64,000 bases of DNA from Mucilaginibacter cryoferens (lineage in GTDB: Bacteria > Bacteroidota > Bacteroidia > Sphingobacteriales > Sphingobacteriaceae), in the NCBI RefSeq assembly GCF_014205845.1, contig NZ_JACHCR010000031.1, positions 14,978 through 78,977 on the forward strand, in the 5' to 3' direction. The notes beneath the pieces are model-generated. The model was not told the DNA's origin. It was given only the letters and a program-made list of their open reading frames with translations, and did not search any database. The translations under genes and the position numbers were made by a program. Positions 1 to 64,000 of the stretch are shown here, in pieces (within the stretch, counting starts at the first letter, position 1; every line of letters starts with the position of its first letter).

Positions 1-1094
1 TTAAAGCCGGAAATACCTTCTTTTACAAAGCTTTTCTCATGGTAATCGGCGAAAATTTTACGTGCCGCAGTGTCGGCAAAATCCGGTACCAACCCGTTCC
101 ATACCAGGTAATTGCCCGCTTTATTCCTTAAAGACTCATAGAGTGGCGATTTAGGGGATACAAAGGCATGCTCCCATAAATTTATATGAAATCCCTCATG
201 TTTCATGCTATCAATGAACGCCTCCGGCGAAGGAAAATAATCTTTACTCCATACATAAGAGCAGGAATAGGCTGCTGTTTGCCATTTCGGCTCAATGCCC
301 AATACGTCGCAAGGGATATGGTTATTCCGAAAATAAGCAGCCATTTTTTCTACTTGCTGCTGGTTAAAGTCTGCTTTTACGCGATATTTAATGCCAAGGC
401 CCCAAATAGCGGGTAAAGCCCCCCCGCCGGCAAATAAATTATACCGCTGCATCACATTTTTCAGGTCAGGCCCCTCAAAAACAAATACCTCTATCCCTTT
501 AGCACCCGGAATATCGACGGTTACATTACCTGATGTTTTGTTATCATTTTGATAGAGTTCCTGTACAGAATTGGCACCTTTATTTGTTGTAGTGGAGGCT
601 GTATTATGGTTACTTAACCTGGCGGTATTGCCGCAATAAAAAGTAGCGTAACGCGCTGTGTTAATTAGAATACCATAACCTTTATTGGAAACATAAAACG
701 TTGTGGGTCCATGTGTATACCCTAGGTCATTCAACGGGTTATCATTGACAATTGGTCTTATTTTTAATCCTCGCTGATTGAAGGAGCCTATTTGCATGCC
801 AAAGCCATACAATTGTTCACTGTCGTCGAGCGGGATTTCTACAATTGCGCCCCTGTTATTTACACTTATTTTGATGTCGTTAATATCGAATGGCAGCTTG
901 CCTGCTGGCAATTCGCCCAGCGCTGTTTTCACGGGCAATTCCTCACAAAAGCTGTAAGGGGTAAATTTATCCGCGATGCCCGATGAGATCTTTTTTACAC
1001 CCGGCGCCAGGCTTTCAACCTGCGCATCTGCTTTGATAACAATGGCCTGGATAAGTATGAATAAGGTTAAAAAACGAATTTTATATTTTTTCAT
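1..1094 (-). CDS. GH31 family alpha-glycosidase, 3' end outside window
   Basis: This gene runs off the left edge, so only about 364 N-terminal residues are visible. A signal peptide ending near ADAQ points to periplasm or outer membrane. An N-terminal galactose-mutarotase-like region (LYGFGMQIGSFNQRG) is followed by the start of a (beta/alpha)8 barrel with LWGLGIKYR, GIEPKWQ and LWEHAFVSPKSP, which are typical of secreted Bacteroidota GH31 enzymes. GH31 members remove alpha-linked glucose, xylose or galactose. The catalytic aspartates would lie beyond KEGISGF at the edge, so activity and specificity cannot be judged. It is the last visible gene of the first PUL and follows the 713-aa glycosidase-like gene by about 30 bp, probably in the same transcript. 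The family call is firm; the substrate is unknown. Confidence 0.85.
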   Translation of the reverse strand, partial: MKKYKIRFLTLFILIQAIVIKADAQVESLAPGVKKISSGIADKFTPYSFCEELPVKTALGELPAGKLPFDINDIKISVNNRGAIVEIPLDDSEQLYGFGMQIGSFNQRGLKIRPIVNDNPLNDLGYTHGPTTFYVSNKGYGILINTARYATFYCGNTARLSNHNTASTTTNKGANSVQELYQNDNKTSGNVTVDIPGAKGIEVFVFEGPDLKNVMQRYNLFAGGGALPAIWGLGIKYRVKADFNQQQVEKMAAYFRNNHIPCDVLGIEPKWQTAAYSCSYVWSKDYFPSPEAFIDSMKHEGFHINLWEHAFVSPKSPLYESLRNKAGNYLVWNGLVPDFADTAARKIFADYHEKSFVKEGISGF

Positions 1095-1126
1095 ATGAAC
1101 TTTAAATGTATATATATAGACTTTAT

Positions 1127-3268
1127 TTATGGGGCTTTCTTTAAATCCTCCCATTTAACAACCCAGGAACCATTTTTCGGCCATCCGGGTTCCGGTATAT
1201 TGTTGTCACCGTCCCAACCCGCTGTCATCATCGCCACAGCGTATAACAAACCGCCATTTGAAGGAATATAAGGGTAAGGGTTTCCCCCCCCAACGAAACC
1301 ATAGTCATCAAAGGCGAATCTTTTGGATGGATGCAAAAGCATATCCACCGCATCTTTAGGGTGGCCAAGCCTTGCTGCGCACATCGCAACCATCGGAAAG
1401 TCCCAGCCCCAGCATTTATCAAATTGCCAAACCGACTTCACCTTTTGGTAGGTTTTTTCCATGATTTTTGGATCGGTGCCATAGCCAGGCAGCATCCCGA
1501 AAACGCCGGTCATAGCTGGGTGCTCATAGTTGTATTTTGTCCACATGCTATCGATATTTTCCCATTGCTGGTACAGGCTGTCCTTCATCGGCAATGGCGC
1601 CAGTTGCTTTAGGACACCATCCCATTTCGGGTTTGGGCACAGCTTAAGTTTCTTGCGCCATTGTTGCGCGGTTTGCAAACCGAATCGCCAATAGGCCAAC
1701 TCAAATGCGGGATCCTGCGCTGTTAGCGCGTCGTTGTTTTCAGGTACTGTTTTTATGGGCGGCCCCAACACGTATTCATTCCTGCGGGTGTCAAGGAATG
1801 CGTAGGACGCTAAAAAATCTCCTGTTTGTTCAACGATCCGGTCCCATTTCTTTAACGTTTCTAAGGTCGGGTGGGCGCGGTAATCCAATTCGGCAAAAAA
1901 GATAGGATGCGGTTGCTGCCAGACTAGGAAGGCATGGGTTACATCGGGCCATTCCCGTCCGTCAGGACCGGTACATTTTGGCCATCTGGCGCCAGCATAA
2001 CCTTGTAGTTTCGCCCGTTTTAATGACGATGTTAAGTTATCGGAATAAACGTGAAGGCTGTTATTTAACAAGGGCCAGCGATCCCACAACGCATAATGGG
2101 CAGCGTGCCACCAATACATTTCATAGTGAAACCTCCCGTACCAACTGTTATTCACCAGGCCGGTTTCCTGCGGCGGGTAATTGCCGGCAGCATTTATCGC
2201 CATTATATATTGCGATAAAACAATTCGTCTTTCCAGTTCGAACCAGCGGGGATCTTTACTTTCAGAGAGATCTACAGCGCCCCCGCTTTTCCAGAAGACA
2301 GGCCAGTGAGCCATGCTTCTTACTTTTACCAAAGAAAAGGCAGGTAAGATGTAATCAATTTTTGATGGTGAAAAAGCAAAAACATATTCTACCGAAGTTT
2401 CATTTTTTCCGGGATAGAAAACATACCGGTGATCCTTTTGTCTTTTTGCCTTACCATTTCCTGTCCATTTGCAGGCTACCTGGTAAGTGGTGCTATCCAA
2501 TTTCCGATTAAAAATAACCGAATTTTTATTTATTGGATTTAATTTCGTTTGATGTAACGCAAGGTTATTATAATCAGAACCGTCGCTAAAATAGTCAAGG
2601 CTGGCATAAGGAAATTCTATAAAAACACCTAACCGGCCCTTTTGGATCATTACAGATTCAATCCTGAAACTAATAATGTCTTTATCAGGCCCACAGACCG
2701 TTGTGACTTTTACGTTTTGCCCCTCAATTGTAAAGTTGCTTACTGTGATACCTGTCCACAAGTCTAGATACTGAACCGGGTTGTGAAGATCATTTATTTT
2801 CGCCATGCTGCCATCTTCCTTTTTCAACAACAATCCTATCCTTCCTAAGTTGAAACGGTGGGGATTACTTGAAAGCCATTGCGTTAATGCAGCTTGCTTT
2901 CGATCTGGAAGATCATAAGCAACCATCCTGCCATGTGTGTTAACAAGCGTTTGTTTAAACGAATCCGCAGTAAAACCTTTTGGCGGTTCAGTGCTATGCC
3001 ATCCCCAGTGCGACATCGTGGTAAACTGATCGTTAAACGTCTGCATGCCGGTAATATCAAACCCATAGGCAAAATCTCCGTTTCCTACTTGCATAGGGCC
3101 GGCCAACTGCGGATTGGTGATCCTAATATTATGCCTACTCACCAACGCTTTACGGTTGATAGTACCTGTTTTGAGTTCCTGAGCTTTAGCATTTAGCCCG
3201 AAAAAAACAGGAAGCAGAAAAATGTATTTTTTTATTTTTTTAAGAGGTCTGCTTAAAATATAATCCAT
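1127..3268 (-). CDS. secreted (alpha/alpha)6 glycoside hydrolase-like protein
   Basis: This is a 713-aa exported protein with a signal peptide ending near GLNAKAQ. The N-terminal third looks like a beta-sandwich (GPMQVGNGDFAYGFDITGM). The middle has WYGRFHYEMYWWH and GARWPKCTGPDGREWP, the pattern seen in six-hairpin glycosidases of the GH65/GH95 type. The later HAFLVWQQPHPIFFAELDYR and CWGWDFPMVAMCAARLG are also characteristic of such barrels. I cannot place it in a numbered CAZy family. It probably acts with the GH31 enzyme on glycan imported by the adjacent SusC/D pair. The gene sits between susD and the GH31 gene on one strand. It is full length with no internal damage. The function is inferred from fold-like motifs and context. 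Confidence 0.7.
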   Translation of the reverse strand: MDYILSRPLKKIKKYIFLLPVFFGLNAKAQELKTGTINRKALVSRHNIRITNPQLAGPMQVGNGDFAYGFDITGMQTFNDQFTTMSHWGWHSTEPPKGFTADSFKQTLVNTHGRMVAYDLPDRKQAALTQWLSSNPHRFNLGRIGLLLKKEDGSMAKINDLHNPVQYLDLWTGITVSNFTIEGQNVKVTTVCGPDKDIISFRIESVMIQKGRLGVFIEFPYASLDYFSDGSDYNNLALHQTKLNPINKNSVIFNRKLDSTTYQVACKWTGNGKAKRQKDHRYVFYPGKNETSVEYVFAFSPSKIDYILPAFSLVKVRSMAHWPVFWKSGGAVDLSESKDPRWFELERRIVLSQYIMAINAAGNYPPQETGLVNNSWYGRFHYEMYWWHAAHYALWDRWPLLNNSLHVYSDNLTSSLKRAKLQGYAGARWPKCTGPDGREWPDVTHAFLVWQQPHPIFFAELDYRAHPTLETLKKWDRIVEQTGDFLASYAFLDTRRNEYVLGPPIKTVPENNDALTAQDPAFELAYWRFGLQTAQQWRKKLKLCPNPKWDGVLKQLAPLPMKDSLYQQWENIDSMWTKYNYEHPAMTGVFGMLPGYGTDPKIMEKTYQKVKSVWQFDKCWGWDFPMVAMCAARLGHPKDAVDMLLHPSKRFAFDDYGFVGGGNPYPYIPSNGGLLYAVAMMTAGWDGDNNIPEPGWPKNGSWVVKWEDLKKAP

Positions 3269-3326
3269 TTTAATTTTTTATCAGTTTCTCAGAAATGAAA
3301 CCATTCCGAAAGCGATTGATTAAATA

Positions 3327-3356
3327 GCAAGGTAGCTATAATTAAAGCTACCTTGC
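3327..3356. promoter_or_regulatory. 11-bp perfect hairpin between susD and downstream enzymes
   Basis: GCAAGGTAGCT (3327-3337) and its exact complement AGCTACCTTGC (3346-3356) enclose an 8-nt AT loop. It lies in the gap between the susD stop and the start of the glycosidase-like gene. No strong T-run follows on the minus strand, so a partial terminator or an mRNA processing/stability hairpin is more likely than a full stop. Hairpins at this place commonly let susCD be expressed above downstream enzymes; that role is an inference here. Confidence 0.6.
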
Positions 3357-3405
3357 ATACCTGACAATTGCCGTGCTTAGTTATACTTTTATATAGGGAA
3401 ATTCC

Positions 3406-5034
3406 TCAATATCCCGGGTTCTGTTTTAACGAGCCTAAACTTTTAGCAACTTCAGAACGCGGTATCGGCATAAGGTAATGTTGCGGTGAAAACGACCTTG
3501 CCTCAAGCGTTTGTATCTGGTAAACCTTGCTTCCGTTAGTCTGCTTGGTTATGTGCATGCGGAGTATAGGGATATTTTCAGTAACATCTGCTATTTTCCA
3601 GCGGCGCACATCAAAGAAGCGAAGTTCTTCAAATGCCAGTTCAACCCGGCGCTCATTTTGAATTCTTGCCCTTAAGGCATCCCCTACATCTGTTACCGGG
3701 GGCATATTTACGCTGGAGCGTGTGCGAACCATATTAATATATTGACGGGCAACAGCTTCATTACCCAATTCAAATTCTGCTTCAGCATAGTTAAGAAGCA
3801 CTTCTCCATAGCGGAAAAATATCCAGGGGTTAGTGGGTTTTAATGTTGAACCAGAAGGCGGGATACTCTCAACAACTCCCTTCTTATAAGCATAAGAAGT
3901 TAGCGACGCATTCCATGGCTGGATGCTACTTCCAGGAGAGTCAAATCCTCCGTCAAATGTTTCAGTCACCCGTCCTTGCCAAACTGAACCATCGTGCAAT
4001 ATGGAGGCGTCAAGCCTTGGGTCGCGGCCAACATAGGGATTATTAGGGTCATAACCTGATCCGGGGTTCAGCACAAGGCTGCCATCGGGTTGTTCAATGT
4101 ATGGCCGCATACCGGTGGCTGCCATTTCATAAGCATTAACCTGATTTTGAGATGGATTTTGGGAAGTCCACCCATTGGAACCATTGCGACCTTCCTCCAA
4201 TGAAAAATTGGATGAGTTCGCCTGGGTGAAATACCGTGCAAAAATAATCTCCTTATTATCTCCCAGAAATGTGCCCTGGTAATCCGGATTTAGCGAATAG
4301 CCGAGGTTTAGCAATGCTGCCGACGCATCAGCGGCAGCCTGCCATTTAGCCTGATCATGATTTGGATTGTTCAGCAGGCTGGCATCATAAAGCAATACGC
4401 GTGCTTTAAGTGCCAGGCAGGCATTTGCAGAAGCCCTTCCTGCTTCACTCGCCGGCTGATCGGGAGGCAACTGGGCGACAGCGGCGTCCAGTTCCGAATC
4501 GATAAATTTTACGCAGTCATCGTAGGAAGACTGTGTAACCTTAAAATTATCATGCAAGTTGAAAACTTTGGTAATAATAGGTACTCCACCATAACGCCAG
4601 ATCAGATTGGCATAGATATAGGCTCTCAGGAATCTCATTTCCGCCATCGCCCCTGTTTTAAAGGTAGCATCAACGGAAGCAGCATCTATCTTTGAGAAGA
4701 AAACGTTGATATTATAAATATAGCTGTAAGCAAAGTCCCAGTAATTAATCTTGTTTGAAAAATTGGTAACATTGTCTTGCGTCAATTGCCCGCTTTGTAC
4801 CATATACAAGTTCCCGAATTGATGGATATTGAAGGCTTCGTCATCTGCCGCAGGCAACAAATCCTGCTGGTATCCATGTAACAATACCGCATATTGTGCA
4901 TTAACATAAAGCTGGATAAGGTTCTGATTACTCCAGGTATTGGCATCAGATATTGTATTCAAGGGTGTTAATTCAAGTTTATTACAGGACGTTGCCGTAA
5001 AAACAATAATTAATATATAAATAATTTTTTTCAT
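3406..5034 (-). CDS. SusD-like outer membrane glycan-binding lipoprotein
   Basis: This 542-aa protein is a RagB/SusD family surface lipoprotein that binds glycan and forms the lid of the adjacent SusC transporter. The start at 5034 gives a clean type II signal (MKKIIYILII, lipobox ATSC). A start 11 codons upstream would overlap the end of susC and spoil the signal. The N-terminal LELTPLNTISDANTW and the middle AEMRFLRAYIYANLIWRYG are typical of the TPR-like SusD core. The C-terminal WIFFRYGEVLLNYAEAEFELG, RNERRVELAFEELRFFDVRRW and HYLMPIPRSEV are family hallmarks. It begins 10 bp after susC, so the two are surely co-transcribed. The glycan cannot be read from sequence. Confidence 0.93.
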   Translation of the reverse strand: MKKIIYILIIVFTATSCNKLELTPLNTISDANTWSNQNLIQLYVNAQYAVLLHGYQQDLLPAADDEAFNIHQFGNLYMVQSGQLTQDNVTNFSNKINYWDFAYSYIYNINVFFSKIDAASVDATFKTGAMAEMRFLRAYIYANLIWRYGGVPIITKVFNLHDNFKVTQSSYDDCVKFIDSELDAAVAQLPPDQPASEAGRASANACLALKARVLLYDASLLNNPNHDQAKWQAAADASAALLNLGYSLNPDYQGTFLGDNKEIIFARYFTQANSSNFSLEEGRNGSNGWTSQNPSQNQVNAYEMAATGMRPYIEQPDGSLVLNPGSGYDPNNPYVGRDPRLDASILHDGSVWQGRVTETFDGGFDSPGSSIQPWNASLTSYAYKKGVVESIPPSGSTLKPTNPWIFFRYGEVLLNYAEAEFELGNEAVARQYINMVRTRSSVNMPPVTDVGDALRARIQNERRVELAFEELRFFDVRRWKIADVTENIPILRMHITKQTNGSKVYQIQTLEARSFSPQHYLMPIPRSEVAKSLGSLKQNPGY

Positions 5035-5044
5035 GTCTTTAATA

Positions 5045-8000
5045 TTAAAAGGTTGCATTAATTCCAAAACTAATTACACGCTGTGGCGGGTAATACCAGT
5101 AATCTGTAGTTTCCGGATCAAATCCCAGGGCTTTCATGTGATCATAAATCAGGAATAAATTACTTGCGCTGACAGAAAACCGTAAATTTTTCATGCCTAT
5201 GCTTTTGATTATATCTTGAGGTAAGTTGTAACCGAAGGATACATTCTTAACTCTTAAAAAACCTGCATTAATAAGCCATTGGGTGGAGTTTATCGTATTG
5301 TTATTAAAGTTTTCATAGCTTGCCCTTGGCATGGTCGCATTCGTATTAGCAGGTGTCCAACGGTCAGTTGCCCTCCAATTTAAGAAATTGCCTAATGAGT
5401 AACTCATTACGGGGAAATAACCGCCAAAAAACTGTTTGGCATCTGCCTGTCCTTGCAAGAGAATGGATAGATCGAACCCTTTGTATTTAAAATTGGAATT
5501 CAACCCAAAGGTCATCTGCGGAACATTTGTTTGATTTTCGAGGATCTGATCGCGTGAGTCAATACTTCCGTCATGATTTATATCTGCATATTTAATATCC
5601 CCCGGTACTGTACCCGGCATGTGCGGATAGGCATTAATGTCTGCCTGATTTTTAAAAATTCCAATAGCATCATAATAAAGGCCGGCCCCTATCGGATGGC
5701 CTACTGCCAGTTGATAGGGCTCTAATCCAGGTTGCGCATTTCCATAAATAACCGTATTCCTCGCAAAAGCAATATTCCCAGAAAAGCTGTATTGGAATTT
5801 GTGTTGATTATTGGTATGGCTCAAAACCAACTCAAAACCTTTATTATCGACAATTCCAATATTTTCATCCGGTAATGTTAACCCTGTATAACCAGGGACA
5901 GTTGATGCCGCCGTAGTTAAAATGTCAGATCTTCTTGTTTTGAAATAGTCGAATGTAACACCTAAAAGGCCGTTCCAGAGCGTTGCGTCTAACCCTATAT
6001 TGCCTGTTTTCGCTGTTTCCCAAGTAATATTGGGGTTAGGTACTCCTGTTTGCACCAGGCCAATAACATTGCTTCCGCCTATTACGTAGTTATTTCCATA
6101 TCCGTAATTAGTTAAATACTGGAATGGGTTTACCAAGTCATTACCCATGACGCCGTAAGAGGCGCGGAGCTTGAGTTCATTCACAAAAGTGTACTTTTTC
6201 ATAAACTGTTCCTCCGATATTCGCCAACCGGCAGACGCACTTGGAAAATAGCCCCACCTTTTATCGGCAGGAAAATTTGGAGATCCGTCACGTCTCATTG
6301 TAAATTCAGCCAAGTATTTTCCGGCATAATCATAATTTACCCTTCCAAATTCGTTTTGGCGGGCCGTTTGTGAGGCGGAACCGTTGTTGGACTGTTGGGT
6401 GGGGTCACTGCTGCCTGCAAATATTTGTGGCAACACAGTTGATGGAAAATTACTTCTGTAGGCCTCATCGAAATTGCTGTTTGTTGTAGTTTGTTCATAA
6501 CCCAGCAATACTTTTATATTATGCAGTCCAAATTTTCGCTCATAATGAATTTTTGTGGTTAGATAAAGCAAAGAACCAAGCGTTATGTTATCATCTAATG
6601 TCGCCAGGTCCGTTCCCATCCCGGTACGGCCTTTCGTTAAGGCGCCGGTAGTAGCATCCTTGTAATAAACAAAGTCCGGCTCCTGGAAAGTTTTTACAAA
6701 ATTACTATTGGGATCATAACTGCCGCTGCCTTCTATCGATAAACCTTTTACCCAGGGCAATTCCCAATTTATATAACCTGTGCTTTGAAAGGTATTTACG
6801 GTCTGCCTTTGATACCCGGCGTTATCACTTGCCCAGTTGACAATATTTTCACTACCTCTAAGTGGCTGAAGATCTTTGGTCCCAGGCCAGTAAGGCTGCC
6901 AGTTCGGCTGATACAGAAAAATATGACTATTCAATTGGTTCGCGCTATTATAAGGGAAATGATTATTATCTACCCTGCCTGATAAATTCAATCCCACCTT
7001 CAGATATTTTGTTACCTGAATCCCAATATTTGCCCTAAGATTATATTGTTTTATATTTTCAGTACCGAAGTTATATTGCCCATCCTGGTAAACCTGGCCA
7101 AACGATAAAAAATAAGTTGTACCACTATTACCACCCGAAACAGATAAATTAGCCCTATGTTGTGGGGTCCAATTTTTAACAATAAATTTATACCAGTCTG
7201 TATTTGGAAAATCAGGATCATTCCCGGCTTTGTATTTTTCCAAATCTGCGGCTGAATAAGCCGGCGCCAGGCCTTGCTGCGCATTAATTTCATTTGATAC
7301 CTGACCAAAAGTATAGGAATCTGCCATGATTGGATTTCTTGTAGCTTGGCTTAACCCTTCATTATACGAAAAATCAATTTTAGGTGCAGAACCAAGACTT
7401 CCTTTTTTTGTGGTTACCAATATTACTCCGTTTGCGGCCTGAGCGCCATAAATTGCTGCCGATGCATCCTTTAATACGGATATGCTTTCTATATCATTAG
7501 GGTTTAGTTCACCTAAGCCGCCTCTTTCAACGCCGTCAATAATGACAAGTACTGAGGTATTACCCGTTGTGCTCATGCCCCTGATATAAATTGACGGATC
7601 ACTTCTTCCCGGCTCACCTGTTGGAGAATTTATAATAACTCCAGGCAATTGCCCGGCAAGTGAACTTGCCACATTAATAGCCGGGCTTTTAACAATATCG
7701 GCCCCCTTAACTTCAACTACGGAACCTGTTAGTGTGGCTTTTTTTTGTGTACCATAGCCCACAACCACGACTTCATTGAGGCTGCCGGGGCTGGCTGTAA
7801 GCGCTATATTAATAATGCGGCTGGCGCCAATGTTGACTTCTTTGGTCTGGTAGCCAATAAAAGAAAAAACCAGCGTTGTCGCTTCCTCCGGCACCTGTAG
7901 AGTATAACTTCCATCTGCATTAGTAGAGGTGGCCAGGTTAGTCCCTTTTACTTTTACTGTCACACCGGACATGCGCTGTCCTTGTTCGTCGGTGACATTA

Positions 8001-8191
8001 CCCCGGACTTCCGTTAAAAAGCTAACCCGTTTAAGGGCTGCCAAATAGTTGGCATCGAGTTTGCCATAGGCCTTGTGGCGATCAACTGATGCTGTTGCAG
8101 GGGCAGCTGCGACCACCCCAAACAGCGTTCCGCCCGAAAGCAAGACCATTACGGCACCTCGGGTACATTTGTGTAAAATTTTTTTGTCCAT
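5045..8191 (-). CDS. SusC/RagA family TonB-dependent outer membrane transporter
   Basis: This 1048-aa protein is the transporter half of the first SusCD pair and imports oligosaccharides using TonB energy. After the signal peptide there is a carboxypeptidase-regulatory-like domain (VRGNVTDEQGQRMSGVTVKV to about residue 135), then a plug domain with VVVGYGTQKK, ADIVKSPAINVASSLAGQ, PSIYIRGM and SVLKDASAAIYGAQAANG. The rest is the 22-strand barrel, ending in the aromatic-terminated GINATF expected for outer membrane insertion. No STN domain is present, so it is not the anti-sigma-interacting type; control is more likely by the divergent AraC gene. Length and motifs are normal for SusC. Confidence 0.95.
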   Translation of the reverse strand: MDKKILHKCTRGAVMVLLSGGTLFGVVAAAPATASVDRHKAYGKLDANYLAALKRVSFLTEVRGNVTDEQGQRMSGVTVKVKGTNLATSTNADGSYTLQVPEEATTLVFSFIGYQTKEVNIGASRIINIALTASPGSLNEVVVVGYGTQKKATLTGSVVEVKGADIVKSPAINVASSLAGQLPGVIINSPTGEPGRSDPSIYIRGMSTTGNTSVLVIIDGVERGGLGELNPNDIESISVLKDASAAIYGAQAANGVILVTTKKGSLGSAPKIDFSYNEGLSQATRNPIMADSYTFGQVSNEINAQQGLAPAYSAADLEKYKAGNDPDFPNTDWYKFIVKNWTPQHRANLSVSGGNSGTTYFLSFGQVYQDGQYNFGTENIKQYNLRANIGIQVTKYLKVGLNLSGRVDNNHFPYNSANQLNSHIFLYQPNWQPYWPGTKDLQPLRGSENIVNWASDNAGYQRQTVNTFQSTGYINWELPWVKGLSIEGSGSYDPNSNFVKTFQEPDFVYYKDATTGALTKGRTGMGTDLATLDDNITLGSLLYLTTKIHYERKFGLHNIKVLLGYEQTTTNSNFDEAYRSNFPSTVLPQIFAGSSDPTQQSNNGSASQTARQNEFGRVNYDYAGKYLAEFTMRRDGSPNFPADKRWGYFPSASAGWRISEEQFMKKYTFVNELKLRASYGVMGNDLVNPFQYLTNYGYGNNYVIGGSNVIGLVQTGVPNPNITWETAKTGNIGLDATLWNGLLGVTFDYFKTRRSDILTTAASTVPGYTGLTLPDENIGIVDNKGFELVLSHTNNQHKFQYSFSGNIAFARNTVIYGNAQPGLEPYQLAVGHPIGAGLYYDAIGIFKNQADINAYPHMPGTVPGDIKYADINHDGSIDSRDQILENQTNVPQMTFGLNSNFKYKGFDLSILLQGQADAKQFFGGYFPVMSYSLGNFLNWRATDRWTPANTNATMPRASYENFNNNTINSTQWLINAGFLRVKNVSFGYNLPQDIIKSIGMKNLRFSVSASNLFLIYDHMKALGFDPETTDYWYYPPQRVISFGINATF

Positions 8192-8469
8192 ACTTTAAGA
8201 ATTTAATTGGTTTATAAAACCAGGTCGGAACTAGGAAATCTTTGGCAGCTGCATTTAACTGCGAGCCAAGACAACCGTTATTCAGTTCTGGGCAATTTGG
8301 TTTACGCCGTTAGCGCGCTTTAGAATTCAAAAGTATAATACAGGGGTGTTGTAGCATTTATACGAAAGTGGCGATTGTTTGACCTTTTTGATATATTTTA
8401 AAAAATACAGAAGATTAAGAATGGTTGATTTGTATATGCGGAGCAAGAAATTTAATTGACCGTAATAAG

Positions 8470-8512
8470 TAGAACATTTGGCCAATCCGGAAAAAGGGAA
8501 AAAAATGTTCTA
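8470..8512. promoter_or_regulatory. candidate operator in the susC/araC divergent region
   Basis: The 8192-8825 gap between divergent susC and araC is very AT-rich and holds no gene. Within it TAGAACATTT (8470-8479) and its exact inverse AAATGTTCTA (8503-8512) lie 33 bp apart centre to centre, and a third TAGAACAT occurs at 8652-8659. The GTTCTA core also occurs in the 21-bp-spaced repeats before glcG, next to another AraC gene. A binding site for the AraC regulator encoded at 8826 is inferred. No clear TAnnTTTG promoter box could be fixed in this gap. Confidence 0.4.
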
Positions 8513-8825
8513 ATTAAAGGGTTTGATATACTAAGAGGAGATGTCGGTAAAATCGAGTAGAATATTTTAGACTCGACATTATGCATGAATATTTTGCACT
8601 TTCTGATATTTGAAATCTATGAAAAAAACGCAATAATTGTTATAATTAAAATAGAACATCGATTTTTTAAATAAAAATTTAAAAATCCTCATCTTAACAT
8701 AACAAAATGTTAAATAAACATCTAAAATTTCTCAGGGGCTTTGATTGGAACAATTACGCTATTTCTAAACTTATTATTAATTTGTATTTAATAACTGAAT
8801 ACGATTGATTTTCATTTGGTTGACA

Positions 8826-9722
8826 ATGATTAATTACCGCAAATATTTGAATGTGAATGACCATGACAGAAAATGGAATTTTTATATTAATACCATTGGG
8901 TCAGCTTCTGTGAGTCCGAACAAGGATTATCCAAATAACCGCGCCCATCCGGTGGATCATTTACTAACATGGGATAAAGGCCGCATATTGAATGGATACT
9001 ACATTGTCTTCATTAGTCGAGGCGAAGGTGTACTTGAAACTGCCCGAACCGAATCCGCCACAATTAATGCAGGCACATGTTTTTTTTTATTTCCTGGTAT
9101 CTGGCATCGGTACAAACCTAACACCCGGAGCGGTTGGGAAGAATATTGGGTTGGATTTAATGGAAATTTCCCAGCAGGCCTAGTAAATAGCGGGATTCTT
9201 AACCCCGACAACCCTTTTGTTGAAGTAGGGCTCAATGAAGATTTGTTATCATTGTTTCATCTGCTCATTAAAACAGTGTCGTCAATCGAACCGGGCTATC
9301 AGCAAATAGCTGCCGGTATTACCTTACAAATGCTAGGAATTATTCATGCCGCATCAAAATACCGTTCGTTGTCTATTCCGAGCGAATCCAGACTCATGTC
9401 AAAAGCCAAATTCATGTTACAAGAAACAATTGACCGCCCCGTAAACATGGAAGAATTCGTAAGAGAACTTCCTATGGGCTATTCTAAATTTCGAAAACTA
9501 TTTAAAAGTAAGTGTGGCATATCGCCAAATCAATATCATCTCAATCTTCGTTTAGACAAAGCAAAAGAAATGATGATAACAACAAATTTGTCCGTCAATG
9601 AGATTGCCGATCAGACGGGTTTTGATTCCATATTTTACTTTTCAAGGGTTTTCAAAAAGAAAACGGGCTTATCACCGAGAAACTTTCGCGAGCACCAATC
9701 ATCTGTTTCGAGTGCAAATTAA
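8826..9722 (+). CDS. AraC family transcriptional regulator
   Basis: This 298-aa regulator has an N-terminal cupin-like sugar-sensing region (GYYIVFISRGEGVL, GTCFFLFPGIWHRYKPN, WEEYWVGFNG) and a C-terminal AraC double helix-turn-helix. The latter has LDKAKEMMITTNLSVNEIA, then GFDSIFYFSRVFKKKTG and the usual LSPRNFRE end. The ATG at 8826 is preferred over a TTG seven codons upstream. It is divergent from susC and overlaps the next gene by 11 bp. The layout suggests it senses a sugar from the first PUL and controls both susC and its own operon; this is inferred from context. The family is certain. Confidence 0.92.
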   Translation: MINYRKYLNVNDHDRKWNFYINTIGSASVSPNKDYPNNRAHPVDHLLTWDKGRILNGYYIVFISRGEGVLETARTESATINAGTCFFLFPGIWHRYKPNTRSGWEEYWVGFNGNFPAGLVNSGILNPDNPFVEVGLNEDLLSLFHLLIKTVSSIEPGYQQIAAGITLQMLGIIHAASKYRSLSIPSESRLMSKAKFMLQETIDRPVNMEEFVRELPMGYSKFRKLFKSKCGISPNQYHLNLRLDKAKEMMITTNLSVNEIADQTGFDSIFYFSRVFKKKTGLSPRNFREHQSSVSSAN

Positions 9723-10542
9723 GATCTTAAGTTCGCTATGGGGTTATGAACATTTACCGATTCATTTATTTCTCGATCGGGTAAAGGATGCTGGATATGA
9801 TGGTTTCGATACCTGGATACCCGAAAATTACAATGACAAAAAAAAGTTATTTGATTATCTACAGTATTCCGGAATGGCCCTTGTTGTCCATCAATACCGA
9901 ACTCAAGGCAGTACATTCAAGGAGTTCAAAGCCTCTTTTTTAAAAAATCTCTGTGAATGTGCAGAACCTGATCCTATACTTATCAATTCGCATACTGGTC
10001 GTGACTGGTTCACCCTGGAACAACAACTTGAGTTGATCGATATAGCGCTCGATTTCTCGGAAAAAACCGGCATAACTGTCGTGCATGAAACTCATCGCGG
10101 ACGATTGGGTTTTGCCCCGCAGATCGCAAATGAGCTTTTCCAGAGGCGTGAACATTATATGATCACGGCAGACTTTTCCCATTGGACATGTGTAACAGAG
10201 AGCATGCTTGAAAACTATGAACCAGTTGTCGAACAGGCGATTCGGCGCACCAGACATGTCCACGCCCGGATTGGCTATGAAAACGGCCCGCAGGTACCTG
10301 ATCCAAGAGCTCCGGAATGGTCTTATGCGTTGAATATTTTTCTCAATTGGTGGGACAGAATTGTCGCGCTAAACCTACAGCTTGGACATGCTTGTTTGAC
10401 TTTCACTACGGAGTTCGGTCCGCCACCTTACATGCCGACCATTCCATTCAGTAACTCTCCCGTAGCGAACCAGTTTGAAATTAATTGCTATATTAAAAAC
10501 CTGTTAAAAGAAAGATATGCGTTTCTATCGGACCAGTTTTGA
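9712..10542 (+). CDS. sugar phosphate isomerase/epimerase-like TIM barrel
   Basis: This 276-aa cytoplasmic protein is of the AP-endonuclease-2/xylose isomerase-like TIM barrel family. Evidence is the FLDRVKDAGYDGFDTWIPEN start, LINSHTGRDWFT, GITVVHETHRGRLG, ITADFSHW and RHVHARIGYENGPQ. The Glu, Asp, His and Glu residues in these segments match the metal ligands of such barrels. The start is set to GTG at 9712, 11 bp before the AraC stop. An open frame reaches back to 9598 but encodes unrelated residues inside the AraC HTH. Overlap implies translational coupling. Such enzymes isomerise keto/aldo sugars or epimerise acids; the substrate is unknown. Confidence 0.8.
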   Translation: MQIKILSSLWGYEHLPIHLFLDRVKDAGYDGFDTWIPENYNDKKKLFDYLQYSGMALVVHQYRTQGSTFKEFKASFLKNLCECAEPDPILINSHTGRDWFTLEQQLELIDIALDFSEKTGITVVHETHRGRLGFAPQIANELFQRREHYMITADFSHWTCVTESMLENYEPVVEQAIRRTRHVHARIGYENGPQVPDPRAPEWSYALNIFLNWWDRIVALNLQLGHACLTFTTEFGPPPYMPTIPFSNSPVANQFEINCYIKNLLKERYAFLSDQF

Positions 10543-10621
10543 TCACGCCGAGTTTAACTTTTTTATCAAAAAACACCAATAAATGTCGGTTTTAGTAAAG
10601 TGCAGAAAAGCTGCTATTATT

Positions 10622-10629
10622 TAGGTTTG
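10622..10629 (+). promoter_or_regulatory. candidate Bacteroidota -7 box (TAnnTTTG)
   Basis: TAGGTTTG at 10622-10629 matches the Bacteroidota -7 consensus TAnnTTTG and lies 27 bp before the ATG of the PhyH-family gene. A convincing -33 TTG at the usual distance is not visible, so the call is tentative. Confidence 0.35.
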
Positions 10630-10655
10630 CTAAAACTAACCATTATATCGAGCAA

Positions 10656-11480
10656 ATGAATACACATATTAGCAAGGAGCAGATTAACTTTTATCAAACA
10701 AATGGATTTATTGTGATCGATAACTTTCTCACATCAGACGAATTGGAGATTTGGAAAGAAGCGACAACCGAAGCTATCGCAGAACGCAACGGTCAAAAAA
10801 TGCCGGGCAAAGATATTAGCATTGCGGATAGTGACGGCATAAACGAGGATGCCGAATACCATAGTAAGGTATTCGACCAAATGATCAATCTCTGGCAAAC
10901 CAATCAAAAAGTAAAAGACATTATGCTGGATGAAAGAATTGGCCGTATGGCTGCAGCATTGGCTCAGGTTGATGGAATAAGGATCTGGCATGACCAAGCC
11001 TTGTTTAAAAGACCATGGGCCAATCCAACTTCATGGCACCTGGACACGCCCTTCTGGTCATTCACCGACAGAAATGCGCTTTCGATCTGGGTTGCCCTCG
11101 ACGATGCAACGCTTGAAAACGGGTGCCTCTTTTTTATACCTGGATCACATTTGGAAACCGGTTTTGAAAACCCAGGCATCGGCAAAAATATGGACGCAGT
11201 ATTTAATATTTATCCATCGATGCGCCTACGTTCCGCAGTAGCGGCCCCAATGAAAGCAGGAAGTTGTTCGTTTCATAACGGTTTAACGATACACGGTGCT
11301 AATGCCAACATGACGCCTGCATCGCGCCGTGCAATGACCTGCGCCTACATGCCCGACGGTAACATTTATAATGGAACAAAAAACATTCTACCTCAAGAAT
11401 ACTTGAAAAATATTAGGCTGAGCGATGCCTTGGATAACAATGAACAAAACCCATTGATTTATACGCAGAAGATTTTTTAA
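10656..11480 (+). CDS. phytanoyl-CoA dioxygenase (PhyH) family protein
   Basis: This 274-aa protein is an Fe(II)/2-oxoglutarate-dependent oxygenase of the PhyH family. The iron-binding facial triad is visible as His and Asp in SWHLDTPF and a distal His in GLTIHGAN; Arg in ASRRAMTC would bind 2-oxoglutarate. The N-terminus (EQINFYQTNGFIVIDNFLT) and LSIWVALDDATLENGCL are standard for the family. It follows the AraC and TIM-barrel genes on the same strand after 113 bp. The family hydroxylates very diverse small molecules. Its place beside a sugar isomerase suggests a carbohydrate or glycoside-linked substrate, but that is inference. No signal peptide is seen, so it acts in the cytoplasm. Confidence 0.85.
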   Translation: MNTHISKEQINFYQTNGFIVIDNFLTSDELEIWKEATTEAIAERNGQKMPGKDISIADSDGINEDAEYHSKVFDQMINLWQTNQKVKDIMLDERIGRMAAALAQVDGIRIWHDQALFKRPWANPTSWHLDTPFWSFTDRNALSIWVALDDATLENGCLFFIPGSHLETGFENPGIGKNMDAVFNIYPSMRLRSAVAAPMKAGSCSFHNGLTIHGANANMTPASRRAMTCAYMPDGNIYNGTKNILPQEYLKNIRLSDALDNNEQNPLIYTQKIF

Positions 11481-11545
11481 CAATTTGGGCAACCTTAATT
11501 TGCGGATATAATATTAAAAAATGTAATCTGCGCTGGCCTGCAACA

Positions 11546-11714
11546 TGGCCATTCCGGAGCCATTAACCACCTCGCTCCGGAATGGCAAAAATATCATTCC
11601 GAAACACTTTGATCATGCTAATACTCTTACGCAGAATCAATTTAGTGATACATCTTACACAAACACACGAACTTGGGGCACGGAATCAAATAGTCAAGCC
11701 TCCCGGAATATCCA
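11546..11714 (+). mobile_element. miniature element with IS21-like ends, copy 1
   Basis: This 169-bp non-coding element starts TGGCCATTCCGG and ends CCGGAATATCCA. Inside each end lie further TTCCG units about 22-23 bp apart, each followed by a (T)TGACCA-like box, the layout of transposase-binding repeats at IS21 family ends. A second copy, about 90% identical by eye and inverted, lies at 22004-22174. AACA on both sides (11542-11545 and 11715-11718) could be a 4-bp target duplication. No transposase is encoded, so it would depend on an IS21-type IstA in trans. An open frame across it (from 11545) is not a gene. Confidence 0.6.
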
Positions 11715-11749
11715 AACAAGCCCCATGCAGGCCATTGAAAAACGAGTTA

Positions 11750-12457
11750 TTAAAATAAAGACACATCCGTTTTCCTATTTTCAAAATCCACATCTTTCGC
11801 CTTTTTCTTGTTCCCGTAAACAGGCTCCGGCTCATTCAAATAATACGATTTGCTTTTGGTATCCATGAGATAAGCCTGCTGGCTAGCCGTTGGCGTCCAG
11901 GCCAAGGCAAAAACATTGATCTTAGCAAAAGGAAACTTCTTTAAAATGGCGCTGATGATGGCGCAGGATGTTACCCCTGTAGTTACTACATCATCGATGA
12001 TCAGTATCATTCGGCGATTCAGGTCTATACCATTACTATTGACTTCGTAAACATCAGACAGCATTTTTTGACGATCGGTCAATGTAAGCGACTTAACCGG
12101 CTTCGTAGTTTTCCTTTTATAGACTATTCGGGGCAGATATTCACAGCCAAAAGTTGCAGCAAGGCTGTTACCCAGACGATCCAAAGATCTCTCTCCTGAA
12201 GTATCCGCGACGAGTTCGTTACTGCTTAAGGCGCGGATAATTAGCAGGTCTCTGCTCATCTGGCGGGGTAACAGACTAATAATACTTTGAGAGATAAACC
12301 TCCTGATGGTATTTTCCTTATTGTTCTTAAATTCCAATACTTGTTTCCGGTCGTCGTCCCAGTATGATTGGGTGGAAAAGTAATAACAAAGGTGGTAAAG
12401 CTGAAAATATAATTGCCAATTGTATCGTAGCTTACGTTGCATGATTTCCATAATCAT
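11750..12457 (-). CDS. ComF-like phosphoribosyltransferase domain protein
   Basis: This is a 235-aa cytoplasmic protein. Residues about 148-165 (RRMILIIDDVVTTGVTS) form the PRPP-binding motif of type I phosphoribosyltransferases, and ALSSNELVADTSGERSLDRLG resembles the segment before it in ComF-type proteins. Other ComF features, such as an N-terminal zinc finger, are absent. ComF proteins are linked to DNA uptake in some bacteria, but this is a divergent relative and its reaction is unknown. It lies 36 bp inside the left miniature element and reads towards it, downstream of the rteC-like gene on the same strand. Confidence 0.7.
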   Translation of the reverse strand: MIMEIMQRKLRYNWQLYFQLYHLCYYFSTQSYWDDDRKQVLEFKNNKENTIRRFISQSIISLLPRQMSRDLLIIRALSSNELVADTSGERSLDRLGNSLAATFGCEYLPRIVYKRKTTKPVKSLTLTDRQKMLSDVYEVNSNGIDLNRRMILIIDDVVTTGVTSCAIISAILKKFPFAKINVFALAWTPTASQQAYLMDTKSKSYYLNEPEPVYGNKKKAKDVDFENRKTDVSLF

Positions 12458-12526
12458 TTATTTTTATTTTAACGATATCAGGTAATACCTGTGCCTATTC
12501 TTAAAAGTATTTATCATCGATAGATC

Positions 12527-13384
12527 CTAATTATTAAATGAATCGTGAATTTTTTGAATAATAACATCCCGCATATGGTCTATAAATTTGGTGATAGAAA
12601 GCCGTTTACGCCTGGATATGTCGATAAAATGGCGATGAGGACGGCCTATTTTCACACCCAGGCTTCCCTCGAACCACCTGACGATCTGTGCCAGGCTGGC
12701 GGTGCCATTATTTAACTGACCGGTATGATAAATACCATAGATCAATTCGACCAGGTTAATGATTTCACCTGTCCAGCGAAGTTCCCCGACACTATCTTTT
12801 ACATACTGGCCTGAAACATTGGAATCGGTTAATGATATAATTTTTTTCAATATATATACCTGAAACTTTTCTTCAGCGATAAACCTGGCGAAGGCATAAT
12901 CGGCCGGGGTTGAAAAGCCGGGGTCATTATAGGAAATCCCCGTTAACACCGAACTTTGAGAACCTACGATCTTTGTAAAATATATATAATCTAATTCGGT
13001 CATACCATCCCTATAATACTCATATAAAAAGCGATGCCGGCCCGCAAATCGGGAAGATACTTCGAGTTCTTTCTCGTAATAGCACCTGATAGTATCCAAT
13101 TGTGCCACCGGCTTATGGAGTTCAAGGTTTAATTGTTCGTCGAAAAAGATAACCAGGGCATAAAATTCAGGTTTGGCGTACTTAAAGAACTGTATCTCCT
13201 CCTCTTTATCAACGAAATCATAATGGAGAAAAGTTCCCCGAAAATCGTTTACCGCCACCCCGGCGACTTCCGACAGGCGTTTGATCTGCTCCTGAATTTT
13301 CAAGCCGGAATTTCGTATATCGAAAAAATCTTCTTCTAATTTGTCGTAAGACTTTCTAACGTATTCACTGATTGTCACATCCAT
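12527..13384 (-). CDS. rteC: RteC domain protein (mobile-element regulator family)
   Basis: This 285-aa protein resembles RteC, the regulator that induces excision genes in CTnDOT-type conjugative elements. The matching segments are RFLYEYYRDGMTELDYIYF, DYAFARFIAEEKFQVYIL, LRWTGEIINLVELIYGIYH, the wHTH-like LAQIVRWFEGSLGV and the C-terminal RKRLSITKFIDHM. The ATG at 13384 is preferred; an open frame extends 16 codons upstream with lysine-rich, signal-like residues that do not fit the family. No other conjugation or excision gene is seen nearby, so it may be a stranded regulator of a lost element. Family call fairly firm; role inferred. Confidence 0.78.
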   Translation of the reverse strand: MDVTISEYVRKSYDKLEEDFFDIRNSGLKIQEQIKRLSEVAGVAVNDFRGTFLHYDFVDKEEEIQFFKYAKPEFYALVIFFDEQLNLELHKPVAQLDTIRCYYEKELEVSSRFAGRHRFLYEYYRDGMTELDYIYFTKIVGSQSSVLTGISYNDPGFSTPADYAFARFIAEEKFQVYILKKIISLTDSNVSGQYVKDSVGELRWTGEIINLVELIYGIYHTGQLNNGTASLAQIVRWFEGSLGVKIGRPHRHFIDISRRKRLSITKFIDHMRDVIIQKIHDSFNN

Positions 13385-13582
13385 AAACGTTTTTATTTTT
13401 GTTATCAGGAATAATATTTTTCTGAATTTCAAGCAATTAGTATAAATATTTATTAAATATTAATCTTTTTTCATCTATCAGAAAACCATTATTCCTACTT
13501 ATTGTTTAACTATTAATTATTATCTGTTAATTCAAAGCTAATACCTGTAAAGTCCGCGCGGTTTGATTTCAATCAAAATCGT

Positions 13583-14182
13583 ATGGAAACTTTAAATGAG
13601 CTTTCGGACCTGGAAATGCTGTTCCAGATACTGACCTTTATCGCACCGCTCTCTGGCGCCCTGCGCAAGCGTTTTGAGGATTTTATTATTACCAAAACAT
13701 ACCCAAAAAAGCAGAAGCTTTTGCGCGAAGGCGAGATTTCACGGCAGATTTTTTTCATCCGTAAAGGATCAGCCAGGGCATTTTACCTGGACAGTGACGG
13801 GCGTGAACATACCACCTGGTTCATGGCCCCGAACGACCTGATGATTTCGGTTTACAGCTTTTATACGCAGCAGCCCGCAGCGGAAAACATCGAATTATTA
13901 GAAGATTCCATACTCTTGTCCATGACCTGGGACCAGTTACAAACCATATATGCTGAGTTCCCCGAATACAATTACCATGGCCGGCTGGTCACTGAAAAGT
14001 ACTATATTCTATCCGAAGAACGGGCTATCCTGTTACGGACTAAAAAACCGGCCGAGCGGTACCGGATGTTATTGCTGCAACACCCGAAAATCACCCAGCA
14101 AGCCTCCCTTGGCCAGATCGCTTCCTTTCTCGGAATAACCCAGGAAACCCTCAGCAGGATACGGTCCGGCAAAAGAATTTGA
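13583..14182 (+). CDS. Crp/Fnr family transcriptional regulator
   Basis: This 199-aa protein has a cyclic-nucleotide-binding beta-barrel (KKQKLLREGEISRQIFFIRK to about residue 95) and a C-terminal helix-turn-helix (ASLGQIASFLGITQETLSRI). The usual cAMP phosphate cassette with a conserved Arg is not evident, so the ligand is uncertain, as in many Bacteroidota Crp homologues. It is divergent from the rteC-like gene across 198 bp of AT-rich DNA and lies directly upstream of the lipoprotein gene, which starts 56 bp after its stop. It may regulate that pair. Confidence 0.88.
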   Translation: METLNELSDLEMLFQILTFIAPLSGALRKRFEDFIITKTYPKKQKLLREGEISRQIFFIRKGSARAFYLDSDGREHTTWFMAPNDLMISVYSFYTQQPAAENIELLEDSILLSMTWDQLQTIYAEFPEYNYHGRLVTEKYYILSEERAILLRTKKPAERYRMLLLQHPKITQQASLGQIASFLGITQETLSRIRSGKRI

Positions 14183-14238
14183 TCCAAATCAAAAATCACC
14201 ACATCCGAAAACCTCATTTTAACTTCACTCATGAGTCT

Positions 14239-15564
14239 ATGAAAAGAAAAAACATCATCATAACGATAGTATTTCTGTCGCTGATCGCCTGCAGGAAAGA
14301 AAAGGAGTCCGGCGAATCCCAAACCACGCCGGCATCCGGGCTTACCCTCGACCAGGTCAAAAACTGGTACCAAACTGACAGCAGCATTACTATAGACTGG
14401 CAGCAGGCCGAACACCATCAAACCAAAAATACGGCATACTGGCTCGTCGGTGTCAACGGCAGGCCCGGGTTCGGAAAATTGAAACTGGGTTATCGCAGGC
14501 TCGTTTTTTACAAAAACAATCACAATCAGATCACCGAACAGATCCTGGAGATCATCCCGGACGCCCTGTACCTGCAACGGGTAAAGACCGTGTCGGCAAC
14601 AGACTTTACCGGCCGGATATTCATTTTTGACCGCAAACACCTGTTCCTCGGTGGCCTCAGTTATAGGAACGGGCAACAAGCCGGCAGCATTAAACCGGCT
14701 TCACAGGACACTTCCCGGTTACAGGTCAACAACGCCGAGTTGGATTGCAGCTGGTTCGATAGTAACTATGTGGACAGCGACGGAAACGCGGTCATTTATT
14801 CAGAAAGTGTCTGTGACCCAATTTACTTGTCCGGTGGCAGTGACGGCTTCGGCGATGGTTCTACCGCAGGCTACAGCCCGGTTAGTTCCGGCGACGCGGC
14901 GCCTGTCGGTCATGGAGGTACAGGCGGAAGCTCCGGAAATTCCGCCCCGCCTCCGGCGGTTTCCAACCTGCCGGGTGAAAGCGGTCCCGGCATCAGCTCG
15001 AAGGATTTCATGAAGTGTTTCGGCAACATCCCCGACCAGGGAGCCACCATGAAGATCACTGTTTACGTTCAGGAACCCTGGCCCGGCACCACCTTCAACA
15101 TCGGACCCAACAGTGTCGGGCATACGGCTATCGGCCTTACCAAAATCAACGGCAGCCAGACCGTCACCCAGGTCGTCGGATTTTATCCCGACGCAACAGG
15201 TCTCGATAAAATGCACGCACCATCCAAAGTGGTCAATAACGGAGGCGACCTGGAATACAACGTCAGCATTACCTACACCGTAAGCGCGGATAACTTCCAG
15301 AAGATCAGAAATTATATCGCCGATCCGCCCGCAACCTATGACCTCACCAGTTTCAATTGCACCAGTTTTGTATACCAGGCCTGTCAATCAGGAAACATCA
15401 CTTTACCGGATCCCTACAGCACTTTCGGACCGGCCAGCCCACCGGGAGGACCTGCCGTAATGGCACCCGCCGGAATAGGCGACAGTATTTCAAACATGAA
15501 AGGACAATCAAACGTAAATACCAATGGGGGTATTACACCCAATAGCAAGGGCGCATGCCAATAA
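14239..15564 (+). CDS. lipoprotein with possible permuted papain-like C-terminal domain
   Basis: This 441-aa lipoprotein starts at the ATG giving MKRKNIIITIVF and lipobox LIAC (Cys18); a TTG 20 codons earlier is rejected. Residues 30-190 form an uncharacterised domain (LVGVNGRPGFGKLKLGYRR, IFIFDRKHLFLGGL). A low-complexity Gly/Ser/Pro linker spans about 197-255. The C-terminal part has His295 in SVGHTAIGL and Cys374 in SFNCTSFVYQAC. This His-before-Cys order is that of circularly permuted NlpC/P60-like (papain-fold) hydrolases, suggesting peptidase, amidase or acyl-transfer activity at the cell surface. Codon use looks more GC-rich than the PUL genes. A small membrane protein follows after 11 bp. 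The activity is an inference from two motifs. Confidence 0.6.
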   Translation: MKRKNIIITIVFLSLIACRKEKESGESQTTPASGLTLDQVKNWYQTDSSITIDWQQAEHHQTKNTAYWLVGVNGRPGFGKLKLGYRRLVFYKNNHNQITEQILEIIPDALYLQRVKTVSATDFTGRIFIFDRKHLFLGGLSYRNGQQAGSIKPASQDTSRLQVNNAELDCSWFDSNYVDSDGNAVIYSESVCDPIYLSGGSDGFGDGSTAGYSPVSSGDAAPVGHGGTGGSSGNSAPPPAVSNLPGESGPGISSKDFMKCFGNIPDQGATMKITVYVQEPWPGTTFNIGPNSVGHTAIGLTKINGSQTVTQVVGFYPDATGLDKMHAPSKVVNNGGDLEYNVSITYTVSADNFQKIRNYIADPPATYDLTSFNCTSFVYQACQSGNITLPDPYSTFGPASPPGGPAVMAPAGIGDSISNMKGQSNVNTNGGITPNSKGACQ

Positions 15565-15575
15565 AAAGACTAATC

Positions 15576-15902
15576 ATGAAAAAGTACATCATAATTATAT
15601 TTACACTGGTAGTTATCAGTAACCTGCCTTTTTTTAACTTTTTTTTACAGGAATCATATACCTATACCAATGAGGATAACACGTTTTCCTATATAGAAGA
15701 ACCTGGAAAAGGAACATCATTTTGGGGATGTCAACGGCAATTTGGACGATTTCTTTGCCTGCATCCGGAAAAAGAAATAGGCGACAACTTAATTTACCGC
15801 ACCTTCACTATCAAGCCCTGGCGGTTCTGGCTGTGGCGGGAAATGATCTTTCACAATGAGCGCTTTATGTTGCCTTATAAAGAACCAACTATCCGAAAAT
15901 AA
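15576..15902 (+). CDS. small membrane-anchored protein of unknown function
   Basis: This 108-aa protein begins MKKYIIIIFTLVVIS, a single N-terminal membrane segment or uncleaved signal, followed by a short soluble domain rich in aromatic residues (PWRFWLWREMIFHNERFM). The ATG at 15576 is chosen over one seven codons upstream that overlaps the previous gene. It sits 11 bp behind the lipoprotein gene and was probably translated from the same mRNA. I do not recognise the family. A partner or immunity-like role for the lipoprotein is possible but rests only on position and size. Confidence 0.5.
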   Translation: MKKYIIIIFTLVVISNLPFFNFFLQESYTYTNEDNTFSYIEEPGKGTSFWGCQRQFGRFLCLHPEKEIGDNLIYRTFTIKPWRFWLWREMIFHNERFMLPYKEPTIRK

Positions 15903-16015
15903 AAAAGCTAATTCCCGATTTTCGTTCCTTATCGGTAGCAAAATCAAGGAGTTCTGGGTATTATAGCGGACAATGAAGAGGTCGAACAATATTGCGGGTC
16001 GATGGTTAACTGGGA

Positions 16016-16879
16016 ATGGAAAAAGAAATTTTAGTAGCGGGGAGTACCGGTGATATGGGTGGCCGGATTATCAAGGCGTTGCTGAAGAACGAAGCGAGTA
16101 TTCGTGCGCTTGTTCGTTCCGGCGCTAACCCGGTAGTAGTGGATATGCTACGGAGTTCCGGTGTCAACATCGTGGAAGCCGACCTTACTGACCGAAAGGC
16201 GTTGATCGCCGCATGTAACGGGGTGAGCTGCGTAGTTTCGGCGCTGGCGGGATTGCGGGAGGTAATTGTTGATACCCAAAGTTTATTAATGGAAGCGGCG
16301 ATCGCTGCAGGCGTACCGCGTTTTATCCCGTCTGATTATTCTACTGACTTTACCCAATTGCCGGAAGGCGAGAACCGAAATTTCGATCTCCGTAAGGAAT
16401 TCATGCAGAATATCGACGGAAGCAACATCAAAGCGACATCTATTTTCAACGGCGCCTTTGCCGAACTGCTGAACTACAATATCCCATTCCTTGATCATAA
16501 AAACAAAACTGTCGGCTATTGGGAAAAGCCGGACTGGAAAGTTGACTTTACCAGCATGAATGATGTGGCCGCATTTACAGCAATGGCGGCGATGGACGAT
16601 AATGCGCCGAGGTATTTGCGTATCGCCAGTTTCCAGGTGAGCGCGCAGGAAATGGCTGCGGCCAGTGGCTATGAATTGAAAAACAGAGGCACACTGGCAG
16701 AACTTGACACCTATAACAATAGTGAGCGGGCAGCACATCCGGAGGGGGAAAATGAGTTGTATGCGAAGTGGCAGCAAAGCCAGTATATGCACTCCATGTT
16801 CAGTGCACGCAATACTGTTTTAGACAATGAACACTATTCCGGCCTGGTGTGGAGCACATTACAGGAATACCTGCGATAA
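16016..16879 (+). CDS. NmrA-like NAD(P)-binding reductase
   Basis: This 287-aa cytoplasmic protein has an N-terminal Rossmann motif (ILVAGSTGDMGGRI) and an overall NmrA/isoflavone-reductase-like sequence: NIVEADLTDRKALIAAC, GVPRFIPSDYSTDF, FNGAFAELLNY and VDFTSMNDVAAFTAMAA. Such atypical short-chain dehydrogenases reduce small carbonyl or phenolic compounds or sense NADP redox state. The Lys near the active site of true isoflavone reductases is not obvious, so the activity is uncertain. It is on the same strand as the Ku group, whose first small gene starts 38 bp downstream. Confidence 0.85.
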   Translation: MEKEILVAGSTGDMGGRIIKALLKNEASIRALVRSGANPVVVDMLRSSGVNIVEADLTDRKALIAACNGVSCVVSALAGLREVIVDTQSLLMEAAIAAGVPRFIPSDYSTDFTQLPEGENRNFDLRKEFMQNIDGSNIKATSIFNGAFAELLNYNIPFLDHKNKTVGYWEKPDWKVDFTSMNDVAAFTAMAAMDDNAPRYLRIASFQVSAQEMAAASGYELKNRGTLAELDTYNNSERAAHPEGENELYAKWQQSQYMHSMFSARNTVLDNEHYSGLVWSTLQEYLR

Positions 16880-16917
16880 GCCGTAAAAATTGGTATCGAA
16901 TTTGTTTAAATCATCCT

Positions 16918-17190
16918 ATGGAAAATTATCCCATTACCATCAGTTTAGATAAAGCAGTACATCATTTCGAGGTGGGCGAATATCCCCATCATGAAGATGA
17001 CCGTTGTAAGTATAAAGTATTTGAAGGCGGCGTTTACGTGGCCAGCTTTGAGCCGGATGCCCAGGAGTTTCTGCACGTTTGCCAGAATCCCGGTGGCGTA
17101 GATGAAGAGGTGCTGCATTTACTGGCCGACCAAATTGAAACGCATCATCCGCAGGGTATGAATGACAACATTAGAAAACTAAAATTATGA
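16918..17190 (+). CDS. small conserved protein upstream of ku
   Basis: This 90-aa soluble protein begins MENYPITISLDKAVHHFEV. An open frame from 16849 overlaps the reductase gene and is not preferred. It is acidic and His-rich (HHFEVGEYPHHEDD, ETHHPQG). The stop overlaps the ku start in ATGA (17187-17190), so the two are translationally coupled. No known domain is recognised. Coupling suggests a function with Ku, but none can be assigned. Confidence 0.6.
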   Translation: MENYPITISLDKAVHHFEVGEYPHHEDDRCKYKVFEGGVYVASFEPDAQEFLHVCQNPGGVDEEVLHLLADQIETHHPQGMNDNIRKLKL

Positions 17191-17957
17191 GATCGATTTG
17201 GAATGGTTCGATAGGATTTGGCCTCGTTAGCATTCCTATCAAATTGTATTCTGCGGTTCAAACGTCATCATTGGATTTGGATATGCTGGATAGCCGCGAC
17301 CACGCGCACATTAAGTTCCAGCGGGTGAACGAGAACACGAAGAAGGAAGTACCCTATGATAAGATCGTTAAAGGTTATAAATACAATGATGATTATGTAA
17401 TCGTGGAGGATGCCGATTTTGAAGCGGCGGCACCAGAAAAAAGCAAGGTGATCGAGATCGAGAATTTTGTGGACATCACGTCAGTGAACCCGATGTTTTA
17501 TGAAACGTCGTATTACACGGAGCCGGAAACAAAAAACAATAAGGCCTATGCGTTGCTTTTGGCGGCTTTGAAAAAATCGGGTAAGGCAGGATTAGCAAGG
17601 TTTGTGCTCCGCAGTACGGAGAGCATGTGTATTGTCCACCCGGTGGATAAGGCTATTGTAGTCACACGTATTCGTTTTGTACAGCAGATCCGCGACCAGG
17701 ATGAATTAAAACTGGATGATAAGGTAGAAGTAAGCAAAAAAGAACTGGACATGGGCCTTGCCCTGATCAATCAATATGCGGAAGAACTGGACCTGTCGAA
17801 GTATAAAGATGAATATCATACCGAACTATTAAAACTGATCGAAGCTAAAGCAAAGGGCAACCGTCCGACAATTAAGAAACTGAAGCCTAAAGCGGCTAAA
17901 GGAGATGAGCTGTACGACCAGCTGATGAACAGTTTACAAGTTAAAAAAGGTGCGTGA
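17187..17957 (+). CDS. ku: Ku, non-homologous DNA end-joining protein
   Basis: This 256-aa protein is a bacterial Ku that forms a ring-shaped homodimer on double-strand breaks and recruits LigD. The N-terminus (RSIWNGSIGFGLVSIPIKLY) is the hallmark of the family. The core beta-barrel follows with VPYDKIVKGYKYNDDYVIVE, FVDITSVNPMFYETSYY and GLARFVLRSTESMCIVHP. A short Lys-rich C-terminal tail (RPTIKKLKPKAAKGDELYDQLMN) matches the LigD-contacting region. It is coupled to the gene before it (ATGA), and the broken gene after it overlaps its stop (TGATG). LigD is encoded convergently 0.9 kb away. Confidence 0.96.
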   Translation: MRSIWNGSIGFGLVSIPIKLYSAVQTSSLDLDMLDSRDHAHIKFQRVNENTKKEVPYDKIVKGYKYNDDYVIVEDADFEAAAPEKSKVIEIENFVDITSVNPMFYETSYYTEPETKNNKAYALLLAALKKSGKAGLARFVLRSTESMCIVHPVDKAIVVTRIRFVQQIRDQDELKLDDKVEVSKKELDMGLALINQYAEELDLSKYKDEYHTELLKLIEAKAKGNRPTIKKLKPKAAKGDELYDQLMNSLQVKKGA

Positions 17958-18447
17958 TGTATAAAATCGCAAAAATACTCGTATCCGGCGTTGCCGGCAC
18001 CACAGTAATGACCATTTCCAGCTACTTGATGTCGCTGACAGCGGATGAAAATTCCAGGGACCGGAACATTTGGCTACGATGATCGAAAGGCTGGCACCCG
18101 GGCTTTCCAAACAAGCAAAAACGATAGCTGGCTGGGGCGCACATTTCGCGATGGGACTGGTACTTGCAGCGTTTTAAGTCGAGCTATGGGAAACTAAAAA
18201 GATCAAACACACCATAAGAAACGGCATCATACTGGGGGCGATTAGCGGTGTATTGGGCTACCTGATCTGGAAGGCCACATTTAAAGCACATCCTTTGCCG
18301 CCCTGGGTTGATTTTAGTAAGTATTATCTCCAGCGGATTCCCGCCCATGTAGTATTTGCTATTGGGGCAACGATCGCATACCGGCTCCTGCCGGAACCCA
18401 GCAATAAAAATGAAGATATTAACAAAACATATGAAAAATCCCTTTGA
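17957..18447 (+). pseudogene. broken small integral membrane protein gene
   Basis: The start codon overlaps the ku stop. Frame 1 encodes MYKIAKILVSGVAGTTVMTI to TGA near 18083. The homologous sequence continues in the +2 frame from about 18055 (GPEHLATMIERLAPGLSKQA), is stopped by TAA near 18178 after GLVLAAF, and then resumes in the same frame (VELWETKKIKHTIRNGIILG) to 18447. A frameshift plus one nonsense change thus split a ~160-aa multi-pass protein. It resembles DUF1440/YagU-type membrane proteins only by pattern. As the flanking genes are intact, this seems a true lesion, although sequencing error in a homopolymer cannot be ruled out. Confidence 0.65.
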
Positions 18448-18670
18448 AAAAGAAAACAATAGCGGCCTGATCGCCGCTATCATCATCGGTGGCGTAACCG
18501 CCGCCGCGCTTGCTTACCTGTTTTTAACGGAAGACGGCGAAGAAACACTGGCAACACTTAAACATAAGGTCAAAGATATAGCCAAGGATATCGCTTCCGG
18601 TGTGGTCAGCGACAAAACAGGGATCTCGAAAAAGACGATTAAAAAGGCTGCGGATGTCATTCTAAAATAA
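18431..18670 (+). CDS. YtxH-like single-pass membrane protein
   Basis: This 79-aa protein starts MKNPFEKENNSG and has one membrane segment (LIAAIIIGGVTAAALAYLF) followed by an amphipathic helix (LATLKHKVKDIAKDIASGV), the layout of YtxH-type stress proteins. Its start overlaps the end of the broken membrane gene by 17 bp. An open frame from 18356 is not used because it reads through that gene. It is one of several small genes trailing ku; its function is unknown. Confidence 0.6.
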   Translation: MKNPFEKENNSGLIAAIIIGGVTAAALAYLFLTEDGEETLATLKHKVKDIAKDIASGVVSDKTGISKKTIKKAADVILK

Positions 18671-18676
18671 TGAGCA

Positions 18677-18850
18677 ATGGGAAAGCAACATCAAACTTTT
18701 CAGAGCGAGCCAGCAGAGGTGGCCGTAACGAAAAAAGTACCGAAAATACAGCAGCCCGCCGATCCTACGAAGATATGGTGGGTAAGGTGGTACGAATGGT
18801 CAATCACCAGCCGTTCGCATTTTAACACCTGGTCGATGAAATTTATTTAA
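18677..18850 (+). CDS. 57-aa hypothetical protein overlapping the 3' end of ligD
   Basis: This short frame (MGKQHQTFQSEPAEVAV to the end HFNTWSMKFI) starts 6 bp after the YtxH-like gene and ends 8 bp inside the convergent ligD gene. Trp- and basic-rich residues (IWWVRWYEWSITSRSH) look non-random and the spacing fits an operon. No family is recognised. It is a likely but unproven gene. Confidence 0.45.
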   Translation: MGKQHQTFQSEPAEVAVTKKVPKIQQPADPTKIWWVRWYEWSITSRSHFNTWSMKFI

Positions 18851-21680
18851 AAACAGCCTGGGCTTTTTTGATCGTTTTCTCCAGATCAATTCCGGCGCCT
18901 AAAACCCCTTTGAACAGGTCGCCAGTTTCTTTCAAACGGTCGAATGCGTTATTGATATGGAAATGCTGGATGGTCAAACCCGGTTTAACCTCATCCCAGG
19001 TTAGTGGCATAGATACAGTTGCGCCGGGCTTTGGCCTTAGGGAATACGGCCCGGCGATAGTAGCCCCGGGACGGTTCTGTAAAAAGTCGAGGTACATTTT
19101 CCCTTTTCGTGCAGCGATACTGCGTTCCAGGCTGGTAAAGTCCGGGATTTGTTTGTGCACCAGTTTCACAATAATATTAGCGAACATCTGGGACTGATCA
19201 TAAGTGTATTTACCCGCTAATGGAATATAGATGTGCATCCCGGTTGAGCCGGATGTTTTGGGAAAGCTGAGCACATCTATAGCATCTAAAATATCTTTGG
19301 TAATGCGCGCAGCTTCGACCACCTGGTCATAGGTGTGTTTATCCGGATCGAGGTCGATCACGCAATAGTCAGGATTATCCGGCGTTTCCACGCGGCTGAA
19401 CCAGGGGTTCATTTCAATACAGCCTAAGGAGACCATCCACAGTAAACTGTCTGCCCCCATAGCCACTAGATATTCTTTATCTTCACCTTCGCTGTTGGTG
19501 TACGGCATTGTTTTCACCCATTCCGGCGCTTTATCTTTCACATCTTTCTGGTAAAAGCTCGGGCCATGAATACCATTCGGAAAACGGTTCAGCGACATTG
19601 GCCGGTCTTTCAGGTACGGCATGATATAAGGCGTCACCTGATAATAATAATTGAAGATATCCCGTTTAGTGAGCCGCTCCTCTGGCCAGTAAATTTTACT
19701 GAGATGAGTAAACTTTAACTCATGCCCGTTAACCCGCCTTTCCTGAGTTTCATCCTTAGGATTAAGTAAAGTTCTTCTTTCCTGTTTAGTGGGCCTTACA
19801 GATGAATGTAAAGTATTTCCTGTATCTTTATGGGTACTCAAGCTATCATTTGCCGACATCCTGGCATCTGTTTTTTGAGTGATGCTCACCAGTTCATTTC
19901 GTTTAGTTTTTGCCATTTTCCTGCTATCCTGGAAGTGCTCAATTGAGCTCCCTTTATGTCTGTTTCCGATTTCCTGTTCCTGTGCGCTAGTTAGCGGCAC
20001 TTCGCGAACTACATCACTGGCGCTCTTGTCATTGCGAAAGCCGAGGAAGGTTGCAGGTTTACGGATACGACCCGCCTTTGTCCAGTCGGCGAATTCAAAA
20101 TTGGCTACCAGCTCGGGTTTTACCCAATGCAGTTTAGCGCCGTACGTGTCCAGTACTTTATTGACAAAGGGGGATTGATCTGTTTCCAGTTCTTTTAACT
20201 GACGCAGGATACTGAGCATTTCCTTATCTTTATAACCGCTTCCCGACCTGCCGATCCATTCCAGTTCTCCGTTATGATAGGCGCCGAAAAGCAATGTGCG
20301 AAAAGAACGCGCGTTGTTCGACTCGGCCCAGCCGCCGATCACAAATTCCTGCCTTTTATGAGTCGGGATCTTCAGCCAGTCATTATTCCTGGCGCCTTCC
20401 TGATAGGTACTGTCTTTTCTTTTTGCTACAATACCTTCCAGCCCCAGCCTCAGGCAATGATCATATAACGCCTTGCCATCATCGAAAGATGCACTGAAGC
20501 GCAGCATTTCCTTTCCGTCTAGCAGTTGCTTTAAAATTTCTTTTCTTTCTGTTAGTTTAAGCATGGTCAGGTCATAACCTGCCAGCCACGGAACGTCGAA
20601 CAGGCAATAGTTAATCGGTGGATGATCACCATTATAGTTTTGCATTGCCTCAAAGTCGGGTTTACCTTCCTGGTTAAAGGCCACGACTTCACCGTCCAGC
20701 ACAGCATTATACCCGAGTTTTTTTAAGGCTGCGACTATCGGCGGGTATTTTTTGGTATAGTTCAGGGAACTGCGTGAATCCAGGCGGACCTTACCGTCTT
20801 CAACCATCGAAGTGATCCGGTAACCATCCCATTTGAGTTCGTATAAGTAGGCGTCATCCTTAATAACTTCCCTGGTTAATGTACAAAGCATTGGCGAAAT
20901 AGATTTTGGCATTTCGCTGCGAATGCCTTTCTGCTTAACCATCTCCATGATATCTATAGGTGCCTGGCTCCTGCGCTGTGGTTTTTCCGCATTAGGGTCA
21001 TTTGGCCGGATTGCCGGTTTCTTATTTTTCGCCTTTTCTTCATCCAGTTCCTTATCCGGCACCACATCTTCCTTTTGACCATGATGCCAGACCTTTTCAC
21101 TGCTTTTTTCCATCGTTTCAATGTTTTTTCCGGAAAGCACAGATTTGTCCTTTTTCGTAATCTCTGCGCCTGTGGCAAACTCGTCGTTATGCTTGATCAT
21201 CAGCCAGCCGTTTTCACCCATGCCGTGGGTTTTCACCATTGCAAATTCCCCATTCAGTTTTTCGCCGTGTAATTTGATCTTTAATTGCCCGGAAGCTAAT
21301 TGCTTTAAGAGATGTTTTTCCTGGGCCTTCTTGCCTTTGATCGGCTCGACAGGTTCATAGGTACCTTCGTCCCAGACGATCACCGTTCCACCGCCATATT
21401 CGCCTTTAGGAATGATGCCTTCAAAGTTGAGGTAGTCAAAAGGGTGATCTTCGACCATCATGGCCAGGTGTTTGACCTTGGGGTCAAGCGATGGGCCTTT
21501 GGGAACAGCCCAGCTTTTTAACACGCCGTCCATTTCCAGCCGGAAATCATAATGCAGGCGGGAGGCGTCATGCTTTTGCACCACGAAGACCAGGTGATCC
21601 TTATCCTTGCTTGCGCCGGTCTTCGGTTCCGCGGTCTTCTTAAAATCGCGCTTTTGATTATACTCCTTTAGCTTTCCCAT
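18843..21680 (-). CDS. ligD: LigD, multifunctional DNA repair ligase
   Basis: This protein of about 945 aa carries all three LigD domains. The N-terminal 3'-phosphoesterase has HDASRLHYDFRLEMDG, EDHPFDYLNFEGIIP and GEYGGGTVIVWD (residues 35-165). The central ATP-dependent ligase has the catalytic Lys in ELKWDGYR (near 285), DGEVVAF, GIVAKRKDS and the OB-fold GGWAESNNARSFRTLL. The C-terminal polymerase/primase has FTHLSKIYWPEERLTKRDI, the metal-binding DLDPD near 780 and TSGSTGMHIYIPL. The PE-Lig-Pol order is as in Pseudomonas. A Ser/Thr/Lys-rich linker (590-655) joins Lig and Pol. The ATG giving MGKLKEYNQKRDF is preferred over one five codons upstream. It works with Ku to join broken DNA ends. 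Confidence 0.96.
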   Translation of the reverse strand: MGKLKEYNQKRDFKKTAEPKTGASKDKDHLVFVVQKHDASRLHYDFRLEMDGVLKSWAVPKGPSLDPKVKHLAMMVEDHPFDYLNFEGIIPKGEYGGGTVIVWDEGTYEPVEPIKGKKAQEKHLLKQLASGQLKIKLHGEKLNGEFAMVKTHGMGENGWLMIKHNDEFATGAEITKKDKSVLSGKNIETMEKSSEKVWHHGQKEDVVPDKELDEEKAKNKKPAIRPNDPNAEKPQRRSQAPIDIMEMVKQKGIRSEMPKSISPMLCTLTREVIKDDAYLYELKWDGYRITSMVEDGKVRLDSRSSLNYTKKYPPIVAALKKLGYNAVLDGEVVAFNQEGKPDFEAMQNYNGDHPPINYCLFDVPWLAGYDLTMLKLTERKEILKQLLDGKEMLRFSASFDDGKALYDHCLRLGLEGIVAKRKDSTYQEGARNNDWLKIPTHKRQEFVIGGWAESNNARSFRTLLFGAYHNGELEWIGRSGSGYKDKEMLSILRQLKELETDQSPFVNKVLDTYGAKLHWVKPELVANFEFADWTKAGRIRKPATFLGFRNDKSASDVVREVPLTSAQEQEIGNRHKGSSIEHFQDSRKMAKTKRNELVSITQKTDARMSANDSLSTHKDTGNTLHSSVRPTKQERRTLLNPKDETQERRVNGHELKFTHLSKIYWPEERLTKRDIFNYYYQVTPYIMPYLKDRPMSLNRFPNGIHGPSFYQKDVKDKAPEWVKTMPYTNSEGEDKEYLVAMGADSLLWMVSLGCIEMNPWFSRVETPDNPDYCVIDLDPDKHTYDQVVEAARITKDILDAIDVLSFPKTSGSTGMHIYIPLAGKYTYDQSQMFANIIVKLVHKQIPDFTSLERSIAARKGKMYLDFLQNRPGATIAGPYSLRPKPGATVSMPLTWDEVKPGLTIQHFHINNAFDRLKETGDLFKGVLGAGIDLEKTIKKAQAVFK

Positions 21681-21695
21681 AGACAACGAAGCCAC

Positions 21696-22003
21696 TTGCG
21701 GGGCTCTGGTTATTTTTTATCTTCCAGTTTTTTTCCTACTGTAGCGCGTTTATTACTGCCGGTTGATTTTTTGGCGGCTTCCACGTTTTTCAAGGTAGTC
21801 CTTTCTTTTTTTGCATACTTAATTCATGTGGCTATTCCGATACAAAACTTCTTTCCACTTTTGCGCCTCTTGTTGCCATAGTTTATTTTATTTTTTAGAT
21901 GTCCATTCATAACAAGTTACCGGGGGCTTGGTTTTAACTTGTAATTGATTTAATTACCTGGTGAAATAACTACAAACACGGTCGGGTTGATTTTGTAGTA
22001 AGG
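21696..22003. other. gene-poor spacer upstream of ligD
   Basis: No intact gene is seen. The minus strand has a short frame MATRGAKVERSFVSE (near 21880 down to 21833) that stops. A shifted Lys-rich frame (KNVEAAKKSTGSNKRAT) then runs down to about 21713. Together they may be a decayed small basic protein gene, but the evidence is thin. Confidence 0.3.
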
Positions 22004-22174
22004 TGGATATTCCGGGAGGCTTGACCATGTGATTCCGTGCCCCAAGTTCATGTATTTGTGTAAGATGTATCACTAAATTGATTCTGCGTGTACGAGTATT
22101 AGCATGATCAAAGTGTTTCGGAATGATATTTTTGCTATTCCGGAACGAGGTGGTCAATGGCTCCGGAATGTCCA
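22004..22174 (-). mobile_element. miniature element with IS21-like ends, copy 2 (inverted)
   Basis: This 171-bp segment is the reverse complement of the element at 11546-11714, with scattered substitutions and a short indel near the CTAATACTC box. Its ends are TGGACATTCCGG and CCGGAATATCCA, each with inner TTCCG units about 22-23 bp apart. No target duplication is evident here. It bounds the Ku/LigD block on the right. Confidence 0.6.
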
Positions 22175-22333
22175 TACAGGACCTTAGCGCATTTTGGTGT
22201 TGTTTTTTTGCAGCCCGTTTCAGGCTACAACAGCAGGCAACGTGAAAAATCTTTCACTTTCCTGCTTTTTTTCCACCCGTAAACCACTGGGAATCAAGAA
22301 TATTTCAGCGATAGTTTCATTAAGCAAAACAGT

Positions 22334-22720
22334 TCAAAAACGCGTTCCACCGAAGTATATTTTTTGAGGAAAAATATACATAATCAGCTGCCTTTTACCC
22401 ACCAAATCATATTTTTTATACAACAAAAGCAGCCCTGAAACGCAGGAATCGGCATTTTTAAGCAATCGCTCTATCTTGACGGTCCCCGAAACTACACTTT
22501 CAAGCTGCACTTCGCACTGTCTGATTTTTTGATCGCAATCCGATTTAAATTTTCGGTATTCATTCGCTTCTATTTCACCTGAATAATATTTATTTCTTGC
22601 ATTGGTCAACTTGAGGTTGACTGTCTGTATCTGAGCGATAATATCTTTGCGCTTACCGGCCACCGTTTTATTGGTATTCCTTTTGCTATATTCAGCTATG
22701 CCCGAGATATAACCAAGCCT
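22334..22720 (-). pseudogene. C-terminal remnant of a large serine recombinase
   Basis: The frame begins right at the stop of the hybrid regulator gene and has no proper start; the nearest is a GTG at 22663. It encodes a coiled-coil (KRKDIIAQIQTVNLKLTNAR, YYSGEIEANEYRKFKSD) and then LVGKRQLIMYIFPQKIYFGG. This is the usual C-terminus of Bacteroidota site-specific serine recombinases, after the zinc-ribbon. The catalytic resolvase domain and DNA-binding regions are missing. It is read as the tail of an integrase left by a rearrangement at the edge of the accessory block. Confidence 0.65.
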
Positions 22721-22723
22721 AAA

Positions 22724-25700
22724 TTAATCCACAAACTCACTGGGATTTTTCCCATATAGTTTTTTAAATTCTTTGCTGAAGTATTTACGGTCGCTGAAAC
22801 CCAACATATAAGCTATTTCGTTGATTGTATAGCGCTTGCTTTGCAACAATATTGTTGCTCTGTTCATTTTTATAGACTTTATAAAATCATTAACCGACAT
22901 TCCTGTTAGTGCATTAAGTTTTTTATACAACACTGGCTGACTCATAGCAACGATCTGAGCTAAAATGGGCACACCAAATTCTTCATCGTCCAGATGCTCT
23001 TCAATTATTTTAATAACCCTGCATAAAAATTCGTCGTCAAATGAATTGAGTAAGCTCTTTGCTTCATTATCATTATCCAAGCGCGATAAAGGTATAAACC
23101 CTGTATTTGTATAGTTTATTTTAAGTTGCTGATGATAATGGTCTCGAATCCTTTTCCGGGCGTTTAAAAGATTTTCGATCTGTAGAAATAATATCTCTAT
23201 GCTGAATGGTTTGGTTAAATAAACATCGGCCCCTTTTTTTAAACCGTTTACATGGTTGGGAGCAGATGCCTTTGCAGTTAAAAGAATAGTCGGTATGTGA
23301 TTTGTTCTTTCATCCGTTTTCAATTTGTTACAAAGCGTAAACCCATCCATTTCAGGCATCATTACATCGCAGATAATCAGGTCTGGAATATGTTCTACCG
23401 CACATTTCCACCCCGCGCCTCCGTTTATGCTTTCAATTATGTCGTAATAGTTTTCCAATGTTTCCCTGATAAAGAAACGTACATCAGGATTATCTTCGAC
23501 CAATAAGATGAGGTATTTTTTATCCTTTGACCTATGAAAGTTGATGAGTGGAAAAATCTCATTTTCTGTAATATCAAAAGTCTTATGTGCTACAGGGGAA
23601 TAATTTAGTGAAGATTTGCCTAATTGGGTCTGACTAAAATGATTTGCTCCCTTAACCAGTGTAAGCGTAAAGGATGTCCTATTTCCTGATAAGGACAATT
23701 TGCTTTCAACTTCAATAGTGCCGCCATGTAATTCTGAGATACTTTTAGCAAGTGCCAGGCCTATACCATACCCCGTATTTTGCTGGCCATTGTCATCTTC
23801 CTGAAAATAATTCTCAAATAAATGTTTCAGGTTTTCGGCTGCTATACCTTTACCGGTATCTGTTATGATAACAGTAACCTCATCCTTCTTTTCTTCAATT
23901 AAAATATTAACGCTTCCGTTACTCCCTGTAAATTTAAAGGCATTATAGATCAGATTATAAAATACTTTTTCAATTTGTTCCTGGTCGAAATAAAGCCGTA
24001 TCTCATTTGATGAGGCGCTAAAACTGGTCGTGATATTTCGCGAGACAGCATGATCATAGAATGAGTTAAATATTTCACTTACCACACCCACAATATTTCC
24101 CTCCACAAAATGAAGTTTCAGGTTACCGGTTTCCGCTTTCCTGAAATCCATTAATTCATTTACCAGTTGAAGCAGGTTATCAGACTGTTTTTTAACCATC
24201 TGTAGTTGTTTGGCATTTGCGCCGCCAATTTCTCCATTTAGGATCAATTTTTCTACTGGCCCAAGTATTAACGACAGGTGCGTCCTTATCTCGTGCGAAA
24301 TATTGGTAAAAAAGTTTAGCTTCAGATGCGTCAGTTCCTTATCCCGCCTTAATAATGATCTTAAAATAAAGAAACGCGCTATAAAAAATATTAAACCGCC
24401 TACAACCAAAATGTACAGCGCATAGGCCCATGCCGTTTCCCAAAAAGGTGGCATTACTTTAACATGCAAAACCGCGGCTTGCCCCCAAACGCCGTCATTG
24501 TTTGTTCCTTTGGCACGAAAGATATAGTCGCCCGGTGGCACATTGGTATATGATGCCGATGGAATACCTGTATAAATCCAATCCTTATTAAAATTTTCTA
24601 ACTTGTAAGCATACCGGTTCTTTTCAGATTTAATATAATTCAACGCGGCGAAATCAATGGTAAATACATTTTGCGAATGCGAGAAGACAATATCGTGGGT
24701 CAAACTAATGTCCTTAGTTAATATTTTACCGTCAGGCCCAATTGGCGCAGGCTTATTAAATAATTTTAACGTGGTTATGATAACCGGTGGCGCAATGTTA
24801 TTGTCTTTAACCTGCGATGGAAAAAAACTCGTCAACCCGTTAAATCCTCCAAAAAGCATTTCGTTGTCACTTGCATTGTAGCACGAATTAATGTTGAACG
24901 TGTTGCCACCCAAGCCATCATTTTTGGTGTAATTCTTAAAGTTTTTTGAAGCGATGTTAAACCTGGAAAGTCCGTTACTGGTACTGACCCATAAATTGCC
25001 TTCATCTTCCAAAATTCCAAGCACGTTATTATTGGCCAACCCCTCTTTTTCTGTATAAACCGCAAAGCTCATCTGGCCTTTATTATACATGGCTAATCCG
25101 CCATAATAGGAACCGACCCAGAGCCTGTTTCTGTTGTCGACATGTAAAGTATTTACCGATAACGGCGTCTTGTTGTTTAACGACTTAAAAATTTGCATTT
25201 GCCCGGAAGCATGCCAAACCACAAATAGCCCCCTGTTGGTCCCAATCCAAAAATTGTGATCTTTGTCTTCCAGTAAGGCATTAATAGATTTACGACCTAT
25301 TTTACCCTCGAGGGGGGCATCTGTATGTTGTAGTTCTGTATTATTTCTGCGGAAAGCCAGCAGTCCGTTTTGAGTTCCGATCCAAAAATTATTTTTCGAG
25401 TCTTCAAAAATATTTAAAACCTCCGACCCTAAAGTTACTGGGTCATTCTCTCTATATAAGTATCTGGTAAAATTATGAGTCGCTGGATTAAAGAGATTTA
25501 AGCCTCCGCCATGTGTTCCAACCCATACATGCCGGTTTTTGTCTATATAAATCACTTTTACCAGATCAGAGCCTAATGAGAAAGCATCGTTAACTTTATT
25601 TTGATAAGTAGTAACTTCATCTGTTTTCCGGTCAAAATAATTAAGTCCCCCGCCTTCGGTACCTATCCAAAGGTTGCTTAGTGCGTCCTCTGTCACAGCG

Positions 25701-26800
25701 CTTACGACATTATTGTTGATGGCAGAATGGTAGCGTGCGGTTTGAAACGTCAAGAAAGTATTACTATGGCTGGGAACCATATTGATGCCCCCCCAATAGG
25801 TACCTATCCATACGGTGTTATCCCGATCAATAAAAATGCTGTAGATAGAGTTCTGGCTTAAACTATTCTTATTTTCCGGGTCATGCCTGTAGGAAACAAA
25901 TTGCCGTGTAACTGGATCTAAAATATTAAGCCCTGCTTGTGTACCAATCCACATTTTACCGGTCCGGTCAGCACTTAGGATTCTGATATTGTTGTTTACC
26001 GGACCATTCATCCCTGTATTACTTACAAAACGGGTAAACGTGTTATTACTTCTCTTATATAAATTAACCCCACCGTGTAATGTGCCAATCCATAAATTTC
26101 CGATAGTATCTTCATTAATTGCGGTAACATAGTTATCGCTCAAACTATTTTGCCGGTCTGCTTTCTGCTGGTACATCTTGAACGCAAAGCCCGTCTGCTG
26201 CCGCGTCATCTGTGTAAGCCCCGAAGATGACCCTAACCAATATATACCCAAATGATCCTGGTATATGGCGTGTGTATTATTGCCGTACAAGCCAGCAGCT
26301 ACGTTAGGTATCTGTACTGTTATAAACTTATTGGTTGCTCTGTTCTCTAATCGCTTCAACCCCTCGGTGCACCATATCCAAAGGCTCTTTTTACGATCTT
26401 CATAAATGCAACTGATTACCTGATTGTTTGGCACCTGCAACCGCCCTAGGTTAATCCGTTCAAAATTATCAGTCTCAGGATTGTATCGGTTTAGCCCGTT
26501 ACGGGTACCCACCCAAAGTACCCCGTGAGAATCGACCAATAGTGAAGTAATATAATCGGATGAAAGACTTGTCCGGACGTCAGGATCGTTGTTGTATATC
26601 TTAAAGGTACGCGTATCATATTTATTAAGACCATGCTGGGTACCATACCACATAAAGCCGCGGCTATCCTGCGCAATGGCTAAAACGGAATTCTGTGATA
26701 AGCCGTCGTCTGCCGTCAGATTTTCAAAAACAATCCGCTGACTGTACGAGGATAACGCTAGAAATATGAAATACAGGAATACCGCCACACCTAGTTTCAT
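22724..26800 (-). CDS. hybrid two-component system regulator (HTCS)
   Basis: This 1358-aa protein is an inner-membrane sensor and transcription factor in one chain. After a signal peptide (LALSSYSQ) come about a dozen regulator-propeller repeats (GLSQNSVLAIAQDSRGFMWY and kin), a Y_Y_Y domain (YKLENFNKDWIYTGIPSASY) and a membrane helix near 800-825. Then come HisKA (NISHEIRTHLSLI), HATPase (YNLIYNAFKFTG, DTGKGIAAENL, GIGLALAKSI), a receiver domain (phospho-Asp in LIICDVMMPEMDG) and an AraC-type HTH ending GFSDRKYFSKEFKKLYGKNP. The usual Pro after HExRT is His here. It senses a periplasmic oligosaccharide and should control the second PUL, whose genes lie directly upstream on the same strand. 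Confidence 0.95.
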   Translation of the reverse strand: MKLGVAVFLYFIFLALSSYSQRIVFENLTADDGLSQNSVLAIAQDSRGFMWYGTQHGLNKYDTRTFKIYNNDPDVRTSLSSDYITSLLVDSHGVLWVGTRNGLNRYNPETDNFERINLGRLQVPNNQVISCIYEDRKKSLWIWCTEGLKRLENRATNKFITVQIPNVAAGLYGNNTHAIYQDHLGIYWLGSSSGLTQMTRQQTGFAFKMYQQKADRQNSLSDNYVTAINEDTIGNLWIGTLHGGVNLYKRSNNTFTRFVSNTGMNGPVNNNIRILSADRTGKMWIGTQAGLNILDPVTRQFVSYRHDPENKNSLSQNSIYSIFIDRDNTVWIGTYWGGINMVPSHSNTFLTFQTARYHSAINNNVVSAVTEDALSNLWIGTEGGGLNYFDRKTDEVTTYQNKVNDAFSLGSDLVKVIYIDKNRHVWVGTHGGGLNLFNPATHNFTRYLYRENDPVTLGSEVLNIFEDSKNNFWIGTQNGLLAFRRNNTELQHTDAPLEGKIGRKSINALLEDKDHNFWIGTNRGLFVVWHASGQMQIFKSLNNKTPLSVNTLHVDNRNRLWVGSYYGGLAMYNKGQMSFAVYTEKEGLANNNVLGILEDEGNLWVSTSNGLSRFNIASKNFKNYTKNDGLGGNTFNINSCYNASDNEMLFGGFNGLTSFFPSQVKDNNIAPPVIITTLKLFNKPAPIGPDGKILTKDISLTHDIVFSHSQNVFTIDFAALNYIKSEKNRYAYKLENFNKDWIYTGIPSASYTNVPPGDYIFRAKGTNNDGVWGQAAVLHVKVMPPFWETAWAYALYILVVGGLIFFIARFFILRSLLRRDKELTHLKLNFFTNISHEIRTHLSLILGPVEKLILNGEIGGANAKQLQMVKKQSDNLLQLVNELMDFRKAETGNLKLHFVEGNIVGVVSEIFNSFYDHAVSRNITTSFSASSNEIRLYFDQEQIEKVFYNLIYNAFKFTGSNGSVNILIEEKKDEVTVIITDTGKGIAAENLKHLFENYFQEDDNGQQNTGYGIGLALAKSISELHGGTIEVESKLSLSGNRTSFTLTLVKGANHFSQTQLGKSSLNYSPVAHKTFDITENEIFPLINFHRSKDKKYLILLVEDNPDVRFFIRETLENYYDIIESINGGAGWKCAVEHIPDLIICDVMMPEMDGFTLCNKLKTDERTNHIPTILLTAKASAPNHVNGLKKGADVYLTKPFSIEILFLQIENLLNARKRIRDHYHQQLKINYTNTGFIPLSRLDNDNEAKSLLNSFDDEFLCRVIKIIEEHLDDEEFGVPILAQIVAMSQPVLYKKLNALTGMSVNDFIKSIKMNRATILLQSKRYTINEIAYMLGFSDRKYFSKEFKKLYGKNPSEFVD

Positions 26801-26860
26801 TTTATTACCTGAATTATAAAATTATAGAATTTTTAGCATGCCTAAAATTTACGCCCGTAT

Positions 26861-27949
26861 TTATTTGCCGGTAGCACAGTTTAACTTTAACATTTCTGCC
26901 CCTGCCATCAGGTACGCCCCTGTTCCGTATTCCTGATTGTCATCCTGTTTCACAGCATTGGGTTCGGCCCCTATCTGCTGCACCCATTGTAATTTACCCT
27001 CATCATTAATGGCACTGCTTAATGCGCCCCACCCTCTTTTAACTATGGGTAAATACGCCTCCCGGTTAAGCAAACGCTGGTTAATGCCCCATGCTAAAGC
27101 AAATGTAAAAAAGCCGGTGCCGCTGGTCTCTTTACCAGACACCTGGCCCGGATCAAGCAAACTGGTCCGCCAGAAGCCATCGGGCTGTTGTAAGCCGCCA
27201 ATTTTTGCAGCCATTGTTTTATACAGATCAACATATTTGGGATACGAAGGATTAGTTGTAGGCAACCATTCTATTACCTGCGCCAGCCCGGCCAATACCC
27301 AGCCGTTCCCCCTGGACCAAAATACCTTTTTTCCTGAAGGTGTTTTTTGTTTAAAGTAGGATTGATCCCTGAAATAGAGCCCTTCGTTTTTATCAAACAA
27401 ATAATCAGTTGTATCCCACCACATTTGATCGAGATAAGTAAGATATTTTTCATCGCCGGTTTGGTTAGCCAATCGCACCAATAAAGGTGGCTCCATAAAC
27501 AGCGCATCACACCACCACCAGTCTACCCTGCCCGGCTTAATTTCCACTATCAGGGAGTCTATCCTGTTCTTAATGGGTTCCAACATTTTGTTTTGTTTTT
27601 TAATAGCATATAAATCCAGAAAAACCTGCCCGCGAGTCAGGTCATCGGCATGGCGCGGCCTTTTTCCAGGTTTCCAATTGACACTATCAGCATATTTGAT
27701 TGCAGCGTTAAGGTAAACATCGTTATGGATTACGTTATACGCCCTTGTTGCACCAATGTACAGCGCCGCACGTGCCCAATCTTCTGATAAATTAACTTTT
27801 ACCGGATGTTCTACTTGCCAGGCAAATACCTTTTGCATGGTGTATTTGATATCCTTTTTTGAATAAATATCATTTTTTTTAAAACTTAAAGCGCATATTC
27901 CGGTAAGGATAATTAACCCTACAAGCTTGTTTGTTTTTGAGGATGCCAT
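26861..27949 (-). CDS. GH105 unsaturated glycuronyl hydrolase
   Basis: This 362-aa enzyme of the (alpha/alpha)6 GH105 family hydrates and removes the delta-4,5-unsaturated uronic acid left by polysaccharide lyases. Diagnostic segments are HADDLTRGQVFLDLY, RVDWWWCDALFMEPP (with the probable catalytic Asp), FWSRGNGWVLAGLAQVIEWL, GTGFFTFALAWGIN and the C-terminal EYGTGAYLMAGAEML. The short N-terminal hydrophobic stretch (LVGLIILTGICALSF) suggests export to the periplasm. It lies between the HTCS gene and a beta-helix gene, in line with action on lyase products of pectin-like or ulvan-like glycans. Length is normal. Confidence 0.9.
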   Translation of the reverse strand: MASSKTNKLVGLIILTGICALSFKKNDIYSKKDIKYTMQKVFAWQVEHPVKVNLSEDWARAALYIGATRAYNVIHNDVYLNAAIKYADSVNWKPGKRPRHADDLTRGQVFLDLYAIKKQNKMLEPIKNRIDSLIVEIKPGRVDWWWCDALFMEPPLLVRLANQTGDEKYLTYLDQMWWDTTDYLFDKNEGLYFRDQSYFKQKTPSGKKVFWSRGNGWVLAGLAQVIEWLPTTNPSYPKYVDLYKTMAAKIGGLQQPDGFWRTSLLDPGQVSGKETSGTGFFTFALAWGINQRLLNREAYLPIVKRGWGALSSAINDEGKLQWVQQIGAEPNAVKQDDNQEYGTGAYLMAGAEMLKLNCATGK

Positions 27950-27963
27950 ATTTTATTCAGTAA

Positions 27964-29433
27964 TTACTTCACAACTAACTGGGTGACCGACAGGTATAAA
28001 CTTTGAGGAAAAGACACCATCTGTTTTTTTAGTTTTTTTGGCATATATTTCCACGGAAATTCAGTAAGTGGCTTTGCTGATAACTGCCTTTTAGGGACCT
28101 CACCTTCTTTGAGGTTTGGTAAATTATCGGAGCCTACTATACCGTCAACAAACCTGTTATTTACAAAGAATGTTTGCTTATACTTCTGGGGCGATTGGCT
28201 AAAAACGCCTGAATTTTTACCGGTATAATCAAAATAATTGTCCTCAAAATAAAGATTTACCGGCTTACCATCCATATCCACAATCTCGGTAGTATATTGT
28301 TTACCTGAATCATTGTAAAATATATTCCCTTTTATAATTGTGCTATCAGTAACGCCGGCAAAATTGAACAACCGCTTGCGTTTCAAACCATCATTTACAC
28401 TCAAATTATATTGGATAATATTACCGACGGTCTTCACATTATCTTTATTAATCACATCTGATATTACCAACACAAAGCCACCATCGTTATCATGGCTATA
28501 ATTATATTGAATAGTAGTATTGCGGCAATTGCCATCAACATCAAACGATTGCCCATCATTGGCCCAATTCTCATTTTTGGTATAGGCTACTTCATTATAT
28601 TGAATGAGTGTATGATCACTGCTGTGCGGCCAGATTGCTACCGCGTTATCAACCGCACGGGCACGGGTATGAAATAGTTTATTATGCTCAACCAAAGCCG
28701 TGTCAAAGGCTTTTATAACTATCCCATCACCTCCAATATCTTTTAGTATACTGTTGCGGATGACCAGATCTCTGTTGGGGAACCAATTGCTACGGACGCC
28801 AAAAGTACCGTTGCCCCGAATGCCGTTACGGTCAACCCGTTCCAGGGTGCAGTCTTCAATGAGCAGATGCTCAATATTACTGTGGACCGGACCCTGGCAA
28901 TCCCAAAATATCCCACATCCTTCTGCTGTGCCTTTTTTGTTATCGCCATTGATATCATGGATATACAAGTGTGCAAGCCGGATATTATGCAAGGTACCAA
29001 TATTTTCGGCTAGAATACGTACACCTGTGGGGCCTGTCTTTTGGAAAACAACGCTACGATCAAAGTTTGATAATGCCAGGTATTCCACCACAATATGCTG
29101 GACATTTTTAATCAGCAAGGCATCCCTAAAATGCCCCGCGGCCTTAATTTCAGGTAAAGCACCTTTGCCATAGGCACTAAAAACAACAGGCTTGTCAGGC
29201 ATACCAGACCCTGTTGGCAACAATTGTCCTTCCCAAATCTCATCCCGTTTAAACAAGATGCTGTCACCTGCCGCAAAACTATGATCGTTCACTTTGGTTA
29301 ATGATTGCCATGCTTTCATGCTGCTAAGTCCATCGTTAGCATCGTTACCAATTTTGCTATCAACATAATAAGTTTTACCTAACGCACACAGCACGTTACA
29401 TCCTAAAATCAACATTGTCATTATCTTTCTCAT
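27964..29433 (-). CDS. secreted right-handed beta-helix protein, candidate polysaccharide lyase
   Basis: This 489-aa protein has a signal peptide (ILGCNVLCALGK), a mature start TYYVDSKIGNDANDGLSS and repeated short beta-helix coils rich in Asn ladders (NIRLAHLYIHDINGD, LVIRNSILKDIGGDGIVI). The start and fold match PL-like or pectate-lyase-superfamily proteins with a DUF1565-like N-terminus. Catalytic residues cannot be assigned from sequence. It ends 15 bp before the GH105 start, in one operon. A lyase here would supply the unsaturated ends that GH105 removes, but a carbohydrate-binding or esterase-helper role is possible. It is a distant relative of the protein at 38015-39556. Confidence 0.75.
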   Translation of the reverse strand: MRKIMTMLILGCNVLCALGKTYYVDSKIGNDANDGLSSMKAWQSLTKVNDHSFAAGDSILFKRDEIWEGQLLPTGSGMPDKPVVFSAYGKGALPEIKAAGHFRDALLIKNVQHIVVEYLALSNFDRSVVFQKTGPTGVRILAENIGTLHNIRLAHLYIHDINGDNKKGTAEGCGIFWDCQGPVHSNIEHLLIEDCTLERVDRNGIRGNGTFGVRSNWFPNRDLVIRNSILKDIGGDGIVIKAFDTALVEHNKLFHTRARAVDNAVAIWPHSSDHTLIQYNEVAYTKNENWANDGQSFDVDGNCRNTTIQYNYSHDNDGGFVLVISDVINKDNVKTVGNIIQYNLSVNDGLKRKRLFNFAGVTDSTIIKGNIFYNDSGKQYTTEIVDMDGKPVNLYFEDNYFDYTGKNSGVFSQSPQKYKQTFFVNNRFVDGIVGSDNLPNLKEGEVPKRQLSAKPLTEFPWKYMPKKLKKQMVSFPQSLYLSVTQLVVK

Positions 29434-29458
29434 CCTGTTAAAATTAATATTTTGTTAT

Positions 29459-31513
29459 TTATTTCAAGGTCCACTCACATGAATCTTCCAATATATTGCT
29501 GCCAGCACCACCCCGCACTTCAATTTTGTTAAGACCCTTTTTAAGCCTGATATTTTCCCATTTAATAATATGCAATTGATCGGGAGACGCACTTTTTAAC
29601 ACCGCTCCATTCACGATAAGTTGCACATTTAAAACTGTGCTATATATCTTTATGGTTGTTAATGATTGATGCCTGTCAATGTTGCGGCGATCGGTAATAT
29701 ACAACATGGGAGCATTGTTCCAATTGGCTTTATAAAAGTAGAAAGCATCTTTTTTAACACTCCTATCATAAGTAACCAATCCTTTATCATTAATTCCGGC
29801 CGCATCGCCTTCTTTTCGTATAGACGACCCAAAATCAGCCAGCGCCCAAACGAATTTAGCCCAAATAAAAGACCTTTTATTTAACTCCTGCCAGTTAGCT
29901 TCGTGATAGCGGGTTTGCCATTCTTCGGGGTGAAATTTTCCGTCAGTCACGGGTTTTTCATCGCTCTCGGTATGCTTAAAGGGGCTTCCGCCAGCTCCAT
30001 ACTCACTTACGGCAAAAGGCTTTCCAGGGAATAAGCGATGGGTGTTGTCAGCCCAGGTGCCAATCTGCTTAAATTCACCGTCGTACCAGCCATAATATTT
30101 ATTCCAGGCAATCAAATCAGATACATCGTTGAATCTATCATTATCTAAAAAACTGGCACATGCAGTAAGCCTTGAAGGATCTTCCTTTTTAGACAGGCTA
30201 TTCAATTGGCTTAAAAAAGGCACCGGATCATCATGATCCAGTTTCAATTCATTAAACAATCCCCAAAACAAAATAGAAGGATGGTTATAGTTTTGCCTGA
30301 TCATCTCGGTAAGAACTTGCTTTACTTGCTCTTCCAACGCCTCGTTTTTGATATAGCCATCGCCGCTATAGCCTCCGGGCCCTACAAATGGAATCTCCGA
30401 CCAAACAATCAGGCCATTTTTATCACATAGGTCATAAAAATATTTGCCATGTGGATAATGAGTTAACCGCAAAGCGTTAGCGCCGATTTCTTTGATCAGT
30501 TGCATATCTTTGTTGTAATCGTCAGTATCCAATGCGGATCCTTTGCCTTGAACGTCTTCGTGAAGTCCCACCCCGTGCAGGTCAAGATATTTTCCGTTAA
30601 GTGAGAATCCTTTCTCAGCATCCACTTGGTAGTACCGGATACCCAGGTGCTGTTTCACTTCGTCAACTAACTGATTATTTTTCAGTAGTTTTATGGTAGC
30701 TGTGTACAAGTATGGACTTGTTTTACCATTCCAAAAATGGGGTTTTTTGATTTTAATGGTTTGGGTTGATTGCCTGTCATCTGTAATTCCCTCCTCTGCC
30801 GAGCCTACGATGCACTGGTCGGCATCTCTGATCTCAGTTCTTACCTCAAATTTAGCCGCATCGCTGAGGGATAATTTAGACAAAATATCGATAGTGGCAG
30901 ATGCAGCAGATATGTCCTTTGGTGTAAGATAAACGCCGGGGGAAGCATAATCCAGCGGGGATATACAGTTTTTTGAAGTAACCAATAATGAAACAGGGCG
31001 ATGAATGCCGCCGTATACATTAAAATCACCGCATAAGGGTAAAACATCATTGCGAATTGCATTGCTGACCTGAATCTCAATAGTATTTAACGTACCGGGG
31101 ATAACAAAATTGGTAATCTCTACGCAAAAGGCGGTATATCCGCCTCTATGTTCAGCTACAAAATGACAGTTCACAAATACCGATGCAACAGAATTTGCAC
31201 CTTCAAAATATAAGAACAAGCGCTTATCTTTCCACCGGGTATTCACCTGGAAACTTTTTTCGTAAATACCGGTTTCTCGTTTGTAATTAATGTTTCCAAG
31301 CAATACATCTTTTGCGTTCCAGGTATGCGGTAAGGTAACATTGATCTTTTCGGGCTGTTTCCTTACGTCATAAGCCAAGTGAAACTTCCACCCTTGATTA
31401 AAGTTGATGTTTTTACGCACATTGTTCGACCGCAATTCATCAATCTTTGCAAAAGACTGCGTGGACACAAACAGTAAAAGAAGGAAGAAATATTTCAACG
31501 ATTGTCTATTCAT
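29459..31513 (-). CDS. GH2 family beta-glycosidase
   Basis: This 684-aa exported enzyme (signal VSTQSFAK) has the GH2 order of domains. A jelly-roll sugar-binding domain comes first (NINFNQGWKFHL, VTLPHTWNAKD, VASVFVNCHFVAEHRGGYT), then an immunoglobulin-like domain and a TIM barrel. The barrel shows NALRLTHYPHGKYFYDLCD, the acid/base Glu in NHPSILFWGLFNELK and the nucleophile Glu in KPFAVSEYGAGG. Most secreted homologues of this kind are beta-galactosidases, though beta-glucuronidases share the motifs. It starts upstream of the beta-helix gene by 26 bp and belongs to the second PUL transcript. All key residues are present. Confidence 0.92.
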   Translation of the reverse strand: MNRQSLKYFFLLLLFVSTQSFAKIDELRSNNVRKNINFNQGWKFHLAYDVRKQPEKINVTLPHTWNAKDVLLGNINYKRETGIYEKSFQVNTRWKDKRLFLYFEGANSVASVFVNCHFVAEHRGGYTAFCVEITNFVIPGTLNTIEIQVSNAIRNDVLPLCGDFNVYGGIHRPVSLLVTSKNCISPLDYASPGVYLTPKDISAASATIDILSKLSLSDAAKFEVRTEIRDADQCIVGSAEEGITDDRQSTQTIKIKKPHFWNGKTSPYLYTATIKLLKNNQLVDEVKQHLGIRYYQVDAEKGFSLNGKYLDLHGVGLHEDVQGKGSALDTDDYNKDMQLIKEIGANALRLTHYPHGKYFYDLCDKNGLIVWSEIPFVGPGGYSGDGYIKNEALEEQVKQVLTEMIRQNYNHPSILFWGLFNELKLDHDDPVPFLSQLNSLSKKEDPSRLTACASFLDNDRFNDVSDLIAWNKYYGWYDGEFKQIGTWADNTHRLFPGKPFAVSEYGAGGSPFKHTESDEKPVTDGKFHPEEWQTRYHEANWQELNKRSFIWAKFVWALADFGSSIRKEGDAAGINDKGLVTYDRSVKKDAFYFYKANWNNAPMLYITDRRNIDRHQSLTTIKIYSTVLNVQLIVNGAVLKSASPDQLHIIKWENIRLKKGLNKIEVRGGAGSNILEDSCEWTLK

Positions 31514-31574
31514 AAAAAAGTAAGAAGGAATAACCCGATTATTAAAATTCCGGGAGGTATTATTTGGTTATCTG

Positions 31575-32231
31575 TTAATTTTTAATTTTCACAACTGACA
31601 CTGCAATCATTAAGTAGCCCTGCCGGCAATAAGGTTGGCTTGAACCGTGAAGCCGCACATGCCTTGTAGTAATCTGCTTAAAAAGGATGATACATCTGCA
31701 ACCAACTGTTGTACCCATAGCGATGCCTTTCCATGCACCCGCATCATCATATTGCAACCTGAATTTTTAATCCGCTGCCCGTCACTAATATTCTCCCATA
31801 GTTGCAACAGGTTAAAAGTAACCGGCATTTTTGATTTAAATTCTATACTGACAGAAGACTAGTAAACTTAGAAGGGCACAGATGAAATCCATCATGGTAC
31901 TTGGCGGTGATGATCAACTATTAAAAAACATTTCTTTAACTGTCTTTACCCATTGCCCCGCGTCAGGCTTTCTGGAGTTAAACCGTGCTATAACTTCCTT
32001 TCCGTCTCCCCGTTGTTCATTGGTGAAAGTGTTAATACCGAAATGAAAAAATGCGGTCAATTCTAATTGCTGCCAGCGGAGCTGCCTTGGCGATGGCCGT
32101 ACATCTGGCGCTTTTTTAACAATATCGCGTTCGGAATCACCGGACCGTATTACAACAAAGTTTTTGTTTTGAGCCCTGGCACTTATCGCCAGGGTCATTA
32201 AAAAAAGGATCACGTTAACGCATTTCTTCAT
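31575..32231 (-). pseudogene. GH29 alpha-L-fucosidase, internally deleted and frameshifted
   Basis: Four pieces in order recover the two ends of a secreted GH29 fucosidase. 32231-31914 encodes the signal peptide and RQLRWQQLELTAFFHFGIN with GDGKEVIARFNSRKPDAG. A shifted piece at 31905-31843 gives AKYHDGFHLCPSKF. 31828 onward gives FNLLQLWENISDGQRIKN, and a shifted frame near 31757-31575 gives YDDAGAWKGIAMGTTVG and TTRHVRLHGS. The last two are the C-terminal carbohydrate-binding end of the family. The central barrel with the catalytic nucleophile (about 350 residues) is gone, so the product cannot be active. It sits in the second PUL between susD and the GH2 gene. Confidence 0.8.
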
Positions 32232-32328
32232 AGGTTATACAAATATTATCAAAAAGCGCCCGCCCCTTTGCCCGGGCAGGACATTTAACAAATCAATCAC
32301 CAAACTTTAACTAAAACCAGACCGGGTA

Positions 32329-32478
32329 TTAGTTAAAATTTGGATTACGCGGCACTGGGATGAATAAGTGACGCTATGCCATTCCTAAGTTGGTCAGGCC
32401 GGTATCGGGTTTGAGTTTATCAAAGCGATACCCGCCTTTATCCCTTCTTTCTTTATCAGCTTGCCAAATCGCTACCAT
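32329..32478 (-). pseudogene. remnant of a second SusD C-terminus
   Basis: Overlapping the 3' end of the intact susD, a frame encodes IWQADKERRDKGGYRFDKLK, then LKPDTGLTNLGMA, an in-frame stop, and RHLFIPVPRNPNFN. This is the last ~45 residues of a SusD protein (compare the family ending LFPIPQxExxxNPN). It is separate from the intact gene, which has its own complete end (NPNLVQTPGYGW). It suggests an earlier tandem susD or a recombination that swapped the susD gene and left the old tail. Confidence 0.6.
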
Positions 32479-34235
32479 CCATACCCTGGCGTTTGTACCA
32501 GGTTGGGGTTTCGTTGAAGCTCAGCCTGTGGAACTGGCCAAACGTATGTAGTAGCTGAGCCAAATTGCCAGGTAAAAGGAAGTATAATGGTGCCCCAGGG
32601 TTGCTTTTCCCCCGGATTATTAGCATACACATCATTATATATGGTACCCCATCTTAGTTCGTCAAAATAGGTAATACCTTCATTGATAAATTCAACTCTG
32701 CGCTCATTCCTGATCCGCAGTCTTAGATCAGATTGGCCGGCAACCATAGTTGCGGCATTTGAATTTAGTAAAGCTACACCTGCCCTGGCCCTTACCAAGT
32801 TTACAAGTGGAACTGCATCTGCGGTTTGGCCTTGCTCATTTAAAGCTTCAGCCCACATCAATAATACATCAGCATAGCGTATCAGGGGGAAATTCAGCGG
32901 TTGCGCATTCCGTCCGCCAGTTGCCGGTATTTCCGCGTTGCCCTCTGCAACAAATTTACGGTGCAGGTAAACCGGGGTACCTGTCATGTCTGTTTGCAGG
33001 TCTCCACTAGCCGCCGCACGATAAGGCCAGCGCCAGGTCAGCGTTGCATTATTTGCCCCAAAAACGCCGTTATAAATTGAATAGGGTGTAATTACACTAA
33101 CGGCTAAACGAGGGTCGCGATTGGCATAGGCCTGTGCAATTCTTGTCTCGTTCCCCGTAGGTAAATACAAACTCATCTGGGCGCCCCTTGCTGTAGCGGC
33201 GGCAATTTCACTCGCGGTTAAGTTATTCCTCAAAAAGAATACTTCTCGTTGGACAGGTGTGAGTGCACTGTAACCCGGTAAAACAGTATCCCAATTAAAC
33301 GCGGAACCGTCTGCGTTTTGATAGAGATCAACTTCATTGGGCGGCACCACATAATTATCCCAGCATGAACCATAAGATGAACGGCTACCGCAAAACCATT
33401 GCATTGTGCCACCATTGCCCACAATTGCTATATTTTGTATAGCGAATATCATTTCACTGCATTGCTGATTGGCCTGTTTAAACAAAGTATAATAATTAGA
33501 AAACAACCCGTAACCTGCATTTTGTACCTGTTGAAAATCAGCGGCCGCCAGATCATATTTTTGCATGTATAAATAGGCTTTACCACGTAACGCATACGCA
33601 GCGCCTTTGGTAACATGTCCGTAATTGGCATTGCCCGCACTATAAATAGCAGGCAAATTAGGCTCATTTATAGCATCTGTTAAATCAGTAACAACCTGGT
33701 TCCATACTTCGGCTTCCGTATTACGCGGCTTGTTGGCCTGGGCTGGGGTTGTATAAGTTAAATACATAGGCACCCCTTTATAAAGCTGGTTTAACTTCAT
33801 ATAAAAATACGCCCTTAAAAATTTGGCTTCGGCTACATACTTTGCTTTTTTAATAGCTGTAGATGGCGATTTTAAAGGAATATTGGTAATTGCATCGTTT
33901 GCACGCTGGATACCTTCATAAAGATTTTTCCAGTAATCTGCATATATGGCATCATTTGCGGTTGAAGAGCCATTAAGTAAGTTTACCGCACCTCTTGCCT
34001 GGGTGCTAGAACCAAGCTGGTCTAACATAAACAGCTCTTCCCCGCTATCGCCACTGGTATTTTGCCCTAAACGCAGGGCCTGGTAAACCCCGGCCATCCC
34101 TAAGTCGGTCAGGTTATCGTTTGTCCACATGGTTGTGGATGATATTGCTGTGTAGGGGGTTAGATCAAGCAAGTTCTTTTTACAGCCGCTCGCTAATATT
34201 AAACCCGCTAGTAATATGATCGTGTTTCTTTTCAT
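32472..34235 (-). CDS. SusD-like outer membrane glycan-binding lipoprotein (second PUL)
   Basis: This 587-aa RagB/SusD lipoprotein has a type II signal with lipobox ASGC followed by KKNLLDLTPYTAIS. Core motifs are KYVAEAKFLRAYFYMKLNQL, GAAYALRGKAYLYMQKYDLA, LIRYADVLLMWAEALNEQGQ, RIRNERRVEFINEGITYFD and WPVPQAELQRNPNL at the end. It starts 11 bp after susC. It would present glycans to that transporter on the cell surface. Full length; the adjoining tail remnant does not disturb it. Confidence 0.93.
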   Translation of the reverse strand: MKRNTIILLAGLILASGCKKNLLDLTPYTAISSTTMWTNDNLTDLGMAGVYQALRLGQNTSGDSGEELFMLDQLGSSTQARGAVNLLNGSSTANDAIYADYWKNLYEGIQRANDAITNIPLKSPSTAIKKAKYVAEAKFLRAYFYMKLNQLYKGVPMYLTYTTPAQANKPRNTEAEVWNQVVTDLTDAINEPNLPAIYSAGNANYGHVTKGAAYALRGKAYLYMQKYDLAAADFQQVQNAGYGLFSNYYTLFKQANQQCSEMIFAIQNIAIVGNGGTMQWFCGSRSSYGSCWDNYVVPPNEVDLYQNADGSAFNWDTVLPGYSALTPVQREVFFLRNNLTASEIAAATARGAQMSLYLPTGNETRIAQAYANRDPRLAVSVITPYSIYNGVFGANNATLTWRWPYRAAASGDLQTDMTGTPVYLHRKFVAEGNAEIPATGGRNAQPLNFPLIRYADVLLMWAEALNEQGQTADAVPLVNLVRARAGVALLNSNAATMVAGQSDLRLRIRNERRVEFINEGITYFDELRWGTIYNDVYANNPGEKQPWGTIILPFTWQFGSATTYVWPVPQAELQRNPNLVQTPGYGW

Positions 34236-34246
34236 GATATTAATAT

Positions 34247-37200
34247 TTAAAAGGTAGCATTTAAACCTCCAGAAAACTGGCGTAAAGTTGGATAACTGAA
34301 ACCACCACCAATTTCGGGATCTAACCCTGGCACATAGTTGGTAATTGTAAATAAGTTATCAGCCGAAACGAATATCCGTAGCCTGCTCATTCCCAATTTT
34401 TTCACAATGGAATTTGAAAAAGTATACCCTATCTGCGCGTTCTTTAATTTAACGTAAGATGCGTTATACAGGTAAAAGTTACTTGGTAGTGAAAGGTCCT
34501 GCGGGTCATTGATATTATTGGTTAAACGTGGATATTTGGCGTTGAGGTTGTTTAACGGATCTGAAGGGTTTGCCACATCATAATAATAGTGATTATTAGC
34601 TATCAGGGTACTTATCGAATGGCCGGTGCCAACATAGGAGTTAGTATACCCCCCTTGCGCTAAATAATTATAGGCTCCAAAACTCCCCGCCCACATCATT
34701 GAAAGATCAACACCTTTATAGGAGAAATTAAATTGCAGGCCCCCGGTATATTTGGGTATCGGCGACTTTGATGATAGTCTTTGATCACTGGTGCCGCCAT
34801 ATACTCCATCACCATTAACATCTGCAAAAATTAATTCTCCATAGTAAAGATTGCTCGGACCAATTGTACTGTTTGGTTTGAATGTATAGCCCGCAGCGAT
34901 CATTGCTTTCACCCAATCCATATCCTTAGTCGTCCGAATCATCCCGTCTTTAGGCCCGCCATTTTTATTTACGCTTCCATCTCCGTTAAAATAAGAACCT
35001 GAGCCTTTGTAAGTTTGATATAGGTAAAAGGAATTGTAGGCATGCCCCTGCACTACGGCATTATTACCAGAAATACTTGCAACCTGGCTAATGTTTGAAT
35101 AATCAGAATTTAAAGCGCCTTTATAGCTTGTAAGCCTGTTGAAATTATAAGCGAAGTTTCCGCTGATGTTGTAAACAAAACCGCCTATGTGGTCGTGGAA
35201 ATTCAAGGCTATTTCAACACCTTTGTTTTCCATAGAGCCTATATTAACTACCGGAGCGCTGGCGGTGCCGGCAGTCAAAGGTATAGGGGGGGCATACAAA
35301 ATACCGGTTGTTAATTTACGGTACACGTCCAGGTCAACACTTAATCTATCGTGAAATAACCCACCCTCTAATCCTATATTAGTCAGGGATGTTTTCTCCC
35401 ATTGAATATTGGGGTTACTAAAGGTTTGTATATTTAAACCATTTACCTGTACGCCATTAAACGCGTATGATGTGGCGCCATAGGTAGACTGATAGTTATA
35501 AAGCCCAACCTGATTGCTTGAATAGCTCTCGCTGTTAACCGCGTTTGAGCTAAGCACATTGTTGCCTGTTATGCCCCATGAGGCCTTGAGCTTTAAATTA
35601 CTTACCGTATTATTTATATTTTGCATAAACGGTTCCTGAGATAATCGCCAGCCGGCAGCAAAGGCCGGGAAGAAACCCCAACGGTCGTTAGGCGCGAATT
35701 TTGAAGAACCATCATTCCTGAAAACTGCTTCAAACAGGTATTTTTGTTTGTAATTATAATCCAGGCGACCGAAGAATGACCTTAATCCATAATCAAGTTG
35801 ATCTCCATTAGCCGATGTAGGAGTAGTTACCGAATTTAAAGTATAGATTGATGGATCTATAATTCCCGCTTTAGTAACGTTAAAGTAATAGAAGTTATAA
35901 TAATTTTGTTCAAAACCAGCCAGTACCTCTAAATTATGTTTTTTTGCAATGGTTGTACTGTATTTTAATACCGAATTAAATGTTGTTTGGTAATATTTAT
36001 TAAAATCATAGTAAGATGTTGAATTAGTCAACGCCCCCGGCGGAGCACTTTGCACACCCGTTGCCAGGTTCCACTTACCATATTGTGGCGGCGCACTGTT
36101 ATCTTCCTGGGAAATCACCTGGTAATTAAACTTGTTTTCCCAGGTCAGACCCTTGATGATGTTAAAATTGGCGAAAAATGTCGTATTAACCCTTGATTGT
36201 GAATTGCGTCCTTGTGTTTCGAGCAAATAAGCCAATATGTTATTTGCTGTTGGCGATTCGTCCGGCGCTGAAGGATAGCCAAATTGGCCGTTATAATACG
36301 GGTAAACACCCGGAGTAGTTTGGTTTAAATAAGTAAATGCCGTTGAAACATTACCCAACTTATAGGTCTGCAAAGACGCAAATGTCTGGGTGCCAATAGT
36401 TAAAAACTTGGCAACCTTTGATTGCAGATTTATCCTGAACTGATATTCATCAGAACCGGTATTAGGCATTGCGCCTGGCTCATGCAGATAACCTGCTGAT
36501 AAAAGGTACTGTGAATTATCAGAGCCGCCGCTAACTGATATATTATGATCCTGCGACAGATAGTTTTTAAATATCACGTTTGTCCAGTTGGTGTTAGGAT
36601 AAGCAACATAATTAGGCACCCCGATAGGATTTAAGCCATTGGGATTGGCGTTTGCTTGTTGCCATGCTGTAATGTCAGAAGCAGCATATGCCGGAGAACT
36701 GCCTGTATTAGCCGCACCTTGGTTGGCAAGTTGCATAGTTGTAATGTAGTCGCTCACAAATGACGGCACAAGACTGGGCCTGCTTTGTGAAACGATGCCA
36801 CTGTATGTAATAGAAGTTTTGCTTTTGCTACCTTTTTTTGTAGTGATCAATATAACACCATTAGCAGCCCTTGAACCATATATCGATGCAGATGCAGCAT
36901 CCTTCAATACCGAAACACTTTCAATGTCAATCGGGTTTATATCGTTTATTGTGGGAGTTAATACCCCATCAACAACATACAGCGGTGTAGTGCTATTTAA
37001 AGTTCCCTGGCCCCTTATCAATATACTTGCACCATCGGAGCCGGGCTGGCCCGATGACTGATGTATATAGGCCCCGGGGATCAACCCGGTAAGGGCTTGT
37101 GAAACGTTAGATAAAGGTCTGTCTTGAAGTTCTTTTGAACCGATCGCGGATACTGAACCTATAACATTTACCTTTTTTTGAACGCCGTAACCTACCACAA

Positions 37201-37567
37201 CAACATCATTCAGATTATTGCTTTGTGCGGTTAATACAACCTCCATCACCGTGTTGCCCGACACCGCTTTCTCCTGCGCCACAAAACCAATGTATGAAAA
37301 TACCAGCACCGCGGCATTATCGGTAACGGCAATATTGTAAACACCATTGCTGTTGGTTACGGTTCCGTTTGCGGTACCTTTTATTTTCACACTAACACCG
37401 GGCAATAATTCGCCCTGGTTGCTTTTTACCGTTCCGGTAATTTTTCTCAACTGGGCATACGCCCCGGATACCATTAGGGTAAGCAATGCCAACACAGTAA
37501 AGGTCTTTCTAAATAATCTTTTTGAAGGTATCGAACAACACCTATTATATAAGTAAAATATATCCAT
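34247..37567 (-). CDS. SusC/RagA family TonB-dependent transporter (second PUL)
   Basis: This 1106-aa outer membrane transporter has an extended N-terminus before its signal (LALLTLMVSGAYAQ), so a later start is possible. A carboxypeptidase-like domain follows (ITGTVKSNQGELLPGVSVKI, YIGFVAQEKAVSG), then the plug (VVVGYGVQKKVNVIG, QALTGLIPGAYI, SVLKDAASASIYGSRAANG) and a barrel ending in GGLNATF. No STN domain is present, which fits control by the hybrid two-component regulator of this locus rather than by a sigma/anti-sigma pair. It is first in the susCD transcript. Confidence 0.95.
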   Translation of the reverse strand: MDIFYLYNRCCSIPSKRLFRKTFTVLALLTLMVSGAYAQLRKITGTVKSNQGELLPGVSVKIKGTANGTVTNSNGVYNIAVTDNAAVLVFSYIGFVAQEKAVSGNTVMEVVLTAQSNNLNDVVVVGYGVQKKVNVIGSVSAIGSKELQDRPLSNVSQALTGLIPGAYIHQSSGQPGSDGASILIRGQGTLNSTTPLYVVDGVLTPTINDINPIDIESVSVLKDAASASIYGSRAANGVILITTKKGSKSKTSITYSGIVSQSRPSLVPSFVSDYITTMQLANQGAANTGSSPAYAASDITAWQQANANPNGLNPIGVPNYVAYPNTNWTNVIFKNYLSQDHNISVSGGSDNSQYLLSAGYLHEPGAMPNTGSDEYQFRINLQSKVAKFLTIGTQTFASLQTYKLGNVSTAFTYLNQTTPGVYPYYNGQFGYPSAPDESPTANNILAYLLETQGRNSQSRVNTTFFANFNIIKGLTWENKFNYQVISQEDNSAPPQYGKWNLATGVQSAPPGALTNSTSYYDFNKYYQTTFNSVLKYSTTIAKKHNLEVLAGFEQNYYNFYYFNVTKAGIIDPSIYTLNSVTTPTSANGDQLDYGLRSFFGRLDYNYKQKYLFEAVFRNDGSSKFAPNDRWGFFPAFAAGWRLSQEPFMQNINNTVSNLKLKASWGITGNNVLSSNAVNSESYSSNQVGLYNYQSTYGATSYAFNGVQVNGLNIQTFSNPNIQWEKTSLTNIGLEGGLFHDRLSVDLDVYRKLTTGILYAPPIPLTAGTASAPVVNIGSMENKGVEIALNFHDHIGGFVYNISGNFAYNFNRLTSYKGALNSDYSNISQVASISGNNAVVQGHAYNSFYLYQTYKGSGSYFNGDGSVNKNGGPKDGMIRTTKDMDWVKAMIAAGYTFKPNSTIGPSNLYYGELIFADVNGDGVYGGTSDQRLSSKSPIPKYTGGLQFNFSYKGVDLSMMWAGSFGAYNYLAQGGYTNSYVGTGHSISTLIANNHYYYDVANPSDPLNNLNAKYPRLTNNINDPQDLSLPSNFYLYNASYVKLKNAQIGYTFSNSIVKKLGMSRLRIFVSADNLFTITNYVPGLDPEIGGGFSYPTLRQFSGGLNATF

Positions 37568-37758
37568 TTTTAATTTAATTTATTTAATAATTAAGTAAGG
37601 GAATTAATGTAGTATGGTGATCTTAATTGGCCGCTATAAATTCTGTTCGCGATGAATCTACAACACGCGCCTCGCTTGACCTGTCTAATAATATGTCTGC
37701 TCTTTCATAATTTGTTCATTTGGTTCAGACAAACTTGAAATAATTTAAAGCGAGAGAA

Positions 37759-37790
37759 GGGCGAAAATTCTAACTAAATAGGGCGAAAAT
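37759..37790 (-). promoter_or_regulatory. paired direct repeat upstream of susC, candidate HTCS operator
   Basis: GGGCGAAAAT occurs at 37759-37768 and again, exactly, at 37781-37790, a 22-bp period (two helical turns). A matching pair, GGGGTAAAAT twice at 22-bp spacing, precedes the other transcription unit of this PUL (39622-39653). It lies 192-223 bp before the susC start, in a 447-bp gap without genes (37568-38014). Binding by the AraC-type domain of the local hybrid regulator is inferred. Confidence 0.5.
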
Positions 37791-37955
37791 CATAAAGAAG
37801 CGCTATCGGGGATGTTTGCAAGAAAAAATTTAAGCCTTCTTGTAATCAAAAAGCACCATCAATCCTTATTATTTTTCGATTTTCTCTGAGAGGGATCGCA
37901 AAAGTCTTGACGCGTCAGTAATAAAATATTATTACAATAAAACATCGGATTTCGG

Positions 37956-37993
37956 GAATCAACTCCTAATTATTGGGGGTTAGGAGTTGATTC
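37956..37993 (-). terminator. strong hairpin downstream of the beta-helix gene
   Basis: AATCAACTCCTAA (37957-37969) and its exact complement TTAGGAGTTGATT (37980-37992) form a 13-bp stem, extended by one G-C pair, with a 10-nt loop. It starts 22 bp past the stop of the beta-helix gene at 38015. There is no T-run on the minus strand; a T8 tract follows on the plus strand. It probably ends or protects the beta-helix transcript and separates it from susC. Confidence 0.5.
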
Positions 37994-38014
37994 TTGGATT
38001 TTTTTTGAATATTA

Positions 38015-39556
38015 TTAATACTTTATAGCGCCAACATCAGGGTTGCCGCTTGCTGACAAAGCCGTATTGAAGAAATCGTAACCCCCATTGTTTGCGATGA
38101 TCCCCCCCCCGGCAATACAGGGGGATGTACTTTGAAGGCTAAAAGCGGTGGCGGTACTTCCACCTACGCCATAAGTAGTGGGATTTGTGAATTTCGGAGC
38201 AAAGAATATGTTGTTGGAATGATAACAGCCATTCCAGTTACTGGCCAGGATAACCGCGTTTGGATAGATGCAATTGTTTAAAAACCGTGCATTGGTCGAC
38301 ATTGTATTTTGTGAAAAATTGGATACTGTACCAGTGCTGCTGATGATATTATTAATGAACGACCCAATAAAATTGGTTTGGAAGAAATAGGTGATATTGT
38401 TGGTGAGGTAAAAAACATTATTATAGATACGGTTGGTAGTATCGGTAGCCATAAAGTTGAACATCTTCGTTCCGCCTATGGCATCATTGGCGCTGATATT
38501 ATATCGTACGGTGATATTCTTTGCACTGGGCATAAATAACATAAACCCCCTGTAATTGTCATGCGAATAGTTATACTCAAAAATATCTCCACTAGTACTC
38601 AGATCAGCATCAAAAGCTTGCCCATCAACCAATCCGCCGGTAAGTCCATATACTTCGTTATTCGAGATTATGGTGCCGCTTTCATTATACGTCCAGATTC
38701 CGGCAAAGTTCGCTGCATTAGTTATACATACATTATGTACAACATTGCCCGTTATGAAGCCTCCACTTTGAACACTGCTCATTACGATGCCGTCTCCATA
38801 GATATTTTCAATCAGGTTATTCGAGAAAGTTACGTTTGTCGAGAGTATAGTACTTGAAGTAGTCCGTATTCCCTCTATCTGAGAATTGGCTACGTGGCAA
38901 CTGTCAACCAAAATGTCATTAAAATAACCTGATATAATGATACCACCTGTAGCCTTATTGTAATTTGAATTGCCCACTCCAGTTGAATTTACGTCATGCA
39001 CGTAACAATTCCTTACATAAATATGGTTGGCCAATGTACTAGCTGAATTAATCACCTTAATACCCGAAACCGCGTAGTGTAACCCTGTTGCAATCGTGTT
39101 AGTGATCTCCAGGTTATTAATCTCCCAGTACGACTGATTATTGAGCAAAAGCGTGATAGAGCCGTTTACTAATCCCCCGCCATTAATAATAGGTTTATTG
39201 CCTGTTCCGTACGTATTAACTACAATAGGTGCCCCTGCTGATCCCGAGCCTAAAAACGCAACGTTCCCGGTCCAGGTGCCCCCGGCTTTAAATAAAACCT
39301 GATCGCCAGGTAAAAAGGTGTGGGCGTTTATTTTACTTATTGTTTGCCACGGACTAGCCGAACTTGTTCCGTTATTTCCGTCGTTGCCTGCGGGATCGAC
39401 ATAGTAGGTATTTCCGGTTACCACAGATGCAAGGCTCCGGCCCCCAGCTGCCGTAACTAATTTATTAGATAAACCTTCTGATGTTTTTTTACATCCGGCG
39501 CATAACACTAGTATTGCGAATACTGTTGATGCAAGTAATGAGTTTCTCATTTTCAT
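38015..39556 (-). CDS. right-handed beta-helix lipoprotein
   Basis: This 513-aa lipoprotein (lipobox LCAGC) starts its mature domain with NTYYVDPAGNDGNNGTSSAS and WQTISKINAHTFLPGDQVLF. A long series of beta-helix coils follows (YWEINNLEITNTIATGL, IYVRNCYVHDVNSTG, NLIENIYGDGIVMSSV). It resembles the 489-aa protein in the same PUL, but this one is surface- or membrane-anchored. Candidate roles are polysaccharide lyase, epimerase or glycan binding; active-site residues cannot be named. It has its own upstream repeat pair and a downstream hairpin, so it is probably a separate transcript of the PUL. Confidence 0.75.
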   Translation of the reverse strand: MKMRNSLLASTVFAILVLCAGCKKTSEGLSNKLVTAAGGRSLASVVTGNTYYVDPAGNDGNNGTSSASPWQTISKINAHTFLPGDQVLFKAGGTWTGNVAFLGSGSAGAPIVVNTYGTGNKPIINGGGLVNGSITLLLNNQSYWEINNLEITNTIATGLHYAVSGIKVINSASTLANHIYVRNCYVHDVNSTGVGNSNYNKATGGIIISGYFNDILVDSCHVANSQIEGIRTTSSTILSTNVTFSNNLIENIYGDGIVMSSVQSGGFITGNVVHNVCITNAANFAGIWTYNESGTIISNNEVYGLTGGLVDGQAFDADLSTSGDIFEYNYSHDNYRGFMLFMPSAKNITVRYNISANDAIGGTKMFNFMATDTTNRIYNNVFYLTNNITYFFQTNFIGSFINNIISSTGTVSNFSQNTMSTNARFLNNCIYPNAVILASNWNGCYHSNNIFFAPKFTNPTTYGVGGSTATAFSLQSTSPCIAGGGIIANNGGYDFFNTALSASGNPDVGAIKY

Positions 39557-39621
39557 ACGTTTTTAAGTTAATAAATGGGTTATTTGATAAAGTAAAAGTA
39601 GAAGGCCCTTGTAAGAGATAG

Positions 39622-39653
39622 GGGGTAAAATCCAAACTATGTCGGGGTAAAAT
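39622..39653 (-). promoter_or_regulatory. paired direct repeat upstream of the beta-helix gene
   Basis: GGGGTAAAAT at 39622-39631 and 39644-39653 repeats with the same 22-bp period as the pair before susC; flanking bases (CCAAACTA here, TCTAACTA there) also agree. It lies 66-97 bp upstream of the start codon, a good place for an activator site. Confidence 0.5.
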
Positions 39654-39785
39654 TCTAATTAAACGCCTGGGACAGCGATTAGACGGGTTTCAATTTATAG
39701 CTTTATACCACAGCTGATAGTATAAGTTATAAAGACCTTTATAAATAATTATGTCGCACATTATATTTTGTGAAATGACCAAATC

Positions 39786-40144
39786 ATGAAAAAAAAAGAC
39801 GCAAATCATATATCGCGTAAGGAAGCATTGAAAAACTTGGCAGTTTAGCACTATTACCTGTCGCCTCCTCTTCAGTTATAAAAAATATCTATGATGATAC
39901 AAACAAGAGAAAAGCTGGTGATAAGCGTCCTGGGTATCTAAAAAAACAACCCAACATCCTGATTATTATGGATGATCAGCATAGGGGAGATTATTTAAGA
40001 TGTGCTGGCGCATTATGGCTAAGCCCCCCAACTTGGATAAGCTAGCTAAAGAAGGTGGTCGATTTTCAAATTTTTACTGTGCGGTGCCACCAGGTTACCA
40101 TGCCACAATTTTTCAAAGAGATGGGGTATTATGCCGTTGTTTAA
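39786..40144 (+). pseudogene. decayed sulfatase gene
   Basis: Reading with three frame changes gives MKKKDANHISRKEALKNL, SLALLPVASSS, then LKKQPNILIIMDDQHRGDYL, AKPPNLDKLAKEGGRFSNFY with AVPPGY, and finally QFFKEMGYYAVV. These are the N-terminus and first third of a formylglycine-dependent sulfatase. The sequence around the C/S-x-P-x-R active site is lost between AVPPGY and QFFKEMGYY, and the C-terminal two thirds are absent. It lies just beyond the beta-helix gene, on the opposite strand, and is probably a former member of the second PUL. Confidence 0.75.
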
Positions 40145-40260
40145 ATCAACCGAAATAAGAAAATACAAGACTCACAAATAAATCCCAGGAATTCTTTTAA
40201 AACTATTTATTAAGTTGTTAACTTTAATAAACCAATCATAATATCAACCTTTTCCTGACC

Positions 40261-41718
40261 ATGAAGCGCACCTGTCTGATTTTTGGCGTCCTCATTTTTA
40301 CCCTGACGGGGTATACTGGTTATTCACAGCAACTGAAAAAAAGGCAAATCGACAGCCTGCGCAAGGTAGCTGAGTTGTCAAAGGACCTGCAGGAGAGCGT
40401 CAGGATGTTGACTATAGCCTGCGATGCCTCAAAGAAAATCCACGACGAAGACGGATTAGTCGAGAGTCTGTTACTTATCGCTTCAAAATACAGTAATGTC
40501 AAACAATTTGAAAACACCTTTAAATATGCGGTGGCTGCAGAAAGTGTCGCTGAAAAAACAGGCAACCCGGTTTACCAAGTGAAAATCCTATTCCTGAAAG
40601 GAATCAGTTATAACAATTTAGGATTTTACAGCGACGCCACGGAAGTATTAAATCGTGCCATTCCCGTTGCGCAGGCTATCGCTGACGTAGATCAAAGGCA
40701 TTTATTTTTGGGTAACATTTATAATGCTTTGGCCCAATATAATGAGCGTTCGAAATCGATCTCCCTTTATAAAAAGTGTTTTTCGGAATATATGCAAATG
40801 AGCAAGGCTCCAAAAGGCTCGGGCTGGCTGCAGCAGAGCGCGAACAACCTGGGAACCGCGTATTACTATTCAGAGAAATATGACTCAGCAGGGTATTATT
40901 TCACCAAAGCACTACACTTTGCTATCGCCCAAAAGGATACCATAATCTTGGCGAATGTCTACGATAATTTAGGCTCTCTTAGCTACCAGAAAAAGCAATA
41001 TGTGGCTGCTAAAAAATATTTTCAAACGGCTTACTTTTTAAATACTATTATAAAGGACTCCTACCTGGAAAATGATATTTGTACATTCCTGGCAAAAATA
41101 CATACTGCGTTGAACGAAAATGAAAAAGCCAAGAAATATTTTGACCGGGCGATCTATCTGAAGGACAGCCTTTCCGCTGCCGAGAAACGTAGTGTTAAAA
41201 CCCCGCTCAATTATATCGTTAAATACAAAGAGCAGCAACTCGCAAAAAGCCAGAGCAGCGATCTCCGAATCATATTCATTACCGGCATGTTACTTATCGT
41301 CGCATTATCCGCTACATTTTTTTACCGCTATATGTTAAAAAAGGAGAGCAGAATCAGTGAGGAAAAAGTAAACGATCTGATCGAAAAAATGGAACTTAAT
41401 GCGGAAGGGCAATCTCCTTCCAGGATAGAAGAATTAAAGGGGATCGTACAACTAGCGGTTAACAACAACCCTGCCTTCTTTACAAAATACAATGAATTTG
41501 ATCCTTTGTTTAGCAAAAAACTACTTGCTGAAGCACCTACTCTGACAGCGATCGAGCTTGAGTTCTGCCTATTTTTCAAGTTAAGTTTCGAAACCAAAGA
41601 GATCGCACGTTATAACAGGCTCTCCGTTCGTGCTGTCGAGGGGAAAAAATACAGGATCAGAAAGAAACTTAGTATCCCCTCCAACCAGGATATTAGTATC
41701 TGGATGAACCACATCTGA
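40261..41718 (+). CDS. TPR sensor protein with membrane helix and C-terminal HTH
   Basis: This 485-aa protein has a signal or first membrane anchor (LIFGVLIFTLTGYTGYSQ), tetratricopeptide repeats at about 40-310 (AYYYSEKYDSAGYYFTKAL, NLGSLSYQKKQYVAAKKYF) and a membrane helix at about 338-358. The cytoplasmic part carries a LuxR/sigma-4-like helix-turn-helix (LTAIELEFCLFF, FETKEIARYNRLSVRAVEGK). It would sense outside the membrane through TPRs and bind DNA inside, as in known Bacteroidota TPR-LuxR proteins. The C-terminal 120 residues closely match the paralogue at 47238-48734. The target is unknown. Confidence 0.82.
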   Translation: MKRTCLIFGVLIFTLTGYTGYSQQLKKRQIDSLRKVAELSKDLQESVRMLTIACDASKKIHDEDGLVESLLLIASKYSNVKQFENTFKYAVAAESVAEKTGNPVYQVKILFLKGISYNNLGFYSDATEVLNRAIPVAQAIADVDQRHLFLGNIYNALAQYNERSKSISLYKKCFSEYMQMSKAPKGSGWLQQSANNLGTAYYYSEKYDSAGYYFTKALHFAIAQKDTIILANVYDNLGSLSYQKKQYVAAKKYFQTAYFLNTIIKDSYLENDICTFLAKIHTALNENEKAKKYFDRAIYLKDSLSAAEKRSVKTPLNYIVKYKEQQLAKSQSSDLRIIFITGMLLIVALSATFFYRYMLKKESRISEEKVNDLIEKMELNAEGQSPSRIEELKGIVQLAVNNNPAFFTKYNEFDPLFSKKLLAEAPTLTAIELEFCLFFKLSFETKEIARYNRLSVRAVEGKKYRIRKKLSIPSNQDISIWMNHI

Positions 41719-41927
41719 TCGGCCCAGCTTTTAGCCCCCGACCGACACTTGTAAGGCATTAATTATCAATAACTTTCTTGATAAAAGATTAGCTAAGCAG
41801 CAATTTTATTGGCTAAATCCTGTAAATTCGAAAACCATTGACGAAAATTTTATGCTACTTCGAAAGCTAAATAGCTTGTCTCAAATACAATCACGTTGTG
41901 ACGATTGCCGTTGTCTTATAATTCAAT

Positions 41928-42833
41928 TTATCCCCTATATGCACTTGGCGTAACTCCTTCTATTCGTTTGAATAGTTTGGTGAAATAATTTAGGTTATTA
42001 AAGCCGGTTTGATAGCATGCTTCTGTGATGCTGACTTTCGTATCTGCGAGTATATATTTCGCCTTTTGGATTCTTTCCCTTTGAATATATTCCAGCGGCG
42101 ATATACCCAACTGTGTTTTAAATGCATGAAAAAATGCGGAGCGACTCATACAGGATTCACTAGCCAGTTTATCGATACTTATTTTTTCAGCAAGGTGATC
42201 CTTAATGTATTGTATAACTGGTGAAAGATGATAATGTTCGGGCAAAGCAGTTTCCTGAATCATCGCAAGATTTTGTGTCTGGATGATGCGCAGTAACAGA
42301 AATTTTAGCGATAGATCGGCCAGGGCATCTTTTGCCACGCTTTCTTCCATACTTATACTTATAAGTTTGCTGATGCTAGCGGCCAGTTCTTTATTATTGA
42401 GAAAATGATATCTATCAAAATTTAACTTCCATTCAAAAGGTGCTTCAATATCGGGATAATTCATATTCAGGAATTCAAGGTTTTTATTAACCATATTCCA
42501 ATCCAATGCCAGCGTGGCGCATTGCACAGGATGTCTTTCATCTGCATCCGGGAAGTTTACGTTCATCGATACCCCTTCCGGTAGTATAACACTTTCTCCT
42601 GGTAAAAAATCAAATTCTTCAGATTCAGCCAGTGTCATAATTTTCCGGCCTCGCATCATACTCGAAACCACTAAGCCGCTGTAGGATAAATGCACATTAT
42701 CACAGCGGTGAAAGGTTTCAAAAATATTAAGCTCACAATCTTTCAGACTAAAAATACGTCGATGCTCCACCAGCGACTCTAATTGGTTGCAATCACTCAA
42801 GTTAATGGGTGCAAGATGGCAGGTTTGATTCAT
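41928..42833 (-). CDS. AraC family transcriptional regulator
   Basis: This is a 301-aa AraC/XylS type activator. The N-terminal ligand domain (LSYSGLVVSSMMRGRKIMTL, FDFLPGESVILPEGVS) resembles the AraC_N/arabinose-binding-like type of Pseudomonas regulators. The C-terminal double HTH has EKISIDKLASESCMSRSAFF, ISPLEYIQRERIQKAKYIL and GFNNLNYFTKLFKRIEG. The ATG at 42833 is chosen because the 20 residues before it are a hydrophobic stretch out of place in the family. It is divergent from glcG and fdhA and probably controls them, perhaps in response to an aldehyde or alcohol. Confidence 0.88.
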   Translation of the reverse strand: MNQTCHLAPINLSDCNQLESLVEHRRIFSLKDCELNIFETFHRCDNVHLSYSGLVVSSMMRGRKIMTLAESEEFDFLPGESVILPEGVSMNVNFPDADERHPVQCATLALDWNMVNKNLEFLNMNYPDIEAPFEWKLNFDRYHFLNNKELAASISKLISISMEESVAKDALADLSLKFLLLRIIQTQNLAMIQETALPEHYHLSPVIQYIKDHLAEKISIDKLASESCMSRSAFFHAFKTQLGISPLEYIQRERIQKAKYILADTKVSITEACYQTGFNNLNYFTKLFKRIEGVTPSAYRG

Positions 42834-42961
42834 GGCTCTTAGCATTAGTGACAGATAAATAACAATAATCAGCGGTATTCTGACAAACAGCACTCGGCTT
42901 CCAATGTATAAAATTAAATAGAAATTGGGAAAGCTTTGTCGCCTGAGTATTGATTAGGATA

Positions 42962-42993
42962 ATCGTTCTAATAATATAGATGATTGTTCTATT
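42962..42993. promoter_or_regulatory. 21-bp-spaced direct repeat, candidate AraC operator
   Basis: ATCGTTCTAAT (from 42962) and ATTGTTCTATT (from 42983) are 21 bp apart, the spacing of classical AraC half-sites. They lie 57-88 bp before glcG and 129 bp before the divergent araC start. The link to the AraC protein at 41928-42833 is inferred. Confidence 0.5.
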
Positions 42994-43049
42994 GCCCTGC
43001 TGCCTGCTATCCTAATTTTGGTATTTAAAATCCATTTAAATCAACAATT

Positions 43050-43451
43050 ATGAATATTACATTAAAACAGGCAGAGGCTGTAATAGCTGCTGCAAAAGCA
43101 AAAGCCGTAGCCTTGAATACCCTGATGAATATTGCCGTGGTAGACTCGGGTACGAACCTAGTTGCATTCGCACACATGGACAACGCATGGTTGGGCTCCA
43201 TCGATATTTCCCAGAAGAAAGCACGTACAGCCCGCTATTTTAATATGGCTTCCGGCGAAATCGGGAAATTGTCGCAACCTGGCGGCCCTTTGTACAATAT
43301 CGAACATTCTAATAGCGGCCTTATCACTTTCCCCGGCGGAGTACTCATTACTAATACAGGCGGCGAAATTATAGGGGCCGTGGGCATTTCAGGTGACTCC
43401 GTTGAAAATGATCATGCTGTTGCACAGGCCGGTGCCGATGCCATAAAATAA
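43050..43451 (+). CDS. GlcG/HbpS family heme-binding-like protein
   Basis: This 133-aa protein is full length for the GlcG/HbpS (DUF336) family. Motifs are [50 protein letters not shown] and the Gly-rich [20 protein letters not shown] with [15 protein letters not shown]. Members bind heme or small cofactors and often sit beside dehydrogenases for alcohols, glycolate or aldehydes. Here it precedes fdhA by 55 bp on the same strand and follows a divergent AraC gene. No signal peptide is seen. A helper role to the dehydrogenase is inferred. Confidence 0.85.
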
Positions 43452-43506
43452 TAGCATCGTTTGGTCGGGCTCTTTTCATTCATCAAATCATTAAAAACAA
43501 GTTGTT

Positions 43507-44697
43507 ATGTGTCAAAATCATGGAGTAGCTTACGTTAGCCCAGGTGTGGTTGAGGTAAAGGAAATTGAATACCCAAAGCTGGCATTGGGTAACCGTAAAT
43601 GTGAACATGGAGTTATACTTAAAATAGTTTCTACCAATATTTGCGGCAGCGATCAGCATATGGTACGCGGCCGTACGACTGCTCCTTCGGGACTTGTATT
43701 AGGTCATGAAATCACTGGCTTAATCATCGAAGCCGGCCGCGATGTAGAATTTGCAAAGGTGGGTGACCTGGTATCGGTACCGTTCAATATTGCCTGCGGA
43801 CGTTGCCGCAACTGTAAAGGTGGCCAGACCGGGATTTGCCTTAATGTGAATCCAGCACGTCCCGGCGCAGCCTATGGCTACGTGGATATGGGGGGCTGGG
43901 TTGGCGGCCAGGCGGAATATGTAATGGTGCCTTATGCAGATTTTAACTTGCTTAAATTTCCGGACAGCGATCAGGCTATGGCCAAGATTAAAGACCTGAC
44001 CTTGCTCTCTGATATCTTCCCCACCGGATTTCACGGTGCTGTAACCGCTGGCGTTGGCCCCGGAAGTATTGTCTACGTCGCAGGTGCGGGCCCTGTGGGT
44101 CTGGCCTGTGCAGCTTCCTGTCATTTGTTGGGTGCCGCCGTTGTAATTGTCGGCGATATGATTGACGAACGCTTAGCACAGGCCAGAAGCTTTGGCTGTG
44201 AAACCATAGATTTAAAACAAGAAGCTAGTTTAGCAGATCAAATTGCAGCCATTGTAGGGGTACCCGAAGTAGATTGTGCCGTAGATTGCGTTGGTTTCGA
44301 AGCTAAGGGGCATGGTCATGACAGCGGCCAGGAACAGCCCGCTACTGTATTGAATTCCATTATGGAGATTACCCGTGCCGGAGGTCAATTGGGCATACCG
44401 GGGCTGTATGTTACGGGCGATCCTGGCGGCGTAGACGAAGCGGCTAAAACTGGAAGTCTGAAAATCCGCATCGGCTTAGGCTGGGCGAAATCACATTCTA
44501 TCCATACCGGTCAGTGCCCGGTAATGAAATACCACCGCCAGTTAATGAATGCCATCTTATACGATAAAATAAGGATTGCAGATGCTGTCAACGTGGAAGT
44601 GATCACATTAAAAGATGCGGTAAAAGGTTACCACGATTTTGATAAGGGTGCGGCAAAGAAATTTGTTATTGATCCGCATGGAATGATTGCAAATTAA
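43507..44697 (+). CDS. fdhA: glutathione-independent formaldehyde dehydrogenase
   Basis: This 396-aa zinc medium-chain dehydrogenase closely resembles Pseudomonas putida FdhA throughout. It shares EHGVILKIVSTNICGSDQHM, VRGRTTAPSGLVLGHEITG, YGYVDMGGW, LTLLSDIFPTGFHGAVTAG and GLGWAKSHSIHTGQ. The catalytic zinc ligands (Cys in ICGSD, His-Glu in GHEIT) and four structural-zinc cysteines (CGRCRNCKGGQTGIC) are present. The Rossmann motif is VAGAGPVGLA. The P. putida enzyme oxidises formaldehyde to formate with tightly bound NAD as a dismutase. It is expected to detoxify formaldehyde or other small aldehydes in the cytoplasm, under the divergent AraC. Confidence 0.93.
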   Translation: MCQNHGVAYVSPGVVEVKEIEYPKLALGNRKCEHGVILKIVSTNICGSDQHMVRGRTTAPSGLVLGHEITGLIIEAGRDVEFAKVGDLVSVPFNIACGRCRNCKGGQTGICLNVNPARPGAAYGYVDMGGWVGGQAEYVMVPYADFNLLKFPDSDQAMAKIKDLTLLSDIFPTGFHGAVTAGVGPGSIVYVAGAGPVGLACAASCHLLGAAVVIVGDMIDERLAQARSFGCETIDLKQEASLADQIAAIVGVPEVDCAVDCVGFEAKGHGHDSGQEQPATVLNSIMEITRAGGQLGIPGLYVTGDPGGVDEAAKTGSLKIRIGLGWAKSHSIHTGQCPVMKYHRQLMNAILYDKIRIADAVNVEVITLKDAVKGYHDFDKGAAKKFVIDPHGMIAN

Positions 44698-44736
44698 ATC
44701 CATCCTTAGCTTATTGATGAAGTGAGTTTCATAGAG

Positions 44737-44777
44737 AAAAACTTGCGGGCTAGTTAATATCTGCCTCACAAGTTTTT
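44737..44777 (+). terminator. likely intrinsic terminator of fdhA
   Basis: AAAAACTTG (44737-44745) followed by CGGG pairs with CCTCACAAGTTTTT (44764-44777), giving about 12 paired bases with two mismatches and ending in T5. It lies 40 bp past the fdhA stop. Confidence 0.55.
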
Positions 44778-44935
44778 CCTCTGATGCTATTTTAGTATGG
44801 TATTTTTTTTGCATACCAGAACGTCTATATTCCAGCCAGTATCATCATTTGATGCTGTGAAAGTGTACCCTTCTAAATTATGCGCGCTGATGTCGGGTTT
44901 ATAACCGCGCTGTTTTACCTTTTTAGTTTGTTTGT

Positions 44936-44949
44936 GTAGATGTGTGTAG
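44936..44949 (+). promoter_or_regulatory. GTAG-N6-GTAG motif, variant copy
   Basis: GTAGATGTGTGTAG matches 13 of 14 bases of the motif found on the minus strand at 52981, 55827 and 57145. It lies 104 bp before the secreted-protein gene at 45053, and a TTTTTGCAAA tract follows it. The rest of the 44698-45052 gap holds no supported gene. Function unknown. Confidence 0.35.
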
Positions 44950-45052
44950 TTGTTTTTGCAAACAGCGGCCGCGTAACTCATTATTTTTGCGGCTCGCTCA
45001 GCTAACCTGGAATAGGCTTGTAAGCGTAAACGAAGCAATCAAAAATTAAATA

Positions 45053-46003
45053 ATGAATAAACATTTATTTACCGGTATCCTGTTACTTCTTTCCATATCA
45101 ATTCAGGCACAAACAGCGCGATCTGGGATAAACAACCCATCACCGACTGTTACATTGGATGTTACGGGAAATCCAACAAGCACGACTTATCTAGATGGGA
45201 TAATGGCTCCAAGAGTAACAGGGGTACTGTTAAGGGCGAAAACATATACCGCCACTCAAAATAGTGCGATTGTCTATGTAACTACCGCAGATCCTGCACC
45301 TGCAGGGCAAACTATAAATGTTACTTCGGTCGGTTACTACTATTTTAGCGGACCAACATTAAGATGGGTAAGGTTTGTGGGTGGTTCTGGGCCGGCCTCT
45401 ACAATAGTAGGGCAAATTTTAACTGCTGATGCGAATGGGCTTGGGGCATGGCAAACACTGGCATTAACTTCTGTAGCAGGTGTAACACCAGGCCCAACTG
45501 TAAGTTTTACCAAGTACGGAACCGGGACCCCTCCCAACACTATTCTATTTACAAACGGTTATATTATACTGCCTCCGGGTAAATGGTTAGTTGCTTTTGG
45601 TACCAAAGCAGGGATTGGGAATAATACAGGATCTATCCCCAGGATTCTAAATACTGATGCTTCATTATGGCTTACCTTGTATTTAAGCGATGATGCTACT
45701 ACAGGAGGTAATACAGCAGATTATGTAACAGCAGATTCCGGCCCCAGGGGGTCTGCCGGTGTTTTGGGAAGAGGTTCCAGTAAAACTTATGTTTCCGGCT
45801 ATGAAGTTGTTAATAATACCGGCACCGCCAGCAAAAAATATTACTTATGGGCTTATCAGGAGCAGGATATTAACCCTAATATAACAGCCAGCAGTAAAAC
45901 ACAATACGATAATGGCAGCGGTACATCGGTTGATGCATTTTGGGTAAATGTAATGGATAATACTTACCAGGAAAGATACTTTTTTGCTATTCCTATTCAA
46001 TAG
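45053..46003 (+). CDS. secreted protein, first of a tandem duplicate pair
   Basis: This 316-aa exported protein has a signal peptide (LLLLSISIQAQ), then TVTLDVTGNPTSTTYLDGI, MAPRVTGVLLRAKTYTA and GQTINVTSVGYYYFSGPT. The last three form an N-terminal module common in Bacteroidota surface and fibre-like proteins. A C-terminal beta-rich domain follows (YIILPPGKWLVAFGTKAGIG, SLWLTLYLSDDATTGGNT, YLWAYQEQDINPN) and ends in RYFFAIPIQ. The next gene encodes a protein closely similar over its full length. The function is not known; a surface or matrix protein is likely. Confidence 0.7.
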   Translation: MNKHLFTGILLLLSISIQAQTARSGINNPSPTVTLDVTGNPTSTTYLDGIMAPRVTGVLLRAKTYTATQNSAIVYVTTADPAPAGQTINVTSVGYYYFSGPTLRWVRFVGGSGPASTIVGQILTADANGLGAWQTLALTSVAGVTPGPTVSFTKYGTGTPPNTILFTNGYIILPPGKWLVAFGTKAGIGNNTGSIPRILNTDASLWLTLYLSDDATTGGNTADYVTADSGPRGSAGVLGRGSSKTYVSGYEVVNNTGTASKKYYLWAYQEQDINPNITASSKTQYDNGSGTSVDAFWVNVMDNTYQERYFFAIPIQ

Positions 46004-46072
46004 CTTTCTTATAAGTTATTGGATCAATTCACCAATCATTCCGTTTATACCCGTAAAAAATCAAAATTAAAC

Positions 46073-47035
46073 ATGACTAAACATCTATTTTCAGTTGTAC
46101 TATTCCTTGTTTCTATTTCAGTTCAGGCACAAACAACACTATCGGGCATAAACAATTCGGCACCAACTGTTACATTGGATGTTACAGGTAACCCGACAGC
46201 CACGGATTATCTTGATGGGATAATGGCCCCAAGAATTACAGGAGCACAGCTGAAGTTGAAAACATACACCGTAGCTGAAAATAGTGCTATTGTTTATGTA
46301 AATACCGCAGATCCTGCACCAGCAGGGCAAACTATAAATGTTACTGCGCCCGGTTATTATTATTTTGACGGGCCAACATTAAGCTGGGTAAGGTTTGCGG
46401 GGGGGGCTGGTGCAGCGGCTATTACAGGGCAAGTTTTAACATCTGATGCGAATGGGTTGGGAGTATGGAAAGCCCTGGGAGTAAGCTCTATACCAGGTAC
46501 CTTTCCAGTTACGCCTGTAAATTTCACGTCTTACGGACCCGCACAAATTGCCGGAGGCCCTCCCGACACTATTTTAAATACAACAGCCTATATTACATTA
46601 CCTCCAGGTAAATGGTTAGTTGCTTTTGGCACAACAGCCGGGATTGGGTATAATGGATTTTACCCTAGGATGTTAAATACTGATGCTTCATTATGGTTTA
46701 GCTTATATTTAAGCGATGATGCTACTATAGGAGGTAATACGGTCGATTACATCACTGCAGATGCAGGCCCCAGAGGATCTGGAGGCATTTTGGGGCGAGG
46801 TACCAATAAAACTTATGTTTCCGGCTCTGAAGCCATTAATAATAGTAGCGGTGGCAGCAAAAAATATTATTTGTGGGCTTATCAGCAGCAGAATATTAAT
46901 TCTAGTATACCAACCAGTAGTAAAACACAGTACGACGATGCATCAACTGCACACAATCAGGTTAATGCATATTGGATTGGTATAATGGGAGTTGGCTATT
47001 GGGAAAGATACTTTTTTGCTATTCCTATTCAATAG
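46073..47035 (+). CDS. secreted protein, second of the tandem pair
   Basis: This 320-aa exported protein (signal FLVSISVQAQ) matches the preceding gene product along its length: TVTLDVTGNPTATDYLDGI, LPPGKWLVAFGTTAGIGYN, SLWFSLYLSDDATIGGN, ERYFFAIPIQ. It has small insertions (such as AQIAGGPPD). The ATG at 46073 gives the same start as its partner; an open frame from 46019 is ignored. A 69-bp gap separates the genes. The pair arose by tandem duplication. Function unknown. Confidence 0.7.
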   Translation: MTKHLFSVVLFLVSISVQAQTTLSGINNSAPTVTLDVTGNPTATDYLDGIMAPRITGAQLKLKTYTVAENSAIVYVNTADPAPAGQTINVTAPGYYYFDGPTLSWVRFAGGAGAAAITGQVLTSDANGLGVWKALGVSSIPGTFPVTPVNFTSYGPAQIAGGPPDTILNTTAYITLPPGKWLVAFGTTAGIGYNGFYPRMLNTDASLWFSLYLSDDATIGGNTVDYITADAGPRGSGGILGRGTNKTYVSGSEAINNSSGGSKKYYLWAYQQQNINSSIPTSSKTQYDDASTAHNQVNAYWIGIMGVGYWERYFFAIPIQ

Positions 47036-47237
47036 GTTTTCTTATAGGTTGACCAAATGAATACCTTCAAGGACAATAACATCGACAGACCTTGGGTATT
47101 TTAATAATGATTTTAAAACGATTCTGCTCCAACGCGAACACTTTTGACCATGCTTAGTCCATGTTGATGGCAATGATGTTAAATTAACCTTTATACTTAT
47201 TTAATTTGTAAAAGGGCAAAGGCATAGTTATAAGATC

Positions 47238-48734
47238 TCAGATATGATTCATCCAAATATTAATATCCTGGTTAGAGGGAATGTTGAGCTTCTTTCTTAT
47301 TCTGTATTTCTTTCCTTCCACCGCCCGAACCGAAACCTTGGTATAACGTGCGATCTCCTTGGTTTCAAAGCCTAGTTTGCAGTGCAAACAAAATTCAAGT
47401 TCTATCGCGGTAAGGTTTGGGGCTAGGCTGAGTAATTTTTTGCTGAAATCCGGATCAAATTCATTGTGTTTCACAAAGAAGGCAGGATCGTTATTAACCG
47501 CCAGCTGCAGAATAATCTTCAACTCTTCAATTGCAGCCGGAGAACGCATATCCTCGTTCACTTCCAGTTTTGCTAACAATTCAGTTACCTTCTCCTTACT
47601 GCGCTTTATTTCGCTTTTTAAGCGACGACGGTAAAAAAATATAGCACTGAATATTAATAAAAGAAAAACAGGAATCGTTAATATCAAACGACGGTACCGG
47701 GATTCACTCGCAGATAAACTTTTCTGCCCGTTGTTGACAATATATTCAAGTGGTGTTTTAATCGCAGCTTTATCAGCCTGGGCGAGACTGTCACCCAAAT
47801 ATTCGCTTTTTTGAAAATAAATCAAGGCAATCTTCGGCTTGTTCAAAGCGGTGTATACTTTTGCCAGGCCGGCATAAGCTCCCTTCAACCCTTTGGTATA
47901 TTTAATTTGAGTCGCTGCAGTTTCGGCGGCCTGATAATAAAGCGCCGACTGCCCATATTTCTTTACCGAATAATAAAAGTTACCTGCATGAGAATTAGCA
48001 ACCCATAACGCATAATATTTCTGATATTTATACCTATCCGTACATCTGGAAGCAAAAAGAAGCGCTTTATTTGTATAGAATGCAGCAGTATCATATTGTT
48101 TGCGTAAGGTAAACAGGTTTCCTCTATTCGAGGTTATTATAACATAAACCCATAAGTATTTATGGCTACTTTGCAGTTGCCGGGCTTCAAGATAACTCCT
48201 GTTGCTCCAGAATTCTCTTGCTTTAATATTACCCAAATGCCGATAGTTAATGCCTATGTTTGAATAAGCAATTGCAAGGTAATAATGCCTGTCCTCTTCG
48301 TTATTTATACTTTCCGCAATAAGGACCGCGCTATTTAGCGTATGTTCCGCATCCTTGTAAAATCCCAGGCTTTCATAACATTGCCCCTTAAGTATCTTGA
48401 TATTAAAATCCAGGACCGGATCTTTCGTTTTTACAGCGACGCTTTCTGCCTGAATGATAAATTTAAAAGCCTTGTCATATTGCCCGGCGTCATAGCTTTT
48501 TTTGGAATACAACGTAAGGCCTTTGATAATGCCTTGCTCATAGTTTATCGCTTTTGACGCATTAAAAGCTGTAGTTAATTGTTGAATGTCAGATTTTAGA
48601 CCAATTAAATGATTGGCTTCATCAAAGATGCTGTCGATCTGTTGTTTATTGTATTGTCCGTAACTTTGGCTGCAAAGCAAAGCTAACAAGCCAAATAACA
48701 GAAATTTGCCAAACCGTTTCATTGCCCTTTTCAA
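47238..48734 (-). CDS. TPR sensor protein with membrane helix and C-terminal HTH, paralogue
   Basis: This 498-aa protein has the same plan as the one at 40261-41718. It has a signal (LLFGLLALLCSQSYGQ), TPRs with many aromatic pairs (ALYYQAAETAATQIKYTKGL), a membrane helix (LILTIPVFLLLIFSAIFFY) and a cytoplasmic HTH. The last ~110 residues match the paralogue closely (LQLAVNNDPAFFVKHNEFDP, SVRAVEGKKYRIRKKLNIPS), while the TPR half has diverged. It faces the tandem secreted genes tail to tail. It probably senses a different signal but binds similar DNA; its targets are unknown. Confidence 0.82.
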   Translation of the reverse strand: MKRAMKRFGKFLLFGLLALLCSQSYGQYNKQQIDSIFDEANHLIGLKSDIQQLTTAFNASKAINYEQGIIKGLTLYSKKSYDAGQYDKAFKFIIQAESVAVKTKDPVLDFNIKILKGQCYESLGFYKDAEHTLNSAVLIAESINNEEDRHYYLAIAYSNIGINYRHLGNIKAREFWSNRSYLEARQLQSSHKYLWVYVIITSNRGNLFTLRKQYDTAAFYTNKALLFASRCTDRYKYQKYYALWVANSHAGNFYYSVKKYGQSALYYQAAETAATQIKYTKGLKGAYAGLAKVYTALNKPKIALIYFQKSEYLGDSLAQADKAAIKTPLEYIVNNGQKSLSASESRYRRLILTIPVFLLLIFSAIFFYRRRLKSEIKRSKEKVTELLAKLEVNEDMRSPAAIEELKIILQLAVNNDPAFFVKHNEFDPDFSKKLLSLAPNLTAIELEFCLHCKLGFETKEIARYTKVSVRAVEGKKYRIRKKLNIPSNQDINIWMNHI

Positions 48735-49117
48735 AAAATGAATAAATCTAAAATATCATTTTTTTTTATCTTATCGGGAATGATGAAAGAATATCTGACT
48801 TTTTTATAACTAAGCTATATCATTGATTTCATCAAAGCTAACGATTTTTCTGTTTAGGAGACGCTTCTAAACCCTGCTAAATATATTACGGGCAAGGCAA
48901 AAAACGTGTTACTTTGGGCCGAAAATCACCCAATAAAAAGGTGTCTATGCCATTGATAACTTGTCTAAAAAGAGCATTCAAAAAAAACCGTTTACTGTAT
49001 AAAGAGCAACTGTTATTTTTAAACAGCTGCTTTCAAATTTGCACAACAACCGAAGGCTGGAGTATTGTTTGCAATCTTTCAGTTATACATTGATCTTAAG
49101 TTTTGCCGTAAGGGAAT
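48735..49117. other. intergenic region without a supported gene
   Basis: This AT-rich stretch lies upstream of the TPR-HTH gene. GGGCCGAAAATCACC near 48916 resembles GGGCAAAAATCACC near 50632 upstream of the aquaporin gene. No gene or RNA is recognised. Confidence 0.3.
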
Positions 49118-49558
49118 TTACCACCGTAAAAAACTCTGCTGTTCGATATCGCATAACCACAGCGTAGCCAAATATACGTGCTCTTCCTGTAGCTCTGTAT
49201 CCACATTGCCCATTATCCCGTTTTTAAACTCAATGCTTTCCTGGATGATATCAAAATTGGTTTGTTGAAACATACAAGGAAAGACATCAGCCTTTTCAAA
49301 ATCAATTGGACTCCCGCTTCTATTGTCCAATATTAAAAACCACATTTCCTTTTCCAGCATAAGTTCACCAAGTTGCCTATTATAATGACCTAAGCTATAT
49401 ACACAAGCCGCCCCCATCGGCGTTTTAACGCCCTCTCCGACTTTTTCAATGGTCAACGGCGGGAATGGTTCATTGGCAATCTCCAGATGTTCACTTCCGG
49501 CCATCATCTTTATAAGGCAACAAAATATTGCAGTGCTATTTTCATTCAATGATTTCAT
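49118..49558 (-). CDS. DUF6908-like small cytoplasmic protein
   Basis: This 146-aa protein starts MKSLNENSTAIFCCLIKMM. It continues EHLEIANEPFPPLTIEKVGEG, VYSLGHYNRQLGELMLEKEM, WFLILDNRSG and YLATLWLCDIEQQSFLRW. The pattern agrees with my memory of an uncharacterised Bacteroidota family (DUF6908) found on chromosomes and mobile elements. The second in-frame ATG is used because it gives the family's usual start. It stands alone between a gene-poor region and the aquaporin. Function unknown. Confidence 0.55.
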   Translation of the reverse strand: MKSLNENSTAIFCCLIKMMAGSEHLEIANEPFPPLTIEKVGEGVKTPMGAACVYSLGHYNRQLGELMLEKEMWFLILDNRSGSPIDFEKADVFPCMFQQTNFDIIQESIEFKNGIMGNVDTELQEEHVYLATLWLCDIEQQSFLRW

Positions 49559-49767
49559 CGTATACTTCTTTTTATGGGTCATGGCCCCCCAGCTTTACTT
49601 AGTTCCTTCTTCAATATATCCTGCCCTATACGAATTGTTCTGATCGACCATATACAAGTTTGTCAACGGCAGATCCGCTCGATCGGAATTTTAAGTCATA
49701 ATAACAAGGAACCAGGGCCAGGCTCCGTTATCTAAATACCTCAGTTGACCTTTACCATAGAGGCTCA

Positions 49768-50475
49768 TTAATCTTGATTCAGCACATATCGCCATACTAC
49801 TGCACTTAATATGCTTCCCAATATAGGGGCAATGATGAATAACCATAGTTGAGTTAGTGCGCCCCCACCGACAATTAAGGCGGGGCCAATACTACGGGCC
49901 GGGTTTACCGATACCCCTGTTATCGGTATGCCCACGATATGAATCAATACCAGGCTGAGGCCAATGGCTATGCCTGCGAAACCACCGTTAATATTTTTAG
50001 AAGATGTAGAGCCAAAAACAACCAGTAAAAATATAAAAGATAGCACCACCTCTGCCCAAAAACCTGCAACAAGGCTGTAGTGCCCTGGTGACAATTCGCC
50101 ATAACCATTTTGTCCCAGTCCGTTGACTCCAATAAGATAATCGCTTTTACCCGAAGCAATCGCATATAAAATGGCTGCTCCGGCAATTGCACCCAATAGC
50201 TGGGCTAATATATATAAAGCGGCCTCCCCCACTTTCATGCGTCCGGCAAGGACCATACCTATTGAAATAGCCGGATTGATATGGCAGCCAGAAATATGCC
50301 CGATCGTGTAGGCCATTGCAACGACAGACAAACCGAAGGCAAAAGATATGCCTAATAAACCGACCCCATTCGTGCCATTGGCACCAGCGATAACGGCACT
50401 TCCACAACCCATTAATACCAATACCAGGGTTCCTAAAAACTCCGCAGAGAACTTTGAAATAGTTATTTTATTCAT
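49768..50475 (-). CDS. aqpZ: aquaporin Z family water channel
   Basis: This 235-aa inner membrane protein has six membrane helices and the two NPA half-helices of the MIP family, seen in SGCHINPAISIG and GVSVNPARSIGPAL. The N-terminus (SKFSAEFLGTLVLVLMGCGS) is typical of AqpZ. The His in the HINPA loop and the Arg in NPARS mark a water-selective pore rather than a glycerol facilitator. The ATG at 50475 is chosen over one 14 codons upstream. It would move water during osmotic change. It appears monocistronic. Confidence 0.94.
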   Translation of the reverse strand: MNKITISKFSAEFLGTLVLVLMGCGSAVIAGANGTNGVGLLGISFAFGLSVVAMAYTIGHISGCHINPAISIGMVLAGRMKVGEAALYILAQLLGAIAGAAILYAIASGKSDYLIGVNGLGQNGYGELSPGHYSLVAGFWAEVVLSFIFLLVVFGSTSSKNINGGFAGIAIGLSLVLIHIVGIPITGVSVNPARSIGPALIVGGGALTQLWLFIIAPILGSILSAVVWRYVLNQD

Positions 50476-51247
50476 GTTAAAAAAAATATTTAGTTGAAAT
50501 GCTTTCCATACCGGCATGGTGCGATGTGAACACTGGTGTTATAGAATAACTGCAATTAAAAGGAAAAACATTCAGATTCGCCAGGCAAAGACCAGGCTAT
50601 ATATACTCGGATATACACAAGCCACCGATTGGGCAAAAATCACCAAAGTCTTGAATTTATTTTTTTGCAGGGAGCGATATTGATCACTATTTAAATTAAT
50701 TTACGAAATTTTATCCAACAGCTACAACTGATATCTTATCGTAATCTCTTTGGTTGGAAATACACATAATTATTTAATAATCAGATAGCCTGAAAAATCA
50801 AGAAGATATGCTTAGTAAGATTTTATAAAGAGCCCTCACATTAACTTTCTTTGCAGCCAAGTGCACTAAGAAATTTAAGCCTGAAAATACTTACGTCCAC
50901 TTTATCAAATTAATTACCATTCACAAATACGCAACCTGAAAAGATCACCAATTAAACCACCATTTTCCATACTGAAATCTTAACTGGAGAACCTATAAGG
51001 ATAGCTGGTAAAAATAAACTGCAGTGGCATGTAAAAATGCCCGTGCTGTATCGTTAGGAGGAAACATCTTTTGTACCCTTCTAATACTTATTAAAATTCC
51101 AATGTTCGCTGAACCACGTTGGTTATTTTAATGGCCCTGGAAATATATGACGGGGATGGTTGCCACGAATGTCTTATTTGGCTTTATTTTTTGAGGACGC
51201 CAGATAGCCGCCGGAAAGCGTTTAACATCTATCTCCTTCTTTCGAAA
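50476..51247. other. long intergenic region, no supported gene
   Basis: About 770 bp upstream of aqpZ and downstream of a small gene show no convincing reading frame, tRNA or repeat array. It holds the GGGCAAAAATCACC segment near 50632. The low gene density matches the rest of 50-58 kb. Confidence 0.4.
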
Positions 51248-51478
51248 TTATATCCAGTATAGCAGCGCAATACTTTTCCCGATCTCGCCAGCGAGTTCCT
51301 TCCCGATCAATGCGTTATTTTCCTTAGGACGCCATCTATTTTGTTCCATGAGAAGTGTTTGCGTCGTCCCGTCTAATAAGATCTGGATTTCTTCTTTGTC
51401 TTTATTGATCTTTTTGGCATTCAGTATCTGGAAGCTGTAGTCCTGTCCCCCAAATCTAATCAACAATGACTGCCCCAT
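51248..51478 (-). CDS. small cytoplasmic protein, MGQ family member 1
   Basis: This 76-aa protein starts MGQSLLIRFGGQDYSFQIL and ends GELAGEIGKSIALLYWI-like (KELAGEIGKSIALLYWI). It is related along its length to the 76-aa product at 57403-57633 (MGQILRITFEKKDYTFELV, AAIGKSISLRYRI). Both have a beta-rich first half and a final short helix. The conserved length and ends support a real gene family. Function unknown. Confidence 0.55.
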   Translation of the reverse strand: MGQSLLIRFGGQDYSFQILNAKKINKDKEEIQILLDGTTQTLLMEQNRWRPKENNALIGKELAGEIGKSIALLYWI

Positions 51479-51675
51479 AAGATAGTTAAAAATATAAATC
51501 ATTTCTGCAAACAATTACTATCCAGCTGGTTCCTAAACTTCTAATTTTGATCTGCAAAGGTCCTAATTCCGAATATCTCCCGGATTATAAGACGGATATT
51601 TACTGATCAGGTTCAAGAATATTCAAAATTACCGGCCATACAGGATTCCTTGGCAATGGCAGGTGATTTACTCCC

Positions 51676-52110
51676 CTATTCCACTGCTTGGGCTTTATCC
51701 AGTTTTTCCTGCGCTTTTTTTATCTGTTTGAGCAGGTCTTTTACCTTTTTACGGTCACGCTCCATTTGTCTGGAAGCATCATCAGCCTCTTGGGTTTGTT
51801 TTGCAGCTTTTTTGGCTTCTTTGGCTGCTAATTTCGCGTCATCCAAATCGCCTCCTACCGCCTGTTCCGATCTTTTCCTGCTTTTAACCTGAGCATCATG
51901 AGACTTGCCCAGAGTATTTTCCAGTTTTAACGAATCTATTGGCAGTTGTTTTTGAATATCACCCAATTTTGCTTTAAGGTCATTCAGTTTTACATTAAGT
52001 TTATTTATCTTAACGGAATCCTTTTTAACGGTATCCGGTTTTAAATTGGTTTCGGCTTTTGAATGAAATGCTCCAAATAGCATTAACCATATAAAAAGTA
52101 GTTTTTTCAT
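51676..52110 (-). CDS. secreted Lys/Asp-rich coiled-coil protein
   Basis: This 144-aa exported protein has a signal (LLFIWLMLFGAFHSKA) and then an almost continuous charged coiled coil (KINKLNVKLNDLKAKLGDIQ, LAAKEAKKAAKQTQEADDA, KDLLKQIKKAQEKLDKA). No enzymatic motif is present. It is likely periplasmic and oligomeric, perhaps a spacer or cell-envelope protein. It stands alone behind the small inverted-repeat element. Confidence 0.6.
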   Translation of the reverse strand: MKKLLFIWLMLFGAFHSKAETNLKPDTVKKDSVKINKLNVKLNDLKAKLGDIQKQLPIDSLKLENTLGKSHDAQVKSRKRSEQAVGGDLDDAKLAAKEAKKAAKQTQEADDASRQMERDRKKVKDLLKQIKKAQEKLDKAQAVE

Positions 52111-52172
52111 ATAGATTTTTAGACTACTGATGATTAATCAGGTCAGGTAAATGAGGTCTCTGAATGATAAAA

Positions 52173-52290
52173 GAGGCTGTCTCATAAGTAAAATGGAGGC
52201 CCTAAGAATCGTCTATACGAAACGTTCTCCACCACCTACCCCAATAAATTAAAGAAAAAGAGGCTGTTCCCATACTTATGAGACAGCCTC
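52173..52290. mobile_element. 118-bp miniature inverted-repeat element
   Basis: GAGGCTGTCTCATAAGTA (52173-52190) and its exact inverse (52273-52290) are perfect 18-bp terminal repeats around an 82-bp non-coding core. An inner partial copy (GAGGCTGTTCC) starts at 52259. GAGGCTGTCTCA ends are typical of several transposon families of Bacteroidota. No transposase or clear target duplication is seen. The large loop makes a simple terminator less likely. Confidence 0.55.
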
Positions 52291-52296
52291 GCCTAT

Positions 52297-52497
52297 TTAA
52301 TGCTTTATCTTATTTTCTTTAAACCTTCTGTCAGGTTTGCCGTCTTTTTTTAAATGCGTCTTAGCTGTTTTGTATCGTTTATCGGGCTTGCCATCCTTTC
52401 TGAGGTGTTTGTGGTGATGCTTTACAGGCGCAGCATGAGCATTGATTACTCCAAAACTCAATACCGAAAGTAATAGGGTCGTTAATAATTTTTTCAT
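52297..52497 (-). CDS. small secreted basic protein with DGKPD repeats
   Basis: This 66-aa protein has a cleavable signal (LLLSVLSFGVINAHA) and a short, strongly basic mature part with His runs (VKHHHKHLRKDGKPDKRYK). The unit HLKKDGKPDRRFK repeats it. The start is the ATG giving MKKLLTTLLL; an open frame begins 21 codons earlier. Similar short Lys-rich exported proteins are common in this group without known function. The acidic-basic DGKPD unit might bind metal or polyanions. Confidence 0.5.
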   Translation of the reverse strand: MKKLLTTLLLSVLSFGVINAHAAPVKHHHKHLRKDGKPDKRYKTAKTHLKKDGKPDRRFKENKIKH

Positions 52498-52645
52498 AAT
52501 TTTAAATTTGTTGATTAAGTATATCGAATTGTGGTAAAAAAACTCCCTCCAAAATATCACTGCTTTGAACCAATCAGCTGACCCGCATAATCAATGACAT
52601 TGCCACTATTTTATGCTGACTGGCTCGGTACTCCCCCTGTACCTG

Positions 52646-52876
52646 CTATTTTCTGACAAGTCTGATCATCCAGACAAGCAATACCGCCCCAAGGAAAGGG
52701 GTGAGAAAATAGCCCCAGGTAAGCATGCGGAGATTAAGGCGATCAGATATACATCCCCCGATCCAGCCCCCTGCCAGTCCGAGTAAAACATCTATCATCA
52801 CGCCGTAACCTTTGCCGCGTATTACTTTGTTTGCCAGAAAACCGGCAATCCCTCCCAAGATTAAATGAATAATCAT
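52646..52876 (-). CDS. GlsB/YeaQ/YmgE family membrane protein
   Basis: This 76-aa hydrophobic protein has three membrane segments and the Gly-rich pattern of the transglycosylase-associated/GlsB family (LILGGIAGFLANKVIRGKGY, DVLLGLAGGWIGGCI). Members are induced by stress in many bacteria; the biochemical role is not known. A copy of the GTAG-N6-GTAG motif lies 105 bp before its start. Confidence 0.75.
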   Translation of the reverse strand: MIIHLILGGIAGFLANKVIRGKGYGVMIDVLLGLAGGWIGGCISDRLNLRMLTWGYFLTPFLGAVLLVWMIRLVRK

Positions 52877-52980
52877 TTTTATAAATAAAAGTTAAACCCT
52901 ACCGCTGGGTTCATATTCTAGCTGTTGTTATCATCTGCCACAAAGAAATAGAATAGGTGCATTACTTTTTGCGAAAAGCC

Positions 52981-52994
52981 CTACTCACATCTAC
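52981..52994 (-). promoter_or_regulatory. GTAG-N6-GTAG motif
   Basis: GTAGATGTGAGTAG on the minus strand, 105 bp before the GlsB-like gene and 45 bp past the end of the histidine kinase gene. It is followed by CTTTTCGCAAAAAG. Exact copy at 55827; near copies at 57145 and 44936. Confidence 0.35.
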
Positions 52995-53038
52995 ATGCGC
53001 ATGCCATAGATTTGATATCCAGGACTTTAATTAAATAG

Positions 53039-54193
53039 CTATTGATAAAGGGGGATTTCAATAAAAAACTCAGTCCCACTTTCAGGCTCACTTTTAAACC
53101 ATATTTTACCGTCGTGGGCTTCCATAACCTGTTTACAAATGTATAATCCCAGTCCAAATGGTTGTTCTCCTTCCGTCCCATTACGCTTAGCCGGGGAAAA
53201 TGCGTCGAATATTTTATTCTGTAAAGCCAGGGGGATGCCAATGCCCTTGTCCTTCACTTTGATAACTATTCCCTTTTCAGCCCGAAAGGTATCAATGAAT
53301 ATATCGCTCCCTTCGGGGCTGAACTTCATGGCATTCCCAATTATATTATTTATTACCCGCCACATTTTCTCTTTGTCCACCTCTACTTTCAGTTGCTGCT
53401 CATTATGATATATCAACCGTTGGCCTTTATCATCTGCTTTGAACTTTAGCAGTTCCACGCAGGGCCGTAATATTTCCTCCAGGAATATTTCTTCTTTAAC
53501 CACCTCCTGCTGGCCAAAGTCAGTTTTTAGCAGTTCGTTAATAAGCCCCAGGCTACTTTTCGAAGCCGTTTCTATCAACAGCACCAATTCATGAAGGTCC
53601 TCAGGCTGCTCTTTTCCTATAATGATCGACGCAATAGCACTAACGGCACCTATCGGGTTACGCAGGTCATGGGCCACCAACTTCATTAGCCGGACGTATT
53701 CTTTATTCGCCGCATCCAAAGCATTTGCTGTAGCCTCAGTTTTTTCAAATTGCAAGCGTAGGCTCTTGGTATTATTTTTTATTTTCCGCAAGTAGAACCA
53801 TACCGCCCCGATGATCAGCATAGTCAGCCCGCAACCACCCATTTTGAATACCAACCACTTGAACTTATATTTTGACCATTGTTCTGTTGATTTAAGCAGC
53901 TGCCCTCTACGCGCATATTCTGGGGAATCGATACCCGTTGCGTTAGCAATTAAATGCTGTACATCGTAAAACTTCGGCCGTTGAATATCCGGTGGCGACT
54001 TGGCCCAATGAAAAGTACGCTTGCCTTCCTTTTCGCATAAAAGCGCAATTTTGTTATCCGGGACCATGAGATGAAATGTCCCGGTTCGAATGAAGAGCCG
54101 TGGTGCTCGGCAACTTCTGATTTGTCCAGGTTGCCCGAGACAACATGCATAATAGAATGTTAATAATACAATCAATATTGTCCTTTTTTCCAT
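53039..54193 (-). CDS. membrane-bound sensor histidine kinase
   Basis: This 384-aa protein has a signal (TILIVLLTFYYACCLGQ), a short unrecognised periplasmic part and a membrane helix (GLTMLIIGAVWFYLRKI). The kinase core has HisKA with the phospho-His in LVAHDLRNPIGAV, an N box (NNIIGNAMKFSPEG), G1 (VKDKGIGIP) and G2 (PFGLGLYICKQV). The ATG at 54193 gives the signal peptide; an upstream frame to 54280 does not. No partner regulator is adjacent; single-domain regulators at 55952 and 57763 on the same strand are candidates. The signal is unknown. Confidence 0.85.
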   Translation of the reverse strand: MEKRTILIVLLTFYYACCLGQPGQIRSCRAPRLFIRTGTFHLMVPDNKIALLCEKEGKRTFHWAKSPPDIQRPKFYDVQHLIANATGIDSPEYARRGQLLKSTEQWSKYKFKWLVFKMGGCGLTMLIIGAVWFYLRKIKNNTKSLRLQFEKTEATANALDAANKEYVRLMKLVAHDLRNPIGAVSAIASIIIGKEQPEDLHELVLLIETASKSSLGLINELLKTDFGQQEVVKEEIFLEEILRPCVELLKFKADDKGQRLIYHNEQQLKVEVDKEKMWRVINNIIGNAMKFSPEGSDIFIDTFRAEKGIVIKVKDKGIGIPLALQNKIFDAFSPAKRNGTEGEQPFGLGLYICKQVMEAHDGKIWFKSEPESGTEFFIEIPLYQ

Positions 54194-54458
54194 GGTAGCG
54201 CTATGTTTAAACATGTGATCATATAGAACCAGCTTAATATTTTGAGCCAGACAGCTGATAAAATGTATCATAAATAACATCTGATAGTAAGACGAGGAAC
54301 TTCTGCTCGCACCAAAAGAGATACATTGGTAAAATCTTCGTCTGTGTTCTCCACAAAGCTTGTGAAGTTATGGCGCAGTTTATCATAGTGTCCTGCTGCT
54401 CCCCGTTGACGACTCTTTTTAATTTTACCGAGTCTCACTTTTTATTTATTACGTATTT

Positions 54459-54677
54459 TCAAAGGCCCGGCCTACTAAATTCCCGTAGCGCATCCATCGT
54501 ATATCGGGATATATTACACTCCGTAACCGCAAAACCATAAACCCGTTTGAGAGTAGTTATGCTAATCCTCTTGTTTGTTTTCTCGTAAATCAGTTCAGAT
54601 AAGATCTTACAATGCAGGGGTTCAATATGTATGATACCTGTAGTTTTTAAAACTTCCATCTTTAATTCCAGCGTCAT
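54459..54677 (-). CDS. small HTH-like protein, possible truncated regulator
   Basis: This 72-aa protein (MTLELKMEVLKTTGIIH) contains CKILSELIYEKTNKRISITT followed by LKRVYGFA and ISRYTMDALREFS. In Pedobacter/Mucilaginibacter proteins this pattern forms an N-terminal DNA-binding-like domain with the 'kTxkxiSxxTLKRiyGF' signature. There it is usually followed by a larger domain; here it stops at once. It may be a complete small regulator or a truncated one. Confidence 0.45.
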   Translation of the reverse strand: MTLELKMEVLKTTGIIHIEPLHCKILSELIYEKTNKRISITTLKRVYGFAVTECNISRYTMDALREFSRPGL

Positions 54678-54758
54678 CTCTATGATAATCCAGATATCTA
54701 TCCTTTTTTTTAACAGGCAGCCCATTTTTATTCCATAACCACCAAAATGAAATCCATC

Positions 54759-55112
54759 TCAACAATTTTTACGGGTTAATGCACTCCGTTCTTCATAATA
54801 TAGCGCGACAACGGCTTTACCTAAGAGCGCGGGTTTATTCTTATCCAGAAGCCGTTTCCACCAGAATTTATATAATCTGGGATAGATCACCTTATCCAGA
54901 TTCTCCTCCCTTTTGAGATTTTCTAGTATCAATAGTTTATACATGACCTTACGGGAATGATCCACTACAGAATGAGATTTTTTGGTATAACCAAATTGCC
55001 TGTTCAAATCCCAATTAGTTTTGCCCGAAACGAGCAATTGTTCAAATATTTCTATATGCAGTGTTGAAAATTGTTTTGTCTTTAAATTGGGGCGACTCGT
55101 TTTTTTCTCCAT
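54759..55112 (-). CDS. small basic cytoplasmic protein, unknown
   Basis: This 117-aa Lys/Arg-rich protein begins MEKKTSRPNLKTKQFSTLHI. It has a mostly helical pattern (EIFEQLLVSGKTNWDLNRQF, SRKVMYKLLILENLKREEN). It is upstream of the small HTH-like gene on the same strand, 81 bp apart. The IFEQLLVSG-TNWDLNRQFGY segment could be a helix-turn-helix, but no family is recognised. Confidence 0.5.
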   Translation of the reverse strand: MEKKTSRPNLKTKQFSTLHIEIFEQLLVSGKTNWDLNRQFGYTKKSHSVVDHSRKVMYKLLILENLKREENLDKVIYPRLYKFWWKRLLDKNKPALLGKAVVALYYEERSALTRKNC

Positions 55113-55951
55113 GAGTTATACTAATGATGACATGATTTGAATAAATACGGTTGACATAAACACGCCACTGAATAAAAGGCCCACACCACAAGGTGTTGCG
55201 GAATATGGTAAGCTTACTAATGGATCAAATGAAATATCTTTAGTGAAGCCGGTCAAACAATGAACGGGCTATTATTCTTCCATTGCTATCGGAGACCTAT
55301 GGCTCCATCAGACCTACTCCAAAAACATTGGCAACCCATTACAGCGGCACAGATTAATATCGGTAATCACAGTTTCAATTTTGGAAATATCAATCAAAAT
55401 ACCAGCTCAGACAGCGGTATCCTTCAGACCTTGGCCACACTGTTGACGCATTATCCTGATTTTTTTTTCAACTGCTCCTTCTTTTGATCGTTCATAAATT
55501 TAATAACTTTGATTATGCCATACTTAGTTGATTACCTCCTCAGCCGGCTCCCATCCTCAAGCCACCCGATTTCGTCAAAAGCATTGATAACAACCGTTTT
55601 AATAGTATCTATCGATTAACATCTAACCATTTTGGCTATATTGCTATGCCTTAGTAGATACTATATTATGTATGCCGGCTCCGCTGCGAGGCTGAAAGTT
55701 TTGTTGGATTGCCCCGTTCCTTATTAATCAGGATTTGCGTAACTTTTAGCTGGCATATGTCAAATGTTTTTCTTTTTGAAAACGATGCAAAGAAGCGGTT
55801 TTACAGAAACATTGAAAAAAATAGAACTACTCACATCTACACTTGAAATATAAACATCTAACAGACAGTTGAATATTTTATCAGATAGGTTAAAAACGGG
55901 CCATACGATGCGAAATAAGGCTGCTTTTTTTCTTATAAAGAGATTTCGAGT
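55113..55951. other. long intergenic region with one repeated motif
   Basis: No gene is supported in these 840 bp; a plus-strand frame at 55260-55487 has no homology or coding bias that I can see. A GTAGATGTGAGTAG motif lies at 55827-55840 (minus strand). Confidence 0.4.
55827..55840 (-). promoter_or_regulatory. GTAG-N6-GTAG motif
   Basis: This is an exact 14-base copy of the motif at 52981, on the same strand, 112 bp past the end of the response regulator gene. A T-rich tract ending in TTTTTTTCAATG follows. No gene start lies at the 105-bp distance seen elsewhere. Confidence 0.35.
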
Positions 55952-56371
55952 TCAGGTATTGGATATAGATGATAGGATTTCAACAATTTCCCTGGTATGT
56001 ATCGGTTTGCGGATAAAATCGGTTACCATACTGAATTCTTTTGCTCTCATCAGATCATCGGGAGAAACAGAAGAGGAAACAACATATAATTTTACTTCCT
56101 TTTTGATTTGGAGTTTAATGACATCGAATTGTTCTAAAAACCCCCACCCATCCAGAACGGGCATATTGATATCAAGAAATATGATATCCGGAAGCTCCTC
56201 TGTGTAATTGATATTATATTTAATAAAATCAATAGCCTTTTGACCATCGCAAAACTCACTGACAATTGTACCAATCCTTGTTATGACAGTGATATTAGCA
56301 ATAATTTTTTTTGCCAAAAACGCACACGTAGGATCATCATCAACAAGAAAAATTTTTTTCGTTAAACTCAT
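55952..56371 (-). CDS. single-domain response regulator
   Basis: This 139-aa protein consists of one receiver domain: acidic pair in IFLVDDDPTCAF, phospho-Asp in DIIFLDINMPVLDGWGF, Ser/Thr switch in YVVSSSVSP and Lys in DFIRKPIH. There is no output domain, so it works as a phosphorelay intermediate or by protein contact. The ATG at 56371 is chosen over one seven codons upstream. It resembles the many lone receivers of Bacteroidota paired with orphan kinases; the kinase at 53039-54193 is a possible partner. Confidence 0.85.
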   Translation of the reverse strand: MSLTKKIFLVDDDPTCAFLAKKIIANITVITRIGTIVSEFCDGQKAIDFIKYNINYTEELPDIIFLDINMPVLDGWGFLEQFDVIKLQIKKEVKLYVVSSSVSPDDLMRAKEFSMVTDFIRKPIHTREIVEILSSISNT

Positions 56372-56392
56372 ATATGCTGTTTTAAAATTCAT

Positions 56393-57402
56393 TAAAAAAT
56401 TGAACTTCCTACCGGAACAAAATCTTCCTATGTGAAAACACTATTATTATACTTCTTCATATCATGGCAGTCTGAGTATCAATAATCGAAAGCCATGCTC
56501 TATAATGCGATTCTTACCTTTGGCTTAAATAATCCCGGGGGAACGATATTTAAAGGGATTAATAATCAGGTTCCCAAAAAATGTGATATATATATTTTAA
56601 CGATGGCCGTCGAACTTCTTTCCTGCATCAATAAATTCCGCATACGAGGATAATCATCGTACGTACCCGGAATACTATTTTCAGATCTTTTTACCATTTT
56701 AGTTATTAAATGAATACTGTAAATTTTCCAGGAAATCTCTTATTTATCGTTTTCTGTATTCATCGGCTTTTTCGGTGGCGCAGCTGTTCGTAACCATCCC
56801 TTTAACTGAAAGGTTAGGAAAACCCAAAAAAGAGCTAAAGAAGCGCACACTTAGTCCTGATAGCTAGTGTTTGTCCTCTTCTCCATCTTGCTCTAACATT
56901 TTATACTTTCTAAAATCCTTCATTGACCAGAATGCGCGTGACTGCCTACGGGACATTGACGTTTTCGATAAGTAAGTAAATAAAGAAGATCCGTTGGTTA
57001 AGTGCGCTGACGCACTACCCGGTTCAACAATGGCTCTCCACTGTGATCCAAAAAAAAGGCAAATTCTAATTTTACAGAATAATTTGCGCATATTTAATAG
57101 TACCAGTAGTAGCGCAAATAAACAGGTTGTGAAAAACATAGTCGCCACTCACATCTACGCAACATGCCAATAAACTATAAACCAACATATTAAATACATA
57201 AAAGCATTCCAATATTTATGTTATTATCATTTTATCTAACGGTTAGACCGTCCGATACCGATACCCACCTATTATAAATATCTACAACTCTGTCCTAAAA
57301 AGAGGGGTGACCTAAGTAACTGGAAAGGGGATTTTCCATGGCAAAATCGACAAGATCAGATGAAAGCAAGGCTGAACTGGCCCATCCCAAAAGCCCGGTA
57401 GA
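56393..57402. other. long intergenic region with a doubtful short frame
   Basis: A 94-aa minus-strand frame at 56864-57148 (MATMFFTTCLFALLLVLLNM, then a basic tail) could be a small membrane protein. It has no recognised relative, and its start overlaps the GTAGATGTGAGTGG motif at 57145. The rest of this kilobase shows nothing. Confidence 0.3.
57145..57158 (-). promoter_or_regulatory. GTAG-N6-GTgG motif, variant copy
   Basis: GTAGATGTGAGTGG on the minus strand, one base different from the copies at 52981 and 55827. GGCATG precedes it by a few bases, as at 52981, and GTTTTTCACAA follows. Confidence 0.3.
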
Positions 57403-57633
57403 TTATATCCGATATCTCAACGAGATGGACTTACCTATAGCAGCGGACAACCTAATCAGGTGATCATCGTCCGTATTTTCAAAAACCCAGCTTCCATTAT
57501 TCTTCACCATACGGTAATTAATATGCTCCAGCAAGATATCAAGGCATTTTGAATCCTTACTAACAGATAGCGGATTTACCAACTCAAAAGTGTAATCTTT
57601 TTTTTCGAATGTGATACGTAATATTTGTCCCAT
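57403..57633 (-). CDS. small cytoplasmic protein, MGQ family member 2
   Basis: This 76-aa protein (MGQILRITFEKKDYTFELV, ending AAIGKSISLRYRI) is the paralogue of the 51248-51478 product, with the same length and both ends conserved. It lies between two single-domain response regulator genes on the same strand, as its paralogue lies near the kinase group. Function unknown. Confidence 0.55.
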   Translation of the reverse strand: MGQILRITFEKKDYTFELVNPLSVSKDSKCLDILLEHINYRMVKNNGSWVFENTDDDHLIRLSAAIGKSISLRYRI

Positions 57634-57762
57634 ATGACCAGCAAAAATTAGCTATTCTAAGATTTTATACCTTTCCCAAATTAAGTGATCGGATTTCCGG
57701 CTGAATCGTGGCCCACACTTGCATGTGGAAGACCAATGTTTTCACATCCGACCTTTCCTAGT

Positions 57763-58146
57763 TCATTTCCCCGCCTTTTCCTGATAGATTAACCGCTCTC
57801 TAACACATTCTGTTACTTCCTTTAATGAAAAAGGTTTGTAAATCAACGCATCCGGCCCATAACTACTAAATATATCGAACGGTGGCGGACAAGTGGAAAT
57901 GATAATAACAACGATAGATGATGTTTTTGGATCGCTTTTAATCTGTCGGCAAAGCTCGCCCCCGTTAAAACGGGATAACAAGTTATAGTCCAATATAATC
58001 AAATCTGGTTGGTACCAATGGACTATCGGAATAAAATTATCGGTAAGACTAATACCTTTCGCCTCATGTCCTTCGCTGAGCATCACTTCTTTAATAATCT
58101 CCACAATAGCCACTTTACTATCGAGGATCAAAATTCGTTTTTTCAC
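57763..58146 (-). CDS. single-domain response regulator with altered acidic pocket
   Basis: This 127-aa receiver domain starts at GTG 58146 (KKRILILDSKVAIVEII). The frame upstream to 58233 encodes residues that do not fit the fold. The phospho-Asp (DLIILDYNLL) and Lys (LIYKPFSLKE) are present. The usual Asp-Asp/Glu-Asp metal pair is reduced to one Asp because the next residue is Ser (ILILDSK), which may lower phosphorylation or make it phosphate-independent. It lies downstream of the PorE-like gene across a probable terminator. Confidence 0.75.
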   Translation of the reverse strand: MKKRILILDSKVAIVEIIKEVMLSEGHEAKGISLTDNFIPIVHWYQPDLIILDYNLLSRFNGGELCRQIKSDPKTSSIVVIIISTCPPPFDIFSSYGPDALIYKPFSLKEVTECVRERLIYQEKAGK

Positions 58147-58186
58147 AATTGTTAGCGTGATTTTTAATAGGTCTAGAAAATATTCT

Positions 58187-58228
58187 AAAAAAAATAAATG
58201 TGCCTGGTGGCCGCTGTAAGAGCCGCCA
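58187..58228 (-). terminator. possible terminator after the T9SS-like operon
   Basis: On the minus strand TGGCGGCT and AGCGGCCA form a short stem with one mismatch (58208-58228), and a run of eight T (58187-58194) follows 14 bp later. It starts 20 bp after the stop of the OmpA-family gene. Confidence 0.35.
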
Positions 58229-58247
58229 GACAAATCGGGTCAACCGG

Positions 58248-60212
58248 TTATTGTTTTATAATTTTGAACTCAGTTCTTCTGTTTAACTGGTGTTCTTCTT
58301 CGCTACATTTTACACCATTCGCGCAACGGTTTAGCAATTTCGTTTCGCCATACCCCACGGCCGTGATCCTATTTCTGTTTATTCCCTTGGATATAATATA
58401 CTGGACAGCTGATTCAGCTCTTTTTTGGGATAAAATCATGTTATAGGCATCGTTACCCCGGCTGTCAGTATGAGATCCCAGTTCAATCCAGATCGTTGGG
58501 TTGTCTTTCATAATCTTAACGAGTTTATCCAATGCGAAGGCCGCATCCTTCCGGATATTCCATTTATCAAAGTCATAATAAATATCCTCTAGTCGGATGG
58601 CTTTATCAATCTCCACCGGTTCTAGGTAAAGATCCCGGTTCAACGTAGCGGATACGTTGAGATTTGTCGTTGACAATTCCTCAACGGCACTCCTGAAACT
58701 TGTTTTTTCTCCTGTTAAGCTATAATCTGACACCTCTTCGAGGTTAAATTTGAAGGTTCCACTTTCATCGGTCTGAACTTTTAGCGTTCCTCCACCCTGC
58801 TTGTCCAGAGTTACAATTGCGTTAGCTAGCGGACCACTTGTTTTTTTATTAAATACAATTCCGGTTAATCTCAAGGTTAAAATCTTTTGTTCTTTAAAAC
58901 TATAGATATCATCTTTACCTAACCCCTCTATTCTTTCCGATGCAAAATATCCGGTATTCGCGGAATTACATTTGTAAGCAAAGTCATCCTGCGGAGAATT
59001 GACGGGATAACCCAGGTTCAGGGGTGCACTGAAACTCCCATCGATATTAAGCGATTTGAAAATATCCAGTCCGCCCATACCCACATACCCATCACTACTG
59101 AAATACAGATTACTATCGCTATCTAGCGCTGGGGTTCGCTCATTGCCTGCTGTATTAACCACGGATAAGTTGAATGGCTTACCCCAGTTCCCAGTATCTG
59201 TTTTATGACAAACATAAATATCCGTTCCTCCCTTCCCTCCAGGCATATTTGAGACAAAATACAAACTTCTTCCGTCAGCGGTAATAAAGGGATCACCTAC
59301 CGACCAGTTATTTATATCGTTATATTTAAATGGAACGGGGGCCGACCATGTAGCCAAGGAATCGCTTTTCCGACTGCTGTAAATCTCTACATTAATGGTA
59401 GCCAATTTTCCATTTATATATTGGGGATTACGGGGTATCCGGGTGAGTGTAAAATACATTTCCTTACCATCTGCCGTAAAACTCGCTGCTCCTACATGGT
59501 ATTCGGTACCCGTGCTTAACGGGAATAGTATGCTACTGTCCCTATCACTATTATATATATATAACTTCAGGTAGCCGCTTCCGGTCCAGCCGTAAATATC
59601 CTTATCCGGTGCTTTCGCACCGTCAAATTTAAAAAACGGGCGATCTTGCTTAGTGGTTCCCGCAGCATGAAAACCACGATCAGACGAATAAACGATAGCA
59701 TTGTCAAATTGCACAGCACCCCAGTCTGACTGAGCACTGTTTAATCGCTTTTCATTTTTTATATAATACCGCTTCGGGTTTTTCATCCATAGAACTGCGG
59801 AATCACACGATAGATCCCACAAACGCCGTTGTGCAAGTGTAATTGCTTTATTGAGCTTTGCATATATCCGGTATTCTGCTTTAGCTTCATCATATTTAGA
59901 ATTATTCTGTAGCGCCTTAGCGTAACTCAAATGATCTTCCACATTGCTACCTGGTAAACTTATGGCAATCCCGTACCAGCTTTCAGTTGCTTTATAGTCA
60001 TGAATCAATGCGTTACAAGCTGCCAGTCGCTCTGCTGCATGGATAGTAGTTTTCTTTTTATAAGCCTGTTCATAAAGGTCAATGGCCTTATTATAGTTAA
60101 ATAGTTCATATTGAGTATCTGCCTCCTTCAGGATGTATTGAGCACTTACGGGTACTTGCAGCATAAAAACCAGCATTATAGCTAGGATAGTGCTTAATAA
60201 ACTTTTTTTCAT
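58248..60212 (-). CDS. PorE-like OmpA family protein with TPR and PD40 repeats
   Basis: This 654-aa exported protein (signal LVFMLQVPVSAQ) has TPR-like helices at about 25-120 (LFNYNKAIDLYEQAYKKKTT), WD40-like PD40 beta-propeller repeats at about 150-430 (GRSLYFVSNMPGGKGGTDIY, NLYFSSDGYVGMGGLDIF) and a carboxypeptidase-regulatory-like domain. The C-terminal OmpA peptidoglycan-binding domain has DIYYDFDKWNIR, ELGSHTDSRGNDAYNMILS and GYGETKLLNRC. The same order of domains occurs in T9SS PorE and in partners of PorP/SprF proteins. It lies 44 bp after the PorP/SprF gene and would anchor it to peptidoglycan. Confidence 0.88.
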   Translation of the reverse strand: MKKSLLSTILAIMLVFMLQVPVSAQYILKEADTQYELFNYNKAIDLYEQAYKKKTTIHAAERLAACNALIHDYKATESWYGIAISLPGSNVEDHLSYAKALQNNSKYDEAKAEYRIYAKLNKAITLAQRRLWDLSCDSAVLWMKNPKRYYIKNEKRLNSAQSDWGAVQFDNAIVYSSDRGFHAAGTTKQDRPFFKFDGAKAPDKDIYGWTGSGYLKLYIYNSDRDSSILFPLSTGTEYHVGAASFTADGKEMYFTLTRIPRNPQYINGKLATINVEIYSSRKSDSLATWSAPVPFKYNDINNWSVGDPFITADGRSLYFVSNMPGGKGGTDIYVCHKTDTGNWGKPFNLSVVNTAGNERTPALDSDSNLYFSSDGYVGMGGLDIFKSLNIDGSFSAPLNLGYPVNSPQDDFAYKCNSANTGYFASERIEGLGKDDIYSFKEQKILTLRLTGIVFNKKTSGPLANAIVTLDKQGGGTLKVQTDESGTFKFNLEEVSDYSLTGEKTSFRSAVEELSTTNLNVSATLNRDLYLEPVEIDKAIRLEDIYYDFDKWNIRKDAAFALDKLVKIMKDNPTIWIELGSHTDSRGNDAYNMILSQKRAESAVQYIISKGINRNRITAVGYGETKLLNRCANGVKCSEEEHQLNRRTEFKIIKQ

Positions 60213-60256
60213 CTTGTGTTTCGGTGATTTCATGACCCTGTTTATATGGGAAATTC

Positions 60257-61225
60257 TTAGAAATATCGCGGTGTATACATTCTTTGATTTTTTCGCGGAA
60301 AGGAATAGCCGATTGATATTTCATGCGTACCGCCACCATAGCCGTTCAAGGGGCCCAGCGCTATATCATAAGCATACCCAATTCTGAAATTACTGGTAGC
60401 CAACACCTGGACAGCCAGCACAGCAGCGCTCGGACTCTGCAGGTCATTTTGCAAATAGGCCTTATTATAAAGTTTAACTGTGGTACGGTATGACCCGCCC
60501 AACCACAATCGCTCGCCCATAATAATAAATGCATTTATGTCGAGACTAGTTGGCCCGGCATGATCATCCTTCAATAAAAAGGATGGTTTTAATAAGATGT
60601 CTTCTGACAAAGGGACCAACATCCCCGCGGTCAAATAATAGTGAACTTTAGGTTGGGGGATAAACTCATAACGGCTTCTATATGAATACTGTGAAACAAG
60701 GTTATCCGCAGAAATACCCGCATAATACCGGTCGTTGGCAAAATAAATTCCCACCCGCGCATCAGGTACTGTGTTGGTCTGCATACCCACGGGCTGATCT
60801 GGTTCTGGATCATTGGGATTAAGTTTAGACCCATCAAGCCCTAATTGTACAACCCCTACCCCCAGTCCCAGAGCCAGCCTGGAAGTTCCATCTTCATTGA
60901 ATCTTAATCGGTAGGCGTAGTTGGCATACGCAGCCAGGTTTCTCTGGGCGCCCAATTCGTCGTCTGATACCTGGAAGGCTAATCCAACATTGCCATCATT
61001 AGCGATCGCGTCTATCGCCAGGGACATTGTTTTAGGCGCACCCACGATACCGGTCCACTGATTACGGTAAAACGCTTGCGCGTTCAACTGCTCCTTATAG
61101 CCAGCGTATGCCGGATTAATATAGATGCCATTAAACATGTACTGACTAAATTGGGCGTCCTGCTGCGCATGAGCAAAATGACCAACCAACTGCAGTGTTA
61201 TAAAAAATATAAATATCTTTTTCAT
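60257..61225 (-). CDS. PorP/SprF family T9SS outer membrane protein
   Basis: This 322-aa protein has a signal (QLVGHFAHAQ) and the typical mature start QDAQFSQYMFNGIYINPAYA and GYKEQLNAQAFYRNQWTG. It ends in a beta-barrel (NFRIGYAYDIALGPLNGYGG, THEISIGYSF). Family members attach or secrete specific T9SS substrates, often large CHU_C proteins encoded next door, as SprF does for SprB. The CHU_C protein at 61283-62575 is the obvious partner, and the OmpA protein downstream is the usual third member. Confidence 0.93.
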   Translation of the reverse strand: MKKIFIFFITLQLVGHFAHAQQDAQFSQYMFNGIYINPAYAGYKEQLNAQAFYRNQWTGIVGAPKTMSLAIDAIANDGNVGLAFQVSDDELGAQRNLAAYANYAYRLRFNEDGTSRLALGLGVGVVQLGLDGSKLNPNDPEPDQPVGMQTNTVPDARVGIYFANDRYYAGISADNLVSQYSYRSRYEFIPQPKVHYYLTAGMLVPLSEDILLKPSFLLKDDHAGPTSLDINAFIIMGERLWLGGSYRTTVKLYNKAYLQNDLQSPSAAVLAVQVLATSNFRIGYAYDIALGPLNGYGGGTHEISIGYSFPRKNQRMYTPRYF

Positions 61226-61282
61226 TTTCTTTTAACTTTAAGCCGTACGGATGAAGTTTTTTCATCATTAGTGCTCACTTTT

Positions 61283-62575
61283 TTATTTTTTAAATTCTCT
61301 GATCAAGGTTACATACCCCTTAAATACCTGCCATTGTGATCCGGAATTCTCTTTGACACGCAACAGATAGTAGTAAGTACCTTCATTTAGGCCTGTACCT
61401 GCCCAATCATTTTTATAATTTTTAGTTTTAAAGACCTCGTTACCCCACCTGTTCACGATAATTAGTTCATTTTCCTGAAAAAGGTTCAAACCACGAATTT
61501 CAAACGTATCATTTGTACCATCCCCATTCGGTGTATATAGATTAGGAATAACTAAGCTGGCAACCGAAAATGAATATTTTGTAAACCATGCCCCATTAGT
61601 TATCATATCGGGGACCACATTGACATCATTACGGGTATGTACGCCCTCGGATGGATTAAGGCCGGCCACCTTATCCCATGATTCACCTCCCTGGTATTGT
61701 GTTATTGACGCGGTGGCGTCTTTAAACAAAGCCCCATTGGTGTTTTGATTGTGTTGTAATGTAACAGTAGCTTTTAAAGGGCCGGCGGCATAAATATTCC
61801 ACATCCTGTCCATGCCCTGGTCTACTGCTATCCCCGTTTTATTGGCCGCAAGATAGTCTTGCACACTTACAAACAACATTCCCTGTGATGTAGGTGTTAT
61901 TGTTGCCGGAGTATAATCACCCTCGGAAATACCCACAGGAAATACAAATGGCGAACCGTCCGCATAATCCTTAACCATATGACCGCTTGTGCTATTATCC
62001 GTCACAACCATGCGGTCCGCGCTGTAATTGGTAATAATCCCTGTTTTGCTAAAAACAAGATCATGTCCATTTAGAATGATGTCGCCATGATCCGCCGCCA
62101 TGTCGACGGCCGCACCTATATTCAATGTCGCAGACTGGACGCCGGGAGGATTTTGGGTACCATAACCAGGATCAGTTAAATCGGTTAAAAGAATATTTCT
62201 ATTGTTGCTGTGCACAATGGTAAGGCCTATAAAACCACCGTTGTTCCCATCAATATTTGTCGGCCCCGAAGGCATATCAACATAAAAAGGGTTATCGCCG
62301 GGATTATAGATTACAATTTTACCCTTTCCGCTGAAGGTAGCGCCGGGGGCGATCCAGATGTTTTTGCTCCATATCTCCAGCGTACCATCAATTACCCAGT
62401 TTGCCTGGGGGCCAAAATAACTACCCTCCGAAAATCGCATTTCCGTACTCCCGGCAGCGATATATACTGTCGAATTGTCAACCGTGGTGCTACCCGCTCC
62501 CTTTTGGGCATATCCATTTATACCAGCAAATATCCATGTGGCTGCTAAAAATATCTTGAATATCTGTCTATTCAT
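61283..62575 (-). CDS. T9SS type B (CHU_C) sorted surface protein
   Basis: This 430-aa exported protein (signal [11 protein letters not shown]) has a beta-rich passenger ([38 protein letters not shown]). Its C-terminal gliding-motility-associated domain has [39 protein letters not shown] and [12 protein letters not shown]. That domain targets proteins to the type IX secretion system. The ATG at 62575 gives a proper signal; the frame upstream to 62674 does not. The adjacent PorP/SprF is its likely export partner. The passenger may be an adhesin; its ligand is unknown. Confidence 0.9.
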
Positions 62576-62670
62576 CAAATTTATGGGGTGTGCCTTAAGC
62601 ATAAAAAATGCGCCTTTCAAATTCTGTCTTTTTAACTGCTGCTGATAAAGCAAATGGTTACGTCTTGTTA

Positions 62671-64000
62671 TCACTTATTTCTCAATAATAATTGTTCTAA
62701 CTTTTCCAGCCGTTCATTCATTGATTTGACATTACTTTTAAGTTGTTCTACTTCTTTGTCCTTGGCCTCAATCTGTTTTTGCTGTTCAATAACATGGAGA
62801 TATAATTCTTCTACCTTTTCCAAAGACTGAATGGTTAATTCACTGATATCATAAGAATAACCATCTGTGGTTTTCTCAGTACCACTGATTGGAGTTACCC
62901 CTGGCAAGTGCTTATGGACTTTGATAAATTTGGCTACGTCTGCCAATGAGGTGAAATGATACCCTTTATTGATCTTGGAAAAACCGTCAAAGTACTTTTC
63001 AAATACATAATCTGCATAAACAGAATTCTTTGTTCTAATTTTGCCATTTACGAACAGGGTTTCGTCATTAAATGTTGACTTACTCTTGGTTCCAATACCT
63101 ATCCAACCCAATTGATAGATATTTTGATTGTTCGTAGTGGCTGGTACATTTGTAGTTAATACACGCCAAGGTTCGGTAGTCTGCAGATCAACAATATTAG
63201 ACGCAACACCATTTACGGTAGAGGTTAATTTATTGGCGCCCAATGTTGTATCGGTAACTAAATTCAAGGTATTAGTTGTAGTAGCTGTGATCGCTGATTT
63301 TAGATCTAACGGGGTACTGGCTACACCGTTTACTGTCGTAGTCAGATTTGTTCCAGATAAGGTATTGCCTACCACATTAACAGTTGTTGCTGTTACACTT
63401 ACCCCATTTACTACGGACGTAATTATATTACCCGAACTTGATAAAGTATGAGTAGTTGTAGAAGACACAATATACGGTGACACGGATGTCCCACTACCTG
63501 TTACCGTAATAATACCAGTACCTTGGGTTATTCCACCCTGACCAGCAACTCCCTGAGGACCTTGAGGGCCTGTTGCGCCTGCTGGACCAGTTGCGCCAGT
63601 ATCCCCTTTAGGGCCTTGAGGACCTACCGCGCCTGTGGCACCTGCTGAACCAGTTGCTCCAACATCACCTTTGGGCCCTTGGGCACCGGTTGCTCCGGTT
63701 AGACCGACAGGGCCTTGAGCACCGGTGGCACCAACCAGACCTTGCGGACCTACTGCACCTGTTGCTCCCTGAGGACCTACCGCGCCATCTTTACCATCTG
63801 CTCCGTTAGTACCAACTGCGCCAGTGGCGCCAACCGGGCCTTGAGGACCTACTGCGCCCGTTGCTCCCTGAGGACCTACCGCGCCATCTTTACCATCTAC
63901 GCCGTTCGCACCGGCCGGGCCTTGCGGACCTACTCCGCCTGTGGCTCCCTGAGGACCTACCGCGCCATCTTTACCATCTACGCCGTTAGTTCCAGCTGCG
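62671..64000 (-). CDS. collagen-like repeat surface protein, 5' end outside window
   Basis: The frame is open to the right edge (about 442 residues visible), so the start is not seen. The visible N-terminal ~170 residues are Gly-X-Y collagen triplets ([32 protein letters not shown]). A Thr/Val/Asn-rich repeat region follows ([26 protein letters not shown]). Then comes a domain seen at the end of many Bacteroidota fibre proteins ([35 protein letters not shown]) and a C-terminal coiled coil ([20 protein letters not shown]). A frame starting at 63483 is only an internal part. It is probably a trimeric extracellular fibre, first in the operon with the CHU_C and PorP/SprF genes. Confidence 0.85.

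Follow-up and report, generated by a model that had tools for sequence, protein, structure and literature searches.

ERIC, RUP and Correia elements are dispersed intergenic repeats of near-constant length. The element described here resembles them in these respects, but both of its ends show a readable link to the IS21 family. MITEs with a defined relationship to an insertion sequence include MITEPsy1 of Pseudomonas syringae, which is 100 bp long, is related to ISPsy2 of the IS5 family and was seen to move (PMC3189936), and MITEPye1 of Paracoccus yeei, which belongs with the IS1182 family (PMC11578231). In the parts of these reports used here, both resemble the present element in being gene-less and in having terminal inverted repeats like those of a resident IS. 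They differ in that they have direct repeats, whereas the present element has IS21-type site arrays and is genus-wide and old. Publications that link a MITE to an IS family name, in the portions available, another family and not IS21. Titles and abstracts (a scope that leaves most subscription journals and ISfinder outside) contained no MITE tied to the IS21 family and no Mucilaginibacter MITEs. MITEs are an already known kind of element; a family based on IS21 is apparently undescribed.

IS21 elements are about 2.6 kb long and encode istA-istB. According to the sections consulted of a study of IS5376, the model for the family, an IS21 end is built of direct repeats, at least two in number, and every repeat contains two conserved boxes that are bound by two HTH domains (PMC10122671). 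Two full repeats are required, and a random end that has only the terminal CA fails (PMC10122671). The in vitro system produces a 5-bp target duplication according to the same sections (PMC10122671); such a duplication is nearly absent from the element described below. Within these limits of the source, the element shares with the family the terminal TGG/CCA with its 3' CA, the repeated bipartite sites, their offsets and the left/right polarity. It differs in being gene-less and only 171 bp long. It is an IS21 derivative and not a member of the family, as 171 bp hold no istA or istB.

The window, a stretch of 64,000 bp of contig 31 of the Mucilaginibacter cryoferens genome (G000), contains two complete copies of the element, A and B, in inverted orientation. 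Features are listed with window coordinates and strand.

11542..11545 and again 11715-11718, no strand: AACA, possible 4-bp target duplication at A (1 of 81 copies, 0.17 expected)
11546..11714, +: complete copy A of the element, 169 bp; left end 11546, right end 11714
11551..11569, +: A left site L1, ATTCCG-6-TTAACCA, element positions 6-24
11596..11615, +: A left site L3, ATTCCG-7-TTGATCA, element positions 51-70
11681..11686, -: A right site R2, first box ATTCCG, 29 bases from the right terminus
11691..11709, -: R1, right site of A, ATTCCG-6-TTGACTA, reading from the terminus at 11714 into the element
11715..22003, no strand: DNA between A and B, listed apart from the element; genes PRTase-like, RteC, CRP-like, NmrA-like, Ku and LigD
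22004..22174, -: complete copy B of the element, 171 bp; left end 22174, right end 22004
22009..22027, +: R1, right site of B, ATTCCG-6-TTGACCA, reading from the terminus at 22004 into the element
22151..22169, -: L1, left site of B, ATTCCG-6-TTGACCA

The coordinates and end sequences of both copies had been given in an earlier sequence-only reading and proved correct to the base; its estimate by eye of about 90% identity becomes 94% by blast. A starts with TGG (11546) and ends with CCA (11714). It differs from B by 9 substitutions and one 2-bp gap, being 2 bp shorter in the middle, and the longest exact match between them is 42 bp. Self-comparison of the 64 kb returned two inverted arms of 86 bp, 94-95% identical, which goes beyond chance, and the distance from A to B is 10,289 bp. 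An ORF of 107 aa at A (11545-11868) extends beyond the element, and no ORF of at least 90 aa is listed at B. The array of TTCCG units reported by the same reading is present: in the left end of B the units stand at 7, 30 and 52 (element positions), and in the right end they stand 7 and 30 bases from the terminus. In A, its second unit is CTCCG, site L2 (element position 29) being degenerate (GCTCCG).

A and B are very probably gene-less MITEs of IS21 type, made up of an IS21-family left end and right end and probably moved in trans by resident IstA/IstB. This reading draws on the further copies, the IS21-like ends and their polarity, the resident IS21 elements and a common flank bias. The left end would hold three transposase sites, of which the second is partly degenerate, and the right end two clear sites and a degenerate third position. 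The two ends would then nearly abut, separated by some 50 bp that contain no gene. The IstA of a resident IS21 would bind the bipartite sites, an IstA tetramer would pair both ends and cut after the terminal CA, and the element would be inserted in trans with the ATPase IstB. The family would then be a non-autonomous IS21 derivative that probably goes back to one ancestor of about 171 bp. If confirmed, these elements would provide natural short substrates for a well-studied AAA+-dependent transposase. They would also account for a class of Mucilaginibacter intergenic repeats and give markers of rearrangement.

The BLASTN comparison of the element with its own genome and with relatives, which the sequence-only reading had proposed, revealed further copies in both. 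In the own genome, nine element places were found by blast and 10 sites match the left-end pattern. A sequence-only model built from 39 copies gave 23 matches there, which reduce to 21 places, whole or partial, once two that are reverse readings of listed copies are removed. This model was run on 18 chosen genomes, among them 13 known positives and two known negatives. The own-genome copies have differing flanks. Across 149 genomes, at least 50 (own included) match the element: at least 48 of the 90 of the genus and two of the 59 outside it, where the matches are weak (best E values 4.8e-5 and 7.9e-4). The figure of 48 is a lower bound, since the best five candidates per genome were scored, and one genome negative on that basis (G089) was positive in the model search. 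The exact terminal 26-mer had 12 matches among 84,980 named species genomes, all 12 in Mucilaginibacter, and A had no match in the plasmid and phage collections. The element thus represents a dispersed MITE family of the genus Mucilaginibacter. The family is old there; it has undergone some amplification in this species, and some copies, at the least, are inherited at fixed sites. Among the matches listed, flanks common to different copies (1e-15) were confined to the group G013/G017/G031 and to a PRTase duplication. At site L051, the element is present in four species (G013, G017, G031 and G074), which indicates that some copies were inherited vertically.

The anatomy of the family was taken from 329 profile matches, many of which were readings of both strands or overlapping loci; 206 were full-length, and these gave 104 distinct complete copies. 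Complete copies range from 154 to 173 bp, 100 of them lying between 163 and 173 bp (171 bp in 37, 172 bp in 27), a statistic that leans to full length because the collecting definition excluded shortened and interrupted copies. As a check against the length bias of the 171-bp query, facing end motifs were paired by pattern only in 12 genomes. At least 138 typed end sites were used; G046 is absent and G071 possibly incomplete, and 11 own-genome contigs with a single site were excluded. Among the matches listed, 36 neighbouring pairs lie within 6 kb, and 33 of these span 163-173 bp, the others 149, 998 and 5,707 bp. The 998-bp pair in G010 comes from an element split by other DNA; this DNA carries a frame of 220 aa that presumably encodes an IS110-like transposase. 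The 5,707-bp pair in G002 joins an IS21 end with an element end and is taken as chance.

Mean pairwise identity is highest in the terminal stretches (0.79 at positions 1-26, 0.77 at 147-171) and at 50-72 (0.77), and it falls to 0.66 at 123-146, 0.60 at 27-49 and 0.54 at 73-122. The middle of the element drifts, the ends and the inner left site are held, yet the length hardly changes. As the middle is still homologous across copies, there was probably one common ancestor of about 171 bp. With at most one mismatch, ATTCCG occurs in the left end at position 6 (96 of 104 copies), 29 (63) and 51 (65, with 17 more at 52), and TTGACCA at 18 (88) and 64 (65, with 17 more at 65). In the right end, ATTCCG occurs at 6 (81) and 29 (75) and TTGACCA at 18 (79). 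The median box count over all offsets is 0; only the inner boxes (29, 51 and 64) are an independent count, since the terminal ones belonged to the collecting pattern. The spacer is 6 bases in the terminal sites and 7 in the inner left site L3, as in the IS21 elements of the genus. Judged by its letters, the element would on paper carry the two full repeats that the published work calls for.

Intact IS21 elements of the genus have their boxes at 6, 29-30 and 51-53. The element's box positions are as in these istA-istB elements, so the alternative that its ends have no match to IS21 termini does not hold for the IS21s of this genus. In G002, nine 2,620-bp IS21 copies with istA and istB are present; the 516-aa istA product scores 244 bits against the NCBIfam IS21 transposase (cut-off 160) and istB scores 264 bits (cut-off 200). 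In the own genome, an IstB fragment lies at the edge of contig 6, followed by GGTCAACTTCCCCGGAATATCCA, and the IS21 terminus TGGATATTCCGGGGAAGTTGACCA is found at 14 contig ends. Seven of these are of right type and seven of left type, from which at least seven copies of a collapsed own-genome IS21 can be deduced; its body is absent from the assembly. An IstA-family match at contig 42:6592 was rejected because it is below cut-off; judged from its sequence, it is presumably an IS3-type transposase. When the element ends were compared with those of two IS21s, like ends (left-left plus right-right) agreed better than crossed ends: over 72 bp this holds for 98 of the 104 copies, and over 50 bp for 87 of them (2 ties each). 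Such left/right polarity is what internal deletion of an IS21 would leave.

The ends could instead belong to a transposase outside IS21 that also uses multi-site ends, for instance a machine like that of Tn7 or Mu. According to the parts of the IS5376 study used here, the transposase site is likewise repeated in the ends of Tn7 and Mu (PMC10122671), and a near-identical IS21 parent was not found: in the comparison with the two IS21s, the best identity over 72 bp is 40 for B and 39 for A. In 20,000 random 72-mers of the window, at most 36 identities were reached, a value that the left end of A also does not exceed. Unlike the element, the own-genome IS21 and that at L193 have no clean box at 29 in their ends. 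A single-site IS21 weight matrix, trained on mixed 6- and 7-base spacers, did not rise above shuffled windows, its best site (in B) scoring 15.5 and the shuffled maxima having a mean of 14.1 and a highest value of 21.8. The case for the IS21 link rests on spacing, repetition and polarity. However, the box sequences and positions are those of istA/istB elements of the same genus, and polarity and flank preference are common to the element and the IS21s, which leaves another transposase with little probability. Between genomes, the two do not always occur together: elements without an IS21 over cut-off are found in G061, G013, G071, G042 and G083, and G034 has 12 IS21 copies over cut-off and no element. 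Such a mismatch can be expected for an old family; it is no proof of partnership.

The insertion sites of the IS21-type MITE were compared with those of intact IS21s. Among 81 of the 104 copies with clean ends and flanks, target duplications are present in two, of 4 bp in one (A) and of 6 bp in the other. The AACA repeat pointed out earlier is real on both sides of A; it is weak as stand-alone evidence, because it is the sole 4-bp match among the 81 copies and 0.17 are expected from re-paired flanks. In 40 intact IS21 copies from eight genomes (G002, G034, G068, G074, G010, G088, G046 and G079), repeats of variable length, 5-8 bp, flank only six. A missing duplication is therefore no feature by which the element could be told from IS21 in this genus, even if duplications are still rarer in the element. 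That 34 of 40 intact IS21 copies in the genus are without one matters to annotators who rely on this sign. ISPve1, an IS21 of Paracoccus, often inserts with adjacent deletions of 0.5-4.5 kb, its simple insertions having 8-bp repeats, according to the part of the report seen (PMC3281130). By analogy, loss of target repeats through insertion-linked deletion may be one way to explain their rarity, age being another. Flank preference in the element correlates with that of the 40 IS21 copies over five outward positions (r = 0.71), and a control displaced by 10 bp gave r = 0.02. Outward positions 2-4 are rich in T, T and A/T in both, and a second biased stretch at positions 10-15 of the element flanks is faint for IS21. 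For site L051, none of the 90 genus genomes had both flanks without the element among the best three candidates per genome, so no filled/empty pair is available there.

Taken together, the genus-wide copies, the box positions, the polarity in 98 of 104 copies and the flank bias support well the earlier proposal of a non-autonomous element driven by an IS21-type transposase, and from them we infer mobilisation in trans. It is also conceivable, though unlikely, that the near-fixed length is imposed by the machine beyond what descent would give, with the two ends, of three sites on the left and two or three on the right, being synapsed by an intertwined IstA tetramer, or being closed into a minicircle, and a gene-less element achieving this well only at about 171 bp. 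In that case, nature would have supplied the IS21 transpososome with a minimal substrate in this family, and the flank bias, with its second phase about ten bases outward, would report target presentation by IstB.

The sequence-only reading had also raised the idea that A and B are a recombination substrate able to invert the 10.3 kb between them; a related proposal makes them borders of a composite transposon that moves the block. The copies are inverted and 94% identical, and IS21 ends could in principle act pairwise across a block. The exact match of 42 bp permits homologous recombination, but no evidence was seen that it has occurred. Against mobility of the block, the genome comparison suggested by that reading showed that the block is not kept together as a unit. 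Eight relatives were compared at 11 Ku loci (11 of 45 matches examined). In these, the small gene before Ku is kept in seven, a LigD match in two and a CRP-like match in one; PRTase or RteC neighbours occur in none, and no element lies within about 7.5-9.7 kb of Ku. As the Ku neighbourhood is not conserved in relatives, the block is a local mosaic. The PRTase-like gene in it scores below the Pfam cut-off. Moreover, the outer flanks of A and B have no common duplication and, if AACA at A is a true duplication, the flanks of A are still in their original linkage. A mobile or inverting block is thus very improbable; the 10.3 kb between A and B would be due to independent insertions or to a rearrangement after insertion, and not to their carrying the block.

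A conserved regulatory DNA or RNA (terminator, riboswitch or small RNA) that is not mobile would fit the absence of copies inside an ORF of at least 100 aa (0 of 94, 10 more lying too near an end; gene-breaking copies would escape this count), the better folding of single copies than of shuffles (mean z -3.0, 26 of 104 copies; -1.4 without the terminal repeats) and a near-invariant ACACAA box that the two IS21 boxes do not explain. It is nonetheless extremely improbable: the concern, voiced beforehand, that the repeats are a conserved RNA or gene is countered by the lack of an Rfam match at A or B, by a consensus fold of 39 copies in which none of 12 pairs has a compensatory change (covariation term -0.11), by consensus folding of all 104 copies, which gave no structure, and by gene contexts that are mixed (tandem 44, convergent 27, divergent 17; n=88) with no common gene seen.

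The ACACAA box is at element positions about 113-118, or about 54-59 bp from the right end. At about the same distance from their right end, IS21 elements have a TTAGCTG-like stretch.

A cluster of three elements or fragments, within about 450 bp (contig 31:12425-12875, L055), immediately precedes the window; their contig coordinates are as follows.

contig 31:12425-12536, +: packed element or fragment 1
contig 31:12621-12789, -: packed element or fragment 2
contig 31:12789-12875, +: packed element or fragment 3

In the same region, a 487-bp direct repeat, 96.7% identical, connects window 11714-12198 with contig 31:13033-13519 (L055) and contains part of a PRTase-like gene. Between its two copies lie about 13 kb whose genes, by their sequence, are SusC/SusD-like, and its left edge coincides with the right end of A. 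The position of this edge suggests that the element end or the PRTase segment took part in a rearrangement near A.

Beside B, a frame at window 22334-22663 (-) is related to a large serine recombinase (L003:3-1184), matching its C-terminal part with 29% identity across 102 aa. This recombinase adjoins a contig-7 element copy that is 95% identical to B. An association of serine recombinases with the element is not general, as it is found at four of 97 element loci (B, both own contig-7 copies and one G026 copy). Further serine recombinase matches were seen in IS21-end loci on own-genome contigs 12 and 28.

Other repeats in the window were also observed. At 45043-46940, a tandem duplication has a step of about 1.02 kb, with pieces 71-81% identical, and 41311-41718 and 47238-47645 form an inverted 408-bp pair (71%). 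At 63686-64000, overlapping repeats have start spacings of 36, 36, 63 and 81 bases, all multiples of 9, and are possibly a collagen-like Gly-X-Y coding repeat that runs beyond the window.
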